Shown piece by piece: positions 1-64,000 of a DNA stretch of 64,000 nucleotides. A program made the position numbers and the translations under genes. The notes beneath the pieces were generated by a model that was not told the origin of the DNA, ran no database searches, and worked only from the letters and a program-made list of their open reading frames with translations. The first letter of the stretch is position 1. Each line of letters begins with the position of its first letter. The stretch covers positions 5,208,001-5,272,000 of the forward strand of contig JAPYXD010000742.1 in assembly GCA_030998225.1 (NCBI GenBank). Reading direction: 5' to 3'. The DNA comes from Diplolepis rosae. Its lineage: Eukaryota > Arthropoda > Insecta > Hymenoptera > Diplolepididae.

Positions 1-1394
1 CAATACTTATAAACCTTTAATCATCTAAATCAATTGAAACTGAGCCACATAATTAAGGGTTTCTCGGAACTATAATAATTGATACCACAGTACTAGAACT
101 AACTGCAGCGATGTTTCGAGTAATTGATTATTTAATGGGAAAAAGCCAATTTTTAGTCAAGAAAAATAATTACGAGCATGGCAATTAATAAAGCTGTTCT
201 TGATAATATCGGGTATTTCAAAACTCAACCACGAATTCTCAAGTATAAATTATCCGATCTGATCAATGAATAAGCTTGTGCCAGCCAACCTAACCTAAAA
301 ATGAACAATAAATAGAATCAGTAAAATAGTCATAATATTGATTCCCATAATTTAAATAACGGTCAGACAAAAGAAAAAGTGAAAATAAAAATTTAAGATG
401 GAACTTCGGAAAACGCAGTTACTTCTAGTGGATTGAAGAAAATGGACCTTAATTTTCAATGAAAACAAAATGATTTGACATTCTGGGCAACTGAAGTTTT
501 GTGCAGTTACAGATAAGAGGAAATTCTGTTACAGAATTATAATTTTATGATGGATTATACAAAACTATGCTTCAGTTTCGTAATAGTAAGAAAAATTCCA
601 GAAAATGCAAGGTATTTTTGCAATTTTAAAATATATACTAAAAATCATCTCAAGTATCGTCAAATTTTACGTTAACCTTGTAACATAGAAATTTGGAGGT
701 TTCCAACAGAATACGACGATAATAACAATAAGAAATAAACAATGATGTGTCCTTATTGTAATAAGAAATAATTTCTATGGAATCATAGATATGTATGTAT
801 ATTATGTGAATTATATGTATATTACACACACATATATATATGATGTTATGAAGGTATAACAAGGTATGGTTATAAAAACCACTACCATGAAAGCCTCAAT
901 GAGCATGGCAGCACGACTGCTCCTCAAGCAGTATGCTGCCCTGCTGAAACTTTATTACTATGGTAGTCTAATCTGGGTGGTCCTATGTCGAAAATTGACG
1001 AAAATCATCTCGCAACCTGAAAATATCGTATTATCCGAAACCTATACAGCCTCAATTATGCATACCAATCGGATTGGGCTACATAGCTTTGGGTCTCCAC
1101 ATGCGTGTGTACACTCATACGCGTGTGTGTATACAGGTGTCTAAATGGGAGCAGCAATCACAGGTAGATGAGCCCATAATTAGAAGTATAATATTCAGAA
1201 CTAATAGCTAATAGTATAAACAATTTTAAGATTACAATTAAGTACTGTCACGCCATTTTTGGTACAAATTTCCATTCTATAACGATCAACTCTGCTACCA
1301 AAGATGCTCGCAACAGAGATAAAAGAAAAAAAGGAGAAAAATAAATATATATAAACAAAAAGGTTTTCTTTTAACAAAAAAATCAAAAAGCAGC
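1..1394. repeat. Upstream part of 14.6-kb tandem unit, no supported gene
   Basis: This stretch recurs almost base for base at 14623-16017, so it is part of the tandem unit. It is AT-rich, with a short TA/CA-type microsatellite near 790-845 and another GT-rich tract near 1100-1135. A 92-codon open frame at 866-1144 is repeated in both units, but it has no recognisable domain, splice context or codon signal, so I do not call it a gene. The window begins inside the unit, so its true left boundary is not visible. Confidence 0.7.
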
Positions 1395-2463
1395 CTTGCG
1401 CTGCAGGTGTGGAGACGTGTGCTTCTGTGAGCGCTAGCAGTTCCAGCGCTCGGAAATGTGCCACCTCCTGCGCTCTCCTAGCAGCCTGGCTCGCTAGAGA
1501 GTGCTAGCACCTTCGAATTAGCCTATTTCGTTGCCCACCTTGATTCTCCCGGGCCATCCGTCGCCAGGTTTGGTGAAGTCTCCCCTGCTGGACAATTTCC
1601 GTCGACAGAAGGAGAACCCGGGCCAGGAACAAACCTGGGGAGCATCGTGGAAGGTTCCGTGGACGCCCCTGCACGCCTGAAACAGATAGACAAAAATAAT
1701 TAAAAATTAATTAATTAAAATTAAAAATGAACGAAATAGGAGCCTTGATGCACCGCCCTGTTTAACACACCTAAGCTAACCCCACCACTAGACCTCGACA
1801 TTTTAGGGCATCCTTACACCCTAAAATGTGGTGTTTTAGCTCCAGGGAAGCCACACGCAGTAGAACACCGGGACTCCTCGAATGGAGAACCCGTACCACG
1901 GCAAAGGAGTCTCGGGAGACTGAGGAGTCAACCAACTCCTGACAGGCCAGGGTCATCGATTCTATGGCCCGGCTGGGATGAACACCGCGCACTGATACAT
2001 AAAAAAAACCCAATTTGTCTTCAATTTCCGATATTCGCACCTGCAGACTGTCGCGTCGCGGTACAAACACGGCAATTTCACCGGGTGAGGAAGACGAACT
2101 GGAGGCACTCGGCTGTAGCAGGGAAAGATCAAAATCTAAAACCGAATCGGCAAACGCGTTTTCGCGGAGGGGTTCAGAGGAAGGAACCGATGATTGAGGA
2201 CAAGAAGGCTCTCTGGTGAGCCGAACAACTCCGACAACAAGGCGTCCAGGAAGTCTCCGGAGTCTGACATGTTGACCTGAACCAAGACACTACGCGAATG
2301 CGGCACTACCCGAACAAATTATGCAAATTGAAAAAGGGACACTTACCAGCTCCTTCAGGCACCGACGTAGCCCCCCTCACTAAGGAGAGCGGGTAGCCCT
2401 AGTTTGGCAGTGCTCTTCGTGAGTGATGGTCTCTGAGCTTGAAGATGATCCATCGTCTGCCAT
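1395..2463 (-). pseudogene. GC-rich, intron-containing minus-strand gene remnant (unit 1)
   Basis: I do not recognise the product. On the minus strand a GC-rich island stands out from AT-rich flanks. An ATG in a strong Kozak context lies at 2463. A donor of the GTAAGT type at 2346 and an acceptor ending in TTCAG at 2277 define a 70-nt intron. The exon at 1794-2276 is open for its whole 483 nt in one frame. A second candidate intron runs from a GT at 1793 to a TTTCAG at 1677 (117 nt) and preserves the frame into an exon that reaches a TAG at 1504-1506. Similar-looking sequence continues past that stop to about 1395. The ATG frame meets a TAG before the first donor, so at least one frameshift is present; a second ATG at 2270 is also followed by a frame problem. 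The predicted middle is serine-rich and acidic, then better ordered. It could be a host gene relic flanking the provirus or an exotic accessory gene. Confidence 0.5.
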
Positions 2464-2883
2464 GGCTGCTGGAGACTGAGGAGAAAATCATCCCTACGAC
2501 CCAGCATGCAACGAGATGACATCATGTCAACCATGCAAAATCAGTCAAAAACCCCACCAAGGCAGAACTCCTAGGAAACACGTGCACTACAACAAAGAAC
2601 AAGATCCAAAATTTCGCCATGTCAACTTCTACAGAAAACTGACTCATGGCAGCCGCAGCATAGCATCATTATCCAGCATCTTTAAAAAATGACATAATCT
2701 TACAGCAACTGCATCCTCGCATGTCACCGTTCTCAGGATACATATAGCCTAGTAGAAAAAACAAAGTACAAAGAAGAACGCCTTGTCAAATTATAGTGGA
2801 AACTACTTCAGCCCTTGCAAACATCAGCTTGCAGCTGCAATATGACATCACTATTCACTAAGGACTATTCACTTACCAAGGAC
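2464..2883. other. Intergenic stretch before LTR A
   Basis: No gene is seen. It contains a short local duplication of a CTATTCACT...AAGGAC word at about 2851-2883. There is no polypurine tract directly before the LTR start at 2884, which matters for how the tandem array formed. Confidence 0.6.
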
Positions 2884-4486
2884 TGTTACATCCCAGTAAC
2901 TTTAAAATTTTTACATTGCCCCTGTGCAAGGGCAACACGCCACACACCAAGGAGAGAGAGGAAGGAATTATTTATATAATAAGTGTTGCTATGGTGAATT
3001 ATTATGTGGACCGGGTAGCTGTGCGCATAAGGTAAACCTATGTATACCTTACGTCGACGAATCGGCTTGACACATGGTATAAGAGATAAAGAAGAACAGC
3101 TCTCTGTCTATATGGTAATTGAACCCGTGGTAATGAGTCAGTAACTCACACCGCGTGCCGATAAAATAGTAGCGCTGTGCTAATAACCTAATGAGAGAAT
3201 GAGAAGTTATCAGCACAGCCTCATTAAATATAATGTCTAAATATTATAAACATTATTATATTAATATTAATATTGTATTAACATTATATCACAACTATTA
3301 TTAATATCTCGGGTAGTAACATAGTATTGATCAATATTAGCGCCATTATGTATTGATTGCCGATAAGTCGATCACGATCAATGAATGAAAAACGATTATT
3401 GATAATGGATCATAGATAAGGAATTGATTGACTGATCATTGGCAATCAATTAATAATCATAATTGGTAAAAGAAGTGATATAAATCATAGAAAAATAAAT
3501 GCAGAAATAAGTAATTGAAAAATGCATTTATTTGGAAACTAGATATAAAATTGGGCAATAGAAGAGATGAACCCATGAATTCTTGCAGAGATCGTGCCTG
3601 GCCACCGATTCGCAATTCGTACGTGCCTTGCCACCGATTTGCGATGATCTGATCCCACTAATAGAAGCATCAATAGTATATATACCCCAAATTTACCTCT
3701 GGTGGTTTGTCATTAAGTTCCGAACAGTTGTACGGTTGTTAGGTCCGGACCGGTAATTCAACGTCGTGAGCAGACCCTTCGATAAACGTAAGTCTCATTG
3801 GATTTCTATGAGCAACTCAACATTCGGTACTTGGTAAATAAAATCCTTGGTCCTTAAGTGGTGCAAGTCCGGAAACCGTAGTCCTAGATAGTTCCATTGG
3901 ATTGCGTGCATCGTCGTATCTAGTCGTGTCAGTTAATAGTGATTCATTTCTGAAATCGGGACGAACTAACCTATCTTGTTAACAAGTGCATGTTTGATTC
4001 ATTTCTCGTGTACTTAGCAAGATACGTAAGCGGATAATTGATCACATCAGTTGCTGGTGGACTTGCATCCCTTACACCATACCTCCTGCAAGATTTATCG
4101 TTGTTTTGCTACTTCACGGAGACTCAAACGAAACCCAACTATCCTGCAAGAATTTGTGCCGCTGACTTGCAAAAATAGAAGTAAAAAACGTCAATTCTCT
4201 CTTTTGTCCTCTAATTTAAGAGGTAGACAAGTAAGTTACCAACTAAGTATCATTTTATGAAAATTTGTGCAACAACTCATCTATTTATAATAAATTACCT
4301 CATATATTCGTAAATTCAGTGTTTTATTGTCATTGTGAACGACTCAGGGCACATAGACCTGACAAGTGACAACGTACCCACAAACAAAAATAAATTATCA
4401 GGCCTTACCAACCTGATATAATAAGCTAACCGCCTCCCTTACATCCAAAATCCAAACTACCCTCGCCTTTTGCTCGGGACGTAACA
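2884..4486 (+). repeat. E1 LTR A (5' LTR of first provirus unit)
   Basis: The repeat starts TGTTACATCCC and ends GGGACGTAACA, which are inverted complements at 10 of 11 positions and begin and end in TG/CA like a retroviral LTR. It is 1603 bp. It is followed 7 nt later by a tRNA-Leu-type primer-binding site. It recurs at 17508-19109. The short reading frame at 4051-4260 inside it is not supported as a gene. Confidence 0.85.
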
Positions 4487-6901
4487 GCTGATTTGGTGGC
4501 AGCGGTGGGATTGTCACTTTTGTTGTCACAATTGATAATAATTTAAAAATTATTTAATTGAAGCTAATCAAAAGTATATGTGCAATTATTTCGAATAAAA
4601 ATTGTACATAAATAAAAGCTTCGAAATTTAGGAATTTTCAAAATTACAAAATTATAAGTTTAGTAGAAATAATTAGATAAGATATAAAATCTATATTTTA
4701 TAAATATTTCTACTCGTCAAAATTTACATAATTGGAATTAAATCTTAAAATAAATTATTTTATTTTAAACGTTGGTATACTTCGTGTGATCACAAGCTCT
4801 GCCATCGTCAATAACATCAGCGAATTACCCTGAATAAACCTTGCATGTATTCTTTGTAGCAAGATTGTGCAAGTGAAGGGTTTAAAAAGTATAAGAGAAA
4901 GTAAAACATCATTATTTTGATTTAAATCAATTTAAAGTTCAGAAGTTTTTCTACCTAGAGTTTACGCAGGCAATTGTGTCTCAACTATTACCTGAATAAA
5001 CTTATAGTATTAAAACATTGAATATTTAAATTCAAAATATTAAAATTATCTGAATTTCTGAAAGTACCTACTAAAATTATACAAGGTTTTCAGCTTGAGC
5101 CTGGCTTGTCTAATTTCGTACTACTGAAATTTTCAAATTGTTAACTAAGTTTGAATTTAAGTTCAAAACAAAACAAAACAGCACACGAGAGTATAAGTCC
5201 TTTTTAGATTCGTTGAACGGTCACCATCGATGACGATCGACTGGGTAAGACAAAGTTCGAAGTGTCTGCATTGTAATTGTTTATAAATTTCATTTTAACA
5301 TTGTTAACTAACAGAATATTTTTGATTGCAAAGATTGTCCAAGAATCTGTGCTTGAGTCTAGCTTGTCCAATCTTGCACCTCTAAAATTCTGTGACATTA
5401 AACAAATTTTTTGTTTGTTTATTAACAATAAACATTTTCTGTGATTTTAAAGATTAATTAAGGGTTTGTGCTTGAGTCTGGCTTAATTAATTTTGTATCA
5501 CCGAAAACGCAAGTTGTTGATACATGTAACCAAATTATAAATTCAAATATTGCAAAAATTTGCTCAGAAATTCGCGGTCGCGGCTGGCCTGACCCGCCTT
5601 ATATCACTGAAAGCATATAATCCAAGGTTAAATGCTGCAGCGACTGCGCGCGCCACAGCAAGAATTTGCTGTGCAGTAATAGCTAAGACAAATCATTGAC
5701 AATAGTAGTTCAAAAATTAGTATTACCGCACCCATTTAACAATAAACAATTACAGACGAATAAATAAACGAATTCAGCAATAAATAAAATTTTCTAAATT
5801 AACAATTAAAAACAAAAATTCAAGGTAACTACGATATTATAGTATATAATAATAATTGAATTATAATAGTTTTTTTATATAAATTCACCACTTTGAAGAG
5901 ATTCTCATACAAAACGATAAAGAATCAATTTCAATACTATAACAGCTGATTTGCTAGCAGCAATCAAAATTCGCGACCATACGGTCAAGGCAACCAAGGA
6001 AGAAGAAATTAAGGTCTACAGAATAGTTTATCAAAATTTTAAAAATCAAAAAATTCTCAATTTTACTTACAAAAGGAATTTAGGGACAATTATATAAAAT
6101 ATTATGATCCGGAATAAGTTGCAAAATTATGATCGGTAAATTACAATTAAAAATAAGAACACAGAGATAAAAATTATATGGCACATAAAAACTCACATAT
6201 AGTGTTTAAACACGATTCAAACACTATAATTTCAGTTATTCCGACTTATTAAAAAGCAAAGTAGACGACTTTTTATACGACCCAAATTTAACAATTAATC
6301 TAATCCAGGAGGAAAAATTAGCCTCTTTTAACAATATCAATCATCTCAAAATTTACATTATACACAATGCCGCCCTTACAACAAGTGGTGTAGTAAAAAT
6401 TCCCATATTGGAGCAAGAAATCGAATTTAACATTATAAATCCAGAAATAGGTACAAGCATATCCGGAGTAATTGGAAAATCGTTTCCAACCCTTTTCAAA
6501 ATAAATATTCCGCACAAAGTCTAAATATTTCTTAGAAGAATTATAATACTGGAAATAAATATAACTATACTAATAATAACAATAAACATTTTATATAGGA
6601 CAACTTAATTTTGGAAGGACTAATTTTGGGGTTCGAAAACAAATTTTGACATTACACTGACAATTTAATTAACTTATTAATTTTTTTTAAATCAATAATA
6701 GTTGATAATTAATAGTATTTAATTTAATTAATTTAATTAATTTTTGAAAAGGTCAGTTTTTATCATTAATCAAAATAAGGTATAAGGTATTAAATTCAAT
6801 ATAATCTTACACACAAGGAGCATTCGAAACTACCGTTTTCTGGAAAAACTATATTATAACGGATTGCACTTAACTTGAAGAATAACTAAAAATGAATCAA
6901 A
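4487..6901 (+). promoter_or_regulatory. E1 long 5' leader with structured RNA block
   Basis: This is 2.4 kb of AT-rich, non-coding sequence between the LTR and gag. It holds three hairpins that share a loop word around CTTGAGYCTRG, at 5073-5117, 5331-5376 and 5450-5495. A block at 5135-5376 is strongly similar to the leader of the unrelated-looking G2 element at 37836-38079. A leader this long and structured may include packaging, dimerisation, export or internal-entry signals; the role is inferred. Minus-strand frames here are shadows. Confidence 0.65.
4494..4512 (+). promoter_or_regulatory. Primer-binding site, tRNA-Leu type
   Basis: The 19 bases from 4494 (TGGTGGCAGCGGTGGGATT) are complementary, as I recall it, to the CCA end and T-arm of insect tRNA-Leu (TAG/AAG isoacceptors). 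The site lies 7 nt after the LTR and would prime minus-strand DNA synthesis. The equivalent site in the second unit is at about 19117-19135. Confidence 0.75.
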
Positions 6902-7954
6902 ATGCCCCACGACAAAAATAGAACCACTCATGGCAAAACGCAGGGTGGAGAGTTCACAGGGAACATCTCACGCACCCTTAGTGACGCCATGGTCACTTCA
7001 ATGGCGGAATGTTTTGCTATACAACAGGGAGTGATGAATATACCCACTTTTAACGGAAAAAATATGCCAGTTAGGGACTTTATTCAAGATGTTTTAAACG
7101 GAGAATCCAGTGTACCTGAAAATTGCGAAAGGCAGTACATAATGGCAGTACTAGCGCGATTAAAGGGTGCTGCAAGAGATAGTACTCACGGAAAAACATT
7201 TTCCACAATAACCGATTTAATACAGCATTTTAAACAACGCTTTGCCCCCCACAAAACTTACTCGTGGCATTTGCATGAGATATCTACAATTAGGATGTCT
7301 CACAGCGAAAGTGTAAGCGAGTTTTATGACAGAATCACCCTACTTAAATCCGGAGCTCAAGCAGCGTTAGAAGACAAATATCAGAACGCGGAGCAAATGT
7401 TACTACCCTTAAATGATTGCGCCTTAGAAGCTTTCATCCGAGGACTACCCGATGTAATATCTGGGATGGTGGAATCACGAATTCCATCGTCATTGGAATC
7501 AGCATTAAAGTATATAGGATCAACAGATAGAAGCCCGAGCCCTCGTGTTAGGTTTGCGTCATCACCGGATAGGAATAGAGCCATGGAACCCAGACAAGGA
7601 CCAACAGGGATAATAAGGAGACCTACATCACCAATAGTGCCTAATTACCCAAATAATTACGCACCTCCATTTCAATACCCACCTTATTTACCCTATCAAC
7701 CTTATCCGTACTATCCAGGTTCGCTCGCATCAAACAACCCTCACCCTAACCACAATTACCCATATAAAGGAACTAATACACCCCCGAGAGCACAATCACC
7801 CGCTCCAGCTAATAAAAATGATTTAAAATTCGACTCCGCTCGCCGAACAGACGCGACGACGAGCGTGGAGAAAACAACGCGTCACAACAGCGTGAGATTT
7901 CTCAAGAAGCAAGAAAAATCTTCTGTACCAAACTCAGTCGAGAATCCCCAGTAG
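6902..7954 (+). CDS. gag: Gag polyprotein, E1 unit 1
   Basis: This 350-residue structural protein forms the intracellular particle. The middle third (about residues 55-195) is a retrotransposon capsid-type helical domain, with a FNGKNMPVRDFI motif and an ERQYIMAVLARLKG helix, followed by an AFIRGLPDVISG segment like those of Ty3/Gypsy Gags. The C-terminal 120 residues are rich in proline, tyrosine and asparagine. Unlike most Gypsy Gags it has no CCHC zinc knuckle; the only knuckle of that type in E1 is in the downstream dsRBD gene. It ends in TAG-TAG, and the protease frame lies at -1 and overlaps, so a -1 frameshift is the likely route to Pol. The ATG at 6902 is preceded by an out-of-frame ATG at 6892 that is absent in unit 2. 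Confidence 0.85.
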   Translation: MPHDKNRTTHGKTQGGEFTGNISRTLSDAMVTSMAECFAIQQGVMNIPTFNGKNMPVRDFIQDVLNGESSVPENCERQYIMAVLARLKGAARDSTHGKTFSTITDLIQHFKQRFAPHKTYSWHLHEISTIRMSHSESVSEFYDRITLLKSGAQAALEDKYQNAEQMLLPLNDCALEAFIRGLPDVISGMVESRIPSSLESALKYIGSTDRSPSPRVRFASSPDRNRAMEPRQGPTGIIRRPTSPIVPNYPNNYAPPFQYPPYLPYQPYPYYPGSLASNNPHPNHNYPYKGTNTPPRAQSPAPANKNDLKFDSARRTDATTSVEKTTRHNSVRFLKKQEKSSVPNSVENPQ

Positions 7955-8775
7955 TAGAGCTGTCGTCGAATGAACTTTTACAGTCAAAGGCAAGGTTTCT
8001 AGTGGACACAGGTGCGGACATAAATGTTATTAAATTTGATGCTTTACATGAGGACCTACTGGTCAATGAAAATGTAGCAATAGAAATCACAGGAATCACA
8101 CAAAGTAGAATTTAGACCATAGGCACTGTAAACAGCGAATTAATGAAATCTAAAATCACTTTTCATGTTGTACATTCTGATTTCACCATAAGCCCAGATG
8201 GAATATTAGGTCGAGAATATCTTCGACAAGAGAAGGTGGAAATATCCTTTTGGCATAACACCATTGTGACGCATTCCAACCCCACAAAACCTATACCGTT
8301 CATAGACAATGAATCTGGAGTAGCGTTAGAGAATACCACAGATTACAAAGGACCTCTACTAGGACCAATTAAGGTAAGAGCCAGGACTCGACGAGTTATT
8401 CCAGTAGCAGTGATAAATTCAGAATTAAAGGAAGGGTACTTACCCTTAATAAAAACTACAGAGGGCGTGATAGTAGGCGAAGCAGCCGTAACCAACTTGA
8501 ATGGAATTTGTCATCTATTTGCTATTAACACCACAGATGATGATCTCGAAATAGAATTACCCCCGCAAGAAATCATCCCCTTTGAATATTACAAATTTCC
8601 AGGAGAGGATTTCGACGAATACTCCACCGACGAAGATTATTCACCCCCAGTAAATAAGGCTGAAGAGGTGATAAAACACCTTCGACTAGATCATTTCAAC
8701 CCCGAGGAAACGGAACACGTACTAGAGATAATTAGAGACTTTCCTGATAATTTTTCCTTCCAGGAGAATCCCTAA
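7906..8775 (+). pseudogene. pro: Protease plus start of Pol, E1 unit 1 (one stop)
   Basis: The frame is -1 to gag and enters around the end of it. A retroviral aspartic protease active-site motif (FLVDTGAD) is coded near 8000-8025, followed by the usual hydrophobic strands and an ILGREYL motif at about 8200. An in-frame TAG at 8113-8115 interrupts it; the aligned position in G2 is a tyrosine. The frame then stays open to 8775 through a Gypsy-type pre-RT linker ending at the point where reverse transcriptase should start. The identical TAG occurs in unit 2, so it predates the duplication. Confidence 0.75.
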
Positions 8776-8938
8776 CCCCAACACATTTAGTACGGCACAG
8801 AATCCAACCCCGGATGCTTTAGAGAAATATACCCCCTCAGCACTAAGAAAATCTAGGGCTATTTCCACGCCCTTTCCTGAAAAACTTGATAACGACCCTA
8901 ATTTTAATCTATCAACTGACAAAAATAGTACTCGCAGA
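8776..8938 (+). other. Deletion scar where RT and RNase H should be
   Basis: The frame that would begin RT (a histidine-arginine-isoleucine word at about 8800) is followed directly by sequence resembling the end of RNase H (a PDAL word where G2 has NADAL). In G2 the corresponding interval is roughly 41.41-42.68 kb, so about 1.3 kb of RT and RNase H is missing. The scar is identical in unit 2 (23404-23566). Confidence 0.7.
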
Positions 8939-10577
8939 ATGGGAATAAATATACCTATATACTCAGACGAACTTACTATGGATACCACCATTTCGCCGTC
9001 TGACCATTCGCGATCGTCGATCACTTGCATCCCTCCAGCACTGCCTAAGGCCTGTGAAATGTCCAGTAGAACGGAAACGCACAGTAGTAAAAACGTGCAG
9101 GCCAGACTAAATAGCTGTCGAGAGAATCTCACTTATTTAAAAAGTAACTACGTACATTTTCTCTCGGCTGACTGTGAGTTTGTCGCCCCCGTGAGCCGAC
9201 TACTAGTGGACTTGGGAGCAGTGGACCCTCAGGACCTGAAAGATAGGAAACCTAAAATACGAAAAGTGCTTATCACTCCTCATAGACGCTTTAACATATA
9301 TTCACTCATAGTTAAACAAATCCATTTTGATGAGATAAACGAGGAATACGTTAAGGTAGCCGTGCATAATTTGAGAATAGCTTTAGAAAAGGAAAATATT
9401 TCGGAATTTCACATTTCAAAACATGGAGATTTTGGTGCCACATTACCTAAAGGAAAATTGCGCGAGTTACTAACTCAAGAATTCGCCAATTCAAAAATAG
9501 AAATAACGATATGTTATGGCAACGTAAATATACCCCCAGAGGAGTTACGTACTCAAATTATTTCTGAAAATCATGAGGGTAAAATTGACGGGCACAAAGG
9601 GATGAATAAAACATATCGAAGAATTAGAGAAAGATACATGTGGCCAGGACTAAAAGATCAAGTTATTGAATTTGTCAGAAAATGTGACATTTGCCAAAAA
9701 CAAAAAATTGTACGGGCTAAAATCCATGAACCCATGTCAATCACCGATACACCCCTCGACACCTTCGACAAAGTATCCCTAGACACAGTAGGGAAATTTC
9801 CTAGCAGCCTCGACGGTAATAAACATATTCTCACTATGCAGGACAATTTATCTAAATACTGTATAGCCGTCCCCATACCCGATATTTGAGCAACTACTAT
9901 CGCTCATGAAATAGCAAAGCATTTATTCTCACAATATGGAGCCCCGAGGGCCATACTCACAGACAGGAGGAAGTTTCATCAATAATTTACTCAGAAAATT
10001 ATCAAAAATTTTCGGGGTAAAACAAGTTACCACCTCTGAATATAGATCGCAATCAAACGGATCCCTGAAAAGGAGCCATGCCGTATTGATGGACTACATA
10101 AGGATGTATGCAGAAACCTATGACGATTGGGACCAACTTTTACCCTTCGCGATGTTTGCATACAACATCTCAATACATGAAGTCACTAAATTTACACCCT
10201 TTGAAATAGTATTTGGTAAAACCGCCCGCACACCCAGTTTATTTCCAGACCCTGAAAGATTAGAAACCTACGAGGCCTATCTGCAGGAATTAATATTAAG
10301 ACTATCGGAAATTAAATTGATAGCAGCAAAAAATTTGATCACTGCGAAGGAACATTCAAAAGAAAATTATGGTCGAAAGGTAAAACCAGTTTTAGGAAAT
10401 GTAGGAGATCAGGTATACGTCAAAAGGGAAGCCAAAACACACGGAAAATTGGATAATAAATACCACGGACCCTACACTCTTATAAAAATATTAGATAAAA
10501 ACAACGCCATCTTGGAAAAACCCGACGGAAAACTATTCCAAAAACATTTTAATAAACTTAAGATAGTGAATAACTAA
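8939..10577 (+). pseudogene. int: Macrodomain-like linker and integrase, E1 unit 1 (broken)
   Basis: Numbering from 8939, residues about 71-194 form a module resembling a TARG1/Poa1-type macrodomain (HFLSADC, then SLIVKQ, then FHISKHGD). The integrase zinc finger follows (H212, H219, C249, C252), then the catalytic core with its first Asp in SLDTVGKF. A TGA at 9887-9889 interrupts the core. A 2-nt loss near 9967, relative to unit 2, shifts the frame at the second Asp. The segment at 9936-10577 resumes the core and ends in a GPY/F-type C-terminal domain (NKYHGPYTLI). The catalytic Glu position reads SNGSLKRSH, so it is Lys here, where G2 has SNGSLERSH. The enzyme is therefore dead three times over. 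Confidence 0.8.
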
Positions 10578-10591
10578 AAATCAAAAATTAT

Positions 10592-10613
10592 TAGCCGCAA
10601 TTTTCTTTTACAG
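10592..10613 (+). promoter_or_regulatory. Splice acceptor before the dsRBD gene, unit 1
   Basis: A TTTTCTTTTACAG tract ends at 10613, 8 nt before the ATG at 10621. It is conserved in unit 2 despite local divergence, which suggests a spliced subgenomic mRNA. Confidence 0.6.
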
Positions 10614-10620
10614 GAAAATC

Positions 10621-11206
10621 ATGTCCATCATTAATACGCAACCACCAAAGCGAAAAATATACCCCGCTACCCTTCATCCAAAAGGGGGAGATAAATAACC
10701 TACGGTTCGCTAAGGGGCAGCTGGAGGAGCTGGCGGCAGAGTATAGTTTTACTACACCAAAATATACATTAGAGGAAACCACGGGAGCCAATAATGCAAA
10801 AAAATTCGTCGTTAGGTGCGAAGTAGAGGACCGCAGACGCGAAAATAAATTTAGTACCGTAAGCAACGGGGAAGGAAAAATACGTTGCGCTAAACACGAG
10901 GCCGCGAGAAAAATGTTAACGGCCCTTGAAAAATTGTATTTTTTTAGCGAAGTAAAAAATACTTGTAATATTAGGGACGAACAGTATGTAATTTGTATGG
11001 ACAACCCCGCGATTTTATTAATCAAGTTGTACAAATGGGAAACTTGCTGCGAGTATTGTTATTTGAGGGGCCATACTATGGCAAATTGTTAAAAACAAAT
11101 TAAAAGGAACAAGCGGCTTCTCGACGAACAGGAGCCAACAGAAGAAGACTTCTGGGGTCCTCCAAAAGGGGATGAAAATACAAATCTAATCTATCTGACG
11201 CCCTAA
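10621..11206 (+). pseudogene. Decayed dsRBD-zinc-knuckle accessory gene, unit 1
   Basis: This is the broken homologue of the intact gene at 25251-25835. One extra G in the run near 10683 shifts the frame after about 22 codons, so translation from the ATG at 10621 ends shortly afterwards. The dsRNA-binding frame itself stays open through the domain and into the CCHC knuckle, then meets a TAA directly after the last knuckle cysteine. About 20 residue differences separate it from the unit-2 copy, many more than in the nearly identical upstream genes. Confidence 0.75.
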
Positions 11207-11736
11207 AAATAAAAATAAATATGAAAAATAAAATAGCATTGCAACACAGCTAGTAAAATCCACTAGGATACCCTTACTATTCATCGACAGATGTATTACC
11301 ACTAATGTTGTTACAAATAAATACCGTCATCATTATCTTTCAACTTATAAAGTTATAGATAATATGATTAACAAAGTTATAACAAGCTAGCACTGCTTAT
11401 GATTCATATCACATATCATTACTAGTATTATATATATATTCTCAAATACATATCATAACTAGGTTAAGTGTACATTACTATTATACCCATATTGATTAAA
11501 AACTATGAAAGCACTGTAGCTTTATAAAAATCTTGCAAAATAAATTAGAAAAAGTTTAAACGTAAGATGTCCAGTCAAAAATTCAAATCCCAAATACCTA
11601 TAGTAATTTATAACATTTATGCATTCATTTTGCAGTTTCAAAACCTCATCAACTACTTCATATTCATTCATGTTCAGTATATCCTGATTTCACAAGAATA
11701 AGGGAATAAAGAAATCAAAGAAGAGAATATAGAGGT
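11207..11736 (+). other. AT-rich spacer between accessory gene and env
   Basis: No gene is seen. Its first 200 bp align with the end of unit 2, where homology is lost at about 26053. Confidence 0.6.
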
Positions 11737-11737
11737 T

Positions 11738-11761
11738 GCCTTTTTCTTCCTTCCCTTATCA
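11738..11761 (+). promoter_or_regulatory. Splice acceptor before env
   Basis: A pyrimidine tract (CTTTTTCTTCCTTCCCTTATCAG) ends at 11761, about 70 nt upstream of the first env ATG at 11832. Errantiviral env is normally made from a spliced mRNA, so this fits. Confidence 0.6.
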
Positions 11762-11831
11762 GCACAGCAACATAACAGGAGATGACATCCCTGATAAAAA
11801 CAGTAATAAAATTCTAACAAACCTTATTTTT

Positions 11832-13677
11832 ATGTACAACAGGATGATTATCCAGATCCTAGGCCAAGCAACAATGATCTGTACAGGAATACTACTCATC
11901 ATGGCAGGCACGTCAGGAAACCCACGGAACTACGAAGTCCAACCATTCTATAATAACCCAGGACTATTCTACGAAAAATTGGAAACTATCCGCACTACTC
12001 AAAACCATTAGAGGTTTGTTATATTCATGGACCCCCAAAAAACTACAGGAACATCAATTCGACAAAATGAAGTCAGAAATTTAGAAAATCTACAAAACAT
12101 GTCCAAATCGATTGAAAAGTACTGATTGCAAGGATATGATAAAATTGGATCGCCTCAATAAAAAGCTACACCAACTCGAAGTTACAAATGAGGATTTAAG
12201 TGAAATATTGATGGAATTACACCAGGACATACCCCATGACATAATCCCTCCCAGGACCATGCATAGGCGAAGAGCACCTCTTCTAGGATTCATAGGCAGT
12301 ATTCTAGGACCAGTAATAGGGGTAATGACTTCCGACGATGCAGAAGAATACAAAGAGGCAATAAATGACATTTATGAAAAGCAAAATAACATCAGTAAAA
12401 TAATTAGAAAATAAACCCACATAATATAAGCAGAAGTAAATAATATTCATCAGGATTTAAGCAAGTAAACTAAAAAAATTCAAATTATTCAAAAAGAATT
12501 AAATGAAACCATCCACAAAATAGAATCGCAAGAACAATATCAGAATGACTACATGTATTACGAAAAAATAATCCAATGGTAGACAAATTTGGAACTAAAA
12601 TTAGAACATTTATATGAAATAATAAAATAATTCATTAAAATAACAGAATACGCACGAGAAGGCAAATTACACCCTTCAACAATTTCTAAAGCCCAACTGC
12701 AAGAAGTAATCACTGAAATACACACTAAAATGGAAGACTACGAATTTCCGATTCCTACTTCATACATTAGAGTGGAATTACTTTCACAAATTGGCAAAAC
12801 GGACCTTAAAATTAAATCCGGAAAATTACTAATATCAGTAGACATTCCATTGCTAGATAGAAAAGCACTACAATTATATAAAGTTTACCCATTTCCTGTT
12901 TTCCAGGACATTTCTGGAGATTATACAAGAGCCGTCTACATTTCACCAAGAAAACAATATATTGCCCTGACAGAAGACGAAAGAAAATTCCTTTTGGCAG
13001 ATAAAGAGTACTACGACACCTGCCAGAAAACAATCTATCACACAATTTGCGAAAACACCCAACCAATACACGAAACAGTCACAACTACGTCCTGCGAATG
13101 TCTAATGCTTATACGCCCTTCAATGAAAATTTTACAGCAATGTGATATAACAATAAACACAAAAAATTCAGTTTCTTGGAAGCATATTCCATCCTTAAAC
13201 GCATGGATATTTTCAACTAAAAAACCAGAGCCAATCAGCATCACCTGTAAAAAGGGAAGAACATAAAAAGGACATATTATAAATTCAGGAATATTAAGAT
13301 TAAGTGCAGGGTGTATTGCCAGAACGGAACAGACAACTTTAATTGGAACTCAAATAAATGTAAACTCAGAAGAATTTATCTACAACCCCGGATTTTCGTT
13401 GAATATATCAAAAATTTCCCCAATAATCTATAAAACAATGCATATTCCGAAGATAAAATCATTTTTTTGGGAAACTGAAAAAGATGAAAAATTAAAAAAT
13501 CTGCATACGGAAGAATCACTCTCCACCATAGAAAAACAACTGCTCGACATGGAAAACAATCATTATAAACATAAATTAATCCAAAAATATTGGTTAGGAG
13601 GGTCTAGTATCCTGACCTTATTAATAATAACAACTGCTGTATACTTCACACAAGGAATTATCCGCAAAAACTTGTAA
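11832..13677 (+). pseudogene. env: Envelope (F-type fusion glycoprotein) remnant
   Basis: The N-terminus has a hydrophobic signal segment (MIIQILGQATMICTGILLIM). A TAG at 12009-12011 ends the first frame where a Trp is expected in the family. A frameshift near 12115 follows. The next frame carries a basic cleavage site (RRRAP at about 12267) and a fusion-peptide-like stretch (LLGFIGSILGPVIGV), as in baculovirus F and errantiviral Env. The same frame is interrupted by stops at 12412, 12427, 12466, 12580, 12628 and 13264. Cysteine pairs lie in the 12730-13266 segment, and a transmembrane segment (SILTLLIITTAVYF) lies near 13600-13645. The product once mediated membrane fusion; it cannot be made now. 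Confidence 0.8.
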
Positions 13678-14622
13678 ATCCTGTGATAATAAAAATTTAA
13701 ACATAAAAGAAAACCAAGAGGAAGTAGAACTACAACCCCTTTCGGTAGGCAACCAAGTAAACACAGAAGAAATTCACCCCCAACGAAGAGTATTAACAAT
13801 TCCAACAACAAATGTTAGAATTGCATAAACAAAATGCAAGTCGTTGAGGACAACGGCACTTTTAAGCAGGGAGGACAAGTACCCAAGTAGACCAAATTTT
13901 GCCAAAAATAACAATAAATTACTATACATCATTACGGATACCACAATAAATATATAACAATTAAGCACAATACCTAATCATAGCTGCAATAAATTAATAA
14001 TTGAAACAATAGAGGAAAAGGAATGAGGATCGCAGAAAGTACGAGGAGTTTAGCCATAGAAAGCTAACAAACCATTCCCACTTGAGAAGGAAATTAATCA
14101 CACCCACCGAGAGCAACTATAATGAATTATAATCCAATCATATAAAGAAATGCAATGTGACACCTTACAGAACGCAGCGTATCACCAGCAGTCGAGACTC
14201 CCGACAACATGGCCAGAGCGCAACTCGAACCGCCCAGCGATAAGAAGACTCGCGACCGCCTGGAGTGAATCGTATATACTAAGCACTTCTTCTGTACCTA
14301 TATGAATGCCTATTACAAGTTCTTTATTAGACATGCCAAAAATTCATATTGCAGCGGGTCTTGCACCAATAGATGTACCGACAAGATGGCTATCATTATC
14401 AAAAACTCCATGGCAGCCCCGCAACAATGGCCACCTAATATACAAGCATACTGGACATACAACCATCATGGAGGCACAAATGATACACATAGGTATGCAG
14501 AACAACGAATTCCACATACGGTATGTTATCCGGACAGAAAATTTTAAACGGACAATCAAATTCAGGACATTCCGTTAATAATAATTGAATGAAAATCGCG
14601 AAGAATAAAAAATTGCATTACT
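13678..14622 (+). other. Region 3' of env up to the unit boundary
   Basis: No supported gene. A purine-rich stretch at 14010-14029 could be an old polypurine tract, but no LTR follows it. A somewhat more GC-rich patch lies at 14160-14280. The next unit begins at 14623 by correspondence with window position 1; the true junction could lie elsewhere because the sequence left of the window is unknown. Confidence 0.5.
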
Positions 14623-16017
14623 CAATACTTATAAACCTTTAATCATCTAAATCAATTGAAACTGAGCCACATAATTAAGGGTTTCTCGGAACTATAATAA
14701 TTGATACCACAGTACTAGAACTAACTGCAGCGATGTTTCGAGTAATTGATTATTTAATGGGAAAAAGCCAATTTTTAGTCAAGAAAAATAATTACGAGCA
14801 TGGCAATTAATAAAGCTGTTCTTGATAATATCGGGTATTTCAAAACTCAACCACGAATTCTCAAGTATAAATTATCCGATCTGATCAATGAATAAGCTTG
14901 TGCCAGCCAACCTAACCTAAAAATGAACAATAAATAGAATCAGTAAAATAGTCATAATATTGATTCCCATAATTTAAATAACGGTCAGACAAAAGAAAAA
15001 GTGAAAATAAAAATTTAAGATGGAACTTCGGAAAACGCAGTTACTTCTAGTGGATTGAAGAAAATGGACCTTAATTTTCAATGAAAACAAAATGATTTGA
15101 CATTCTGGGCAACTGAAGTTTTGTGCAGTTACAGATAAGAGGAAATTCTGTTACAGAATTATAATTTTATGATGGATTATACAAAACTATGCTTCAGTTT
15201 CGTAATAGTATGAAAAATTCCAGAAAATGCAAGGTATTTTTGCAATTTTAAAATATATACTAAAAATCATCTCAAGTATCGTCAAATTTTACGTTAACCT
15301 TGTAACATAGAAATTTGGAGGTTTCCAACAGAATACGACGATAATAACAATAAGAAATAAACAATGATGTGTCCTTATTGTAATAAGAAATAATTTCTAT
15401 GGAATCATAGATATGTATGTATATTATGTGAATTATATGTATATTACACACACATATATATATGATGTTATGAAGGTATAACAAGGTATGGTTATAAAAA
15501 CCACTACCATGAAAGCCTCAATGAGCATGGCAGCACGACTGCTCCTCAAGCAGTATGCTGCCCTGCTGAAACTTTATTACTATGGTAGTCTAATCTGGGT
15601 GGTCCTATGTCGAAAATTGACGAAAATCATCTCGCAACCTGAAAATATCGTATTATCCGAAACCTATACAGCCTCAATTATGCATACCAATCGGATTGGG
15701 CTACATAGCTTTGGGTCTCCACATGCGTGTGTACACTCATACGCGTGTGTGTATACAGGTGTCTAAATGGGAGCAGCAATCACAGGTAGATGAGCCCATA
15801 ATTAGAAGTATAATATTCAGAACTAATAGCTAATAGTATAAACAATTTTAAGATTACAATTAAGTACTGTCACGCCATTTTTGGTACAAATTTCCATTCT
15901 ATAACGATCAACTCTGCTACCAAAGATGCTCGCAACAGAGATAAAAGAAAAAAAGGAGAAAAATAAATATATATAAACAAACCAGGTTTTCTTTTAACAA
16001 AAAAATCAAAAAGCAGC
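14623..16017. repeat. Second copy of upstream unit sequence
   Basis: Near-identical to 1-1394. Visible differences are single bases, such as AGTATG for AGTAAG and AACCAGG for AAAAGG. No gene is supported. Confidence 0.8.
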
Positions 16018-17087
16018 CTTGCGCTGCAGGTGTGGAGACGTGTGCTTCTGTGAGCGCTAGCAGTTCCAGCGCTCGGAAATGTGCCACCTCCTGCGCTCTC
16101 CTAGCAGCCTGGCTCGCTAGAGAGTGCTAGCACCTTCGAATTAGCCTATTTCGTTGCCCACCTTGATTCTCCCGGGCCATCCGTCGCCAGGTTTGGTGAA
16201 GTCTCCCCTGCTGGACAATTTCCGTCGACAGAAGGAGAACCCGGGCCAGGAACAAACCTGGGGAGCATCGTGGAAGGTTCCGTGGACGCCCCTGCACGCC
16301 TGAAACAGATAGACAAAAATAATTAAAAATTAATTAATTAAAATTAAAAATGAACGAAATAGGAGCCTTGATGCACCGCCCTGTTTAACACACCTAAGCT
16401 AACCCCACCACTAGACCTCGACATTTTAGGGCATCCTTACACCCTAAAATGTGGTGTTTTAGCTCCAGGGAAGCCACACGCAGTAGAACACCGGGACTCC
16501 TCGAATGGAGAACCCGTACCACGGCAAAGGAGTCTCGGGAGACTGAGGAGTCAACCAACTCCTGACAGGCCAGGGTCATCGATTCTATGGCCCGGCTGGG
16601 ATGAACACCGCGCACTGATACATAAAAAAAAACCCAATTTTTCTTCAATTTCCGATATTCGCACCTGCAGACTGTCGCGTCGCGGTACAAACACGGCAAT
16701 TTCACCGGGTGAGGAAGACGAACTGGAGGCACTCGGCTGTAGCAGGGAAAGATCAAAATCTAAAACCGAATCGGCAAACGCGTTTTCGCGGAGGGGTTCA
16801 GAGGAAGGAACCGATGATTGAGGACAAGAAGGCTCTCTGGTGAGCCGAACAACTCCGACAACAAGGCGTCCAGGAAGTCTCCGGAGTCTGACATGTTGAC
16901 CTGAACCAAGACACTACGCGAATGCGGCACTACCCGAACAAATTATGCAAATTGAAAAAGGGACACTTACCAGCTCCTTCAGGCACCGACGTAGCCCCCC
17001 TCACTAAGGAGAGCGGGTAGCCCTAGTTTGGCAGTGCTCTTCGTGAGTGATGGTCTCTGAGCTTGAAGATGATCCATCGTCTGCCAT
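16018..17087 (-). pseudogene. GC-rich minus-strand gene remnant (unit 2)
   Basis: Counterpart of 1395-2463. The exons correspond to 16018-16299, 16417-16900 and 16971-17087, with the same donor and acceptor words. An extra A in the run near 16629 puts the middle exon out of frame relative to unit 1, so this copy is additionally broken (unless it is a homopolymer read error). The product is unknown. Confidence 0.5.
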
Positions 17088-17507
17088 GGCTGCTGGAGAC
17101 TGAGGAGAAAATCATCCCTACGACCCAGCATGCAACGAGATGACATCATGTCAACCATGCAAAATCAGTCAAAAACCCCACCAAGGCAGAACTCCTAGGA
17201 AACACGTGCACTACAACAAAGAACAAGATCCAAAATTTCGCCATGTCAACTTCTACAGAAAACTGACTCATGGCAGCCGCAGCATAGCATCATTATCCAG
17301 CATCTTTAAAAAATGACATAATCTTACAGCAACTGCATCCTCGCATGTCACCGTTCTCAGGATACATATAGCCTAGTAGAAAAAACAAAGTACAAAGAAG
17401 AACGCCTTGTCAAATTATAGTGGAAACTACTTCAGCCCTTGCAAACATCAGCTTGCAGCTGCAATATGACATCACTATTCACTAAGGACTATTCACTTAC
17501 CAAGGAC
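17088..17507. other. Intergenic stretch before LTR B
   Basis: Copy of 2464-2883. There is no polypurine tract immediately before the LTR, so LTR B does not look like the normal 3' LTR of the provirus to its left. Confidence 0.6.
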
Positions 17508-19109
17508 TGTTACATCCCAGTAACTTTAAAATTTTTACATTGCCCCTGTGCAAGGGCAACACGCCACACACCAAGGAGAGAGAGGAAGGAATTATTTATA
17601 TAATAAGTGTTGCTATGGTGAATTATTATGTGGACCGGGTAGCTGTGCGCATAAGGTAAACCTATGTATACCTTACGTCGACGAATCGGCTTGACACATG
17701 GTATAAGAGATAAAGAAGAACAGCTCTCTGTCTATATGGTAATTGAACCCGTGGTAATGAGTCAGTAACTCACACCGCGTGCCGATAAAATAGTAGCGCT
17801 GTGCTAATAACCTAATGAGAGAATGAGAAGTTATCAGCACAGCCTCATTAAATATAATGTCTAAATATTATAAACATTATTATATTAATATTAATATTGT
17901 ATTAACATTATATCACAACTATTATTAATATCTCGGGTAGTAACATAGTATTGATCAATATTAGCGCCATTATGTATTGATTGCCGATAAGTCGATCACG
18001 ATCAATGAATGAAAAACGATTATTGATAATGGATCATAGATAAGGAATTGATTGACTGATCATTGGCAATCAATTAATAATCATAATTGGTAAAAGAAGT
18101 GATATAAATCATAGAAAAATAAATGCAGAAATAAGTAATTGAAAATGCATTTATTTGGAAACTAGATATAAAATTGGGCAATAGAAGAGATGAACCCATG
18201 AATTCTTGCAGAGATCGTGCCTGGCCACCGATTCGCAATTCGTACGTGCCTTGCCACCGATTTGCGATGATCTGATCCCACTAATAGAAGCATCAATAGT
18301 ATATATACCCCAAATTTACCTCTGGTGGTTTGTCATTAAGTTCCGAACAGTTGTACGGTTGTTAGGTCCGGACCGGTAATTCAACGTCGTGAGCAGACCC
18401 TTCGATAAACGTAAGTCTCATTGGATTTCTATGAGCAACTCAACATTCGGTACTTGGTAAATAAAATCCTTGGTCCTTAAGTGGTGCAAGTCCGGAAACC
18501 GTAGTCCTAGATAGTTCCATTGGATTGCGTGCATCGTCGTATCTAGTCGTGTCAGTTAATAGTGATTCATTTCTGAAATCGGGACGAACTAACCTATCTT
18601 GTTAACAAGTGCATGTTTGATTCATTTCTCGTGTACTTAGCAAGATACGTAAGCGGATAATTGATCACATCAGTTGCTGGTGGACTTGCATCCCTTACAC
18701 CATACCTCCTGCAAGATTTATCGTTGTTTTGCTACTTCACGGAGACTCAAACGAAACCCAACTATCCTGCAAGAATTTGTGCCGCTGACTTGCAAAAATA
18801 GAAGTAAAAAACGTCAATTCTCTCTTTTGTCCTCTAATTTAAGAGGTAGACAAGTAAGTTACCAACTAAGTATCATTTTATGAAAATTTGTGCAACAACT
18901 CATCTATTTATAATAAATTACCTCATATATTCGTAAATTCAGTGTTTTATTGTCATTGTGAACGACTCAGGGCACATAGACCTGACAAGTGACAACGTAC
19001 CCACAAACAAAAATAAATTATCAGGCCTTACCAACCTGATATAATAAGCTAACCGCCTCCCTTACATCCAAAATCCAAACTACCCTCGCCTTTTGCTCGG
19101 GACGTAACA
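17508..19109 (+). repeat. E1 LTR B
   Basis: Copy of 2884-4486 with the same TGTTACATCCC...GGGACGTAACA termini, one base shorter. It is followed by the same tRNA-Leu primer-binding site, so it acts as a 5' LTR for the second unit. Confidence 0.85.
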
Positions 19110-21529
19110 GCTGATTTGGTGGCAGCGGTGGGATTGTCACTTTTGTTGTCACAATTGATAATAATTTAAAAATTATTTAATTGAAGCTAATCAAAAGTAT
19201 ATGTGCAATTATTTCGAATAAAAATTGTACATAAATAAAAGCTTCGAAATTTAGGAATTTTCAAAATTACAAAATTATAAGTTTAGTAGAAATAATTAGA
19301 TAAGATATAAAATCTATATTTTATAAATATTTCTACTCGTCAAAATTTACATAATTGGAATTAAATCTTAAAATAAATTATTTTATTTTAAACGTTGGTA
19401 TACTTCGTGTGATCACAAGCTCTGCCATCGTCAATAACATCAGCGAATTACCCTGAATAAACCTTGCATGTATTCTTTGTAGCAAGATTGTGCAAGTGAA
19501 GGGTTTAAAAAGTATAAGAGAAAGTAAAACATCATTATTTTGATTTAAATCAATTTAAAGTTCAGAAGTTTTTCTACCTAGAGTTTACGCAGGCAATTGT
19601 GTCTCAACTATTACCTGAATAAACTTATAGTATTAAAACATTGAATATTTAAATTCAAAATATTAAAATTATCTGAATTTCTGAAAGTACCTACTAAAAT
19701 TATACAAGGTTTTCAGCTTGAGCCTGGCTTGTCTAATTTCGTACTACTGAAATTTTCAAATTGTTAACTAAGTTTGAATTTAAGTTCAAAACAAAACAAA
19801 AACAGCACACGAGAGTATAAGTCCTTTTTAGATTCGTTGAACGGTCACCATCGATGACGATCGACTGGGTAAGACAAAGTTCGAAGTGTCTGCATTGTAA
19901 TTGTTTATAAATTTCATTTTAACATTGTTAACTAACAGAATATTTTTGATTGCAAAGATTGTCCAAGAATCTGTGCTTGAGTCTAGCTTGTCCAATCTTG
20001 CACCTCTAAAATTCTGTGACATTAAACAAATTTTTTGTTTGTTTATTAACAATAAACATTTTCTGTGATTTTAAAGATTAATTAAGGGTTTGTGCTTGAG
20101 TCTGGCTTAATTAATTTTGTATCACCGAAAACGCAAGTTGTTGATACATGTAACCAAATTATAAATTCAAATATTGCAAAAATTTGCTCAGAAATTCGCG
20201 GTCGCGGCTGGCCTGACCCGCCTTATATCACTGAAAGCATATAATCCAAGGTTAAATGCTGCAGCGACTGCGCGCGCCACAGCAAGAATTTGCTGTGCAG
20301 TAATAGCTAAGACAAATCATTGACAATAGTAGTTCAAAAATTAGTATTACCGCACCCATTTAACAATAAACAATTACAGACGAATAAATAAACGAATTCA
20401 GCAATAAATAAAATTTTCTAAATTAACAATTAAAAACAAAAATTCAAGGTAACTACGATATTATAGTATATAATAATAATTGAATTATAATAGTTTTTTT
20501 TATATAAATTCACCACTTTGAAGAGATTCTCATACAAAACGATAAAGAATCAATTTCAATACTATAACAGCTGATTTGCTAGCAGCAATCAAAATTCGCG
20601 ACCATACGGTCAAGGCAACCAAGGAAGAAGAAATTAAGGTCTACAGAATAGTTTATCAAAATTTTAAAAATCAAAAAATTCTGAATTTTACTCACAAAAG
20701 GAATTTAGGGACAATTATATAAAATATTATGATCCGGAATAAGTTGCAAAATTATGATCGGTAAATTACAATTAAAAATAAGAACACAGAGATAAAAATT
20801 ATATGGCACATAAAAACTCACATATAGTGTTTAAACACGATTCAAACACTATAATTTCAGTTATTCCGACTTATTAAAAAGCAAAGTAGACGACTTTTTA
20901 TACGACCCAAATTTAACAATTAATCTAATCCAGGAGGAAAAATTAGCCTCTTTTAACAATATCAATCATCTCAAAATTTACATTATACACAATGCCGCCC
21001 TTACAACAAGTGGTGTAGTAAAAATTCCCATATTGGAGCAAGAAATCGAATTTAACATTATAAATCCAGAAATAGGTACAAGCATATCCGGAGTAATTGG
21101 AAAATCGTTTCCAACCCTTTTCAAAATAAATATTCCGCACAAAGTCTAAATATTTCTTAGAAGAATTATAATACTGGAAATAAATATAACTATACTAATA
21201 ATAACAATAAACATTTTATATAGGACAACTTAATTTTGGAAGGACTAATTTTGGGGTTCGAAAACAAATTTTGACATTACACTGACAATTTAATTAACTT
21301 ATTAATTTTTTTTTTTAAATCAATAATAGTTGATAATTAATAGTATTTAATTTAATTAATTTAATTAATTTTTGAAAAGGTCAGTTTTTATCATTAATCA
21401 AAATAAGGTATAAGGTATTAAATTCAATATAATCTTACACACAAGGAGCATTCGAAACTACCGTTTTCTGGAAAAACTATATTATAACGGATTGCATTTA
21501 ACTTGAAGAATAACTAAAAATAAATCAAA
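19110..21529 (+). promoter_or_regulatory. E1 leader, unit 2
   Basis: Near-identical to 4487-6901. The conserved block is at about 19761-20000 and the three hairpins are at about 19696-19740, 19955-20000 and 20074-20119. The upstream ATG of unit 1 is ATA here, so the gag ATG at 21530 is the first in that context. Confidence 0.65.
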
Positions 21530-22582
21530 ATGCCCCACGACAAAAATAGAACCACTCATGGCAAAACGCAGGGTGGAGAGTTCACAGGGAACATCTCACG
21601 CACCCTTAGTGACGCCATGGTCACTTCAATGGCGGAATGTTTTGCTATACAACAGGGAGTGATGAATATACCCACTTTTAACGGAAAAAATATGCCAGTT
21701 AGGGACTTTATTCAAGATGTTTTAAACGGAGAATCCAGTGTACCTGAAAATTGCGAAAGGCAGTACATAATGGCAGTACTAGCGCGATTAAAGGGTGCTG
21801 CAAGAGATAGTACTCACGGAAAAACATTTTCCACAATAACCGATTTAATACAGCATTTTAAACAACGCTTTGCCCCCCACAAAACTTACTCGTGGCATTT
21901 GCATGAGATATCTACAATTAGGATGTCTCACAGCGAAAGTGTAAGCGAGTTTTATGACAGAATCACCCTACTTAAATCCGGAGCTCAAGCAGCGTTAGAA
22001 GACAAATATCAGAACGCGGAGCAAATGTTACTACCCTTAAATGATTGCGCCTTAGAAGCTTTCATCCGAGGACTACCCGATGTAATATCTGGGATGGTGG
22101 AATCACGAATTCCATCGTCATTGGAATCAGCATTAAAGTATATAGGATCAACAGATAGAAGCCCGAGCCCTCGTGTTAGGTTTGCGTCATCACCGGATAG
22201 GAATAGAGCCATGGAACCCAGACAAGGACCAACAGGGATAATAAGGAGACCTACATCACCAATAGTGCCTAATTACCCAAATAATTACGCACCTCCATTT
22301 CAATACCCACCTTATTTACCCTATCAACCTTATCCGTACTATCCAGGTTCGCTCGCATCAAACAACCCTCACCCTAACCACAATTACCCATATAAAGGAA
22401 CTAATACACCCCCGAGAGCACAATCACCCGCTCCAGCTAATAAAAATGATTTAAAATTCGACTCCGCTCGCCGAACAGACGCGACGACGAGCGTGGAGAA
22501 AACAACGCGTCACAACAGCGTGAGATTTCTCAAGAAGCAAGAAAAATCTTCTGTACCAAACTCAGTCGAGAATCCCCAGTAG
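21530..22582 (+). CDS. gag: Gag polyprotein, E1 unit 2
   Basis: This 350-residue protein has the same translation as the unit-1 copy: a capsid-type helical middle, a Pro/Tyr/Asn-rich tail and no zinc knuckle. The frame is intact and ends in two consecutive TAG codons. It could still supply particle protein in trans if transcribed. Confidence 0.85.
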   Translation: MPHDKNRTTHGKTQGGEFTGNISRTLSDAMVTSMAECFAIQQGVMNIPTFNGKNMPVRDFIQDVLNGESSVPENCERQYIMAVLARLKGAARDSTHGKTFSTITDLIQHFKQRFAPHKTYSWHLHEISTIRMSHSESVSEFYDRITLLKSGAQAALEDKYQNAEQMLLPLNDCALEAFIRGLPDVISGMVESRIPSSLESALKYIGSTDRSPSPRVRFASSPDRNRAMEPRQGPTGIIRRPTSPIVPNYPNNYAPPFQYPPYLPYQPYPYYPGSLASNNPHPNHNYPYKGTNTPPRAQSPAPANKNDLKFDSARRTDATTSVEKTTRHNSVRFLKKQEKSSVPNSVENPQ

Positions 22583-23403
22583 TAGAGCTGTCGTCGAATG
22601 AACTTTTACAGTCAAAGGCAAGGTTTCTAGTGGACACAGGTGCGGACATAAATGTTATTAAATTTGATGCTTTACATGAGGACCTACTGGTCAATGAAAA
22701 TGTAGCAATAGAAATCACAGGAATCACACAAAGTAGAATTTAGACCATAGGCACTGTAAACAGCGAATTAATGAAATCTAAAATCACTTTTCATGTTGTA
22801 CATTCTGATTTCACCATAAGCCCAGATGGAATATTAGGTCGAGAATATCTTCGACAAGAGAAGGTGGAAATATCCTTTTGGCATAACACCATTGTGACGC
22901 ATTCCAACCCCACAAAACCTATACCGTTCATAGACAATGAATCTGGAGTAGCGTTAGAGAATACCACAGATTACAAAGGACCTCTACTAGGACCAATTAA
23001 GGTAAGAGCCAGGACTCGACGAGTTATTCCAGTAGCAGTGATAAATTCAGAATTAAAGGAAGGGTACTTACCCTTAATAAAAACTACAGAGGGCGTGATA
23101 GTAGGCGAAGCAGCCGTAACCAACTTGAATGGAATTTGTCATCTATTTGCTATTAACACCACAGATGATGATCTCGAAATAGAATTACCCCCGCAAGAAA
23201 TCATCCCCTTTGAATATTACAAATTTCCAGGAGAGGATTTCGACGAATACTCCACCGACGAAGATTATTCACCCCCAGTAAATAAGGCTGAAGAGGTGAT
23301 AAAACACCTTCGACTAGATCATTTCAACCCCGAGGAAACGGAACACGTACTAGAGATAATTAGAGACTTTCCTGATAATTTTTCCTTCCAGGAGAATCCC
23401 TAA
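22534..23403 (+). pseudogene. pro: Protease plus start of Pol, E1 unit 2 (one stop)
   Basis: Same as 7906-8775: the DTGAD active site, then the shared in-frame TAG at about 22741-22743, then an open frame to 23403. It lies in the -1 frame relative to gag. Confidence 0.75.
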
Positions 23404-23566
23404 CCCCAACACATTTAGTACGGCACAGAATCCAACCCCGGATGCTTTAGAGAAATATACCCCCTCAGCACTAAGAAAATCTAGGGCTATTTCCACGCCC
23501 TTTCCTGAAAAACTTGATAACGACCCTAATTTTAATCTATCAACTGACAAAAATAGTACTCGCAGA
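23404..23566 (+). other. RT/RNase H deletion scar, unit 2
   Basis: Identical to the scar at 8776-8938, showing the deletion predates the tandem duplication. Confidence 0.7.
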
Positions 23567-25207
23567 ATGGGAATAAATATACCTATATACTCAGACGAAC
23601 TTACTATGGATACCACCATTTCGCCGTCTGACCATTCGCGATCGTCGATCACTTGCATCCCTCCAGCACTGCCTAAGGCCTGTGAAATGTCCAGTAGAAC
23701 GGAAACGCACAGTAGTAAAAACGTGCAGGCCAGACTAAATAGCTGTCGAGAGAATCTCACTTATTTAAAAAGTAACTACGTACATTTTCTCTCGGCTGAC
23801 TGTGAGTTTGTCGCCCCCGTGAGCCGACTACTAGTGGACTTGGGAGCAGTGGACCCTCAGGACCTGAAAGATAGGAAACCTAAAATACGAAAAGTGCTTA
23901 TCACTCCTCATAGACGCTTTAACATATATTCACTCATAGTTAAACAAATCCATTTTGATGAGATAAACGAGGAATACGTTAAGGTAGCCGTGCATAATTT
24001 GAGAATAGCTTTAGAAAAGGAAAATATTTCGGAATTTCACATTTCAAAACATGGAGATTTTGGTGCCACATTACCTAAAGGAAAATTGCGCGAGTTACTA
24101 ACTCAAGAATTCGCCAATTCAAAAATAGAAATAACGATATGTTATGGCAACGTAAATATACCCCCAGAGGAGTTACGTACTCAAATTATTTCTGAAAATC
24201 ATGAGGGTAAAATTGACGGGCACAAAGGGATGAATAAAACATATCGAAGAATTAGAGAAAGATACATGTGGCCAGGACTAAAAGATCAAGTTATTGAATT
24301 TGTCAGAAAATGTGACATTTGCCAAAAACAAAAAATTGTACGGGCTAAAATCCATGAACCCATGTCAATCACCGATACACCCCTCGACACCTTCGACAAA
24401 GTATCCCTAGACACAGTAGGGAAATTTCCTAGCAGCCTCGACGGTAATAAACATATTCTCACTATGCAGGACAATTTATCTAAATACTGTATAGCCGTCC
24501 CCATACCCGATATTTGAGCAACTACTATCGCTCATGAAATAGCAAAGCATTTATTCTCACAATATGGAGCCCCGAGGGCCATACTCACAGACAGGGGAGG
24601 AAGTTTCATCAATAATTTACTCAGAAAATTATCAAAAATTTTCGGGGTAAAACAAGTTACCACCTCTGAATATAGATCGCAATCAAACGGATCCCTGAAA
24701 AGGAGCCATGCCGTATTGATGGACTACATAAGGATGTATGCAGAAACCTATGACGATTGGGACCAACTTTTACCCTTCGCGATGTTTGCATACAACATCT
24801 CAATACATGAAGTCACTAAATTTACACCCTTTGAAATAGTATTTGGTAAAACCGCCCGCACACCCAGTTTATTTCCAGACCCTGAAAGATTAGAAACCTA
24901 CGAGGCCTATCTGCAGGAATTAATATTAAGACTATCGGAAATTAAATTGATAGCAGCAAAAAATTTGATCACTGCGAAGGAACATTCAAAAGAAAATTAT
25001 GGTCGAAAGGTAAAACCAGTTTTAGGAAATGTAGGAGATCAAGTATACGTCCAAAGGGAAGTTAAAACACGCGGAAAATTGAATAATAAATATCTCGGAC
25101 CCTACACTCTTATAACAATATTAGACGAAAACAACGCCATCTTGGAAAAACCCGACGGAAAACTATTCCAAAAACATTTTAATAAACTTAAGATAGTGAA
25201 TAACTAA
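23567..25207 (+). pseudogene. int: Macrodomain-like linker and integrase, E1 unit 2 (one stop)
   Basis: Macrodomain-like residues correspond to about 23777-24148. The HHCC zinc finger, the first catalytic Asp, the second Asp (in AILTDRGGSF) and the GPY/F-type tail are all in one frame. The only interruption is a TGA at 24515-24517 shared with unit 1. The 2-nt loss of unit 1 is absent. The catalytic Glu is Lys here too (SNGSLKRSH), so the enzyme should be inactive even if the stop were read through. After about 25041 the sequence diverges from unit 1. Confidence 0.8.
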
Positions 25208-25221
25208 AAATTAAAAATTAT

Positions 25222-25243
25222 TAACCGCAATTTTCTTTTACAG
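25222..25243 (+). promoter_or_regulatory. Splice acceptor before the intact dsRBD gene
   Basis: A TTTTCTTTTACAG tract ends at 25243 and the ATG follows at 25251. The same word is kept in unit 1, where the flanks differ, so the site looks selected. Confidence 0.65.
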
Positions 25244-25250
25244 AAAAATC

Positions 25251-25835
25251 ATGTCCATCATTAATACGCAAGGACCAAAGGGAAAAATATACCCCGCTAT
25301 CCTCCATCCAAAAGGGGAGATAAATAACCTACGGTTCGCTAAGGTGCAGCTGGAGGAGCTGGCGGCAGAGTACAGTTTTACAAAACCAAAATACACGTTA
25401 GAGGAAACCGCGGGAACTGATAACGCAAAAATTTTCGTCGTTAGATGCGATGTAGAAGACCGCAGACGCGAAAATAAATCCAGTACCGTAAGCAACGGGG
25501 AAAGAAAAACACGTAGCGCAGAACATGAGGCCGCGAGAAAAATGTTAACGGCCCTTGAAAAATTGTATTTTTTTAGCGAGGAAAAAAATGATTGTAATAT
25601 TAGGGACGAACAGTACGCAATTTGTATGGACAACCCCGCGACTCTATTAATCAAATTGTACAAATGGGAAACTTGCTGCGAGTATTGTTATTTGAGGGGC
25701 CATACTATGTTAAATTGTAACAAACAAATTAAACGAAACAAGCGGCTTCCCGACGATCAGGAACCAACTGAAGAAGACTTCTGGGGTCCTCCAAAAGGGT
25801 ATGAAAATACAAATCTTATCTATCTGACGCCCTAG
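25251..25835 (+). CDS. Intact dsRNA-binding domain plus CCHC zinc-knuckle accessory protein
   Basis: This 194-residue protein lies between integrase and the position of env. Residues about 27-105 fit a double-stranded-RNA-binding domain: helix 1 (FAKVQLEELAAEYSF), beta strands (PKYTLEETAGTDNAKIFVV, RCDVED), then helix 2 (RKTRSAEHEAARKMLTAL) with the AA..ML pattern typical of the family. Residues 143-156 are a perfect C-x2-C-x4-H-x4-C zinc knuckle (CEYCYLRGHTMLNC), the type missing from this element's Gag. An acidic, aromatic tail follows. The ATG lies 8 nt after a strong splice acceptor, implying expression from a spliced mRNA. Known dsRBD proteins of viruses often sequester Dicer substrates; a silencing-suppressor or RNA-packaging role here is inference. 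The unit-1 copy is broken. Confidence 0.8.
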   Translation: MSIINTQGPKGKIYPAILHPKGEINNLRFAKVQLEELAAEYSFTKPKYTLEETAGTDNAKIFVVRCDVEDRRRENKSSTVSNGERKTRSAEHEAARKMLTALEKLYFFSEEKNDCNIRDEQYAICMDNPATLLIKLYKWETCCEYCYLRGHTMLNCNKQIKRNKRLPDDQEPTEEDFWGPPKGYENTNLIYLTP

Positions 25836-26053
25836 AGAAGTTTTCCTTTAATATAAAATTCATAGAATACAACTTAGCTAGTAAAATTCGCTAGGAAACC
25901 CCTACTATTCATCGACAGATGCATTACCACTAATGTTATAACAAACAAACTTCGTCATTATTATCTTTCAACTCATAAAGTTATATATTATAGGATTAAC
26001 AAAGTTATAACTAGTTAGCATTACTCATGATTCACATCATATATCACTACTAG
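25836..26053 (+). other. Truncated end of E1 unit 2
   Basis: Diverged homology to 11207-11420 continues and stops at about 26053. The env gene is absent from this unit. Confidence 0.65.
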
Positions 26054-26147
26054 GGTGCGTTCCAAAACTCAACTCTGGTGTCGGGGTCGAACCCATAGAG
26101 TTGAACCCGAAGTTTGGTATTTTTTATGGATCCTGTATGTTTTGGAA
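26054..26147. repeat. Short inverted repeat / possible MITE at the E1 breakpoint
   Basis: A GCGTTCCAAAAC word at the left end is mirrored by GTTTTGGAACG at the right, and an AACTCT/AGAGTT pair lies inside. It sits exactly where E1 homology ends, so it may be an insertion or part of the flanking DNA. Confidence 0.4.
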
Positions 26148-26167
26148 CGTCGGTCAAGGTGAAATCC

Positions 26168-26291
26168 CATGACAGCAGAAAACGCAAAGCAGAAAATGGG
26201 CTACCAATTACAAAAGATCTTTAGATTTCTTTCTTCTTACGTGTTCTGTAATTAGTTGTTCGTTTTCTGCTTTGCGTTTTCTGCAGTCATG
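26168..26291. repeat. Hairpin with 28-bp arms
   Basis: The arm at 26168-26196 (CATGAC then AGCAGAAAACGCAAAGCAG) is mirrored at 26263-26291 with a single unpaired base. The loop is about 66 nt. It contains no gene; the minus-strand frame across it is not supported. Confidence 0.7.
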
Positions 26292-27411
26292 TAATGGCAC
26301 CTTCAGGGTTACTTTATAAATAACAAAAACCCTAGATTTGAGCTCCTTTACTTCGAGAAGGGGACGCAGTAAATATGTGTAAATAAAAATGCGCATGCGT
26401 TGACGGGCTGCGAATGAAAAAAGAAGATTCACAATGATTAAACGAGACAATTCGATGAAATTTTAATATATAACATATAAGTAGTGCACGGATTCTTTTA
26501 TTCAAAATCTAGGGGTGAAAAAAATTGAATCGAAATCAAATATATTACGGTGTATATGTTCTGTGCGAGGTTATGCGAAATACACAAATTCTCACGTACT
26601 CTCGCGCACACAGATTCATAACTTGCATGTTTCCCTCATATGATCATATCACCTGCCGTACTTCATAACCCAGTCGGCATTCGTGAATTCACAATGAATT
26701 TACTGTGATGAATTCCGTTATTTTTTGTTCATTCCGTGAATTCATGAGTGGTGTGATATGCGCACGGCTTAAGAATTCACTATGAATTCAATGTTTGACA
26801 ATTTTTTGACAATTTTTTGACCACGCGTGCGCATTGAAATATTTAACTCAATTAACGTCCTTCATCGGGCAAATATTAGATGTGAACTTAATATATGCCC
26901 AATAATTGCCTGATTATCGTCCTTTATTAGGCAATTATAGCAAAATTTATCTTTTTAACTTTTTAAACGAAAATGTAAAAAGTCGAAAAAACTTGTTTCT
27001 TTTTCACTAAATATTTCTCGTGATTATCCTACGGGGTGGTTACGGGACACTCGGAACACTCGGAACATTTACGGGACGATTCGACTGACCGACCGAATTT
27101 CAATTAACCGTCCCAAAAAAACGGACATTAGGATGCCTGATTGCCTGTTGCCTGCAAGAAGGTAGACGGACTCCCACTGGATGCCTGTGGGACGGTAGTG
27201 GGATGGGTACAGGAAGATTGCGCTTTCCGTAAAACATGAGAATCGAAACGAAAATTTTCAATTTTGAATTAATTTAAAGAAAATGGCTGGTCAGAAAATT
27301 ATCTCGTACAAACATCATGCAAAAGCAGAAATTTACGTGAAACTTGTTAGATCCTGCATCTGAATGTATGTGTTAATCTGATTTACGTACCAGATCCGCA
27401 ATAAAAGTATG
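26292..27411. other. AT-rich intergenic stretch
   Basis: Nothing gene-like is seen. There are repeated GTGAATTCA/TGAATTCAC words at 26680-26790 and a GGGACG-rich patch near 27050-27190. Confidence 0.5.
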
Positions 27412-27413
27412 TA

Positions 27414-28599
27414 CACTACCGTCGGAAATTGTGCGCACGGTGCTTGTGATCGCTATTCAAAATCACTGCTGACTTTGAACGACGATATCTCGGGGAAAAA
27501 AAGAGATAGTGCATTTTTAAAAATACAGGTGAAAAGCTTATGGAATTCCACGTCTAGTGATGCTCAATAAATGTTTTTTTGACTTTTTGAAAATAATACA
27601 GCACGTGAGGAGTTAAAAAAAAAATTCAAGATTTTTTCAAATTCTCTACCTCAACTTCAACTTTTTTCATGACCTAGGAAAATTTTTTCCAAAATCTGAA
27701 AATTTTAAGACATAAAGTCTAAAATCTTATCTTTAATTTAAGCCAAGAAAACTTGAAAAATATTCATGGGTGCCCGAGATACGATTAAAAATGTTCAATC
27801 GTATCTGAGTTGAATTTTAATCGACGATCACAATTCTCGGCCGGTTTGTTGCTCGCCTCCTTCGTTGAGGCAGGACCGAATAGGCCACGCACAAAGGTGG
27901 TGCTTAAATGGAGCTCTCTTATATGTTCTTTGATCCAAGAACGTGTTTTCTTTATTTCCTTTCCTTTCATTGTTAGTTAATATTTACAATGAATATTAAA
28001 ATTTTTGTTAATGTTCTAGTTTATAAGAATTTAAGGAAATAAAAAATGTTTACATATCATTGTTCTATTCGTTAATATGGGGATAATATTGGATTTAAAT
28101 AATTTTTAATAATCACAAATAACAATAAATATTTTTTGAAATTGAGAATAATTAGAAATAAAAATTACTAATGAACAGAATCAAAAATACATATAAGAGG
28201 GCTCCACTTAAGCGCCACCTTTGTGCGTGGCCATTTAGGTCCTGCTTCTCGGGCACCCATGAATAATTTTTAAGTTTTCTTGGCTTAAATTAAAGATAAG
28301 ATTTTAGACTTTATGTCGTGTAATTTTCAGATGTTGGAAAAATTTTTCCTAGGTCATGCAAAAAGTTGAAGTTGAGGTAGAGAATTTGAGAAAATCTTGA
28401 ATTTTTTTTTTTAATTCCTCACGTGCTGTATTATTTTTCGAAGGTCAAAAAAATATTTGATGAGAAATTTCATAAGCTTTCCAACTGTTTTCTTTAAAAT
28501 GCCCTATCTCTTTTTTGTACCGAGATATCGTGGTACGAAGTTAGCAGTGATTTTCAATAGCGATCACGAGCACCGTGCGCACAATTTCCGACGGTAGTG
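27414..28599. mobile_element. Non-autonomous Tc1/mariner-type element with very long TIRs
   Basis: The ends are CACTACCGTCGG and CCGACGGTAGTG, flanked by TA dinucleotides at 27412-27413 and 28600-28601, the usual Tc1/mariner target duplication. The terminal inverted repeats run inward about 450 bp on each side, to the mirrored words AAAGGTGGTGCTTAA (about 27893) and CTTAAGCGCCACCTTT (about 28210). The left arm carries about 90 bp more than the right near 27785-27875. No transposase is coded. Confidence 0.8.
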
Positions 28600-28601
28600 T
28601 A

Positions 28602-29059
28602 TCTCTTCTAGTTTTGCAAGTCTCCAAAGAAAATCCCCGTAACAAGCGAAATGAAGCGGAATAAAATGTAATGCCATCGCGGTACATTCGTAATGATAAT
28701 TCATTATTTATACAATAATTACAACTTCTATATACATACATATATATATATATATATTTGGCTCATTTGACTTTTGGCAACGTCGGATTCTTATGAAAAA
28801 TTGACAAAACATTGGAAAAACTGAATAATTTAAAAATTGTGTTAAAAAATCAATATAATTGATCAAAAATGCTAAAAGTTGTAGGATTTTGCATTAATTT
28901 TTAGATAGTCTTCCTTAAAATTCAAACTTCTTTAATTCAAGTATTTACATTAATGTTGTCAGTTAATTTTTGTAAATTACTCTTTCGAAATTCGTATTTC
29001 TTTGAATAATAAAATTTCAAATTTTTTGCAATAATAATCAGGAATTTAAATAGAAAATT
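28602..29059. other. AT-rich spacer with TA microsatellites
   Basis: TA runs lie at 28739-28757 and from about 29059 onward. No gene is seen. Confidence 0.6.
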
Positions 29060-30135
29060 ATATATATATATATATATATATTGTATATATTGTGACAACA
29101 AAAATAGAATTGAGTTAGTTATGACAACACTGTAAACGAATATTGTAAATATAGTATTGCTATATTAAATAAACAACATAAAATGGACATATCTTTTTTT
29201 ATTTACCCTTACATGTCATTACATTATTTAACATTAACTGAACATCATTTTAATTTCATTTCAACATTGATTCAACAATGATTCAACAATGAATCAACAA
29301 TGATTCAACAATGATTCAACATTGATTCAACATTGATTCAACATTGATTCAACAATGATTCAACATTGATTCAACAATGATTCAACATTGATTCAACAAT
29401 GATTCAACAACGATTCAACATTGATTCAACAATGATTCAACATTGATTCAACATTGATTCAACATTGATTCAACAATGATTCAACATTGATTCAACATTG
29501 ATTCAACATTGATTCAACAATGATTCAACATTGATTCAACAATGATTCAACATTGATTCAACAATGATTTAACATTGATTTACATGTCTGACTTTGCTAT
29601 CCAGCTATTGTGTGAACTATCAAAGCCGAGCCACTTAACATAAATCGTATTGCCACGTTTTTTAAGAACCTGCTCTACAAGGTAAATATCTGGGTACTTG
29701 ACTTTGAGAAGTTCTTGTTCATAGAAGCCGCCAGGGATGGATTGATCCTGTTAGTCCTTGAGTTTGTACGTTATAGGATTGGTTGAAATGACATGATCCA
29801 CCGTGAATATCTCTGTTGTCCAATTTGGGGTGTATCCTTTCTCGAAAACGTTCTTGAACTTACTGACTCGAACTTTATCACCAATTTTAAATTTAGGTCG
29901 TTTCGGAATCATTTTTTTTTTGTTTATGAAAACGTTGCAATAGTACCTCCTCATCTATAGCGGTGACATCTTTAGGTTTCATGCCAATGGTTCGGTGCTT
30001 AGAATCGTTTTATTCGGAAACTAGAGTGGACAAGATATCTACCCACTTATAGTTGCTTTGTAAGCTGAATTGTATCCACATTTTGTTCTTGAGTGTGCGA
30101 TTAAATCTTTCAATGATTGATGCTTTTAGATTACT
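29060..30135. repeat. Left arm of 1-kb inverted repeat in Polinton fragment
   Basis: This arm mirrors 30793-31706. From the outside in, both arms hold a TA tract, about 150 bp of unique sequence, an ATTCAACA(A/T)TG minisatellite, and the chromodomain and C-terminal half of an integrase. The two arms are separated by about 650 bp. Lengths differ mainly in minisatellite copy number. Confidence 0.8.
29258..29579. repeat. Minisatellite, 11-bp unit
   Basis: About 29 tandem copies of an 11-mer alternating ATTCAACAATG and ATTCAACATTG, directly after the integrase stop codon. The mirrored array at 31345-31510 has about half as many units. Confidence 0.9.
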
Positions 30136-30504
30136 ATATGTTGAGTACAGTTTAATGTTAAACTGTTGCATTAAACTCCTAAACTGCAAGTTGTAAAACT
30201 CTTTACCCTTGTCGTTATGCAAGTTCTTTGGAATTCCTCCTTGTGTAAGTATGGATTTCATTGCGGTAGTAATATCCTTTCCATTTTTGCTTCTGACTGG
30301 GACAGCCCAGGCATATTTTGAAAATATATCTATGACTGTAAGTAAGTACCTGAAACCTTTATTAATTTTGAAGTATGGTATCATTTCCACCAAATCAGCC
30401 TGCCGTGTTTCGTCTAAACCACGCATTTGCACACGTCGGCGGGGGTAATTTTTTCTCAGTTGTTTATGTAGCTCTCTGACTACTGTTAACTTTTTGGTGT
30501 CCAT
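29580..30504 (-). pseudogene. int: Polinton/Maverick integrase with chromodomain (broken)
   Basis: Frame 30504-30010 codes a retroviral-type integrase core: first Asp in QADLVEMIP, second in NLHNDKGKEF, and Glu in NLKASIIERFNRTLK with the expected spacing. The context (DLVEM..., RYLLTVIDIFSKYAW) is typical of Polinton/Maverick integrases. A TAA at 30010-30012 interrupts it where related proteins, from memory, have Tyr (after TLVSE). The protein continues through a basic FKIGDKVRVSKFKN segment, with a frameshift in an A-run near 29920 and another TAA after YKLKD, to a chromodomain (YVKWLGF) ending at 29580. The integrase would join excised element DNA to new sites. Confidence 0.8.
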
Positions 30505-30792
30505 TTTTTTTCGATAGCACTCATTCGAGCATCCAGTTGTGTAATAATTTCAGAGTTTTTAAGTGATAAGTCATGATCTGTTGCAATTTGTAGGTTTTTC
30601 AACTTTTCATTTATTGATCATTCTAGGATTTTAATCAGCACATTATTATTATCAATTTCTGATCACAAAGATGATGTGACCTGGTATACAGTGCGTATTT
30701 CGTTCAGAACGATACGCTGTACAAGTCTTAAATTCACTGCGTCGTTTTGATTTATAGCCTCGGTAACGTTGCAGAGTCTCTTGCCTTCTACT
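30505..30792 (-). other. Probable N-terminal coding remains upstream of the integrase
   Basis: Minus-strand sequence upstream of 30504 keeps a coding look for about 100 nt (DLSLKNSEIITQLDARM, helix-like) but contains a stop further up near 30620. It is probably the broken N-terminus of the same gene or its neighbour. Confidence 0.35.
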
Positions 30793-30796
30793 ATAT

Positions 30797-31345
30797 CTAA
30801 AAGCATAAATCATTGAAAGATTTAATCGCACACTCAAGAACAAAATGTGGATACAATTCAGCTTACAAGGCAACTATAAGTGGGTAGATATCTTGTCCAC
30901 TCTAGTTTCCGAATAAAACGATTCTAAACACCGAACCATTGGCATGAAACCTAAAGATGTCACCGCTATAGATGAGGAGGTACTCTTGCAACGTTTTCAT
31001 AAACAAAAAAAAATGATTCCGAAACGACCTAAATTCAAAATTGGTGATAAAGTTCGAGTCAGTAAGTTCAAGAACGTTTTCGAGAAAGGATACACCCCAA
31101 ATTGGACAACAGAGATATTCACGGTAGATCATGTCATTTCAACCAATCCTATAACGTACAAACTCAAGGACTAACAGGATCAATCCATCCCTGGCGGCTT
31201 CTATGAACAAGAACTTCTCAAAGTCAAGTACCCAGATATTTACCTTGTAGAGAAGGTTCTTAAAAAACGTGGCAATACGATTTATGTTAAGTGGCTCGGT
31301 TTTGATAGTTCACTCAATAGCTGGATAGCAAAGTCAGACATGTAA
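30797..31345 (+). pseudogene. Duplicated integrase C-terminus and chromodomain
   Basis: This plus-strand fragment begins at the catalytic Glu region and reads through TLVSE-TAA, then MKPKDVTAIDEEVLLQRF, the FKIGDKVRVSKFKN segment, a TAA after YKLKD (31172-31174), and a chromodomain with YVKWLGF ending at TAA 31343-31345. The A-run frameshift of the other arm is absent. Both in-frame TAA codons are shared by the arms, so they predate the inverted duplication. Confidence 0.75.
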
Positions 31346-31510
31346 ATCAATGTTAAGTCATTGTTGAATCAATGTTGAATCATTGTTGAATCAATGTTGA
31401 ATCAATGTTGAATCATTGTTGAATCATTGTTGAATCAATGTTGAATCAATGTTGAATCAATGTTGAATCATTGTTGAATCAATGTTGAATCAATGTTGAA
31501 TCGCTGTTGA
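31345..31510. repeat. Minisatellite, inverted copy
   Basis: About 14 copies of TTGAATCA(A/T)TG, the complement of the 29258-29579 array. Confidence 0.9.
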
Positions 31511-31708
31511 AATGAAATTAAAATGATGTTCAGTTAATGTTAAATAATATAATTACATGTAAGGGTAAATAAAAAAAGATATGTCCATTTTATGTTGTTT
31601 ATTTAATTCAGCAATACTATATTTACAATATTCATTTACAGTGTTGTCATAACTAATGCAATTCTATTTTTGTTGTCACAATATATACAATATATATATA
31701 TATATAAT

Positions 31709-33502
31709 CTATTCTCTATCAACATGCATTTTGACATCTTTAATCTCTGGGATTTTGTAGTGTCCCCATGCCAAAGTATCAGTACTCTGGGGCAATAGGA
31801 ACCCCTTATCGTCATAAGGACTTAATGCTATTTTGAACTGTTTTACAGTTTCAGCGTTATGTAAACGTGACCTTATCATATATTGCGTCCTACTTTGGCT
31901 TTGCTCATTTTTCAAACACTCGACATAATCGTCAAAACCAATAGTCTTATCAACTATACCTGCTCGTATACCTTTTGCCTTTTTGACAAAATCTTCGCCG
32001 TTAACTCGAACGCTATACATTTTTCTCCGCAAGCCAACAAACTCTGTTACAATTTGACCGCTACATTCGTCTTTCATAAGACCCACAATCTTTTTGTTGG
32101 CTTGCGGAATACCAAAGACATTATTTGGAAGATAATCGGACGTGTCAAACTTGTGGATATCTTGTTTTATGTCAGAATAAATATTCATGCATTTTACTTG
32201 ATAAATGAGGCTGTCGGTATCTGTATACATGAGTTTACAGCTATTGGCATATTTTCTAAGCATATAGTCGTAATGAAAATCATATATTAAAGTTTTTGAG
32301 ATATCCAGCACACTCAATCCGACGTAGATAGGCTTATTAAACAAAATCTCTGTTTTTCTCAATTCCACAGCCACTAGATTTTCACTGAAAATCGACCGGC
32401 TATGGAAATTGGGTTTAGATATGAGAGCTTCGGAACCATACCTACCCTCCCACTTTGTCACGAGCTTGATGTTAACATGCTTTCGTACATTCTCCATTGT
32501 TTTTCCATAAACTGCATTATTCATTAATTTAAATAATTTTTTTTCAAATTCATTGTTAGCATTGGCCCTCCTCAAAGTATTGAAATCTATGTATGGTTTA
32601 AGCCAGGTTGATTGTTTAAATTTAAGTACACGGTGAATTTTCTTTAATTTAAGACCATTTACCAAAGCTTGTTTCAAAACGCGGTAATGAAGAACGTACT
32701 TACGCTTAGGTAGGAGGGTAGTTAACAATTTCTCCTGGATTGACCCCGATGGTTTAGAGTGCTCGGAGCAAAAAGGTAAGTCGCTATGTGAATCATGGAT
32801 TTCTTCCGGATAATCTAAATCAACTTCAAGAATGTAACCAACAGGAGAATGATTAGAAATATCAAAATTGAAATAATCATCTACATTAATCACCCACTCG
32901 AAACCACCGTAAGGGAGTGGTTGCGTCATTGTCCAACCTTACAAGTTGTTTGCGTCAAAGTATACCAAATAATTGATATCTTGATTTTCATCGTAAACGT
33001 CCATACATGGATTGTTGGCTTTAGCGTAGCGGTTGCAACATTGACTGATGCCGCCTCTAATACCTCGTTCAACAAACATGAGTTTATGGACGTCAGTCAG
33101 GAGTTCTAATCTTATTTTAGTATACTTTAACATAGCGTCCCAGGTCAAGCCAGGAGTAGTATAGTAATGTGCTGTATCTAATTTATAAGCATTTAGACAC
33201 TGCTCTCGGAAATTTTCAAAGATATCTGCTAAGAGCAACACGTCTGTTTTCATATATAATTTTACATAGTCACCAAGACTATCATCATCTGAAATACTGG
33301 AATCATTGAGTGTACTATAAAACTGCTCTTTCGACGGCAGTTCTTTTTCTAAAAGTCTCTCTTTCGAGTCCAAATACTCATAAGGTAAAACTCCTTTACG
33401 CGTCAGTAATCTGATAATTCCACTGCTTACGTTGGAAAACTCGGAATATACAATTTTATAATTATCTAAGTGTGAAGCTAATTTTTTTAAAGATGAAGCC
33501 AT
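31709..33502 (-). pseudogene. polB: Protein-primed DNA polymerase B of Polinton type (truncated, one stop)
   Basis: The C-terminal two thirds of a family-B, protein-primed DNA polymerase. From the 33502 end come a MASSLKKLASHL segment, an exonuclease-type motif (TDVLLLADIFENF) and motif A (YFDANNL then GW), where the expected tyrosine codon is TAA at 32939-32941. The second frame (32929-31709) holds motif B (LMNNAVYGKTMEN) and motif C (YTDTDSLIY) and ends in TAG beside the inverted repeat. Upstream of 33502 homology stops; a GTAAGT donor at about 33560 and a TTTAG acceptor at about 33507 (minus strand) could mark a 54-nt intron. It would replicate the element. The N-terminus is missing. Confidence 0.85.
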
Positions 33503-34160
33503 AAATCTAAACGATATTTTTTTTCTTTAAAAATTGTTACTAACAAATAATTTAACTTACCTTTTGATTGATTTTATCCACATTTTGTCTTTTTTTTGGA
33601 AACACCCCTCTGATTTGAAAGTACAAACGAATAACCGGCACAGAAAAAAAAACGGCATAGAAAAAGTGTTAAGAGGCGTTGCGCATAAAAAATATTATCA
33701 GCATAGACTGTCAGCTTGGTCGGAAAGTAGGGTCTCTGATGTATCAATTGAGATTTTTTTTGGCATATACAGTTAGAGCTACTCGATGTCATCCCCCCTT
33801 ATGAAAACCCCTAAAATTTTCTCCATTTCTGCGTATCTCTTACCGTTTTCGAGATATTTCAAAATTTTGATTTTGAAGGGGTGACCTTGAATTAATATAT
33901 ATATATATATATATATACAAGAGACATGCCACAGCACACTCTAAGCTTGGTCGGTAAGTAGGGTCTCTCATATATCAATTAAGAATTTTTGCATATAAAG
34001 TTAGAGCTACATTACCAAACCAGCAATCTACAATACCGAGCAGCAATCTACATTACCGACCAAGAGGGATTTGGTTGGTAGCTCCATCTGTTGGGGCTTA
34101 GCATGGACAAGAACCTACTCGGTCGGTAAGTTGTGCCGAAGTGGCATAGCTCTACTACTT
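33503..34160. other. Flank between Polinton fragment and satellite
   Basis: No gene. There is a TA microsatellite at 33895-33918. A block of about 75 bp with the word CTTGGTCGG(A/T)AAGTAGGG is directly repeated at 33710-33780 and 33945-34012, and TTACCGACCAA words follow near 34050. Confidence 0.6.
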
Positions 34161-36656
34161 AACTGCAAACAAAAACAAAATTCAATTTTTGCCCCTCTCT
34201 GTAAGTTTTCTAGATAATTTGACGAGTTTGTCCATAAGTGGCTTCTCGGGGTGAAACTATTAAAATTTTGGTCTCGCTCCGCAAACATAAATTATTATTT
34301 TTAATTTTTTTAGATGCAGTAAAACGTGACTGTAATCGAAAAGCAAATTCAATTTTTGCACCCCTCTGTAAGTTTTCGAGATAATTTGATGAGTCTGTGC
34401 ATAAATGGCTTCCCGGGGTCAAACTCTTAAAATTTTGGTCTCGTTCCGCAAACATTAAATTTTGTTTTTTATTTTTTTAAATGTAGTACACTGTGACTGC
34501 AATCAAAAATAAAATTCAAATTTTGCGACTCTCTGAAAGTTTTCTAGATAATTTGACGAGTTCGTCCATAAGTGGCTTCTCGGGCTGAAACTATTAAAAT
34601 TTTGGTCTCGCTCCGCAAACATAAATTATTATTTTTAATTTTTTTAGATGTAGTAAAACGTGACTGTAATCGAAAAGCAAATTCAATTTTTGCACCCCTC
34701 TGTAAGTTTTCTAGATAATTTGACGAGTTTGTCCATAAGTGGCTTCTCGCGGTGAAACTATTAAAATTTTGGTCTCGTTCCACAAACATATATTATAATT
34801 TATATTTTTTTAAATGTAGTACACTGTGACTGCAATCAAAAAGAAAATTCAAATTTTGCGACTCTCTGAAAGTTTTCTAGATAATTTGACGAGTTCGTCC
34901 ATAAGTGGCTTCTCGGGCTGAAACTATTAAAATTTTGGTCTCGCTCCGCAAACATAAATTATTATTTTTAATTTTTTTAGATGTAGTAAAACGTGACTGT
35001 AATCGAAAAGCAAATTCAATTTTTGCACCCCTCTATAAGTTTTCTAGATAATTTGACGAGTTTGTCCATAAGTGGCTTCTCGCGGTGAAACTATTAAAAT
35101 TTTGGTCTCGTTCCACAAACATAAAATTTATTTTTTCAAATGTAGAACACTGTGACTGCAATCAAAAACCTGCAGTCAATTTTTACGCATCTCTGTAAGT
35201 CTTCGAGATAATTTAACGAGCTTCTCCATAAATGGCTTCCCGGGGTCAAACTTTCAAAATTTTGGTCTCCTTCCGCAAACATAAATTTTAATTTATATTT
35301 TTCTAAATGTAGTAAAACGTGACTGAAATCGAAAAGCGAATTCAATTTTTGGGCCCCTTTGTAAGTTTTCGAGATAATTTGACGTGTTTGTCCATAAATG
35401 ACTTCGCGGGGTCAAACTTTTAAAATTTTGGTCTCGTTCCACAAACATAAATTATTGTTTTTTTTTTTTTTAAATGAGGTAAAACGTGACTGCATTCGAA
35501 AAGCGAATTCAATTTTTGTGCCTGTCTGTAAGTTTTCGAGATAATTTGATGAGTTTGTCCATAAATGGCTTCCCGGGGTCAAACTTTTAAAATTTTGGTC
35601 TCGTTCCACAAACATAAATTTTAATTTATATTTTTTTAAATGTAGTACACTGTGACATCAATTAAAGCCAGAAGTCGTTTTTTGCACCCCTCTGCGAGTT
35701 TTCGAGATAATTTGATGAGTCTGTGCATAAATGGCTTCCCGGGGTCAAACTTTTAAAATTTTGGTCTCGTTCCGCAAACATTAAATTTTGTTTTTTATTT
35801 TTTCAAATGTAGTACACAGTGACTGCAATCAAAAACAAAATTCAATTTTTGCGCCTCTCTGTAAGTTTTCTAGATAATTTGACGAGTTTGTCCATAAATG
35901 ACTTCCCGGGGTAGAACTTTTAAAAGTTTGGTCTCGTTCCGCAAACATAAATTATAATTTATATTTTTCTAAATGTAGTACAATGTGACTGCAATCAAAA
36001 ACCGAATTCGATTTTTGCGCCCCTCTGTAAGTTTTCGAGATAATTTGATGAGTTTGTCCATAAATGGCTCCCCGGGGTCAAATTTTGAAATTTTGGTCTC
36101 GTTACACAAACATTAAATTTTATTTTTTATTTTTTTAAATGTAGTGCACTGTGACTTTAATCAAAAACCAAATTCAATTTTTGCACGTCTCTGTAAGTTT
36201 TCTAGATAATTCGACGAGTTTGTCCATAAATGATTTCCCGGGGTAGAACTTTTAAAATTTTGGTCTCGTTCCACAAACATAAATTTTAATTTATATTTTT
36301 CTAAATTTAGTAAAACGTGACTGCAATCAAAAACCGAATTCGATTTTTGCGCCGCTCTGTAAGTTTTCGTGATAATTTGATGTGTTTGTCCATAAATGGC
36401 TCCCCGGGGTCAAATTTTTGAAATTTTGGTCTCGTTACACAAACATTAAATTTTATTTTTTATTTTTTCCAATGTAGTACACAGTGACTGCAATCAAAAA
36501 CAAAATTCAATTTTTGCACGTCTCTGTAAGTTTTCTAGATAATTTGACGAGTTTGTCCATAAATGACTTCCCGGGGTAGAACTTTTAAAATTTTTGTCTC
36601 GTTCCGCAAACATAAATAACAATTTATATTTTTTTAAATGTAGTACAATGTGACTG
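34160..36656. repeat. 167-bp satellite array, left part
   Basis: The word GTCCATAA(A/G)TGGCTTC recurs at 34230, 34397, 34564, 34731, 34897 and 35064, giving a 166-167 bp period. Alternating monomer variants (loop words AATCGAAAAGCAAATTC and AATCAAAAACAAAATTC) make a dimeric period of about 334 bp in 34210-35100. Open frames across it are by-products of the repeat. The array is cut at 36656 by the G2 insertion and resumes at 48032. Confidence 0.9.
36653..36656. other. G2 target-site duplication, left
   Basis: ACTG at 36653-36656 is repeated at 48032-48035. Removing 36657-48035 rejoins the satellite monomer cleanly (GTGACTG then CA). Confidence 0.85.
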
Positions 36657-37510
36657 TGTCACGTCCCGCGACGTATTTGAATGTATATAATACACACAGG
36701 CTGGATTGAGTTAAGAAATCTATGAGGAAATCGATAAAGGGGAATAGGGATTAGGGGAAGTAGGGAGCCGTATAGGGCCCCTTCTCCTCTAAGAAGATAT
36801 GACTACGTCACGATTTTCGCTGACCGTCAATTTGTATGAAAAAATATAAAAGAGGCCCACACCAAGAGAAAGAAGTCAGTAAATTCTTCGTCTAGTTCGA
36901 TACTTAAATTTTCCTTCGGATTTATAACCGGTCTCGCGACAATAGTCCAGTGCGGCATTTCAATTTAACTTCGAAAATCTCTGAGTTTGAGATCAATAAA
37001 ATTCGACCGAGACAATTTAAAATCCAAGTTCGGGAGTCGTAAAAGTCATCGTGGACTTGTATAGATCTTTGTAAAGATCTTCGAACAGTGTCATAAATTT
37101 GGATCACCGCCCTTTACGGAATATAACTGTGCGGCCTCTAACTCCGTCTCTTTCACACACTTGGACTACACCTGTGGGGATCCAGTACTTACAACTCACC
37201 GCCGTGTGGATTAAACCTCAACACAACTTACGAATCATAAAGGTACCGAACCTCTCTCTCTCTATCTTTATTCTATGTCTCTTTCTCACCTACGTACCAA
37301 CCAGCCTGTGCCTACATTATACAAGAATTGTCTTAACGAATGTATATCCGGAAATTTTAACCAGTAAAATAAATTCAATTTGTATTATTTTCATAATCAT
37401 TGTGTCTTTCATTGACTTATCCTCATCCCTAAGCGAGGATCATTCGATCCTAACTTAAAACGAGGAATCTTCGATCAAAGTAAGTATATTTGCGTACTTG
37501 TGACGTAACA
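36657..37510 (+). repeat. G2 5' LTR
   Basis: 854 bp, TGTCACGTCCC...GTGACGTAACA. A TATAAAAG box at about 36846 lies inside, with an inferred transcription start shortly after. Its last 200 bp and first 230 bp match the 3' LTR with only a handful of mismatches, so insertion is recent. Reading frames within it are not supported as genes. Confidence 0.9.
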
Positions 37511-38598
37511 TACTTCCTTTTTTCTGGTGCATCGGCCCGGGAAACACAAGTCAATTGAAAATTAACACATTGATTATTTCTAGTGAATAAATAAATGATT
37601 ATGAAATATTATTTCAACTTGTAACTTGAAATTTCAATAAAATAGATTTGTTAGATCACAAAGGGATTTGACCTTGAGGCTAACCTTAATGATTTAATAA
37701 TCAAATCATTTCTTTGAAATTTTATAATTTATATAAATTGTATAAAATAAAATAAGTTTGAAAAATCACGCAGGGATCTGACCTTGAGGCTAACCTAAGT
37801 GATTAAGTAACTTATCTTATTTAAAAAGATTATTCTAATTTGTTAACTAAGTTTTGATTTAAGTTAAAACAAACAAAAAAAAACAGCACACGAGAGTATA
37901 AGTCCCTTTTGGGTACGTTGAACGGTCACCATTGATTACGATCATTGGGTAGGGCAAAGTTCGAAGTGCTTGTGATTGTATTGTTTATAACTTTAATTTT
38001 AACTCTGTTAAGGAACAGAATATTTTTATTTGCAAAGATTGTCCAAGGATCTGAGCTTGAGCCTAACTTGTCCAGTCTAGAAAAAAATAAATTGTGCATA
38101 ACTCGAATCTTATCTGATCCTTGTTATAAACAATTTTATTTATTTAAAAACAATTTATAATTCAATAAATTAATAAAATAGATCATTATAATTTACAGGA
38201 CACACGTGGTTGGTACAAAATATATATATATACATTGTTATAATTTTAAGAAATGTATTATTTAACATTATAATTTTACAAAAATTTAGCGATTATTTAT
38301 TTATTTGAATATTTTATAGAATTATATTTTTATTTTATATCTTATTTCCTAATGAAAGAGTAAAAATATCAATTATTGTTATAAACAAATAAAAATAATT
38401 AAATTATATTTTGAAATTATTATTATAATTTTTTTTTGAATTTTTATAAATTAAAATTATATTTTTACTAATTTCACTTTATTTACAAACAAAATTTTAC
38501 ATGTAGTTTTTTTAAATTGGTATAAACAATCGATAATTAACAATAAATAATCTAAGATAACGCTCAACAAAAAGAAACTGTAAATTTATAATGACTCA
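37511..38598 (+). promoter_or_regulatory. G2 5' leader with structured RNA block
   Basis: This is 1.1 kb of AT-rich non-coding sequence. Hairpins at 37651-37692, 37763-37804 and 38034-38079 share the loop word CTTGAGSCTAAC. The block 37836-38079 aligns closely with E1 leader 5135-5376. After 38080 the sequence is almost pure A/T up to gag, with a TA run at about 38220. Confidence 0.65.
37525..37543 (+). promoter_or_regulatory. G2 primer-binding site, tRNA-Gly type
   Basis: TGGTGCATCGGCCCGGGAA begins 14 nt after the LTR. From memory, its first 13 bases are complementary to the 3' end of insect tRNA-Gly(GCC), with one extra C after that. Confidence 0.65.
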
Positions 38599-40392
38599 AT
38601 GTCAAATTCAAATACCCCTGTAGGATCCGCCCAAAAAGTTATTACGCGTAGTAAAGCAAAACAAGACAATCAACTCGCAAAAATTGTCGATCAGAATCAA
38701 ATAGATTCCTTGAAACTAAAAAGATCAGGTAAAATCAAAGAAAATTTAGTCGATTATAATAAATACAAGGATATTTCAAACACTTTTTCTGCTGAATAAG
38801 AATTAGATAACACTCTTCAGATAGACGATTCTCGTTTTGACAAGACTCTAATTAATGATCAACGCATATCAAGTGAAAATTCTAGTAAAACTAGCGGATT
38901 TCATTCAAGTTTCTGTCCAGATTTGAGCATTGTGACAGGATCTAGTAATCAAGATCAAACTTTAACGAACGAGTTATCTTATTTTGACGGATCTAATTTG
39001 CTAAGCTCAACGGTAATAACAATAGAAAATAGAACTTTGAAAGAAAAATTGAAAACCTCATTGGCACGCGACTCTCTAATTAGTAACAATGATAGCGACG
39101 ACGACAAAAGCGATACAGAAGTCATAAATCAGAATAATCCCGTAATAGTAAACAACGAAGAGATGGCCGTAGCCATACCTAACAGCCAGCAGGTATCCTT
39201 ACGCGACGCGCTAGAGGTGGTCCCTTTGTTCGACGGAAGTAACCTCCCATAGTCCCATTTTATTGAGGGTTGCATGGAAGCAAAGGCAATGCTGCCGACA
39301 CCTGCTGCCCAAGAAAATCTTGCACGTCTATTGAGAGGTAAATTGTCTGGTGAGGCACGAACATGTATTTTTGGGTCAACGTATACAACAATAGAGGAAT
39401 TAATAGAAAAATTGAAAAGAGTATATGCCCCTGCGAAAAGCGTATATCAATTGCAGGGAGAATTAGGTAATACATTTATGTGGGAAAGAGAAAATGTCCT
39501 TTCCTATGTTGCTAGAATTAAAGAAATTGCTGATAGAATAGAAGATGCTCACAGACTTAATAATGACGGTCAGGTAGATAATGCTTTTAAACAAAATTTA
39601 GAAAGAGATGTAATTCAATGTTTTATACGCGGTTTGCGTCCTGAGTTAGAAATTCGTGTAGAAGAAAAGGACACATTTAAGGAAGTAATTAATGATACAA
39701 TAGACATAGAACGAAGATTGGCTGCAAGTTCTGCACTGCGAAGAAATAAAAATACTGATTATTTAAAAACCGAAGAATCAACTAATAATAATTAAAATAA
39801 TAAAACCACCCGATTCAACGTAGCACTTGAAAATAAAACTATTTGTTTAATTTATAAAAAACCAGGTCACACAACTGAAAAATGTTTTCATTTGAGTAAA
39901 GCTCAATATGCAGTTCTTAACAATAAACAAGAAAAATTTTTGCATCCTAACCAACAAGGATATAGTCATTTCAATGGCCAAAGAAGTAATAATAATAATA
40001 ATTTTGCAAAAAACAATTACAATAATTTTCCAAATAACAATTTTTTAAGAAATAAAAATTATAATTTTAATAATAACAACAATCATTTTTTACAAAATAG
40101 AAATAATAATTATAAAAACAATAATAATAATTTTTTACAACAAAGATACAACAATAATAATAATTTTCCTAGAAATTTTTACAATAATAACAATAATGTT
40201 AATAATGCTAATAGACAATTGAATCCACGACAGTATAAAAACTTTAACTCAGGACAGTTCCAAAATCGAAGTAAACCATATGAAAATAGATTTTTACAAA
40301 ATAATAACACTCAACAAAATTCAAATTATACTGAAATAATTTGCAATTACTGTAAACAACCCGGTCGTTTAGTACGAGACTGCAAGTTATGA
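38599..40392 (+). pseudogene. gag: G2 Gag (three in-frame stops)
   Basis: One continuous frame interrupted by TAA at 38797, TAG at 39250 and TAA at 39793, with no frameshift. The N-terminal third is acidic and serine-rich. The capsid-type domain spans about 39220-39740 (EVVPLFDGSNLP, LARLLRGKLSGEA, CFIRGLRPELEIRV). Two zinc knuckles are each missing one ligand: CLIYKKPGHTTEKC (second Cys is Tyr) near 39843 and CNYCKQPGRLVRDC (His is Arg) near 40345. A long asparagine-rich linker separates them. The ATG at 38599 follows closely after the leader. Gag would form the particle; this copy is unlikely to do so. Confidence 0.8.
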
Positions 40393-40403
40393 CCAAATAA
40401 CCA

Positions 40404-43400
40404 ATGACAAACAGCTCATCAGGAAAACTCCAAAGCTCTTCCCAGCTCGGGTGCACTGAGGAAAGCATAAATGGAGAACCACTGGCATCCACTTCTAACG
40501 ATCATACAACAACAACAATAAATATTTCAAAGTCCACTTCAATTCCATCAATTATAATATCAACGGAAGGTTTAAAAAATCCAACACACATGATGATTGA
40601 CACTGGTGCTGCTCGAAATTTAATTAAACAAAAGGTTCTCAACCCTGAAGTACCCATAAATAGCCAAAACGTATTGAAACTTACAGGAATTAATGATTTA
40701 CCACTTTACACGTTAGGACAGGTAAAAATAAACATTTTTGGTTATCCAACGATATTTAACATTATTCCCAATGCAGTCCCAGTAGAAGAAGATGGAGTAT
40801 TAGGATCAGAATTTTTTCAAGATAATAGTGTGAATATAAACTATACTTCAAAATGCTTAGAAATTGAGAATCACTGTTACCCTTTTAAATCTACCAATAC
40901 ATTTACTATTCCAGCTCGAACAGTTACAACATTTTATGTTAATATAAAAAATACAGAAAAGAGTGAAGGGTATGTACCTCGATTACATATCCAAGATGGC
41001 GTCTACGTAGGTGACGCAGTTGTAAAAAATCACAGAGAAAAAGCTTATTTAAAATTTGCAAACACAAATGAAATCCCAATTACATTATCCGTCCCATTAG
41101 TTAATTTAGAAGACTTTGAAGAACAAGAATGTTATAAACAAATTGAAAATTTAATTAATTTCAAACAAACAAATAACGAAGATTTATCAAGTAAAATATT
41201 AAATAACTTTTTAAAAACTGACAATTCTCTAATTGACTCATGCAAATTTTATAATGTAACAGACGAAGACAGAGTAGAATGTATTAAAAAACTTCTTCGA
41301 TTAGACCACTTAAATCAAGATGAATATGAACATGTAGAAAAATTAATTAAAAATAATGCAGACAGATTTCAAATCCCAGGAGAACCACTTGAAGCTACTA
41401 ATGTATTACAACATTCAATTCCTACTGTAGATGACGATCCAATTTTTTCAAGACAATATAGATTTCCCCCAGTTCACAAGGAAGAAATTACAAGACAAGT
41501 CGATGAATTATTAAAAAATAAAGTAATCAAGCACTCACAATCACCATATAACACTCCAGTTTGGACAGTTCCTAAAAAACCTGATTCCCAAGGAAAAATA
41601 AAATGGAGAATGGTTCATGATTTTCGTAAATTAAATGAAAAAACAATTGGCGATTCGTATCCTTTACCTAATATAAACGATATACTTGATTCTCTAGGAT
41701 CAGCAAAATATTTTTCAGTGTTTGATTTAGCTACAGGTTTTCACCATATAAAAATGGACCCAAAAGACTCTCATAAAACCGCATTTTCCACACCTCACGG
41801 TCATTACGAATTCGATAGAATGCTTTTCGGTTTAAAAACTGCACCAGCCACATTTCAAAGATTAATGGATTTAACATTAACTGGATTAATCGGAACGGAA
41901 CTTTTTGTATATCTTGATGACATAGTTATATATGCAAATACTCTAGAAGAGCACGAAATTAAATTCAACAATTTAGCAGAAAGACTTAGAAAAGCAAATC
42001 TTCACTTACAACCAGACAAATGCGAATTTTTACGACCTGAAGTAGGATATTTAGGTCATATAATTGATAAAAATGGAGTACGTCCAGATCCAAAAAAGAT
42101 AATAGCTGTAAAAAACTTTCCAGTCCCAAAAACACAGAAAATTATTAAACAATTTTTAGGCTTAGCAAGATATTATAGACGATTTATTGATGGATTTTCA
42201 AAAATTGCAAGTCCTTTAAATCAACTTCTGAAAAAAGATATACCTTTTAATTGGACAGAAAAACAACAAGCAGCTATCGATATTTTAAAAGCAAAGTTAT
42301 GTGAAGAACCACTTTTACAACGACCTGATTTTTCTCAACCCTTTATACTCACAACAGATGCCTCAGGATTTGAAATAGAAGGTATTTTATCACAAGGTAA
42401 AATAGGTAAAGATAAACCAATAGCATATGCTTCACGTAGTCTAAGTGATACTGAGAAAAAATATGATACATATGAAAAAGAAGCTCTTGCTATAATATTT
42501 TGTGTAACTCATTTTCGTCCTCATTTGTATGGAAGAAAATTTACTTTAGTGACTGATCACAAACCTCTAGTTTGGTTTCAAAATTCTAAAGACCCTTGTT
42601 CACGAGTTTCACGTTGGAGATTAAAACTCGCAGAATATGATTTTGATGTAATTTACAAAGCAGGAAAAATGAATGTAAATGCAGATGCTCTCTCAAGAAA
42701 CCCTATTGATGATAGCCAGGAAAAATCAAAATATTTACAAGTTGATGACAATGATACTTTCATGACTTCTCAAGAAAAAACGTTTTCCAAGAAAACTTTT
42801 ACAAGAAATAAACAAGAAAACTCTAAAAATAAGGTAAGACCTTTAAAACGAAAAAACTTGAATCCAGGAATGGTACCAGACGACGTAGATCATTTTAGCG
42901 AAATTCCAAAAGCCCAAATATTAAATATTGACACAAAAATTCCAGAATTTTTACAAGAATTCCTTAGTGAAGAATCATTTAGTGAGATTGGTAAGAATAT
43001 TTTAAAATACACAAATTTATTCAAAAATATGGCTTCAAGACTTATTTTTATGACAATATTTTTATTAAGTCCAATGTTTTCCAAAAAATACGAAAATTTA
43101 TCATGGAAAACTATTACTACAAGAGCTCAAAAGAGAATAGACCAAGATAAAGCAAAAAATATGAATCGAAATGAAACTCAAGAAAAATTAGACGAAAATT
43201 TTTCTTCTAAACCTCTTGTGAAAAAATCACGAGGTAGGCCAAGAAAAAATCTACTTACAAATTTAAAAAATATTCCCTCCCAAACAAAAAGAAAGAGAGG
43301 TAGACCAAGAAAACAAATATTTGAAAACGAATTACCAGAAATAAATATGCAAAAGGGAAGCCGAACAAAAGTAGAATCAGATTCCGACTCTGACCCTGAT

Positions 43401-43652
43401 TATTTAGATTATTTGAAACAAACTCAAGCAAAAAACATAAAGAAGAAGAAGAATGACAAGGAGCCAAAAAATATTAATGAATTTGAAAGTGATGACAGTG
43501 AAAATTATTTCTCAACCTCAGAAGATGAAGTCAACGACATTGAAACCACACAAGAAGAAAATTATGAAGAAAATTTGGAAGATAACTTTGAAGAAGATTT
43601 TGACGAAAATTTCAAAAAGAATTTTGAACAGAATTTTGAAGAGAAGTTTTGA
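40404..43652 (+). CDS. pol: G2 Pol: protease, RT, RNase H and AT-hook extension
   Basis: 1082 open codons. The protease active site is MMIDTGA (Asp66). The RT palm has FDLATGFHHIKM and VYLDDIVIYA (YLDD at 503-506), then the Gypsy connection. RNase H begins at TTDAS (Asp652) and ends at NADALSRNP. An unusual extension of about 320 residues follows. It holds a short hydrophobic segment (LIFMTIFLLSPMF, near residue 880), two AT-hooks (SRGRPRKN at about 943 and KRGRPRKQ at about 965), a lysine-rich stretch and a Glu/Asp/Asn/Phe-rich low-complexity tail. The frame closes at TGA 43650-43652 and coding resumes one frame away. It lies -1 to gag, but a TAA at 40398 precedes the ATG at 40404. Full-length Pol is therefore uncertain, although the enzyme motifs are intact. 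Confidence 0.9.
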   Translation: MTNSSSGKLQSSSQLGCTEESINGEPLASTSNDHTTTTINISKSTSIPSIIISTEGLKNPTHMMIDTGAARNLIKQKVLNPEVPINSQNVLKLTGINDLPLYTLGQVKINIFGYPTIFNIIPNAVPVEEDGVLGSEFFQDNSVNINYTSKCLEIENHCYPFKSTNTFTIPARTVTTFYVNIKNTEKSEGYVPRLHIQDGVYVGDAVVKNHREKAYLKFANTNEIPITLSVPLVNLEDFEEQECYKQIENLINFKQTNNEDLSSKILNNFLKTDNSLIDSCKFYNVTDEDRVECIKKLLRLDHLNQDEYEHVEKLIKNNADRFQIPGEPLEATNVLQHSIPTVDDDPIFSRQYRFPPVHKEEITRQVDELLKNKVIKHSQSPYNTPVWTVPKKPDSQGKIKWRMVHDFRKLNEKTIGDSYPLPNINDILDSLGSAKYFSVFDLATGFHHIKMDPKDSHKTAFSTPHGHYEFDRMLFGLKTAPATFQRLMDLTLTGLIGTELFVYLDDIVIYANTLEEHEIKFNNLAERLRKANLHLQPDKCEFLRPEVGYLGHIIDKNGVRPDPKKIIAVKNFPVPKTQKIIKQFLGLARYYRRFIDGFSKIASPLNQLLKKDIPFNWTEKQQAAIDILKAKLCEEPLLQRPDFSQPFILTTDASGFEIEGILSQGKIGKDKPIAYASRSLSDTEKKYDTYEKEALAIIFCVTHFRPHLYGRKFTLVTDHKPLVWFQNSKDPCSRVSRWRLKLAEYDFDVIYKAGKMNVNADALSRNPIDDSQEKSKYLQVDDNDTFMTSQEKTFSKKTFTRNKQENSKNKVRPLKRKNLNPGMVPDDVDHFSEIPKAQILNIDTKIPEFLQEFLSEESFSEIGKNILKYTNLFKNMASRLIFMTIFLLSPMFSKKYENLSWKTITTRAQKRIDQDKAKNMNRNETQEKLDENFSSKPLVKKSRGRPRKNLLTNLKNIPSQTKRKRGRPRKQIFENELPEINMQKGSRTKVESDSDSDPDYLDYLKQTQAKNIKKKKNDKEPKNINEFESDDSENYFSTSEDEVNDIETTQEENYEENLEDNFEEDFDENFKKNFEQNFEEKF

Positions 43653-43847
43653 AGAAAACCAAGAAGAAAAATTGGAAGAAGAATTTGAAGAGCCTTATTT
43701 TGAAGAAAATTTGAGATTAAACCGAAGATCTCAAATAAATTGTGAAAAAATCGATAAAGATCATGATAATTATAATCGTCCACCCCCAGAACCTCGACCT
43801 ATAAACTCTCAAACAGAAAAAATTATAACAAGGAAAAATTTAGTTGA
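43653..43847 (+). pseudogene. G2 frame-shifted acidic linker
   Basis: The Glu/Phe-rich low-complexity sequence of Pol continues in the next frame (from about 43640) to a TAG at 43867-43869. The original frame reopens at 43848. Two compensating indels in repetitive GAAGAA sequence are the simplest explanation. Confidence 0.6.
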
Positions 43848-45245
43848 ATGTCGCGATCAAAAACTTTAGAAAAACGTGAAACATTACCAAAATTTAAAAA
43901 TTTACAAAAGGAAATAGCAAAAGAGATTAAAAAAGGAAACTACTACCATTTTGCACTTCCAATTGAAGAAGAAACTAAGGATAATTTATCAGAAACCTTA
44001 AATAATATGAAATTATCAATTCACTCATTACATGAATTATCTCAAAAATTTAAATTACGATCAATTAGTATTTCAAAAACTTCCAGAATTAATCATATAC
44101 CTTGGGAAGAAGTGAAATCAATGTTCAATTCAATTTTTTCAAATTCAACTACAAAAATTATAGTTTGCAATGGAATAACGCAATATCCAACAAAGGAACA
44201 ACGAACTCATTTAATTGAAGAAGCTCATTCTTCGGCATTAGGAGGCCATAAAGGCGTTACAAAAACTTATAGCCGAATTCGCCAAAAATTTTTTTGGGAA
44301 AATATGAAAGTAGACATTCAAAAATATATTCAAGGCTGTTTACAATGTCAACTGAAAAAATTAATCAGAGTCAAAACAAAAAATCCTATGGTAATCACAG
44401 ACACACCCACTACTGCTTTTGAAAAAATATCAATGGACATTGTTGGCCCACTACCTGAAACAAAATCCGGTAACTTATATATTCTAACGATACAAGACAA
44501 TTTTACCAAATATTCTTTAGCAATACCTCTTCCTAATCACCAAGCTAGTACAATAGCAGATGCTTTTGTGAAAAAATTTATTTGCATATTTGGATCACCA
44601 AAAGGAGTACTTACTGACCAAGGCAGAGATTTTTTAAGTAATTTATTAGAAAGATTGGCAAAACGTTTTAGAATTAAACAATTTCGTACCACAGCTTTTC
44701 ACCCCCAATCAAACGGGTCATTAGAACGTTCACATCATGTTTTAGGAGAATATCTCAAACAATTTGTTGCAAAAAATTCAGAATGGGATGATTGGCTTGA
44801 ACTAGCAATGTTCTCATATAATACTAGTGTACATGAAGGCACAAAATGCACACCCTATGAATTGGTTTTTGGTAAATTAGCTCGTGAACCTTCCAGTGAA
44901 CCTTTATCACGACCAGAAAAATTACAAACGTATGATGATTATTTAATTAATTTCGTAACACAACTACACGAAATGCGAACACAAGCAAGAGAGAATCTTA
45001 TTTCAGCAAAAGAAAAATCGAAAATATATTATGATAAAAAAATAAATCCTTTAGAAGTAAAAATTGGAGACAACGTATTTTTATTAAAAGGAGGAAAAAT
45101 TAAAAAGCTGGATAATCAATACATAGGACCTCACGAAGTTTTAGATGTACTAGGAAAAGGAAATGTAAAAATCAACGTAAAAGGAAAACCGACAGTAGTT
45201 CACATGAATCGAATAAAAAGATCGCACATGAATATACAAAATTGA
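43848..45245 (+). CDS. int: G2 integrase with partial macrodomain-like linker
   Basis: 465 open codons. Residues about 31-108 resemble the C-terminal half of the E1 macrodomain-like module (YYHFALPI, LRSISISK, KIIVCNG). The zinc finger has H127, H134, C164 and C167. The catalytic triad is complete: Asp197 (SMDIVGPL), Asp257 (VLTDQGRDF) and Glu293 (SNGSLERSH). The C-terminus has a GPHEV-type GPY/F module (QYIGPHEVLDVL). The ATG at 43848 is only where the frame reopens; the native protein would be released from Pol by the protease. It looks catalytically competent, unlike E1. Confidence 0.9.
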   Translation: MSRSKTLEKRETLPKFKNLQKEIAKEIKKGNYYHFALPIEEETKDNLSETLNNMKLSIHSLHELSQKFKLRSISISKTSRINHIPWEEVKSMFNSIFSNSTTKIIVCNGITQYPTKEQRTHLIEEAHSSALGGHKGVTKTYSRIRQKFFWENMKVDIQKYIQGCLQCQLKKLIRVKTKNPMVITDTPTTAFEKISMDIVGPLPETKSGNLYILTIQDNFTKYSLAIPLPNHQASTIADAFVKKFICIFGSPKGVLTDQGRDFLSNLLERLAKRFRIKQFRTTAFHPQSNGSLERSHHVLGEYLKQFVAKNSEWDDWLELAMFSYNTSVHEGTKCTPYELVFGKLAREPSSEPLSRPEKLQTYDDYLINFVTQLHEMRTQARENLISAKEKSKIYYDKKINPLEVKIGDNVFLLKGGKIKKLDNQYIGPHEVLDVLGKGNVKINVKGKPTVVHMNRIKRSHMNIQN

Positions 45246-46827
45246 TTAACTGAATTTGAATCCAAACCTAAAATAATATAAACTTTGCATAAAACCAAAT
45301 TGTTTAGAATAACTGAACCAGGAAATTTTTTAAACAAAAGATCTTTTGAAATTTTATTCTAATCTTATTTTTTCTATTTCAGAGATTCGAGAAGCTCACT
45401 GTACCTTCAAATAACAATAAAAAAATTTCAATATATTTCGTGTCTTTTTTTTCAGAGTAAATTAAACTTCTCAAACTAGCAAGTATCTATCAAATTAATC
45501 AAAAATGTTTAACTTTTCTCTTCTGTTCAGCAAAAACTAATAATCTAATATCATCACAAAGAAATTATATTTCATTAAAATTCTTATGTGTAATTTCTTT
45601 GCATTTAATTTAATCAATTTTATTTTTGTTCACCAACCTTTCAAAAAACAAACTAATAACCTTTTTAGAAAGACAAATGCTAGTTTTCATTCGAGTCAAC
45701 ATTATATTTTATCACTTAAAGAAAAATATAGAAATATTTGTATTTTTCTTCTTTTTTGGATGAAAAAAAAGACTTTTTCTGACAAGAATAAATAAGCACT
45801 TCATAATCGGTGCCATCATAAATATGATTTCAATTTTGTTTTTTCTTCCATCAAGGGAACTTTTCTTGATTCCCATCCTATTGGAAGAACAGTTTCTACA
45901 AATATCGAGTCTGTAAATGTATACTATGCGATGGCGTTACAAAATTGTTAATGTAAAAATTGCTTTTCCAATAGAAATTAATGTTCAACAATAACAAATT
46001 GAATAATTACTATTCTTCATATGTTTCATGCACAAATAACTCTATTAATTTTACAAGAAAGAGTAGAAAAACAATTAAAAGTACAAGAATTGTAGGAAAA
46101 TCTATTACCCTGTGGTTATGTAAAATTGTTTTTCTTATGATTATTTTATTCATTTAATAATACACCAATGAAATTGAAGTTCATGAAATTAATTTTTAGA
46201 AACATGTAAAAGTAATAATAAGCAATAGCTATGCCACGTTTTGAAGAAATCAATTTTAGACTTAACCAAGTTTTTTCTCTTCAATGTACCAAGTTACAAC
46301 GTCTATTAATTAATATACGTTATCAACGATCTAAATATTATTTTTAATCTGTATTATTAATATTATATATGTCATTTTCTCTTTTTACTAATGTATACAT
46401 CAACCATCGAAATACTTGTAAATTGCTCTTTACTATTTTATATCTAATCGATGAAATTTTACAATTTTTAATCTTCTTTTCATCAACAATCATCATGTTG
46501 TAAGTTTAAATAGTTATTATCAATCAAGGAAAAAATTGTTAAATTACCTAATCACCACTATAACATATGTAATCAATGATTGCAATATTTCCAGACTTGT
46601 ATCCTCCGTTATTACTATGCATTTATGTAAAACTTGTTATAAAATTTTAATTCGCAACAATAATTGAAAATATAAATTCCTATAATTATGTATAAACAAA
46701 ATTTTTATGTTATAAATTGGCAAATTAAATTGAAAATATGTACTTGATTGAATAATCATCTTGGATTAAAAATGTATTCTTCTACCGAAGTTTCGATCGC
46801 GGATCGTTAACTCCCCGCGCTCGAACT
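45246..46827 (+). other. G2 non-coding region where env would lie
   Basis: 1.6 kb, extremely AT-rich, with no env-like frame. Two good splice acceptors remain: TTTTTTCTATTTCAG ending at 45382 and GTCTTTTTTTTCAG ending at 45455. This suggests loss of an env or accessory gene. The 69-codon frame at 45586 has no recognisable features. Confidence 0.55.
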
Positions 46828-46838
46828 GAGGGGGGAGG
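46828..46838 (+). promoter_or_regulatory. G2 polypurine tract
   Basis: GAGGGGGGAGG lies directly before the 3' LTR and primes plus-strand DNA synthesis. Confidence 0.85.
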
Positions 46839-47083
46839 TGTCACGTCCCGCGACGTATTTGAATGTATATAATACACACAGGCTGGATTGAGTTAAGAAA
46901 TCTATGAGGAAATCGATAAAGGGGAATAGGGAGTAGGGGAAGTAGGGAGCAGTATAGGGCCCCTTCTCCTCTAAGAAGATATGACTACGTCACGATTTTC
47001 GCTGACCGTCAATTTGTATGAAAAAATATAAAAGAGGCCCACACCAAGAGAAATCAGTCAGTAAATCCTGTGCCTACATTATA

Positions 47084-47840
47084 AAGGGTTTCCCAATAGG
47101 GGTGATATGATTTTGAATGTCCCTATCGGGCTCATTTGAACTGAAATTTTTGACGTCTGCTATCAGTTGTCATCAGTAAGGTTTGCCATTTAATCATGAG
47201 TAGTTTCACGCTTCCACAACGTTTGGAAATTGTCCAATTATTTTATCAAAATTCGAGAAGTTTTGTCGGTGTTCAAAGAGCATATCGTGCAAAATATGGT
47301 CGTCATTCTGCTCCATCCGCGCTCTCAATTCGTCGAATAATCGATAAGTTGGAGAGTGAATTTACTCTATTGGATACTAAGCCTAAAAATCGTATGCGTA
47401 CCGCACGTTCTACACAGAATATAGCCGCCGTACAGGCCAGTATCAAGGAAAAACGTGAATTGTCCGTGCCACGCCGATCTCAGGAATTGGGCCTGTCCAG
47501 GATGACTACCTGGCGTATTTTGCGATTGGATCTTGGCCTGCATCCCTATAAGATGATTCTGGCCCAAGAACTGAAGCCTAATGACCATCGTTTGCGTCGG
47601 GAGTTCGCGGATTGGGCTCTGGAATCAATTGAAAATGATCCCAATTTTCATCAAAAAATCATCTTTTCTGATGAGGCGCATTTTTGGCTCAAGACTCGGG
47701 GGACATTTGGCCGATATATTGTTTAAATCATAAATGGCATAGAATATCCAATATAATAAAAAAGATTTCGATCAATTCCGAATGAATATTCAGTGTTTTT
47801 TTTCAATTTCAAAACATATCACCCTTATTGGGAAACCCTT
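47084..47840 (+). mobile_element. Internally deleted Tc1/mariner-superfamily element
   Basis: Terminal inverted repeats of about 26 bp (AAGGGTTTCCCAATAGGGGT and its mirror, one mismatch) are flanked by TA on both sides. It carries the transposase fragment at 47196-47726. Confidence 0.9.
47196..47726 (+). pseudogene. Truncated Tc1/mariner-type transposase
   Basis: 176 residues. The N-terminus has a helix-turn-helix (TLPQRLEIVQLFYQNSRSF, then VQRAYRAKYGRHSAPS) and a second helix-turn-helix with SRMTTWRILR. The first catalytic Asp sits in IIFSDEAHFWL. The frame then leaves family sequence and stops, so the second Asp and the third acidic residue are missing through internal deletion. It could bind TIRs but not cut. 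The ATG lies about 110 nt inside the left TIR. Confidence 0.85.
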
Positions 47841-48031
47841 TATAAGAATTGTCTTAACGAATGTATATCCGGAAATTTTAACCAGTAAAATAAATTCAAT
47901 TTGTATTATTTTCATAATCATTGTGTCTTTCATTGACTTATCCTCATCCCTAAGCGAGGATCATTCGATCCTAACTTAAAAAGAGGAATCTTCGATCAAA
48001 GTAAGTATATTTGCGTACTTGTGACGTAACA

Positions 48032-49754
48032 ACTGCATTAAAAAACAATATTCAATTTTTGCGCCCTCTGTAAGTTTTCTAGATAATTTGATGAGTTTGT
48101 CCATAAATGGCTTCCCGGGGTCAAACTATTAAAATTTTGGTCTCGTTCCGCAAACATTAATTATAATTTATAATTTTTTAAATGTGGTACAATGTGACTG
48201 CACTGAAAACCTGACGTAAAATTTTACGCTTCTCTGTAAGTTTTAAAGGTAAATTGACGTGTTTGTCCATAAATGGCTTCCCGGGGTCAAACTATTAAAA
48301 TTTTGGTCTCGTTCCGCAAACATTAATTATAATTTATAATTTTTTAAATGTGGTACAATGTGACTGCAATCGAAAAGCGAATTCCATTTTTGCACCCCTC
48401 TGTAAGTTTTCCAGAGAATTTGACGAGTTTGTCCATAAGTGCGTTCTCGGGGTGAAACTAATAAAATTCTGGTCTCGCTCTGCAAACATAAATTTTAATC
48501 TATATTTTTCTAAATGTAGTAAAACGTGACTGCAATCGAAAAGCGAATTCCATTTTTGCACCCCTCTGTAAGTTTTCCAGAGAATTTGACGAGTTTGTCC
48601 ATAAGTGGCTTCTCAGGGTGAAACTATTAAAATTCTGGTCTCGCTCTGCAAACATAAATTTTAATCTATATTTTTCTAAATGTAGTAAAACGTGACTGAA
48701 ATCGAAAAGCGAATTCAATTTTTGGGCACCTCTGCAAGTTTTTGAGATAATTTGACGTGTTTGTCCATAAATGGCTTCGCGGGGTCAAACTTTTAAAATT
48801 TTGGTCTCGTTCCACAAACATAAAATTTATTTTTTATTTTTTTAAATGTAGTACACTGTGTCTGCAATCAAAAAAAAAATTTAATTTTTGCACGTCTCTG
48901 TAAGTTTTCTAGATAATTTGATGAGTTTGTCCATAAATGGCTTCCCGGGGTCAAACTATTAAAATTTTGGTCTCGTTCCGCAAACATTAATTATAATTTA
49001 TAATTTTTTAAATGTGGTACAATGTGACTGTAATCGAAAAGCGAATTCCATTTTTGCACCCCTCTGTAAGTTTTCCAGAGAATTTGAAGAGTTTGTCCAT
49101 AAATGGCTTCCCGGGGTGAAACTATTAAAATTCTGGTCTCGCTCTGCAAACATAAATTTTAATCTATATTTTTCTAAATGTAGTAAAACGTGACTGCAAT
49201 CGAAAAGCGAATTCCATTTTTGCACCCCTCTGTAAGTTTTCCAGAGAATTTGACGAGTTTGTCCATAAGTGGCTTCTCGGGGTGAACCTATTAAAATTCT
49301 GGTCTCGCTCTGCAAACATAAATTTTAATCTATATTTTTCTAAATGTAGTAAAACGTGACTGAAATCGAAAAGCGAATTCAATTTTTGCACCTCTGCAAT
49401 CTTTTAAGATAATTTGTTGAGTTTGTCCATAAATGGCTTCCCGGGGTCAAACTTTTAAAATTTTTGTCTAGTTCCGCAAACATAAATTATTATTTTTCAT
49501 TTTTCTAAATGTAGTAAAACGTGACTGAAATCGAAAAGCGAATTCAATTTTTGCACCCCTCTGTAAGTTTCCTAGATAATTTGACGAGTTTGTCCAAAAG
49601 TGGCTTCTCGTGGTGAAACTATTAAAATTTTTGTCTCGTTCCGCAAACATTAATTTTAATTTATATTATTTTAAATGTAGTAAAAGGTGACTGCAATCAA
49701 AAAGCGAATTCAATTTTTACGCATCTCTGTAAGTTTTAAAGGTATTTTGACGTG
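48032..49754. repeat. 167-bp satellite array, middle part
   Basis: Continues the array after the ACTG duplication, with the same GTCCATAA(A/G)TGG landmark every 165-168 bp. A dimer-like repetition is seen at 48360-48700 and 49020-49360. It ends in the solo-LTR target site ACGTG (49750-49754). Confidence 0.9.
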
Positions 49755-50240
49755 TGTTTTTTGTGTACCAGTATCTTGGTACTACCCTTTCGTTTTTAAA
49801 CGTTGGGGTCACTATTTCGCATAAATAAATCCAGTAACATGAATTATTAAAAATTTATTGAATATAAGAACAATGTTTCTCGACGACGAATCGTGGTCAA
49901 CTGGTTACAAGATTGAGATTACTAAAGCTAAATCAAGTGGGGATGGATGAAACAAAACTTTGATATTTCTTTCGGCACTCCTTTGTGCGGTACTACCGTG
50001 AACAGGAGACATTAAAAGTATATATTTACTATATCTAATCAGTTAGTCTGAAACATTAGAAGCGACATTATAAATATAATTCGAGAGACTCACATAAACA
50101 CATGATAAACAGACCACCAGCTATGTTGTAACATACAAAGTAAGATTCATATAGATATTTGAAAACATAAAATATTTTTCAGAACATAAATTTACATAAA
50201 TGGATATAATCATACATATGCCATACATTGATTCTTAACA
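49755..50240. mobile_element. Solo LTR in satellite
   Basis: 486 bp beginning TGTTTTTTG and ending CTTAACA, flanked by a 5-bp direct repeat ACGTG (49750-49754 and 50241-50245). The satellite monomer is continuous once the insert is removed. An AATAAA lies near 49824. A 5-bp duplication fits BEL/Pao, Copia or some Gypsy elements; the strand is not certain. Confidence 0.75.
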
Positions 50241-50245
50241 ACGTG

Positions 50246-51605
50246 TTTGTCCATAAATGGCTACCCGGGGTCAAACTTTTAAAATTTTGGTCTCTTTCCA
50301 CAAACATAAAATTTATTTTTTATTTTTCAAATGTAGTACACTGTGTCTGCAATCAAAAACAAAATTTAATTTTTGCACGTCTCTGTAAGTTATATAGATA
50401 ATTTGACGAGTTTGTCCATAAATGGCTTCTCGGGGTGAAACTATTAAAATTTTGGTTTCGTTCCGCAAATATAAATTTTAATTTATATTCTTTTAAACGT
50501 AGTACAATGTGACTGACATCAAAAACCAAATTTTATTTTTGCGCCCCTCTGTCAGTTTTCTAGATAATTTGATGAGTCTGTCCATAAGTGCGTTCTCGGG
50601 GTGAAACTAATAAAATTTTGGTCTCGTTCCGCAAACATAAATTTTAATTTATAATTTTTTAAATGTAGTAGAATGTGACTGCAATCAAAAACCCAATTCG
50701 ATTTTCGCGCCCCTCAGTAAGTTTTCGTGATAATTCGATGAGTTTGCCCATAAATGGCTTCCCGGGGTCAAACTTTTAAAATTTTTGTCTCGTTCCACAA
50801 ACATAAAATTTAATTTTTTATTTTTTCAAATGTCGCACACTGTGACTGACATCAAAAACCAAATTTTATTTTTGCGCCCCTCTGTCAGTTTTCTAGATAA
50901 TTTGATGAGTTTGTCCATAAATGGTTTCCCGGAGTCAAACTTTTAAAATTTTTGTCTCGTTCCACAAACATAAAATTTAATTTTTTATTTTTTCAAATGT
51001 CGCACACTGTGACTGCAATCAGAAACAAAATTTTATTTTTGCGCCTCTCTGTAAGTTTTCGAGATAATTTGATGATTTTACCCATAAATGGCTTCCCGGG
51101 GTCAAACTTTTAAAATTTTTGTCTCGTTCCACAAACATAAATTATAATTTATATTTTTTTAAATGTAGTAAAACGTGACTGCAACCGAAAAGCGAATTCA
51201 ATTTTTGCACCTCTCCTTGAGTTTTCTAGATAATTTGATGAGTTTGTCCATAAATGGCTTCCCGGGGTCAAACTATTAAAATTTTGGTCTCGTTCCGCAA
51301 ACATAAATTTTAATTTATATTTTTTTAAATGTAGTACAATGTGACTGACATCAAAAACCAGATTTGATTTTTGCGCCTCTCTGTAAATTTTCTAGATAAT
51401 TTGACTCTGTCCATAAGTGGCTTCTCGGGGTGAAACTATTAAAACTTTTGTCTCGTTCCGCAAACATAAATTTTAATTGATATTTTTTTAAATGTAGTAC
51501 AATGTGACTACAATTAAAAACTGAAGTCAATTTTACGTCTCTCTGTAAGTTTTCTAGATAATTTGGCGATTTTATCCATAAATGGCTTCTCGGGGTCAAA
51601 CTTTA
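50246..51605. repeat. 167-bp satellite array, right part
   Basis: The same monomer, with more variation toward the right end. It stops abruptly within a monomer at about 51605. Confidence 0.9.
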
Positions 51606-53929
51606 TACATTTATTTTTCGCAGTAAAACATGTCTATGAGTTTCACATGTAAATAGGTTAATATTCATTGGAATGCAGGACAAAAGATGAGTCGAAACTG
51701 AAAAAACCACTTCATATTCTGATGCGATTGAAGCCATAAAACAAAACTCGTTGAAGGAGCTGAAGGCCATACCGGAAAGTGCGTATAAAAGTGTTTCGAG
51801 AAGTGGGAAAAACGCTGGCACATGTGTGTTGCATTAAATGGGGTCTATTTTAGAGGCGATAAAATAAATATTGATGAATAAATGAAAATTGTGCATCTTA
51901 TTTTACAACTCCGAGTAAATTTTTTGGCACAATGTATACTCGAACTTAAATTCCAGCTCAGTCGAAAGCGTCTCTTTTTCTATAGAAAGATTTAAAATTT
52001 TTCAAATTTGAATTCCATTTGCATTATTGCGATATAAGAGTTTGAAATTGTCGAAGAGGACGCCTGTCGGCAACGTATCTTATCTGATACGCGACTAATG
52101 ATCTTTCGGTGATGTAGGCATAGTGGCAAAAATTTCGAAGTCAACCATCGAATTTGAATTTATTAAAGCCGTAAGGTAGTGCCGTTAGGCGATATATAAA
52201 GAGATTTTTCTGTGGAAAAGGAGATTTCGAGCGCCTGTGTAGAGCAGTTTACCGGCAATCGAAAGACCCAGGCTCAAATTCCGACATAGTGGAAAGCGTT
52301 GCTTTTTGCACAGAAAGATTTCGAATTCTCTAAATCACGTGGAATGATGGCGTTTTTTTTGCGTCTTGAAAAACTTGGGAATACGCAGTTAGGTTGTTTT
52401 GATTCCTTACCCTTCAGTTAGTCAGGGCTTTGAAATCGACAATAGGTTTCTCCCTGGTAAAATTTGTGTCTACTCTGGTTTCATTGCCAAATTTACACTA
52501 TTTGAAAAAACTCCATATGTATTTTATGATGACGTTTGTATAAACGGTATATTAAATTTATTACAAAATATCATTACATTTAATACAACAGTAAATTAAA
52601 TCTAATATATGTGTATTCATTACAATGTGTGTGTCGTGAAATTGTTATATTTTAGTATAATCATTTCAGCTAATATACAGGTTTTTTAAAATTAAAATAC
52701 ATCTGTATTTAAATTAATTTGCCTTTATATATTTAATTTAATAATATTCTTAACAATGTAGATTATATATTTGAATTATTCTGCTTACAAATTATTTTGG
52801 AACACTTGGATTAGGAACTATTTCCCAGAATTAATACATGATTCTGGTGAATACAAATGTAACAATTTATTGGATGATTGCAACTTTTATCATAAGGACA
52901 CTTTGTTTTCTGATGTTCTTATATAAAATTATTTCCGAAAAGGCATCAAAACATCTATAATATGATTCTTTACATGTGCAAGCAATTTAATATTTTAAGA
53001 ATCTCCTACCATAAATTGCATATATTTACGTCTTAAATACCAGTTTTTAGTACTCGATTCTATAAACACGTAACCTATAAAGCGCTGTAAAATCGAAAAT
53101 CCATTTGCCAACTTCATAAGAAAAATCTTACACATTTTATGTACTTATCATTAAATTTTGTTATTATATAAATGCCTACAAATCTGTACAGTATGGCCTA
53201 TTAACATTGAAATACTATCCTATGCTTTTCAATTTACAATTTGATAAAATCTGCTAAACTTTTTTACGACTTAATGTAAGTATAATCAACTTACCAACTT
53301 TTGTAAGACTTAAAGATAATTTGAAAATTTCGTATAATGTTTAAAATCCAAATAAAGCAGGATACAGAATATATATAGGATAGCAAAGAAAATGAAAGTA
53401 AATTTGAAGTATTCTGCAATAGTAATAAGTAAACAGTACAATGTAAAAGTTCTATTATACACGTGTATTTAAATTTTTCAAATAATAAACCGATGGTAAT
53501 GACAGTCCAAAAATTATTGAAGACCAAAGGTGCTAAACAAAACTGGTTTGCATCCTATGAAGGGAAAATTAATTATTATTTCCATTTTATCACGAATAAA
53601 TATTAATAAAAACAATATTAAATTCATCAAAACTGTTAGATGATATAAAAATACAATAATATACATTACATTAACATCAGACTTTATAAAAATGGATTAT
53701 ATACTTACTAGTTGGTCATTATAAAGTTGTGTATGTGCGTATAAGATCAGCGAGAAATGGAGTATTATGTAGATTTTATGCCATTTTGATATACAGGTAT
53801 CATACTTTTTTATAGATACGACCTGAAAATTTAGTTGAATCAATTTTTTAAATTGAAGATTGGAAACAGATAAAGTAAACGAGTACTTATCTTTTCATAA
53901 AATATGAAAAGAAAATGTTGTTTATAAAC
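51606..53929. other. AT-rich region with decayed SINE-like pieces
   Basis: No gene is supported. Two related pieces lie at 51955-52010 and 52225-52330. The second reads GCCTGTGTAGAGCAGTTTAC, then CCGGCAATCGAAAGACCCAGGCTCAAATTCC, which has a B-box-like GGCTCAAATTCC, followed by a GAAAGCGTTGCTTTTTGCACAG core shared with 51970 and 56840. The rest is AT-rich without structure. Confidence 0.5.
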
Positions 53930-53931
53930 TA

Positions 53932-54251
53932 CACGGAGAAACCCAAGCTTACAATTTTTACTAAACTACGTTTTAATTTAGGTAAAAACGTGTCATTTTG
54001 AGCATTTTTAAAACGAAATACTAAACTTTACATGAACTATATAAGTTACTACAAATTGTATTAAACTTTACCATCACCTATACTAAAGTTTCATATAATT
54101 TTTCGAATCTTTAGTATTTTCACTGCGAAAAATTCCTAGTCCGCTAGTAATAATGACCGTTTCACCTAGATTTTCCCTCGATTCCTAATATTTTTTTAGA
54201 ATTATCATTATAAAATGAAATATATATATAGCTATGGAAAGTTTCTCCGTG
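53932..54251. mobile_element. MITE, 320 bp, CACGGAGAAAC termini
   Basis: CACGGAGAAAC at the left is mirrored by GTTTCTCCGTG at the right, with TA flanks at 53930-53931 and 54252-54253. It has no coding capacity. This fits a Tc1/mariner-related MITE. Confidence 0.7.
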
Positions 54252-54532
54252 TAATGTTGAATGTCGTTATAAATTTTATTTCATTTGGAACAAATATTTT
54301 AATATCTCTTATAATTAATAAAAAAATACTTTGTGTAGTGTTATTCACTTTGTTCAATCTATCTTCAATAAGATTATTTGTAATTCATAACTTTAACCAT
54401 CCGCTGATTGATATAGCCATTGAACAACGAATAATGAGCTCAAATAGTGAAAAGCATGACGTCAAATGAATCCAGCATTAGAGAAACCGTTTAACTTAAG
54501 CAAATTATGTTACTAAAATTGAGGAGCTATAT

Positions 54533-55982
54533 TCAATAAGGCGACAGGCGCTCGAAATCCTGTAAAAGTACACTGAAAAAAATGCTTGGGATTTATCAGC
54601 GGTATGAATATAGCTGATTGTTTTTAAGTAATTCAACAAAATATATTTGACAGTTAATCAAAAATATTGCTGCAATAGTAATTCATATGTTTGCAATACA
54701 CATACAGGCTGAACTAATACAAGCAAACCTTGGTTTTCGGCAAATCTCCAATATAATATAGGTGAAGGAACCACAATTATGTCTGTATCGTCAAATTTTT
54801 TTCCGTGTATTGTCCGCCTCGTGATATTATAGTCAAAAATTGAAAATCGAAGTTCGAAAAAACCAAAAACATGGTTTTATAGCTCGTGAAAAATGAATGT
54901 TAGTTTCCTCTTACAGTTTTTTATAACGTTGCAAATTTTCGAGTAAATTAATAAAAAGTGTGTTGGTTTTAAAGCATAGAAACCATGTTTTATTCCAATC
55001 CACTCGCCTCGAAAAATTCATTAATTAACGGATTGTGAAATTTTTTTTTGCGTTCTACTCGTAAATCTCTGGGGGAGGTGACAGTGCTTGCAAAAAATTT
55101 TTTTGTTCATTGTTAAATGGTTTTTTTTTTATTCCGAAGAAAAAACTATGTTTTTCGAGCTTCGGACCGAAAAAGTGAGCGAGAAAGTTTGAGCTACAGT
55201 AAACTTCCCGTGAACAAGTTGATCATTAGTATGTGGAGCAACTTTTTGGAAAATATCAACTCAATTGAACAATTACTTTCGAAAATACAACGAGTTGAAC
55301 GCAAATGCGAATTAGGTTTTGACGCGATTTTACCGGTTTTTTTACGAGCAATGCAGGCGCGTCGATGAGTAGAAGCGAAGGAAGATAGAGAAAGAGAGTA
55401 GGAGTGGCATGCGATGAAAATGAGCGTCAAAACCTAATTCGCATTTGCGTTCAACTCGTTGTATTTTCGAAAGTAATTGTTCAATTGAGTTGATATTTTC
55501 CAAAAAGTTGCTCCATGTACCAATGATCAACTTGTTCATGGGAAGGTTACTGTAGCTCAAACTTCCTCGCTCACTTTTTCGGTCCGAAGCTCGAAAAACA
55601 TAGTTTTTTCTTCGGATTAAAAAAAAAAACCATTTAACAATGAACAAAAAATTTGTTTGCAAGCACTGTCGCCTCCGCCAGAGATTCACGAGTAGACGCA
55701 AAAAAAAATTTCACAATCCGTTAATTAATGAATTTTTCGAGGCGAGTGGATTGAAATAAAACATGGTTTCTATGCTTTAAAACCAAACACTTTTTATTAA
55801 TTTACTCGAAAATTTGCAACGTTATAAAAAACTGTAAGAGGAAACTAACATTCATTTTTCACGAGCTATAAAACCATTTTTTTGGTTTTTTCGAATTTCG
55901 ATTTTCAATTTTTGACTATGACATCACGAGGCGGACAATACTTTTACAGGTTTTCGAGCGCCTGTCGCCTTATTGAATATAA
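54533..55982. mobile_element. Foldback element with 550-800 bp arms
   Basis: The ends TTCAATAAGGCGACAGGCG...and mirror are inverted copies. The arms (54533-55330 and 55425-55982) run almost to the centre, leaving a spacer of about 94 bp. The left arm is longer because of a nested MITE. Open frames on either strand (for example 55117-55368) are palindrome by-products. Part of a second copy lies at 63307-64000. Confidence 0.8.
54571..54807. mobile_element. MITE, 237 bp, nested in the foldback arm
   Basis: CACTGAAAAAAAT at the left and ATTTTTTTCCGTG at the right form imperfect inverted ends with TA on both sides. The opposite foldback arm has the uninterrupted target (GTATTGTCC), which dates the insertion after the palindrome formed. 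Confidence 0.75.
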
Positions 55983-56527
55983 CTCATCAATTGAATATAT
56001 CTGATCATTACGATACTATCAAGCAAATATTTTTTCTGAGATTATAATTGAAATCACACTATCTCCACGAACTGAGGTCAGCAATGTGGCATCTTCCTAC
56101 TCTGAATTATATTTATTAGCTTCCTAGTAACTCAATTCATAAAACAGTCATTAACACTTTTATAACGAATCTGAATCAAGCTCAATTTACAAATTTGAAT
56201 TGAATGTTTGAATTTCTTGACACTGAATTTATTTTGTTAATATGACAGACTTTTTACATTCTCATCACATATGAGATGGTATTAGATTTGTGTAAAATTT
56301 TACATCCACTATTAATACCAATTCCTGATAGTATTCAGAGAGCTCTACAAATTCTCTTCATGCTTAATCAAACCAAAACTAGGAAAGTTACACTGGTTCA
56401 AAACTTAGAAAATATCAATTATTGAATTTGGCTTTACAGTAGAACTATGCAAAATACAAAAAAAAAAAAACGTTATGAAGCAAAATTTTCAACTCAAAAA
56501 ATTTGAGTAGAGAAGATGTTAAAAAAT

Positions 56528-56586
56528 GTATCGAGCTCAGGACTTTTCGATTGCCGGTCGAATACTCTATCATCTGAGCTACGGAG
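56528..56586 (-). repeat. tRNA-like SINE head, left arm
   Basis: Read on the minus strand: CCGTAGCTCAGATGATAGAG resembles an A-box/D-arm, and TTCGA-CCGGCAA-TCGAA is a perfect 5-bp anticodon-type stem with a 7-nt loop (GGC in the anticodon position, though U33 is C). The T-arm and 3' acceptor do not pair, so it is a tRNA-derived SINE head or tRNA relic, not a functional tRNA. Confidence 0.55.
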
Positions 56587-56639
56587 GTTTGACACAACTT
56601 TTCTCACAGAATCTATTTACGCCTATTTGGCTACGACAA

Positions 56640-57025
56640 TATCATGTACTATTCACTAATTTTACCAAATCATTTCAGTCGATTATGTCGATAATTAGAA
56701 GAGTATATCACTCACCATGATAACGGAACTCTACTGTATCGACTTTATCAACCTATGATTTAGAATTAACATCATTTGAGACTAAATGGAATTTTCAATA
56801 TATATTTTGAAAATTTTTTCTCTGAACCCAGCGGAGCGAAAGCGTTCCTTTTTTTCACAGAAGATTCTTTCAAAATATATATTGAAAACTCCATCTAGTC
56901 TTAAATGACGTTAATTCTAAATCAGAGGTTGATAAAGTCGATATGGTAGAGTTCCGTTATCATGGTGAGTGATACACTCTTCTATTTATTGACATAATCG
57001 ACTGAAATGATTTGGTAAAATTGAG
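56640..57025. repeat. Palindrome within left arm
   Basis: About 165-bp arms (TTTTACCAAATCATTTCAGTC at the left, mirrored before 57025) around a GCGGAGCGAAAGCGTTCC centre near 56840. The same palindrome is at 62272-62650. Confidence 0.75.
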
Positions 57026-57029
57026 TCAC

Positions 57030-57778
57030 CGGATTCCATAACCGACGGAGCGCGTAACCTAGTAGGTAAAATAGGGGATACCGCAATGCGCAAACATTTT
57101 TTTTCATTTAAATCAAAAATTTGGAAAAATGATCAAAAAACATGTCAGCACATGTTAAATGTCGTTTCGCATATTTTTTCTTCCATAAATTTTTGTGTCA
57201 GAACTCTAGTTTTTTTTTATAATTGAAGAAAACCGTATTTTTCAAAGGTACAATGTCAATCGTTTTTTACAATCAATTCTCTATTTTTCGTACAAATTTG
57301 TCCGGAATAGTCTGAAATTTTATCAACAGACTCAAAGAACCCTAGAACTTCAGATGGTTATGTTCAACATAACAAAATTCTCAATTTGTCAATAATTTTC
57401 ATTATAACAGTTGCGGCTGGCAGAATTCTCATGTTTCAACTTCAAAGAAAAAAAGTATGCGAAGAAGTTTAAAGTTGAGAGAACTTTCAGCGAGAAAGTT
57501 GTTCAGTAGGCTTTCACGCAGTTATTTAATAAATTTGAGATTTTTTAATCCAAAACTACGGTCAGGATGGGAATTTACTTAACTGCGCTCGAGCGCACCG
57601 ACACCGTTGCGACGTATATCGATCGAACACAGGAGAAAGAAAGAGGCACCTATGCCGAGAGCACGCGATTCGACAGAGTTGCAACATCATTTTTGCCAAT
57701 TTAATCTATTCTGTGGAAATTATTTAGAAACACTCTAGACGAATGGGAAGAAATTATATATATATAAATATACTTTAT
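57030..57778 (+). repeat. 0.7-kb repeat unit, copy 1
   Basis: Starts CGGATTCCATAACCGACGGAG and a tRNA A-box-like stretch (TAACCTAGTAGG). It recurs inverted at 61516-62265 and directly, more diverged, at 60093-60835. No supported coding. Confidence 0.75.
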
Positions 57779-58240
57779 AAAAAAAAAGACCCAAAGATTG
57801 CTTGAGTTATAAAACGCATTTGCGCGCTGATTCAGCTAATACCGTGTGAGCTGGCGTGAACAGAGTAAGTCGAAATCAGTGGACTCACTTTGCTTTAAGC
57901 GTGTAACTACTGGTATCAGTACCGCCTGTTCTTTTCTCAATCGGCATCAGATGTTAAGCCCAGAATCACAGGATCACTAAAGATCACCAAATAAGCTAAG
58001 TTAGTTCGGCATCAGTTCTCAAGTCAACGACCCCTCGCTTGATGTCTACTGTTTCTGGTAACGGGAAGTCCTTTTCCACTATATAAAATAAATGTATCTT
58101 ATTTAAATAATGAATGTTTACAGCTTCATAAGATCTATTCAAACTTTTATTTATAAGAAATTTTTTGTTGAGCAGAAACCGTTAAAAATTATCGGGTAAG
58201 CTATTTTCTTTTATTAAGTTTATTGAAGAACCGGAATCTT
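57779..58240. other. Loop region, left end
   Basis: No gene. A repeated TCGGCATCAG word occurs at 57939 and 58006. The stretch 57915-57975 vaguely resembles part of a 5S rRNA (GTTCTTTTCTCAATCGG... GTTAAGCCC) but is too short and diverged to call. Confidence 0.4.
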
Positions 58241-58459
58241 CTAGCAGACTATATTCTGCTGTTCCAGCGCTTCTTCGTCCTCGTATGAACAAGAGTTTCC
58301 CGCATATGGCATAAACTCGGCCGTATTTACGTGAGTTTTAGTATAGTGTTTGTAGTTTTTGGATTTCGTGTTCCCCAAGAAATTGTTTATAACAGCTTTC
58401 ACTGACAACAAAGTTTGTCTCTCAAGCTCAGTCAAGCTCTTTTCGAAATCACAATCCAA
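58241..58459 (-). pseudogene. Fragment of an arthropod transposon-associated protein (uncertain)
   Basis: 72 codons. The segment LSVKAVINNFLGNTKSKNY recalls, from memory, a conserved word in a repetitive arthropod protein family of unknown enzymatic role, which normally continues with a different sequence; here homology stops after about 25 residues. It could instead be an unrelated decayed gene. Confidence 0.3.
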
Positions 58460-58639
58460 GAATAGCCATTATGACTTTATAATCATAACAACTAGACCAC
58501 TCATATGATTTGTAATTTATTTTGTCAACTAACAATTTCATAACAGCAACACTTTTCCCCTAAACGATGTTCTGTATCACGTGTGCAGCGACGTCGCGGC
58601 GCCTATGTATTTAAAACCTGCCCGAAAGTTCGGCGCAAT

Positions 58640-60039
58640 AGTTGGAGCTATGAATACTGTAAACTTTGTGAATATTGTAAACATTACAAATATTGTAGAC
58701 TTTAATGCAATGAGATAAAAGAAACAGTACATCGATTCACCTCAAGTACTTATAAGCCGTCAAACTGGCAACTCTATATAAAGAGACGACTTCTCTTCCA
58801 TGTATTTTTCGAACAGTTACAGATGGAACTATAAACTTTTTGACATAGGTCATATTGTGTTGACCAGTGTAATAATTGATCGTTGGGAAATTGTTCTTTG
58901 TATTAAGATAAACACTGTAGTAAGTAATCGTTGAATGGATGGTCTTTGGATTTTAGGCTGGAATTTCTAATATTGAGTTTTGTGCTTCCATTTAATTAAC
59001 TGGTTGATACTTGAAGTTTAATTTTCCTTCTTCTTCTTCTTTAACACAGAATATTTTAATTCTTTCAAAATTTGTTGAAACTTAATATTAAAATTTTGAA
59101 CCGTTTCTATCCTTTCATGTTTTTAATGCTTGAATCCTTTCTTTCTAAACCTCGTTTTTCTGCTAACCTTTTTATTTCTCCTAATCTTCTTTCGTTTTCC
59201 TGTTTCAGCATATTATTGTTGATCTCCACTGTTACCATTAGGACACGTAATAGATTTAATTGTTGGCTCATTTATAACAAAAGTTTATCATTGGAAACAG
59301 TAGATGATGGGCTTGTCATCGTGGTAATAAAAGGTTGCGTAACGTTATGTTGAGTCTCTTCGTTGTCTGGAAAAGTCAGTGTGTTTAACGAACGTTAATG
59401 CTACATTATTAAATTTCTTAACGACTTTTGAAGTTTATTAAACAATTTATTTATTCAAATAAATTTTTATTTTATTTTTTTCCTAGTGAAATCAAGAGAC
59501 GAAGTTAGCAATCGTAACTGAGACGCAAGTATAAAATTGCACGTAATTAATTAAATTCATTACTTGCGCAAGGTGTTACAACCTTTCTGCAAGGTTATCC
59601 AGGATCGCGACGTACGGTTTATTAACTGTCGTATTGACTTAGGAGCAACTAAGTGTACCAAAACCCTTTTGTTTAATTACATTACACATGATCAGTTTGC
59701 TCTCACGGTTGTAGGTAGACGCTGACCAAGGACTTCGTCGACAGTTTCTATGCGGCGTTACAGCGATGCTGTAGGTGATGTATATCTACTTAGGCGTAAT
59801 CCGGAACTCGACTGGAGTAAGAACCATACTCAATTCAGGCTCCATAGTCGAAGTGTAGATTTCTTTTCTTTTGTAGGAACAGCAGTTCCATTACCGTATT
59901 TTTTGTGAGAAATTCTGGAGTCTTTTCTTCTTTTTCCGTTTTAATTGTGATTTGTAAATCACTACTCCTGGTGTTGTTCAAAAGATAGGTCGTTTGATGC
60001 TTCGATCGTTGATCCTATCCTTGCAGGATCCCCAATTTA
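58640..60039 (-). pseudogene. Decayed LTR-element leader and Gag N-terminus (uncertain)
   Basis: On the minus strand a CCCGTAACA end at 60040 looks like the 3' edge of an LTR, followed by a TGGGGATCCTGC stretch in primer-site position and about 0.7 kb of leader-like sequence. A coding-like segment at about 59270-59130 (QQLNLLRVLMVTVE, then ENERRLGEIKRL, heptad-like) resembles the coiled N-terminus of Gypsy Gags. Many stops follow and no pol motifs are found. Confidence 0.3.
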
Positions 60040-60092
60040 TGTTACGGGGTGAAAATAAAATTTAACAGCATTGCACTTTTTACTAATTGAGG
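60040..60092 (-). repeat. Possible LTR stub
   Basis: TGTTACGGGGTG on the plus strand would be the inverted LTR end of the minus-strand relic. The rest of the LTR is cut off by the repeat unit starting at 60093. Confidence 0.3.
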
Positions 60093-60835
60093 CTTCGGAT
60101 TCCATAACTGACGGAGCGCGTGGCCTAGTAGGCAAAAGATGGGATACCGCAATGCGCGAACGTTTTTTTTTCATTTAAATAATAAATTTGGAAAAATGAT
60201 CAAAAAACATGTCAGTGCATGTTAAATGTCGATCCACATATTTTTTCTTCCATAAATTTTTGTGTCAGGACTCTAGTTTTTTTTATAATCGAAGAAAACC
60301 GTATTTTTTTAAGGTACGAAATCAATCGATTTTGTACAGTCAATTCTCTGTATTTCGTACAAATTTGTCCGGAAAAGTCTGAAATTTTATCAGCAGACTC
60401 AAAGAACCCTAGAACTTCAGATGGTTATGTTCAACATAACAAAATTCTCAATTTGTCAATAGCTTTTATTATAACAGTTGCGGCTGGCAGAATTCTCATG
60501 TTTCAACTTCAAAGAAAAAAAGTATGCGAGGAAGTTTAAAGTTTAGAGAACTTTCAGTGAGAAATTCGTTCAGTAGGCTTTCACGCAGTTTTTTAATATA
60601 TTTTGAGATTTTTTAATCCAAAACTGCGGTCAGGATCGGGATTTACTTAACTGCGCTCGAGCGCACCAACACCGTCGCGACGTATATCGATCGAACACAG
60701 GACAAAGAAAGATGCACCTATGCCGAGAGCATGCGATTCGACAGAGTTGCAACATCATTTTTGCCAATTTATATCTATTCTGTAAAAATTATTCAGAAAA
60801 ACTAGACGAATGGGAAGAAATGATATTTATATATT
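60093..60835 (+). repeat. 0.7-kb repeat unit, copy 2 (direct)
   Basis: A diverged direct copy of 57030-57778, lying in the loop. Its start has a better A-box match (GTGGCCTAGTAGGCAAAAG), suggesting the unit began as a tRNA-derived element. The 106-codon frame at 60219 is not supported, since the same region in the other copies is not open over that length. Confidence 0.75.
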
Positions 60836-61515
60836 TTATATTGTTAATAACGTAACAAAATGCATTAAAGAATTTTCAAAACTCACTATGTTTAGAGTTC
60901 TAGGGACAGTTCTGCTTACGCCGGTTCGGAATAAAATTTCTGGATAAATTTTCTGAAGCTTTTCTGTGTTTTTATTTTTTTTGAGTGAATTCATGACTCA
61001 CCTTTGAAATGAAAACATGTAATTTTTCTCTAACAACGCTAATTTATTGCATTAAATGAGTTAATAAATTGTCAAAAATTTATTACTGTGGTCGTGAAAA
61101 TTTCCCAAGAAACAAATCGTGAAGTTGGAAGGAAAAGATCAAAGAATCCCAAAAAGTGGAGCCGAAATATCGGGAAGAAAGTCAGAAACAAGGTACAGGT
61201 GGTACAGATTTTTATTGAGCTAGCAAAAAAAGTATTAATATTCGAATAACAATTGAATAACATTATCAGCATCATAATTCTAATATATTTGATTCATATA
61301 ATTTTGATCTGTCAAATGAAATGTTTTTAATAGTGGGTTGCTTGTCTTCCATTTCCACGAACATTTCGGGTATTTATCTTACAAAATGTATTAGTCCTCA
61401 AAAATTCGACAAATTTCGAGCTAATGTTCAATATGTGACTACCAAACCTGAAATAACGATTATTTTGACGTATATTTAACGATAAATGATCAAATTTTTG
61501 TTACATTATTGCCAA
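60836..61515. other. Loop region, right end
   Basis: AT-rich and no supported gene. Confidence 0.5.
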
Positions 61516-64000
61516 TATAAAGTATATTTATATATATATAATTTCTTCCCATTCGTCTAGAGTGTTTCTAAATAATTTCCACAGAATAGATTAAATTGGC
61601 AAAAATGATGTTGCAACTCTGTCGAATCGCGTGCTCTCGGCATAGGTGCCTCTTTCTTTCTCCTGTGTTCGATCGATATACGTCGCAACGGTGTCGGTGC
61701 GCTCGAGCGCAGTTAAGTAAATTCCCATCCTGACCGTAGTTTTGGATTAAAAAATCTCAAATTTATTAAATAACTGCGTGAAAGCCTACTGAACAACTTT
61801 CTCGCTGAAAGTTCTCTCAACTTTAAACTTCTTCGCATACTTTTTTTCTTTGAAGTTGAAACATGAGAATTCTGCCAGCCGCAACTGTTATAATGAAAAT
61901 TATTGACAAATTGAGAATTTTGTTATGTTGAACATAACCATCTGAAGTTCTAGGGTTCTTTGAGTCTGTTGATAAAATTTCAGACTATTCCGGACAAATT
62001 TGTACGAAAAATAGAGAATTGATTGTAAAAAACGATTGACATTGTACCTTTGAAAAATACGGTTTTCTTCAATTATAAAAAAAAACTAGAGTTCTGACAC
62101 AAAAATTTATGGAAGAAAAAATATGCGAAACGACATTTAACATGTGCTGACATGTTTTTTGATCATTTTTCCAAATTTTTGATTTAAATGAAAAAAAATG
62201 TTTGCGCATTGCGGTATCCCCTATTTTACCTACTAGGTTACGCGCTCCGTCGGTTATGGAATCCGGTGACTCAATTTTACCAAATCATTTCAGTCGATTA
62301 TGTCAATAAATAGAAGAGTGTATCACTCACCATGATAACGGAACTCTACCATATCGACTTTATCAACCTCTGATTTAGAATTAACGTCATTTAAGACTAG
62401 ATGGAGTTTTCAATATATATTTTGAAAGAATCTTCTGTGAAAAAAAGGAACGCTTTCGCTCCGCTGGGTTCAGAGAAAAAATTTTCAAAATATATATTGA
62501 AAATTCCATTTAGTCTTAAATGATGTTAATTCTAAATCATAGGTTGATAAAGTCGATACAGTAGAGTTCCGTTATCATGGTGAGTGATACACTCTTCTAA
62601 TTATCGACATAATCGACTGAAATGATTTGGTAAAATTAGTGAATAGTACATGATATTGTCGTAGCCAAATAGGCGTAAATAGATTCTGTGAGAAAAGTTG
62701 TGTCAAACCTCCGTAGCTCAGATGATAGAGTATTCGACCGGCAATCGAAAAGTCCTGAGCTCGATACATTTTTTAACATCTTCTCTACTCAAATTTTTTG
62801 AGTTGAAAATTTTGCTTCATAACGTTTTTTTTTGTATTTTGCATAGTTCTACTGTAAAGCCAAATTCAATAATTGATATTTTCTAAGTTTTGAACCAGTG
62901 TAACTTTCCTAGTTTTGGTTTGATTAAGCATGAAGAGAATTTGTAGAGCTCTCTGAATACTATCAGGAATTGGTATTAATAGTGGATGTAAAATTTTACA
63001 CAAATCTAATACCATCTCATATGTGATGAGAATGTAAAAAGTCTGTCATATTAACAAAATAAATTCAGTGTCAAGAAATTCAAACATTCAATTCAAATTT
63101 GTAAATTGAGCTTGATTCAGATTCGTTATAAAAGTGTTAATGACTGTTTTATGAATTGAGTTACTAGGAAGCTAATAAATATAATTCAGAGTAGGAAGAT
63201 GCCACATTGCTGACCTCAGTTCGTGGAGATAGTGTGATTTCAATTATAATCTCAGAAAAAATATTTGCTTGATAGTATCGTAATGATCAGATATATTCAA
63301 TTGATGAGTTATATTCAATAAGGCGACAGGCGCTCGAAAACCTGTAAAAGTATTGTCCGCCTCGTGATGTCATAGTCAAAAATTGAAAATCGAAATTCGA
63401 AAAAACCAAAAAAATGGTTTTATAGCTCGTGAAAAATGAATGTTAGTTTCCTCTTACAGTTTTTTATAACGTTGCAAATTTTCGAGTAAATTAATAAAAA
63501 GTGTGTTGGTTTTAAAGCATAGAAACCATGTTTTATTTCAATCCACTCGCCTCGAAAAATTCATTAATTAACGGATTGTGAAATTTTTTTTGCGTCTACT
63601 CGTGAATCTCTGGCGGAGGCGACAGTGCTTGCAAACAAATTTTTTGTTCATTGTTAAATGGTTTTTTTTTTAATCCGAAGAAAAAACTATGTTTTTCGAG
63701 CTTCGGACCGAAAAAGTGAGCGAGGAAGTTTGAGCTACAGTAACCTTCCCATGAACAAGTTGATCATTGGTACATGGAGCAACTTTTTGGAAAATATCAA
63801 CTCAATTGAACAATTACTTTCGAAAATACAACGAGTTGAACGCAAATGCGAATTAGGTTTTGACGCTCATTTTCATCGCATGCCACTCCTACTCTCTTTC
63901 TCTATCTTCCTTCGCTTCTACTCATCGACGCGCCTGCATTGCTCGTAAAAAAACCGGTAAAATCGCGTCAAAACCTAATTCGCATTTGCGTTCAACTCGT
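61516..64000. repeat. Right arm of the 2.5-kb inverted repeat
   Basis: Reverse complement of 55291-57778. It holds the 0.7-kb unit (61516-62265), the palindrome (62272-62650), the tRNA-like head on the plus strand (62709-62768) and the left part of a second foldback element (63307-64000, without the nested MITE). The window ends inside it. Confidence 0.85.
62709..62768 (+). repeat. tRNA-like SINE head, right arm
   Basis: Mirror copy of 56528-56586 with the same A-box-like stretch and anticodon-type stem. The 3' half of the cloverleaf is missing. Confidence 0.55.

Follow-up and report, generated by a model that had tools for sequence, protein, structure and literature searches.

An env-bearing, errantivirus-like Gypsy lineage in the genome of Diplolepis rosae carries a conserved accessory gene between integrase and env, which codes for a dsRNA-binding domain (dsRBD) and a CCHC zinc knuckle and is held under purifying selection in two subfamilies, and of this we are nearly certain. 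The gene is described here from a 64-kb window (the whole stretch of DNA that was analysed, C414:5208001-5272000), in which two copies of the element are seen, and from further copies elsewhere in the same genome. The features of the window that bear on the gene are the following, with positions counted from the start of the window.

25251..25835, + strand: accessory gene, 194 codons plus stop (translation, Pfam, alignment, structure model)
25335..25562, + strand: dsRBD, residues 29-104 (Pfam profile and fold)
25677..25718, + strand: CCHC knuckle, residues 143-156 (sequence pattern)
25224..25243, + strand: pyrimidine tract and CAG resembling a splice acceptor, ending 7 nt before the ATG (YAG spacing conserved)
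21530..22582, + strand: gag without a knuckle (Retrotrans_gag, E 2e-4; its 22 bits fall slightly short of the curated cut-off, 24.1)
22594..23403, + strand: protease-region remnant (tblastn; query, pol of the third Gypsy element in the window)
23360..25207, + strand: integrase in two open pieces, 23360-24517 and 24518-25207 (Pfam, tblastn)
10621..11206, + strand: second copy of the accessory gene, disrupted by an inserted base and a stop right after C156
12085..13677, + strand: Baculovirus F-like env pieces in the first element copy (Baculo_F profile; 13267-13677 by position only)

An intact gene of 194 codons had been proposed in a sequence-only reading of this DNA, and the frame at 25251-25835 is indeed open without a stop, with no ATG ORF of at least 194 codons appearing in 20 Markov-1 simulations of the window. 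Its product runs from an N-terminal segment through the dsRBD, a beta linker and the CCHC knuckle to an acidic EEDFW tail. The element copy that holds it (14623-26053) repeats positions 1-11425 of the window at 98.9%. As far as 25041 the two copies hardly differ (about 10.4 kb with 7 substitutions and 10 gapped columns), but from 25042 onwards, over the rest of the match, they diverge by roughly 10%. This abrupt switch in identity (25041/25042, or about 10412 in the first copy) falls inside the integrase end, and it reflects recombination, gene conversion or an assembly join. After the first element copy, env is recognised by matches of Baculo_F to 12631-13266 (E 3.5e-21) and 12085-12414 (E 2.3e-4, below the cut-off), and none was found after the copy that bears the 25251-25835 gene. 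Searched by tblastn, the pol of the window's third Gypsy element matched the integrase at 23978-25192 with 40% identity, and neither this search nor Pfam gave a reverse transcriptase match in either window copy. A search of the wasp's own genome gave one more accessory-gene match, at C414:5204001. It precedes the first window copy by 14.62 kb, and the second window copy follows the first at 14.63 kb; judging by these spacings, the units would form a tandem array, three or more in number, two of which the window shows as sequence. No LTR-like direct repeat was found within the 14.6-kb unit, which is itself tandemly repeated. Upstream of gag there is a 104-codon open stretch (20835-21149 and 6210-6524, + strand) that, in a single comparison, resembled the third Gypsy element's protease region along 75 residues (33%, E 1e-5), with DPN where the protease has DTG; it may be a remnant or an extra ORF.

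Across the genome (758 Mb, 428 contigs), at least 150 scored matches to the accessory gene were obtained among 1,747 first-look candidates. Twenty-four of the best 30 matches are stop-free, the other six carrying stops, and so are 34 of the 42 matches at 46-50% identity (counted by eye). Gene order was read at 50 loci, a non-random set composed of the best 30 (L001-L030, with L001 the window's own copy) and of 20 picked by hand from those 42 matches (L031-L050). The placement of the gene between integrase and the env position, likewise claimed from the letters, is borne out by this set: Integrase_H2C2 lies upstream in the window (E 2e-20; rve, at E 0.0015, falls below its cut-off), integrase is found upstream in 50/50 loci, and env pieces are found downstream in all except L001 and L007, giving the order INT-dsRBD-env in 48/50. 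Since the loci were sampled by the accessory gene, this count says nothing on the share of env-bearing elements without it. At one locus (L048, C154:3970686-3975731), integrase and the accessory gene share a single open frame of 1,798 codons, apparently a natural pol-dsRBD fusion that arose via deletion.

Both subfamilies show purifying selection on the accessory gene. By the Nei-Gojobori method, in which the pairs are non-independent, its median pairwise dN/dS was 0.245 (24 copies) and 0.321 (19 copies) in the two subfamilies, within the range of integrase (0.171, 14 copies, and 0.247, 13 copies) and env (env2 piece, 0.276, 17 copies, and 0.253, 14 copies; env3 of the second subfamily, 0.188, 11 copies) from the same loci. 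Stop-bearing or short copies were left out of these estimates (accessory gene, 6/30 and 1/20; integrase, 16/30 and 7/20; env2, 13/30 and 6/20; env3 of the second subfamily, 9/20). Pooled pN/pS, calculated from stop-free copies of one length only (21/30 and 17/20), was 0.240 in frame for the 21 copies, where the shifted frames gave 0.944 and 1.854, and 0.289 in frame for the 17, where they gave 0.761 and 1.706; the two window copies alone gave 0.28 in frame and 1.12 and 1.02 in the other frames. The exclusion of stop-bearing copies biases such values towards constraint, but we do not think that it could yield a frame difference as large as this. The constraint is uneven along the gene: by segment, pooled pN/pS was 0.63 in the linker of the second subfamily and 0.43 and 0.40 in the N-terminal segment of the two subfamilies, and in neither subfamily did pN/pS give a sign of positive selection. 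Compared with the window's sequences, the accessory protein of the second subfamily is 46-49% identical (20/20 loci), its integrase 65-69% in 16/20 loci (50% to 76% in the other four) and its env3 piece 58-62% in the 17/20 loci showing env3; the accessory protein thus diverges faster than integrase or env3, as expected of a host-facing protein. The same ORF therefore recurs in many genomic copies and evolves under constraint, by which an orphan, unconstrained ORF is ruled out.

Protein searches returned 59 proteins, of which three RNase III proteins (P0047, P0059 and P0060) were left out, leaving 56 relatives, many of them fragments; two of the relatives (LOC127287195 and LOC127286104) come from Leptopilina boulardi, a figitid wasp (Hymenoptera). 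Contig searches of viral and other-genome contigs returned no related DNA. The alignment comprises 25 of 57 sequences, namely the window protein and 24 of the longer relatives, with identity to the window protein down to 34%. Relatives at 34-42% identity keep the same domain order, and common to the family are KLYKW or a like motif before the knuckle, FSEE after the dsRBD and, in members reaching it, an acidic EEDFW/DEFW tail (F177 in 21/25, with 4 gaps). The tree splits the family into several clades, its deepest forks being weakly supported. Two relatives, P0043 and P0044, are joined integrase/accessory-gene fragments like the locus with the single long frame.

Upstream of the start codon, a pyrimidine-rich stretch and a YAG end at 7 nt in 47/50 loci (28/30 and 19/20 by subfamily; that of L049 was read by eye), 46 of which continue to an ATG, whereas L013 has ATA; the YAG is absent at L019, L030 and L048. 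By a crude measure, 114 of the 3,282 AGs in the window are equally acceptor-like, so the signal lies in conservation at one place and not in strength. Errantivirus env RNA is spliced, and the accessory protein would, we infer, be translated from a spliced subgenomic RNA using the YAG just before its ATG.

As a fold, the dsRBD that the sequence-only reading had proposed is certain on profile and model grounds. The dsrm profile (PF00035) matches residues 31-101 at E 4.9e-5 (24.3 bits, above the curated cut-off of 23) and is matched at E <= 0.1 in 25/25 aligned family members, the 25-row family profile finds TARBP2 (E 1.3e-8) and Loquacious (E 1.2e-6) among solved chains, and the structure model has the alpha-beta-beta-beta-alpha fold of a dsRBD. 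The best solved fold matches include many dsRBDs of the small-RNA machinery (TRBP, Loquacious, DRB4, Dicer-like, R2D2 and RNase III) together with Staufen and ADAR1, and insect DNA viruses supply the top two viral matches, both of them stand-alone DRBM proteins. In a first structure model, built from 15 rows, the C-terminal half was unresolved; the 25-row model adds strands at 106-112, 121-125 and 128-138, and we claim no fold for this half, since it was barely compared with known folds.

The leading reading of the gene, to which we give a probability of roughly 0.45, is that it helps the transcripts of the element to evade small-RNA processing. The dsRBD would hold on to duplex or hairpin regions in the RNA of the element itself, or to the Dicer/Loquacious/R2D2 machinery by which such regions are recognised, the knuckle would add a single-strand or sequence preference, and the transcripts would in this way escape being processed into small RNAs. 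Pointing to such a role are the dsRBD sequence and fold, with small-RNA-machinery dsRBDs and insect-virus DRBM proteins among the matches, as well as the fixed INT-dsRBD-env order, the constraint, the conserved YAG and the faster divergence of the protein. Weighing against it are a Glu in place of the third contact Lys, the loss of GPxH in the window's clade, a low charge and the lack of any sign of positive selection; besides, the main silencers of Gypsy elements are piRNAs, for which dsRNA is not required. On the favourable side, however, siRNAs act on insect endogenous retroviruses beside piRNAs, according to the available part of a review of host control (PMC4246233).

The knuckle bears on a second explanation. 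A pattern scan located it exactly as claimed (C143-x2-C146-x4-H151-x4-C156), with two occurrences in the six frames of the 64-kb window, one in each element copy, where 20 simulated windows average 0.1; a chance ORF and a chance knuckle are both ruled out by the Markov-1 simulations. The pattern being confined to the two accessory-gene copies, the element's Gag has no such knuckle, as the sequence-only reading had said. All four knuckle residues are intact in 21/23 aligned sequences that span it, one Cys being missing from each of P0009 and P0058, and among stop-free copies every residue is kept in 23-24 of the 24 from one subfamily and in 18-19 of the 19 from the other. A nucleocapsid or RNA chaperone that acts in trans is a serious, though doubtful, competitor to small-RNA evasion: knuckle and dsRBD would recognise structured genomic RNA (a dimer or packaging signal), or aid the exit of unspliced RNA from the nucleus, and replace the knuckle of Gag. 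CCHC is the nucleocapsid signature, the knuckle weakly resembles that of dArc1 (E 0.05 to 0.19), and residues 138-165 are the most basic segment in 17/23 spanning members (tied in 4, not so in 2), all of which would suit this explanation, as would the knuckle-less Gag. Yet we know of no other dsRBD in a nucleocapsid. Nor is a replacement needed, for a Gag with zero CCHC arrays has been described for several errantiviruses, at least in the accessible portion of that work (PMC2774666), so the missing knuckle calls for no explanation. Of the original interpretation, a dsRBD fused to a CCHC knuckle in an env-bearing Gypsy element stands, while the suggestion of a nucleocapsid function moved out of Gag is weakened.

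How far the domain would bind RNA at all depends on its contact residues. We take the canonical dsRNA-contact positions to be a Glu in helix 1, the GPxH loop and the KKxAK motif; this motif is kept in TRBP, and in the window protein E91 occupies the place of its third Lys. Position 91 is a Glu in 22/25 aligned sequences, and ordinary dsRNA binding therefore cannot be assumed. The GPxH loop is variable (across the 25 sequences, G55 is kept in 23, P56 in 17 and H58 in 11) and is not retained in the window's own clade, and the net charge of the dsRBD ranges from -1 to +6 across aligned members. Given the Glu at 91 and the GPxH loop lost in one clade, the dsRBD might have turned into a protein-protein module, for example a decoy on the partner site of Dicer with little RNA binding of its own, and several of the best fold matches are dsRBDs solved as protein pairs (DRB7.2:DRB4, the Dicer-TRBP interface and Miranda/Staufen dsRBD5). 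We consider this unlikely: helix-1 E36 is kept in 24/25 sequences (one gap), and a basic residue is present at 88 in 25/25 and at 86 in 19/25, so that RNA contacts are partly kept, while the partner is putative and a shared fold shows no function. That the gene is a captured, functionless hitch-hiker, or a host gene that was domesticated and lies in elements by chance, is most improbable and largely refuted, since the stops in 6 of the best 30 copies and the reverse transcriptase found in neither window copy stand against the purifying selection seen in both subfamilies, the constant place of the gene within the element and relatives at 34-42% identity with the same domain order.

Set beside known systems, the element resembles errantiviruses (env-bearing Ty3/Gypsy elements such as gypsy and ZAM) in its knuckle-less Gag, H2C2 integrase and Baculovirus-F-like env after pol, and differs from them in having one more gene, the dsRBD-CCHC one, after integrase and before env. 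Among solved structures, the sequence profile best matches the dsRBDs of TRBP and Loquacious, which are cellular proteins that have several dsRBDs and no knuckle. Small virus-encoded dsRBD proteins are also known from Tipula oleracea nudivirus and Iridovirus Liz-CrIV, whose DRBM proteins were compared by fold alone and superpose loosely on the first, weaker model (rmsd 9.8 and 7.7 over 134 and 108 columns). Accessory ORFs of insect Gypsy elements have been described in the MDG1 group, where, in the available text, sORF1 and sORF2 belong to neither Gag nor Pol, have low non-synonymous rates, lie upstream of gag and are predicted to encode a helix-turn-helix protein and a small membrane fusogen-like protein (PMC11952523); the window gene, by contrast, lies downstream of integrase and has an RNA-binding fold. 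Helicase domains of insect retrotransposons are a further accessory domain proposed to act on RNA silencing, and weak silencing-suppressor activity is reported for them in the part of the paper at hand, but they are Superfamily 1 helicases inside a polyprotein and not dsRBDs (PMC6338049). Troyka was dropped as a Gypsy-like comparison lineage, as it has no env and none is recorded in insects in the accessible text (PMC12440569). Within the open-access library searched, outside which most subscription papers lie, we found no report of a dsRBD in an errantivirus: "dsRNA-binding" beside errantivirus refers, in the passages available, to host Loquacious and R2D2 (PMC4246233), and the available portions of two recent papers on insect endogenous retroviruses contain no such gene (PMC13172572, PMC12992720), "dsRNA" in the latter denoting RNAi hairpins. 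Thus, accessory ORFs in insect Gypsy elements were already known, and what is new, within the reach of these searches, is the dsRBD-CCHC architecture.

The usual account of insect retroviruses gives them gag, pol and env and no other gene, and places them under piRNA control. A conserved accessory gene with a dsRNA-binding fold would mean that some carry a protein aimed at, or borrowed from, the small-RNA machinery. We tentatively propose that an insect endogenous retrovirus lineage came to possess a dsRBD-zinc-knuckle silencing suppressor of its own, expressed by splicing in the manner of lentiviral accessory genes, and that this may have helped the lineage to reach a high copy number and to spread among insects, including Hymenoptera. 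If true, the protein would be to retroelements what the suppressors of Dicer-2 are to RNA viruses. The question whether endogenous retroviruses use proteins of their own against RNA silencing becomes directly testable, and the gene serves as a marker for finding this Gypsy lineage in other genomes.

Elsewhere in the window, the third Gypsy element occupies 36656-48034, its end pieces being repeated (36656-36884 equals 46838-47066 at 98%), and has a 1,082-codon frame with reverse transcriptase and RNase H and a lysine/glutamate-rich extension that weakly matches an AT-hook, below the cut-off. By tblastn this element gave no match to the accessory gene, and between its integrase and 3' repeat there is no ATG frame of 120 codons. 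A transposase-like ORF (47196-47726, labelled by reading) seemingly lies within its 3' end. Satellite arrays at 34153-36657, 48031-49755 and 50240-51612 repeat with a shift of about 167 bases and are roughly 81-91% alike. Finally, an inverted repeat (29414-30131 with 31511-30795, 97%) bears on both arms a tandem repeat with an 11-base step (29221-29580 and 31345-31511), which adjoins ORFs that read like the DNA polymerase B and integrase of a Maverick/Polinton, again a label by reading.
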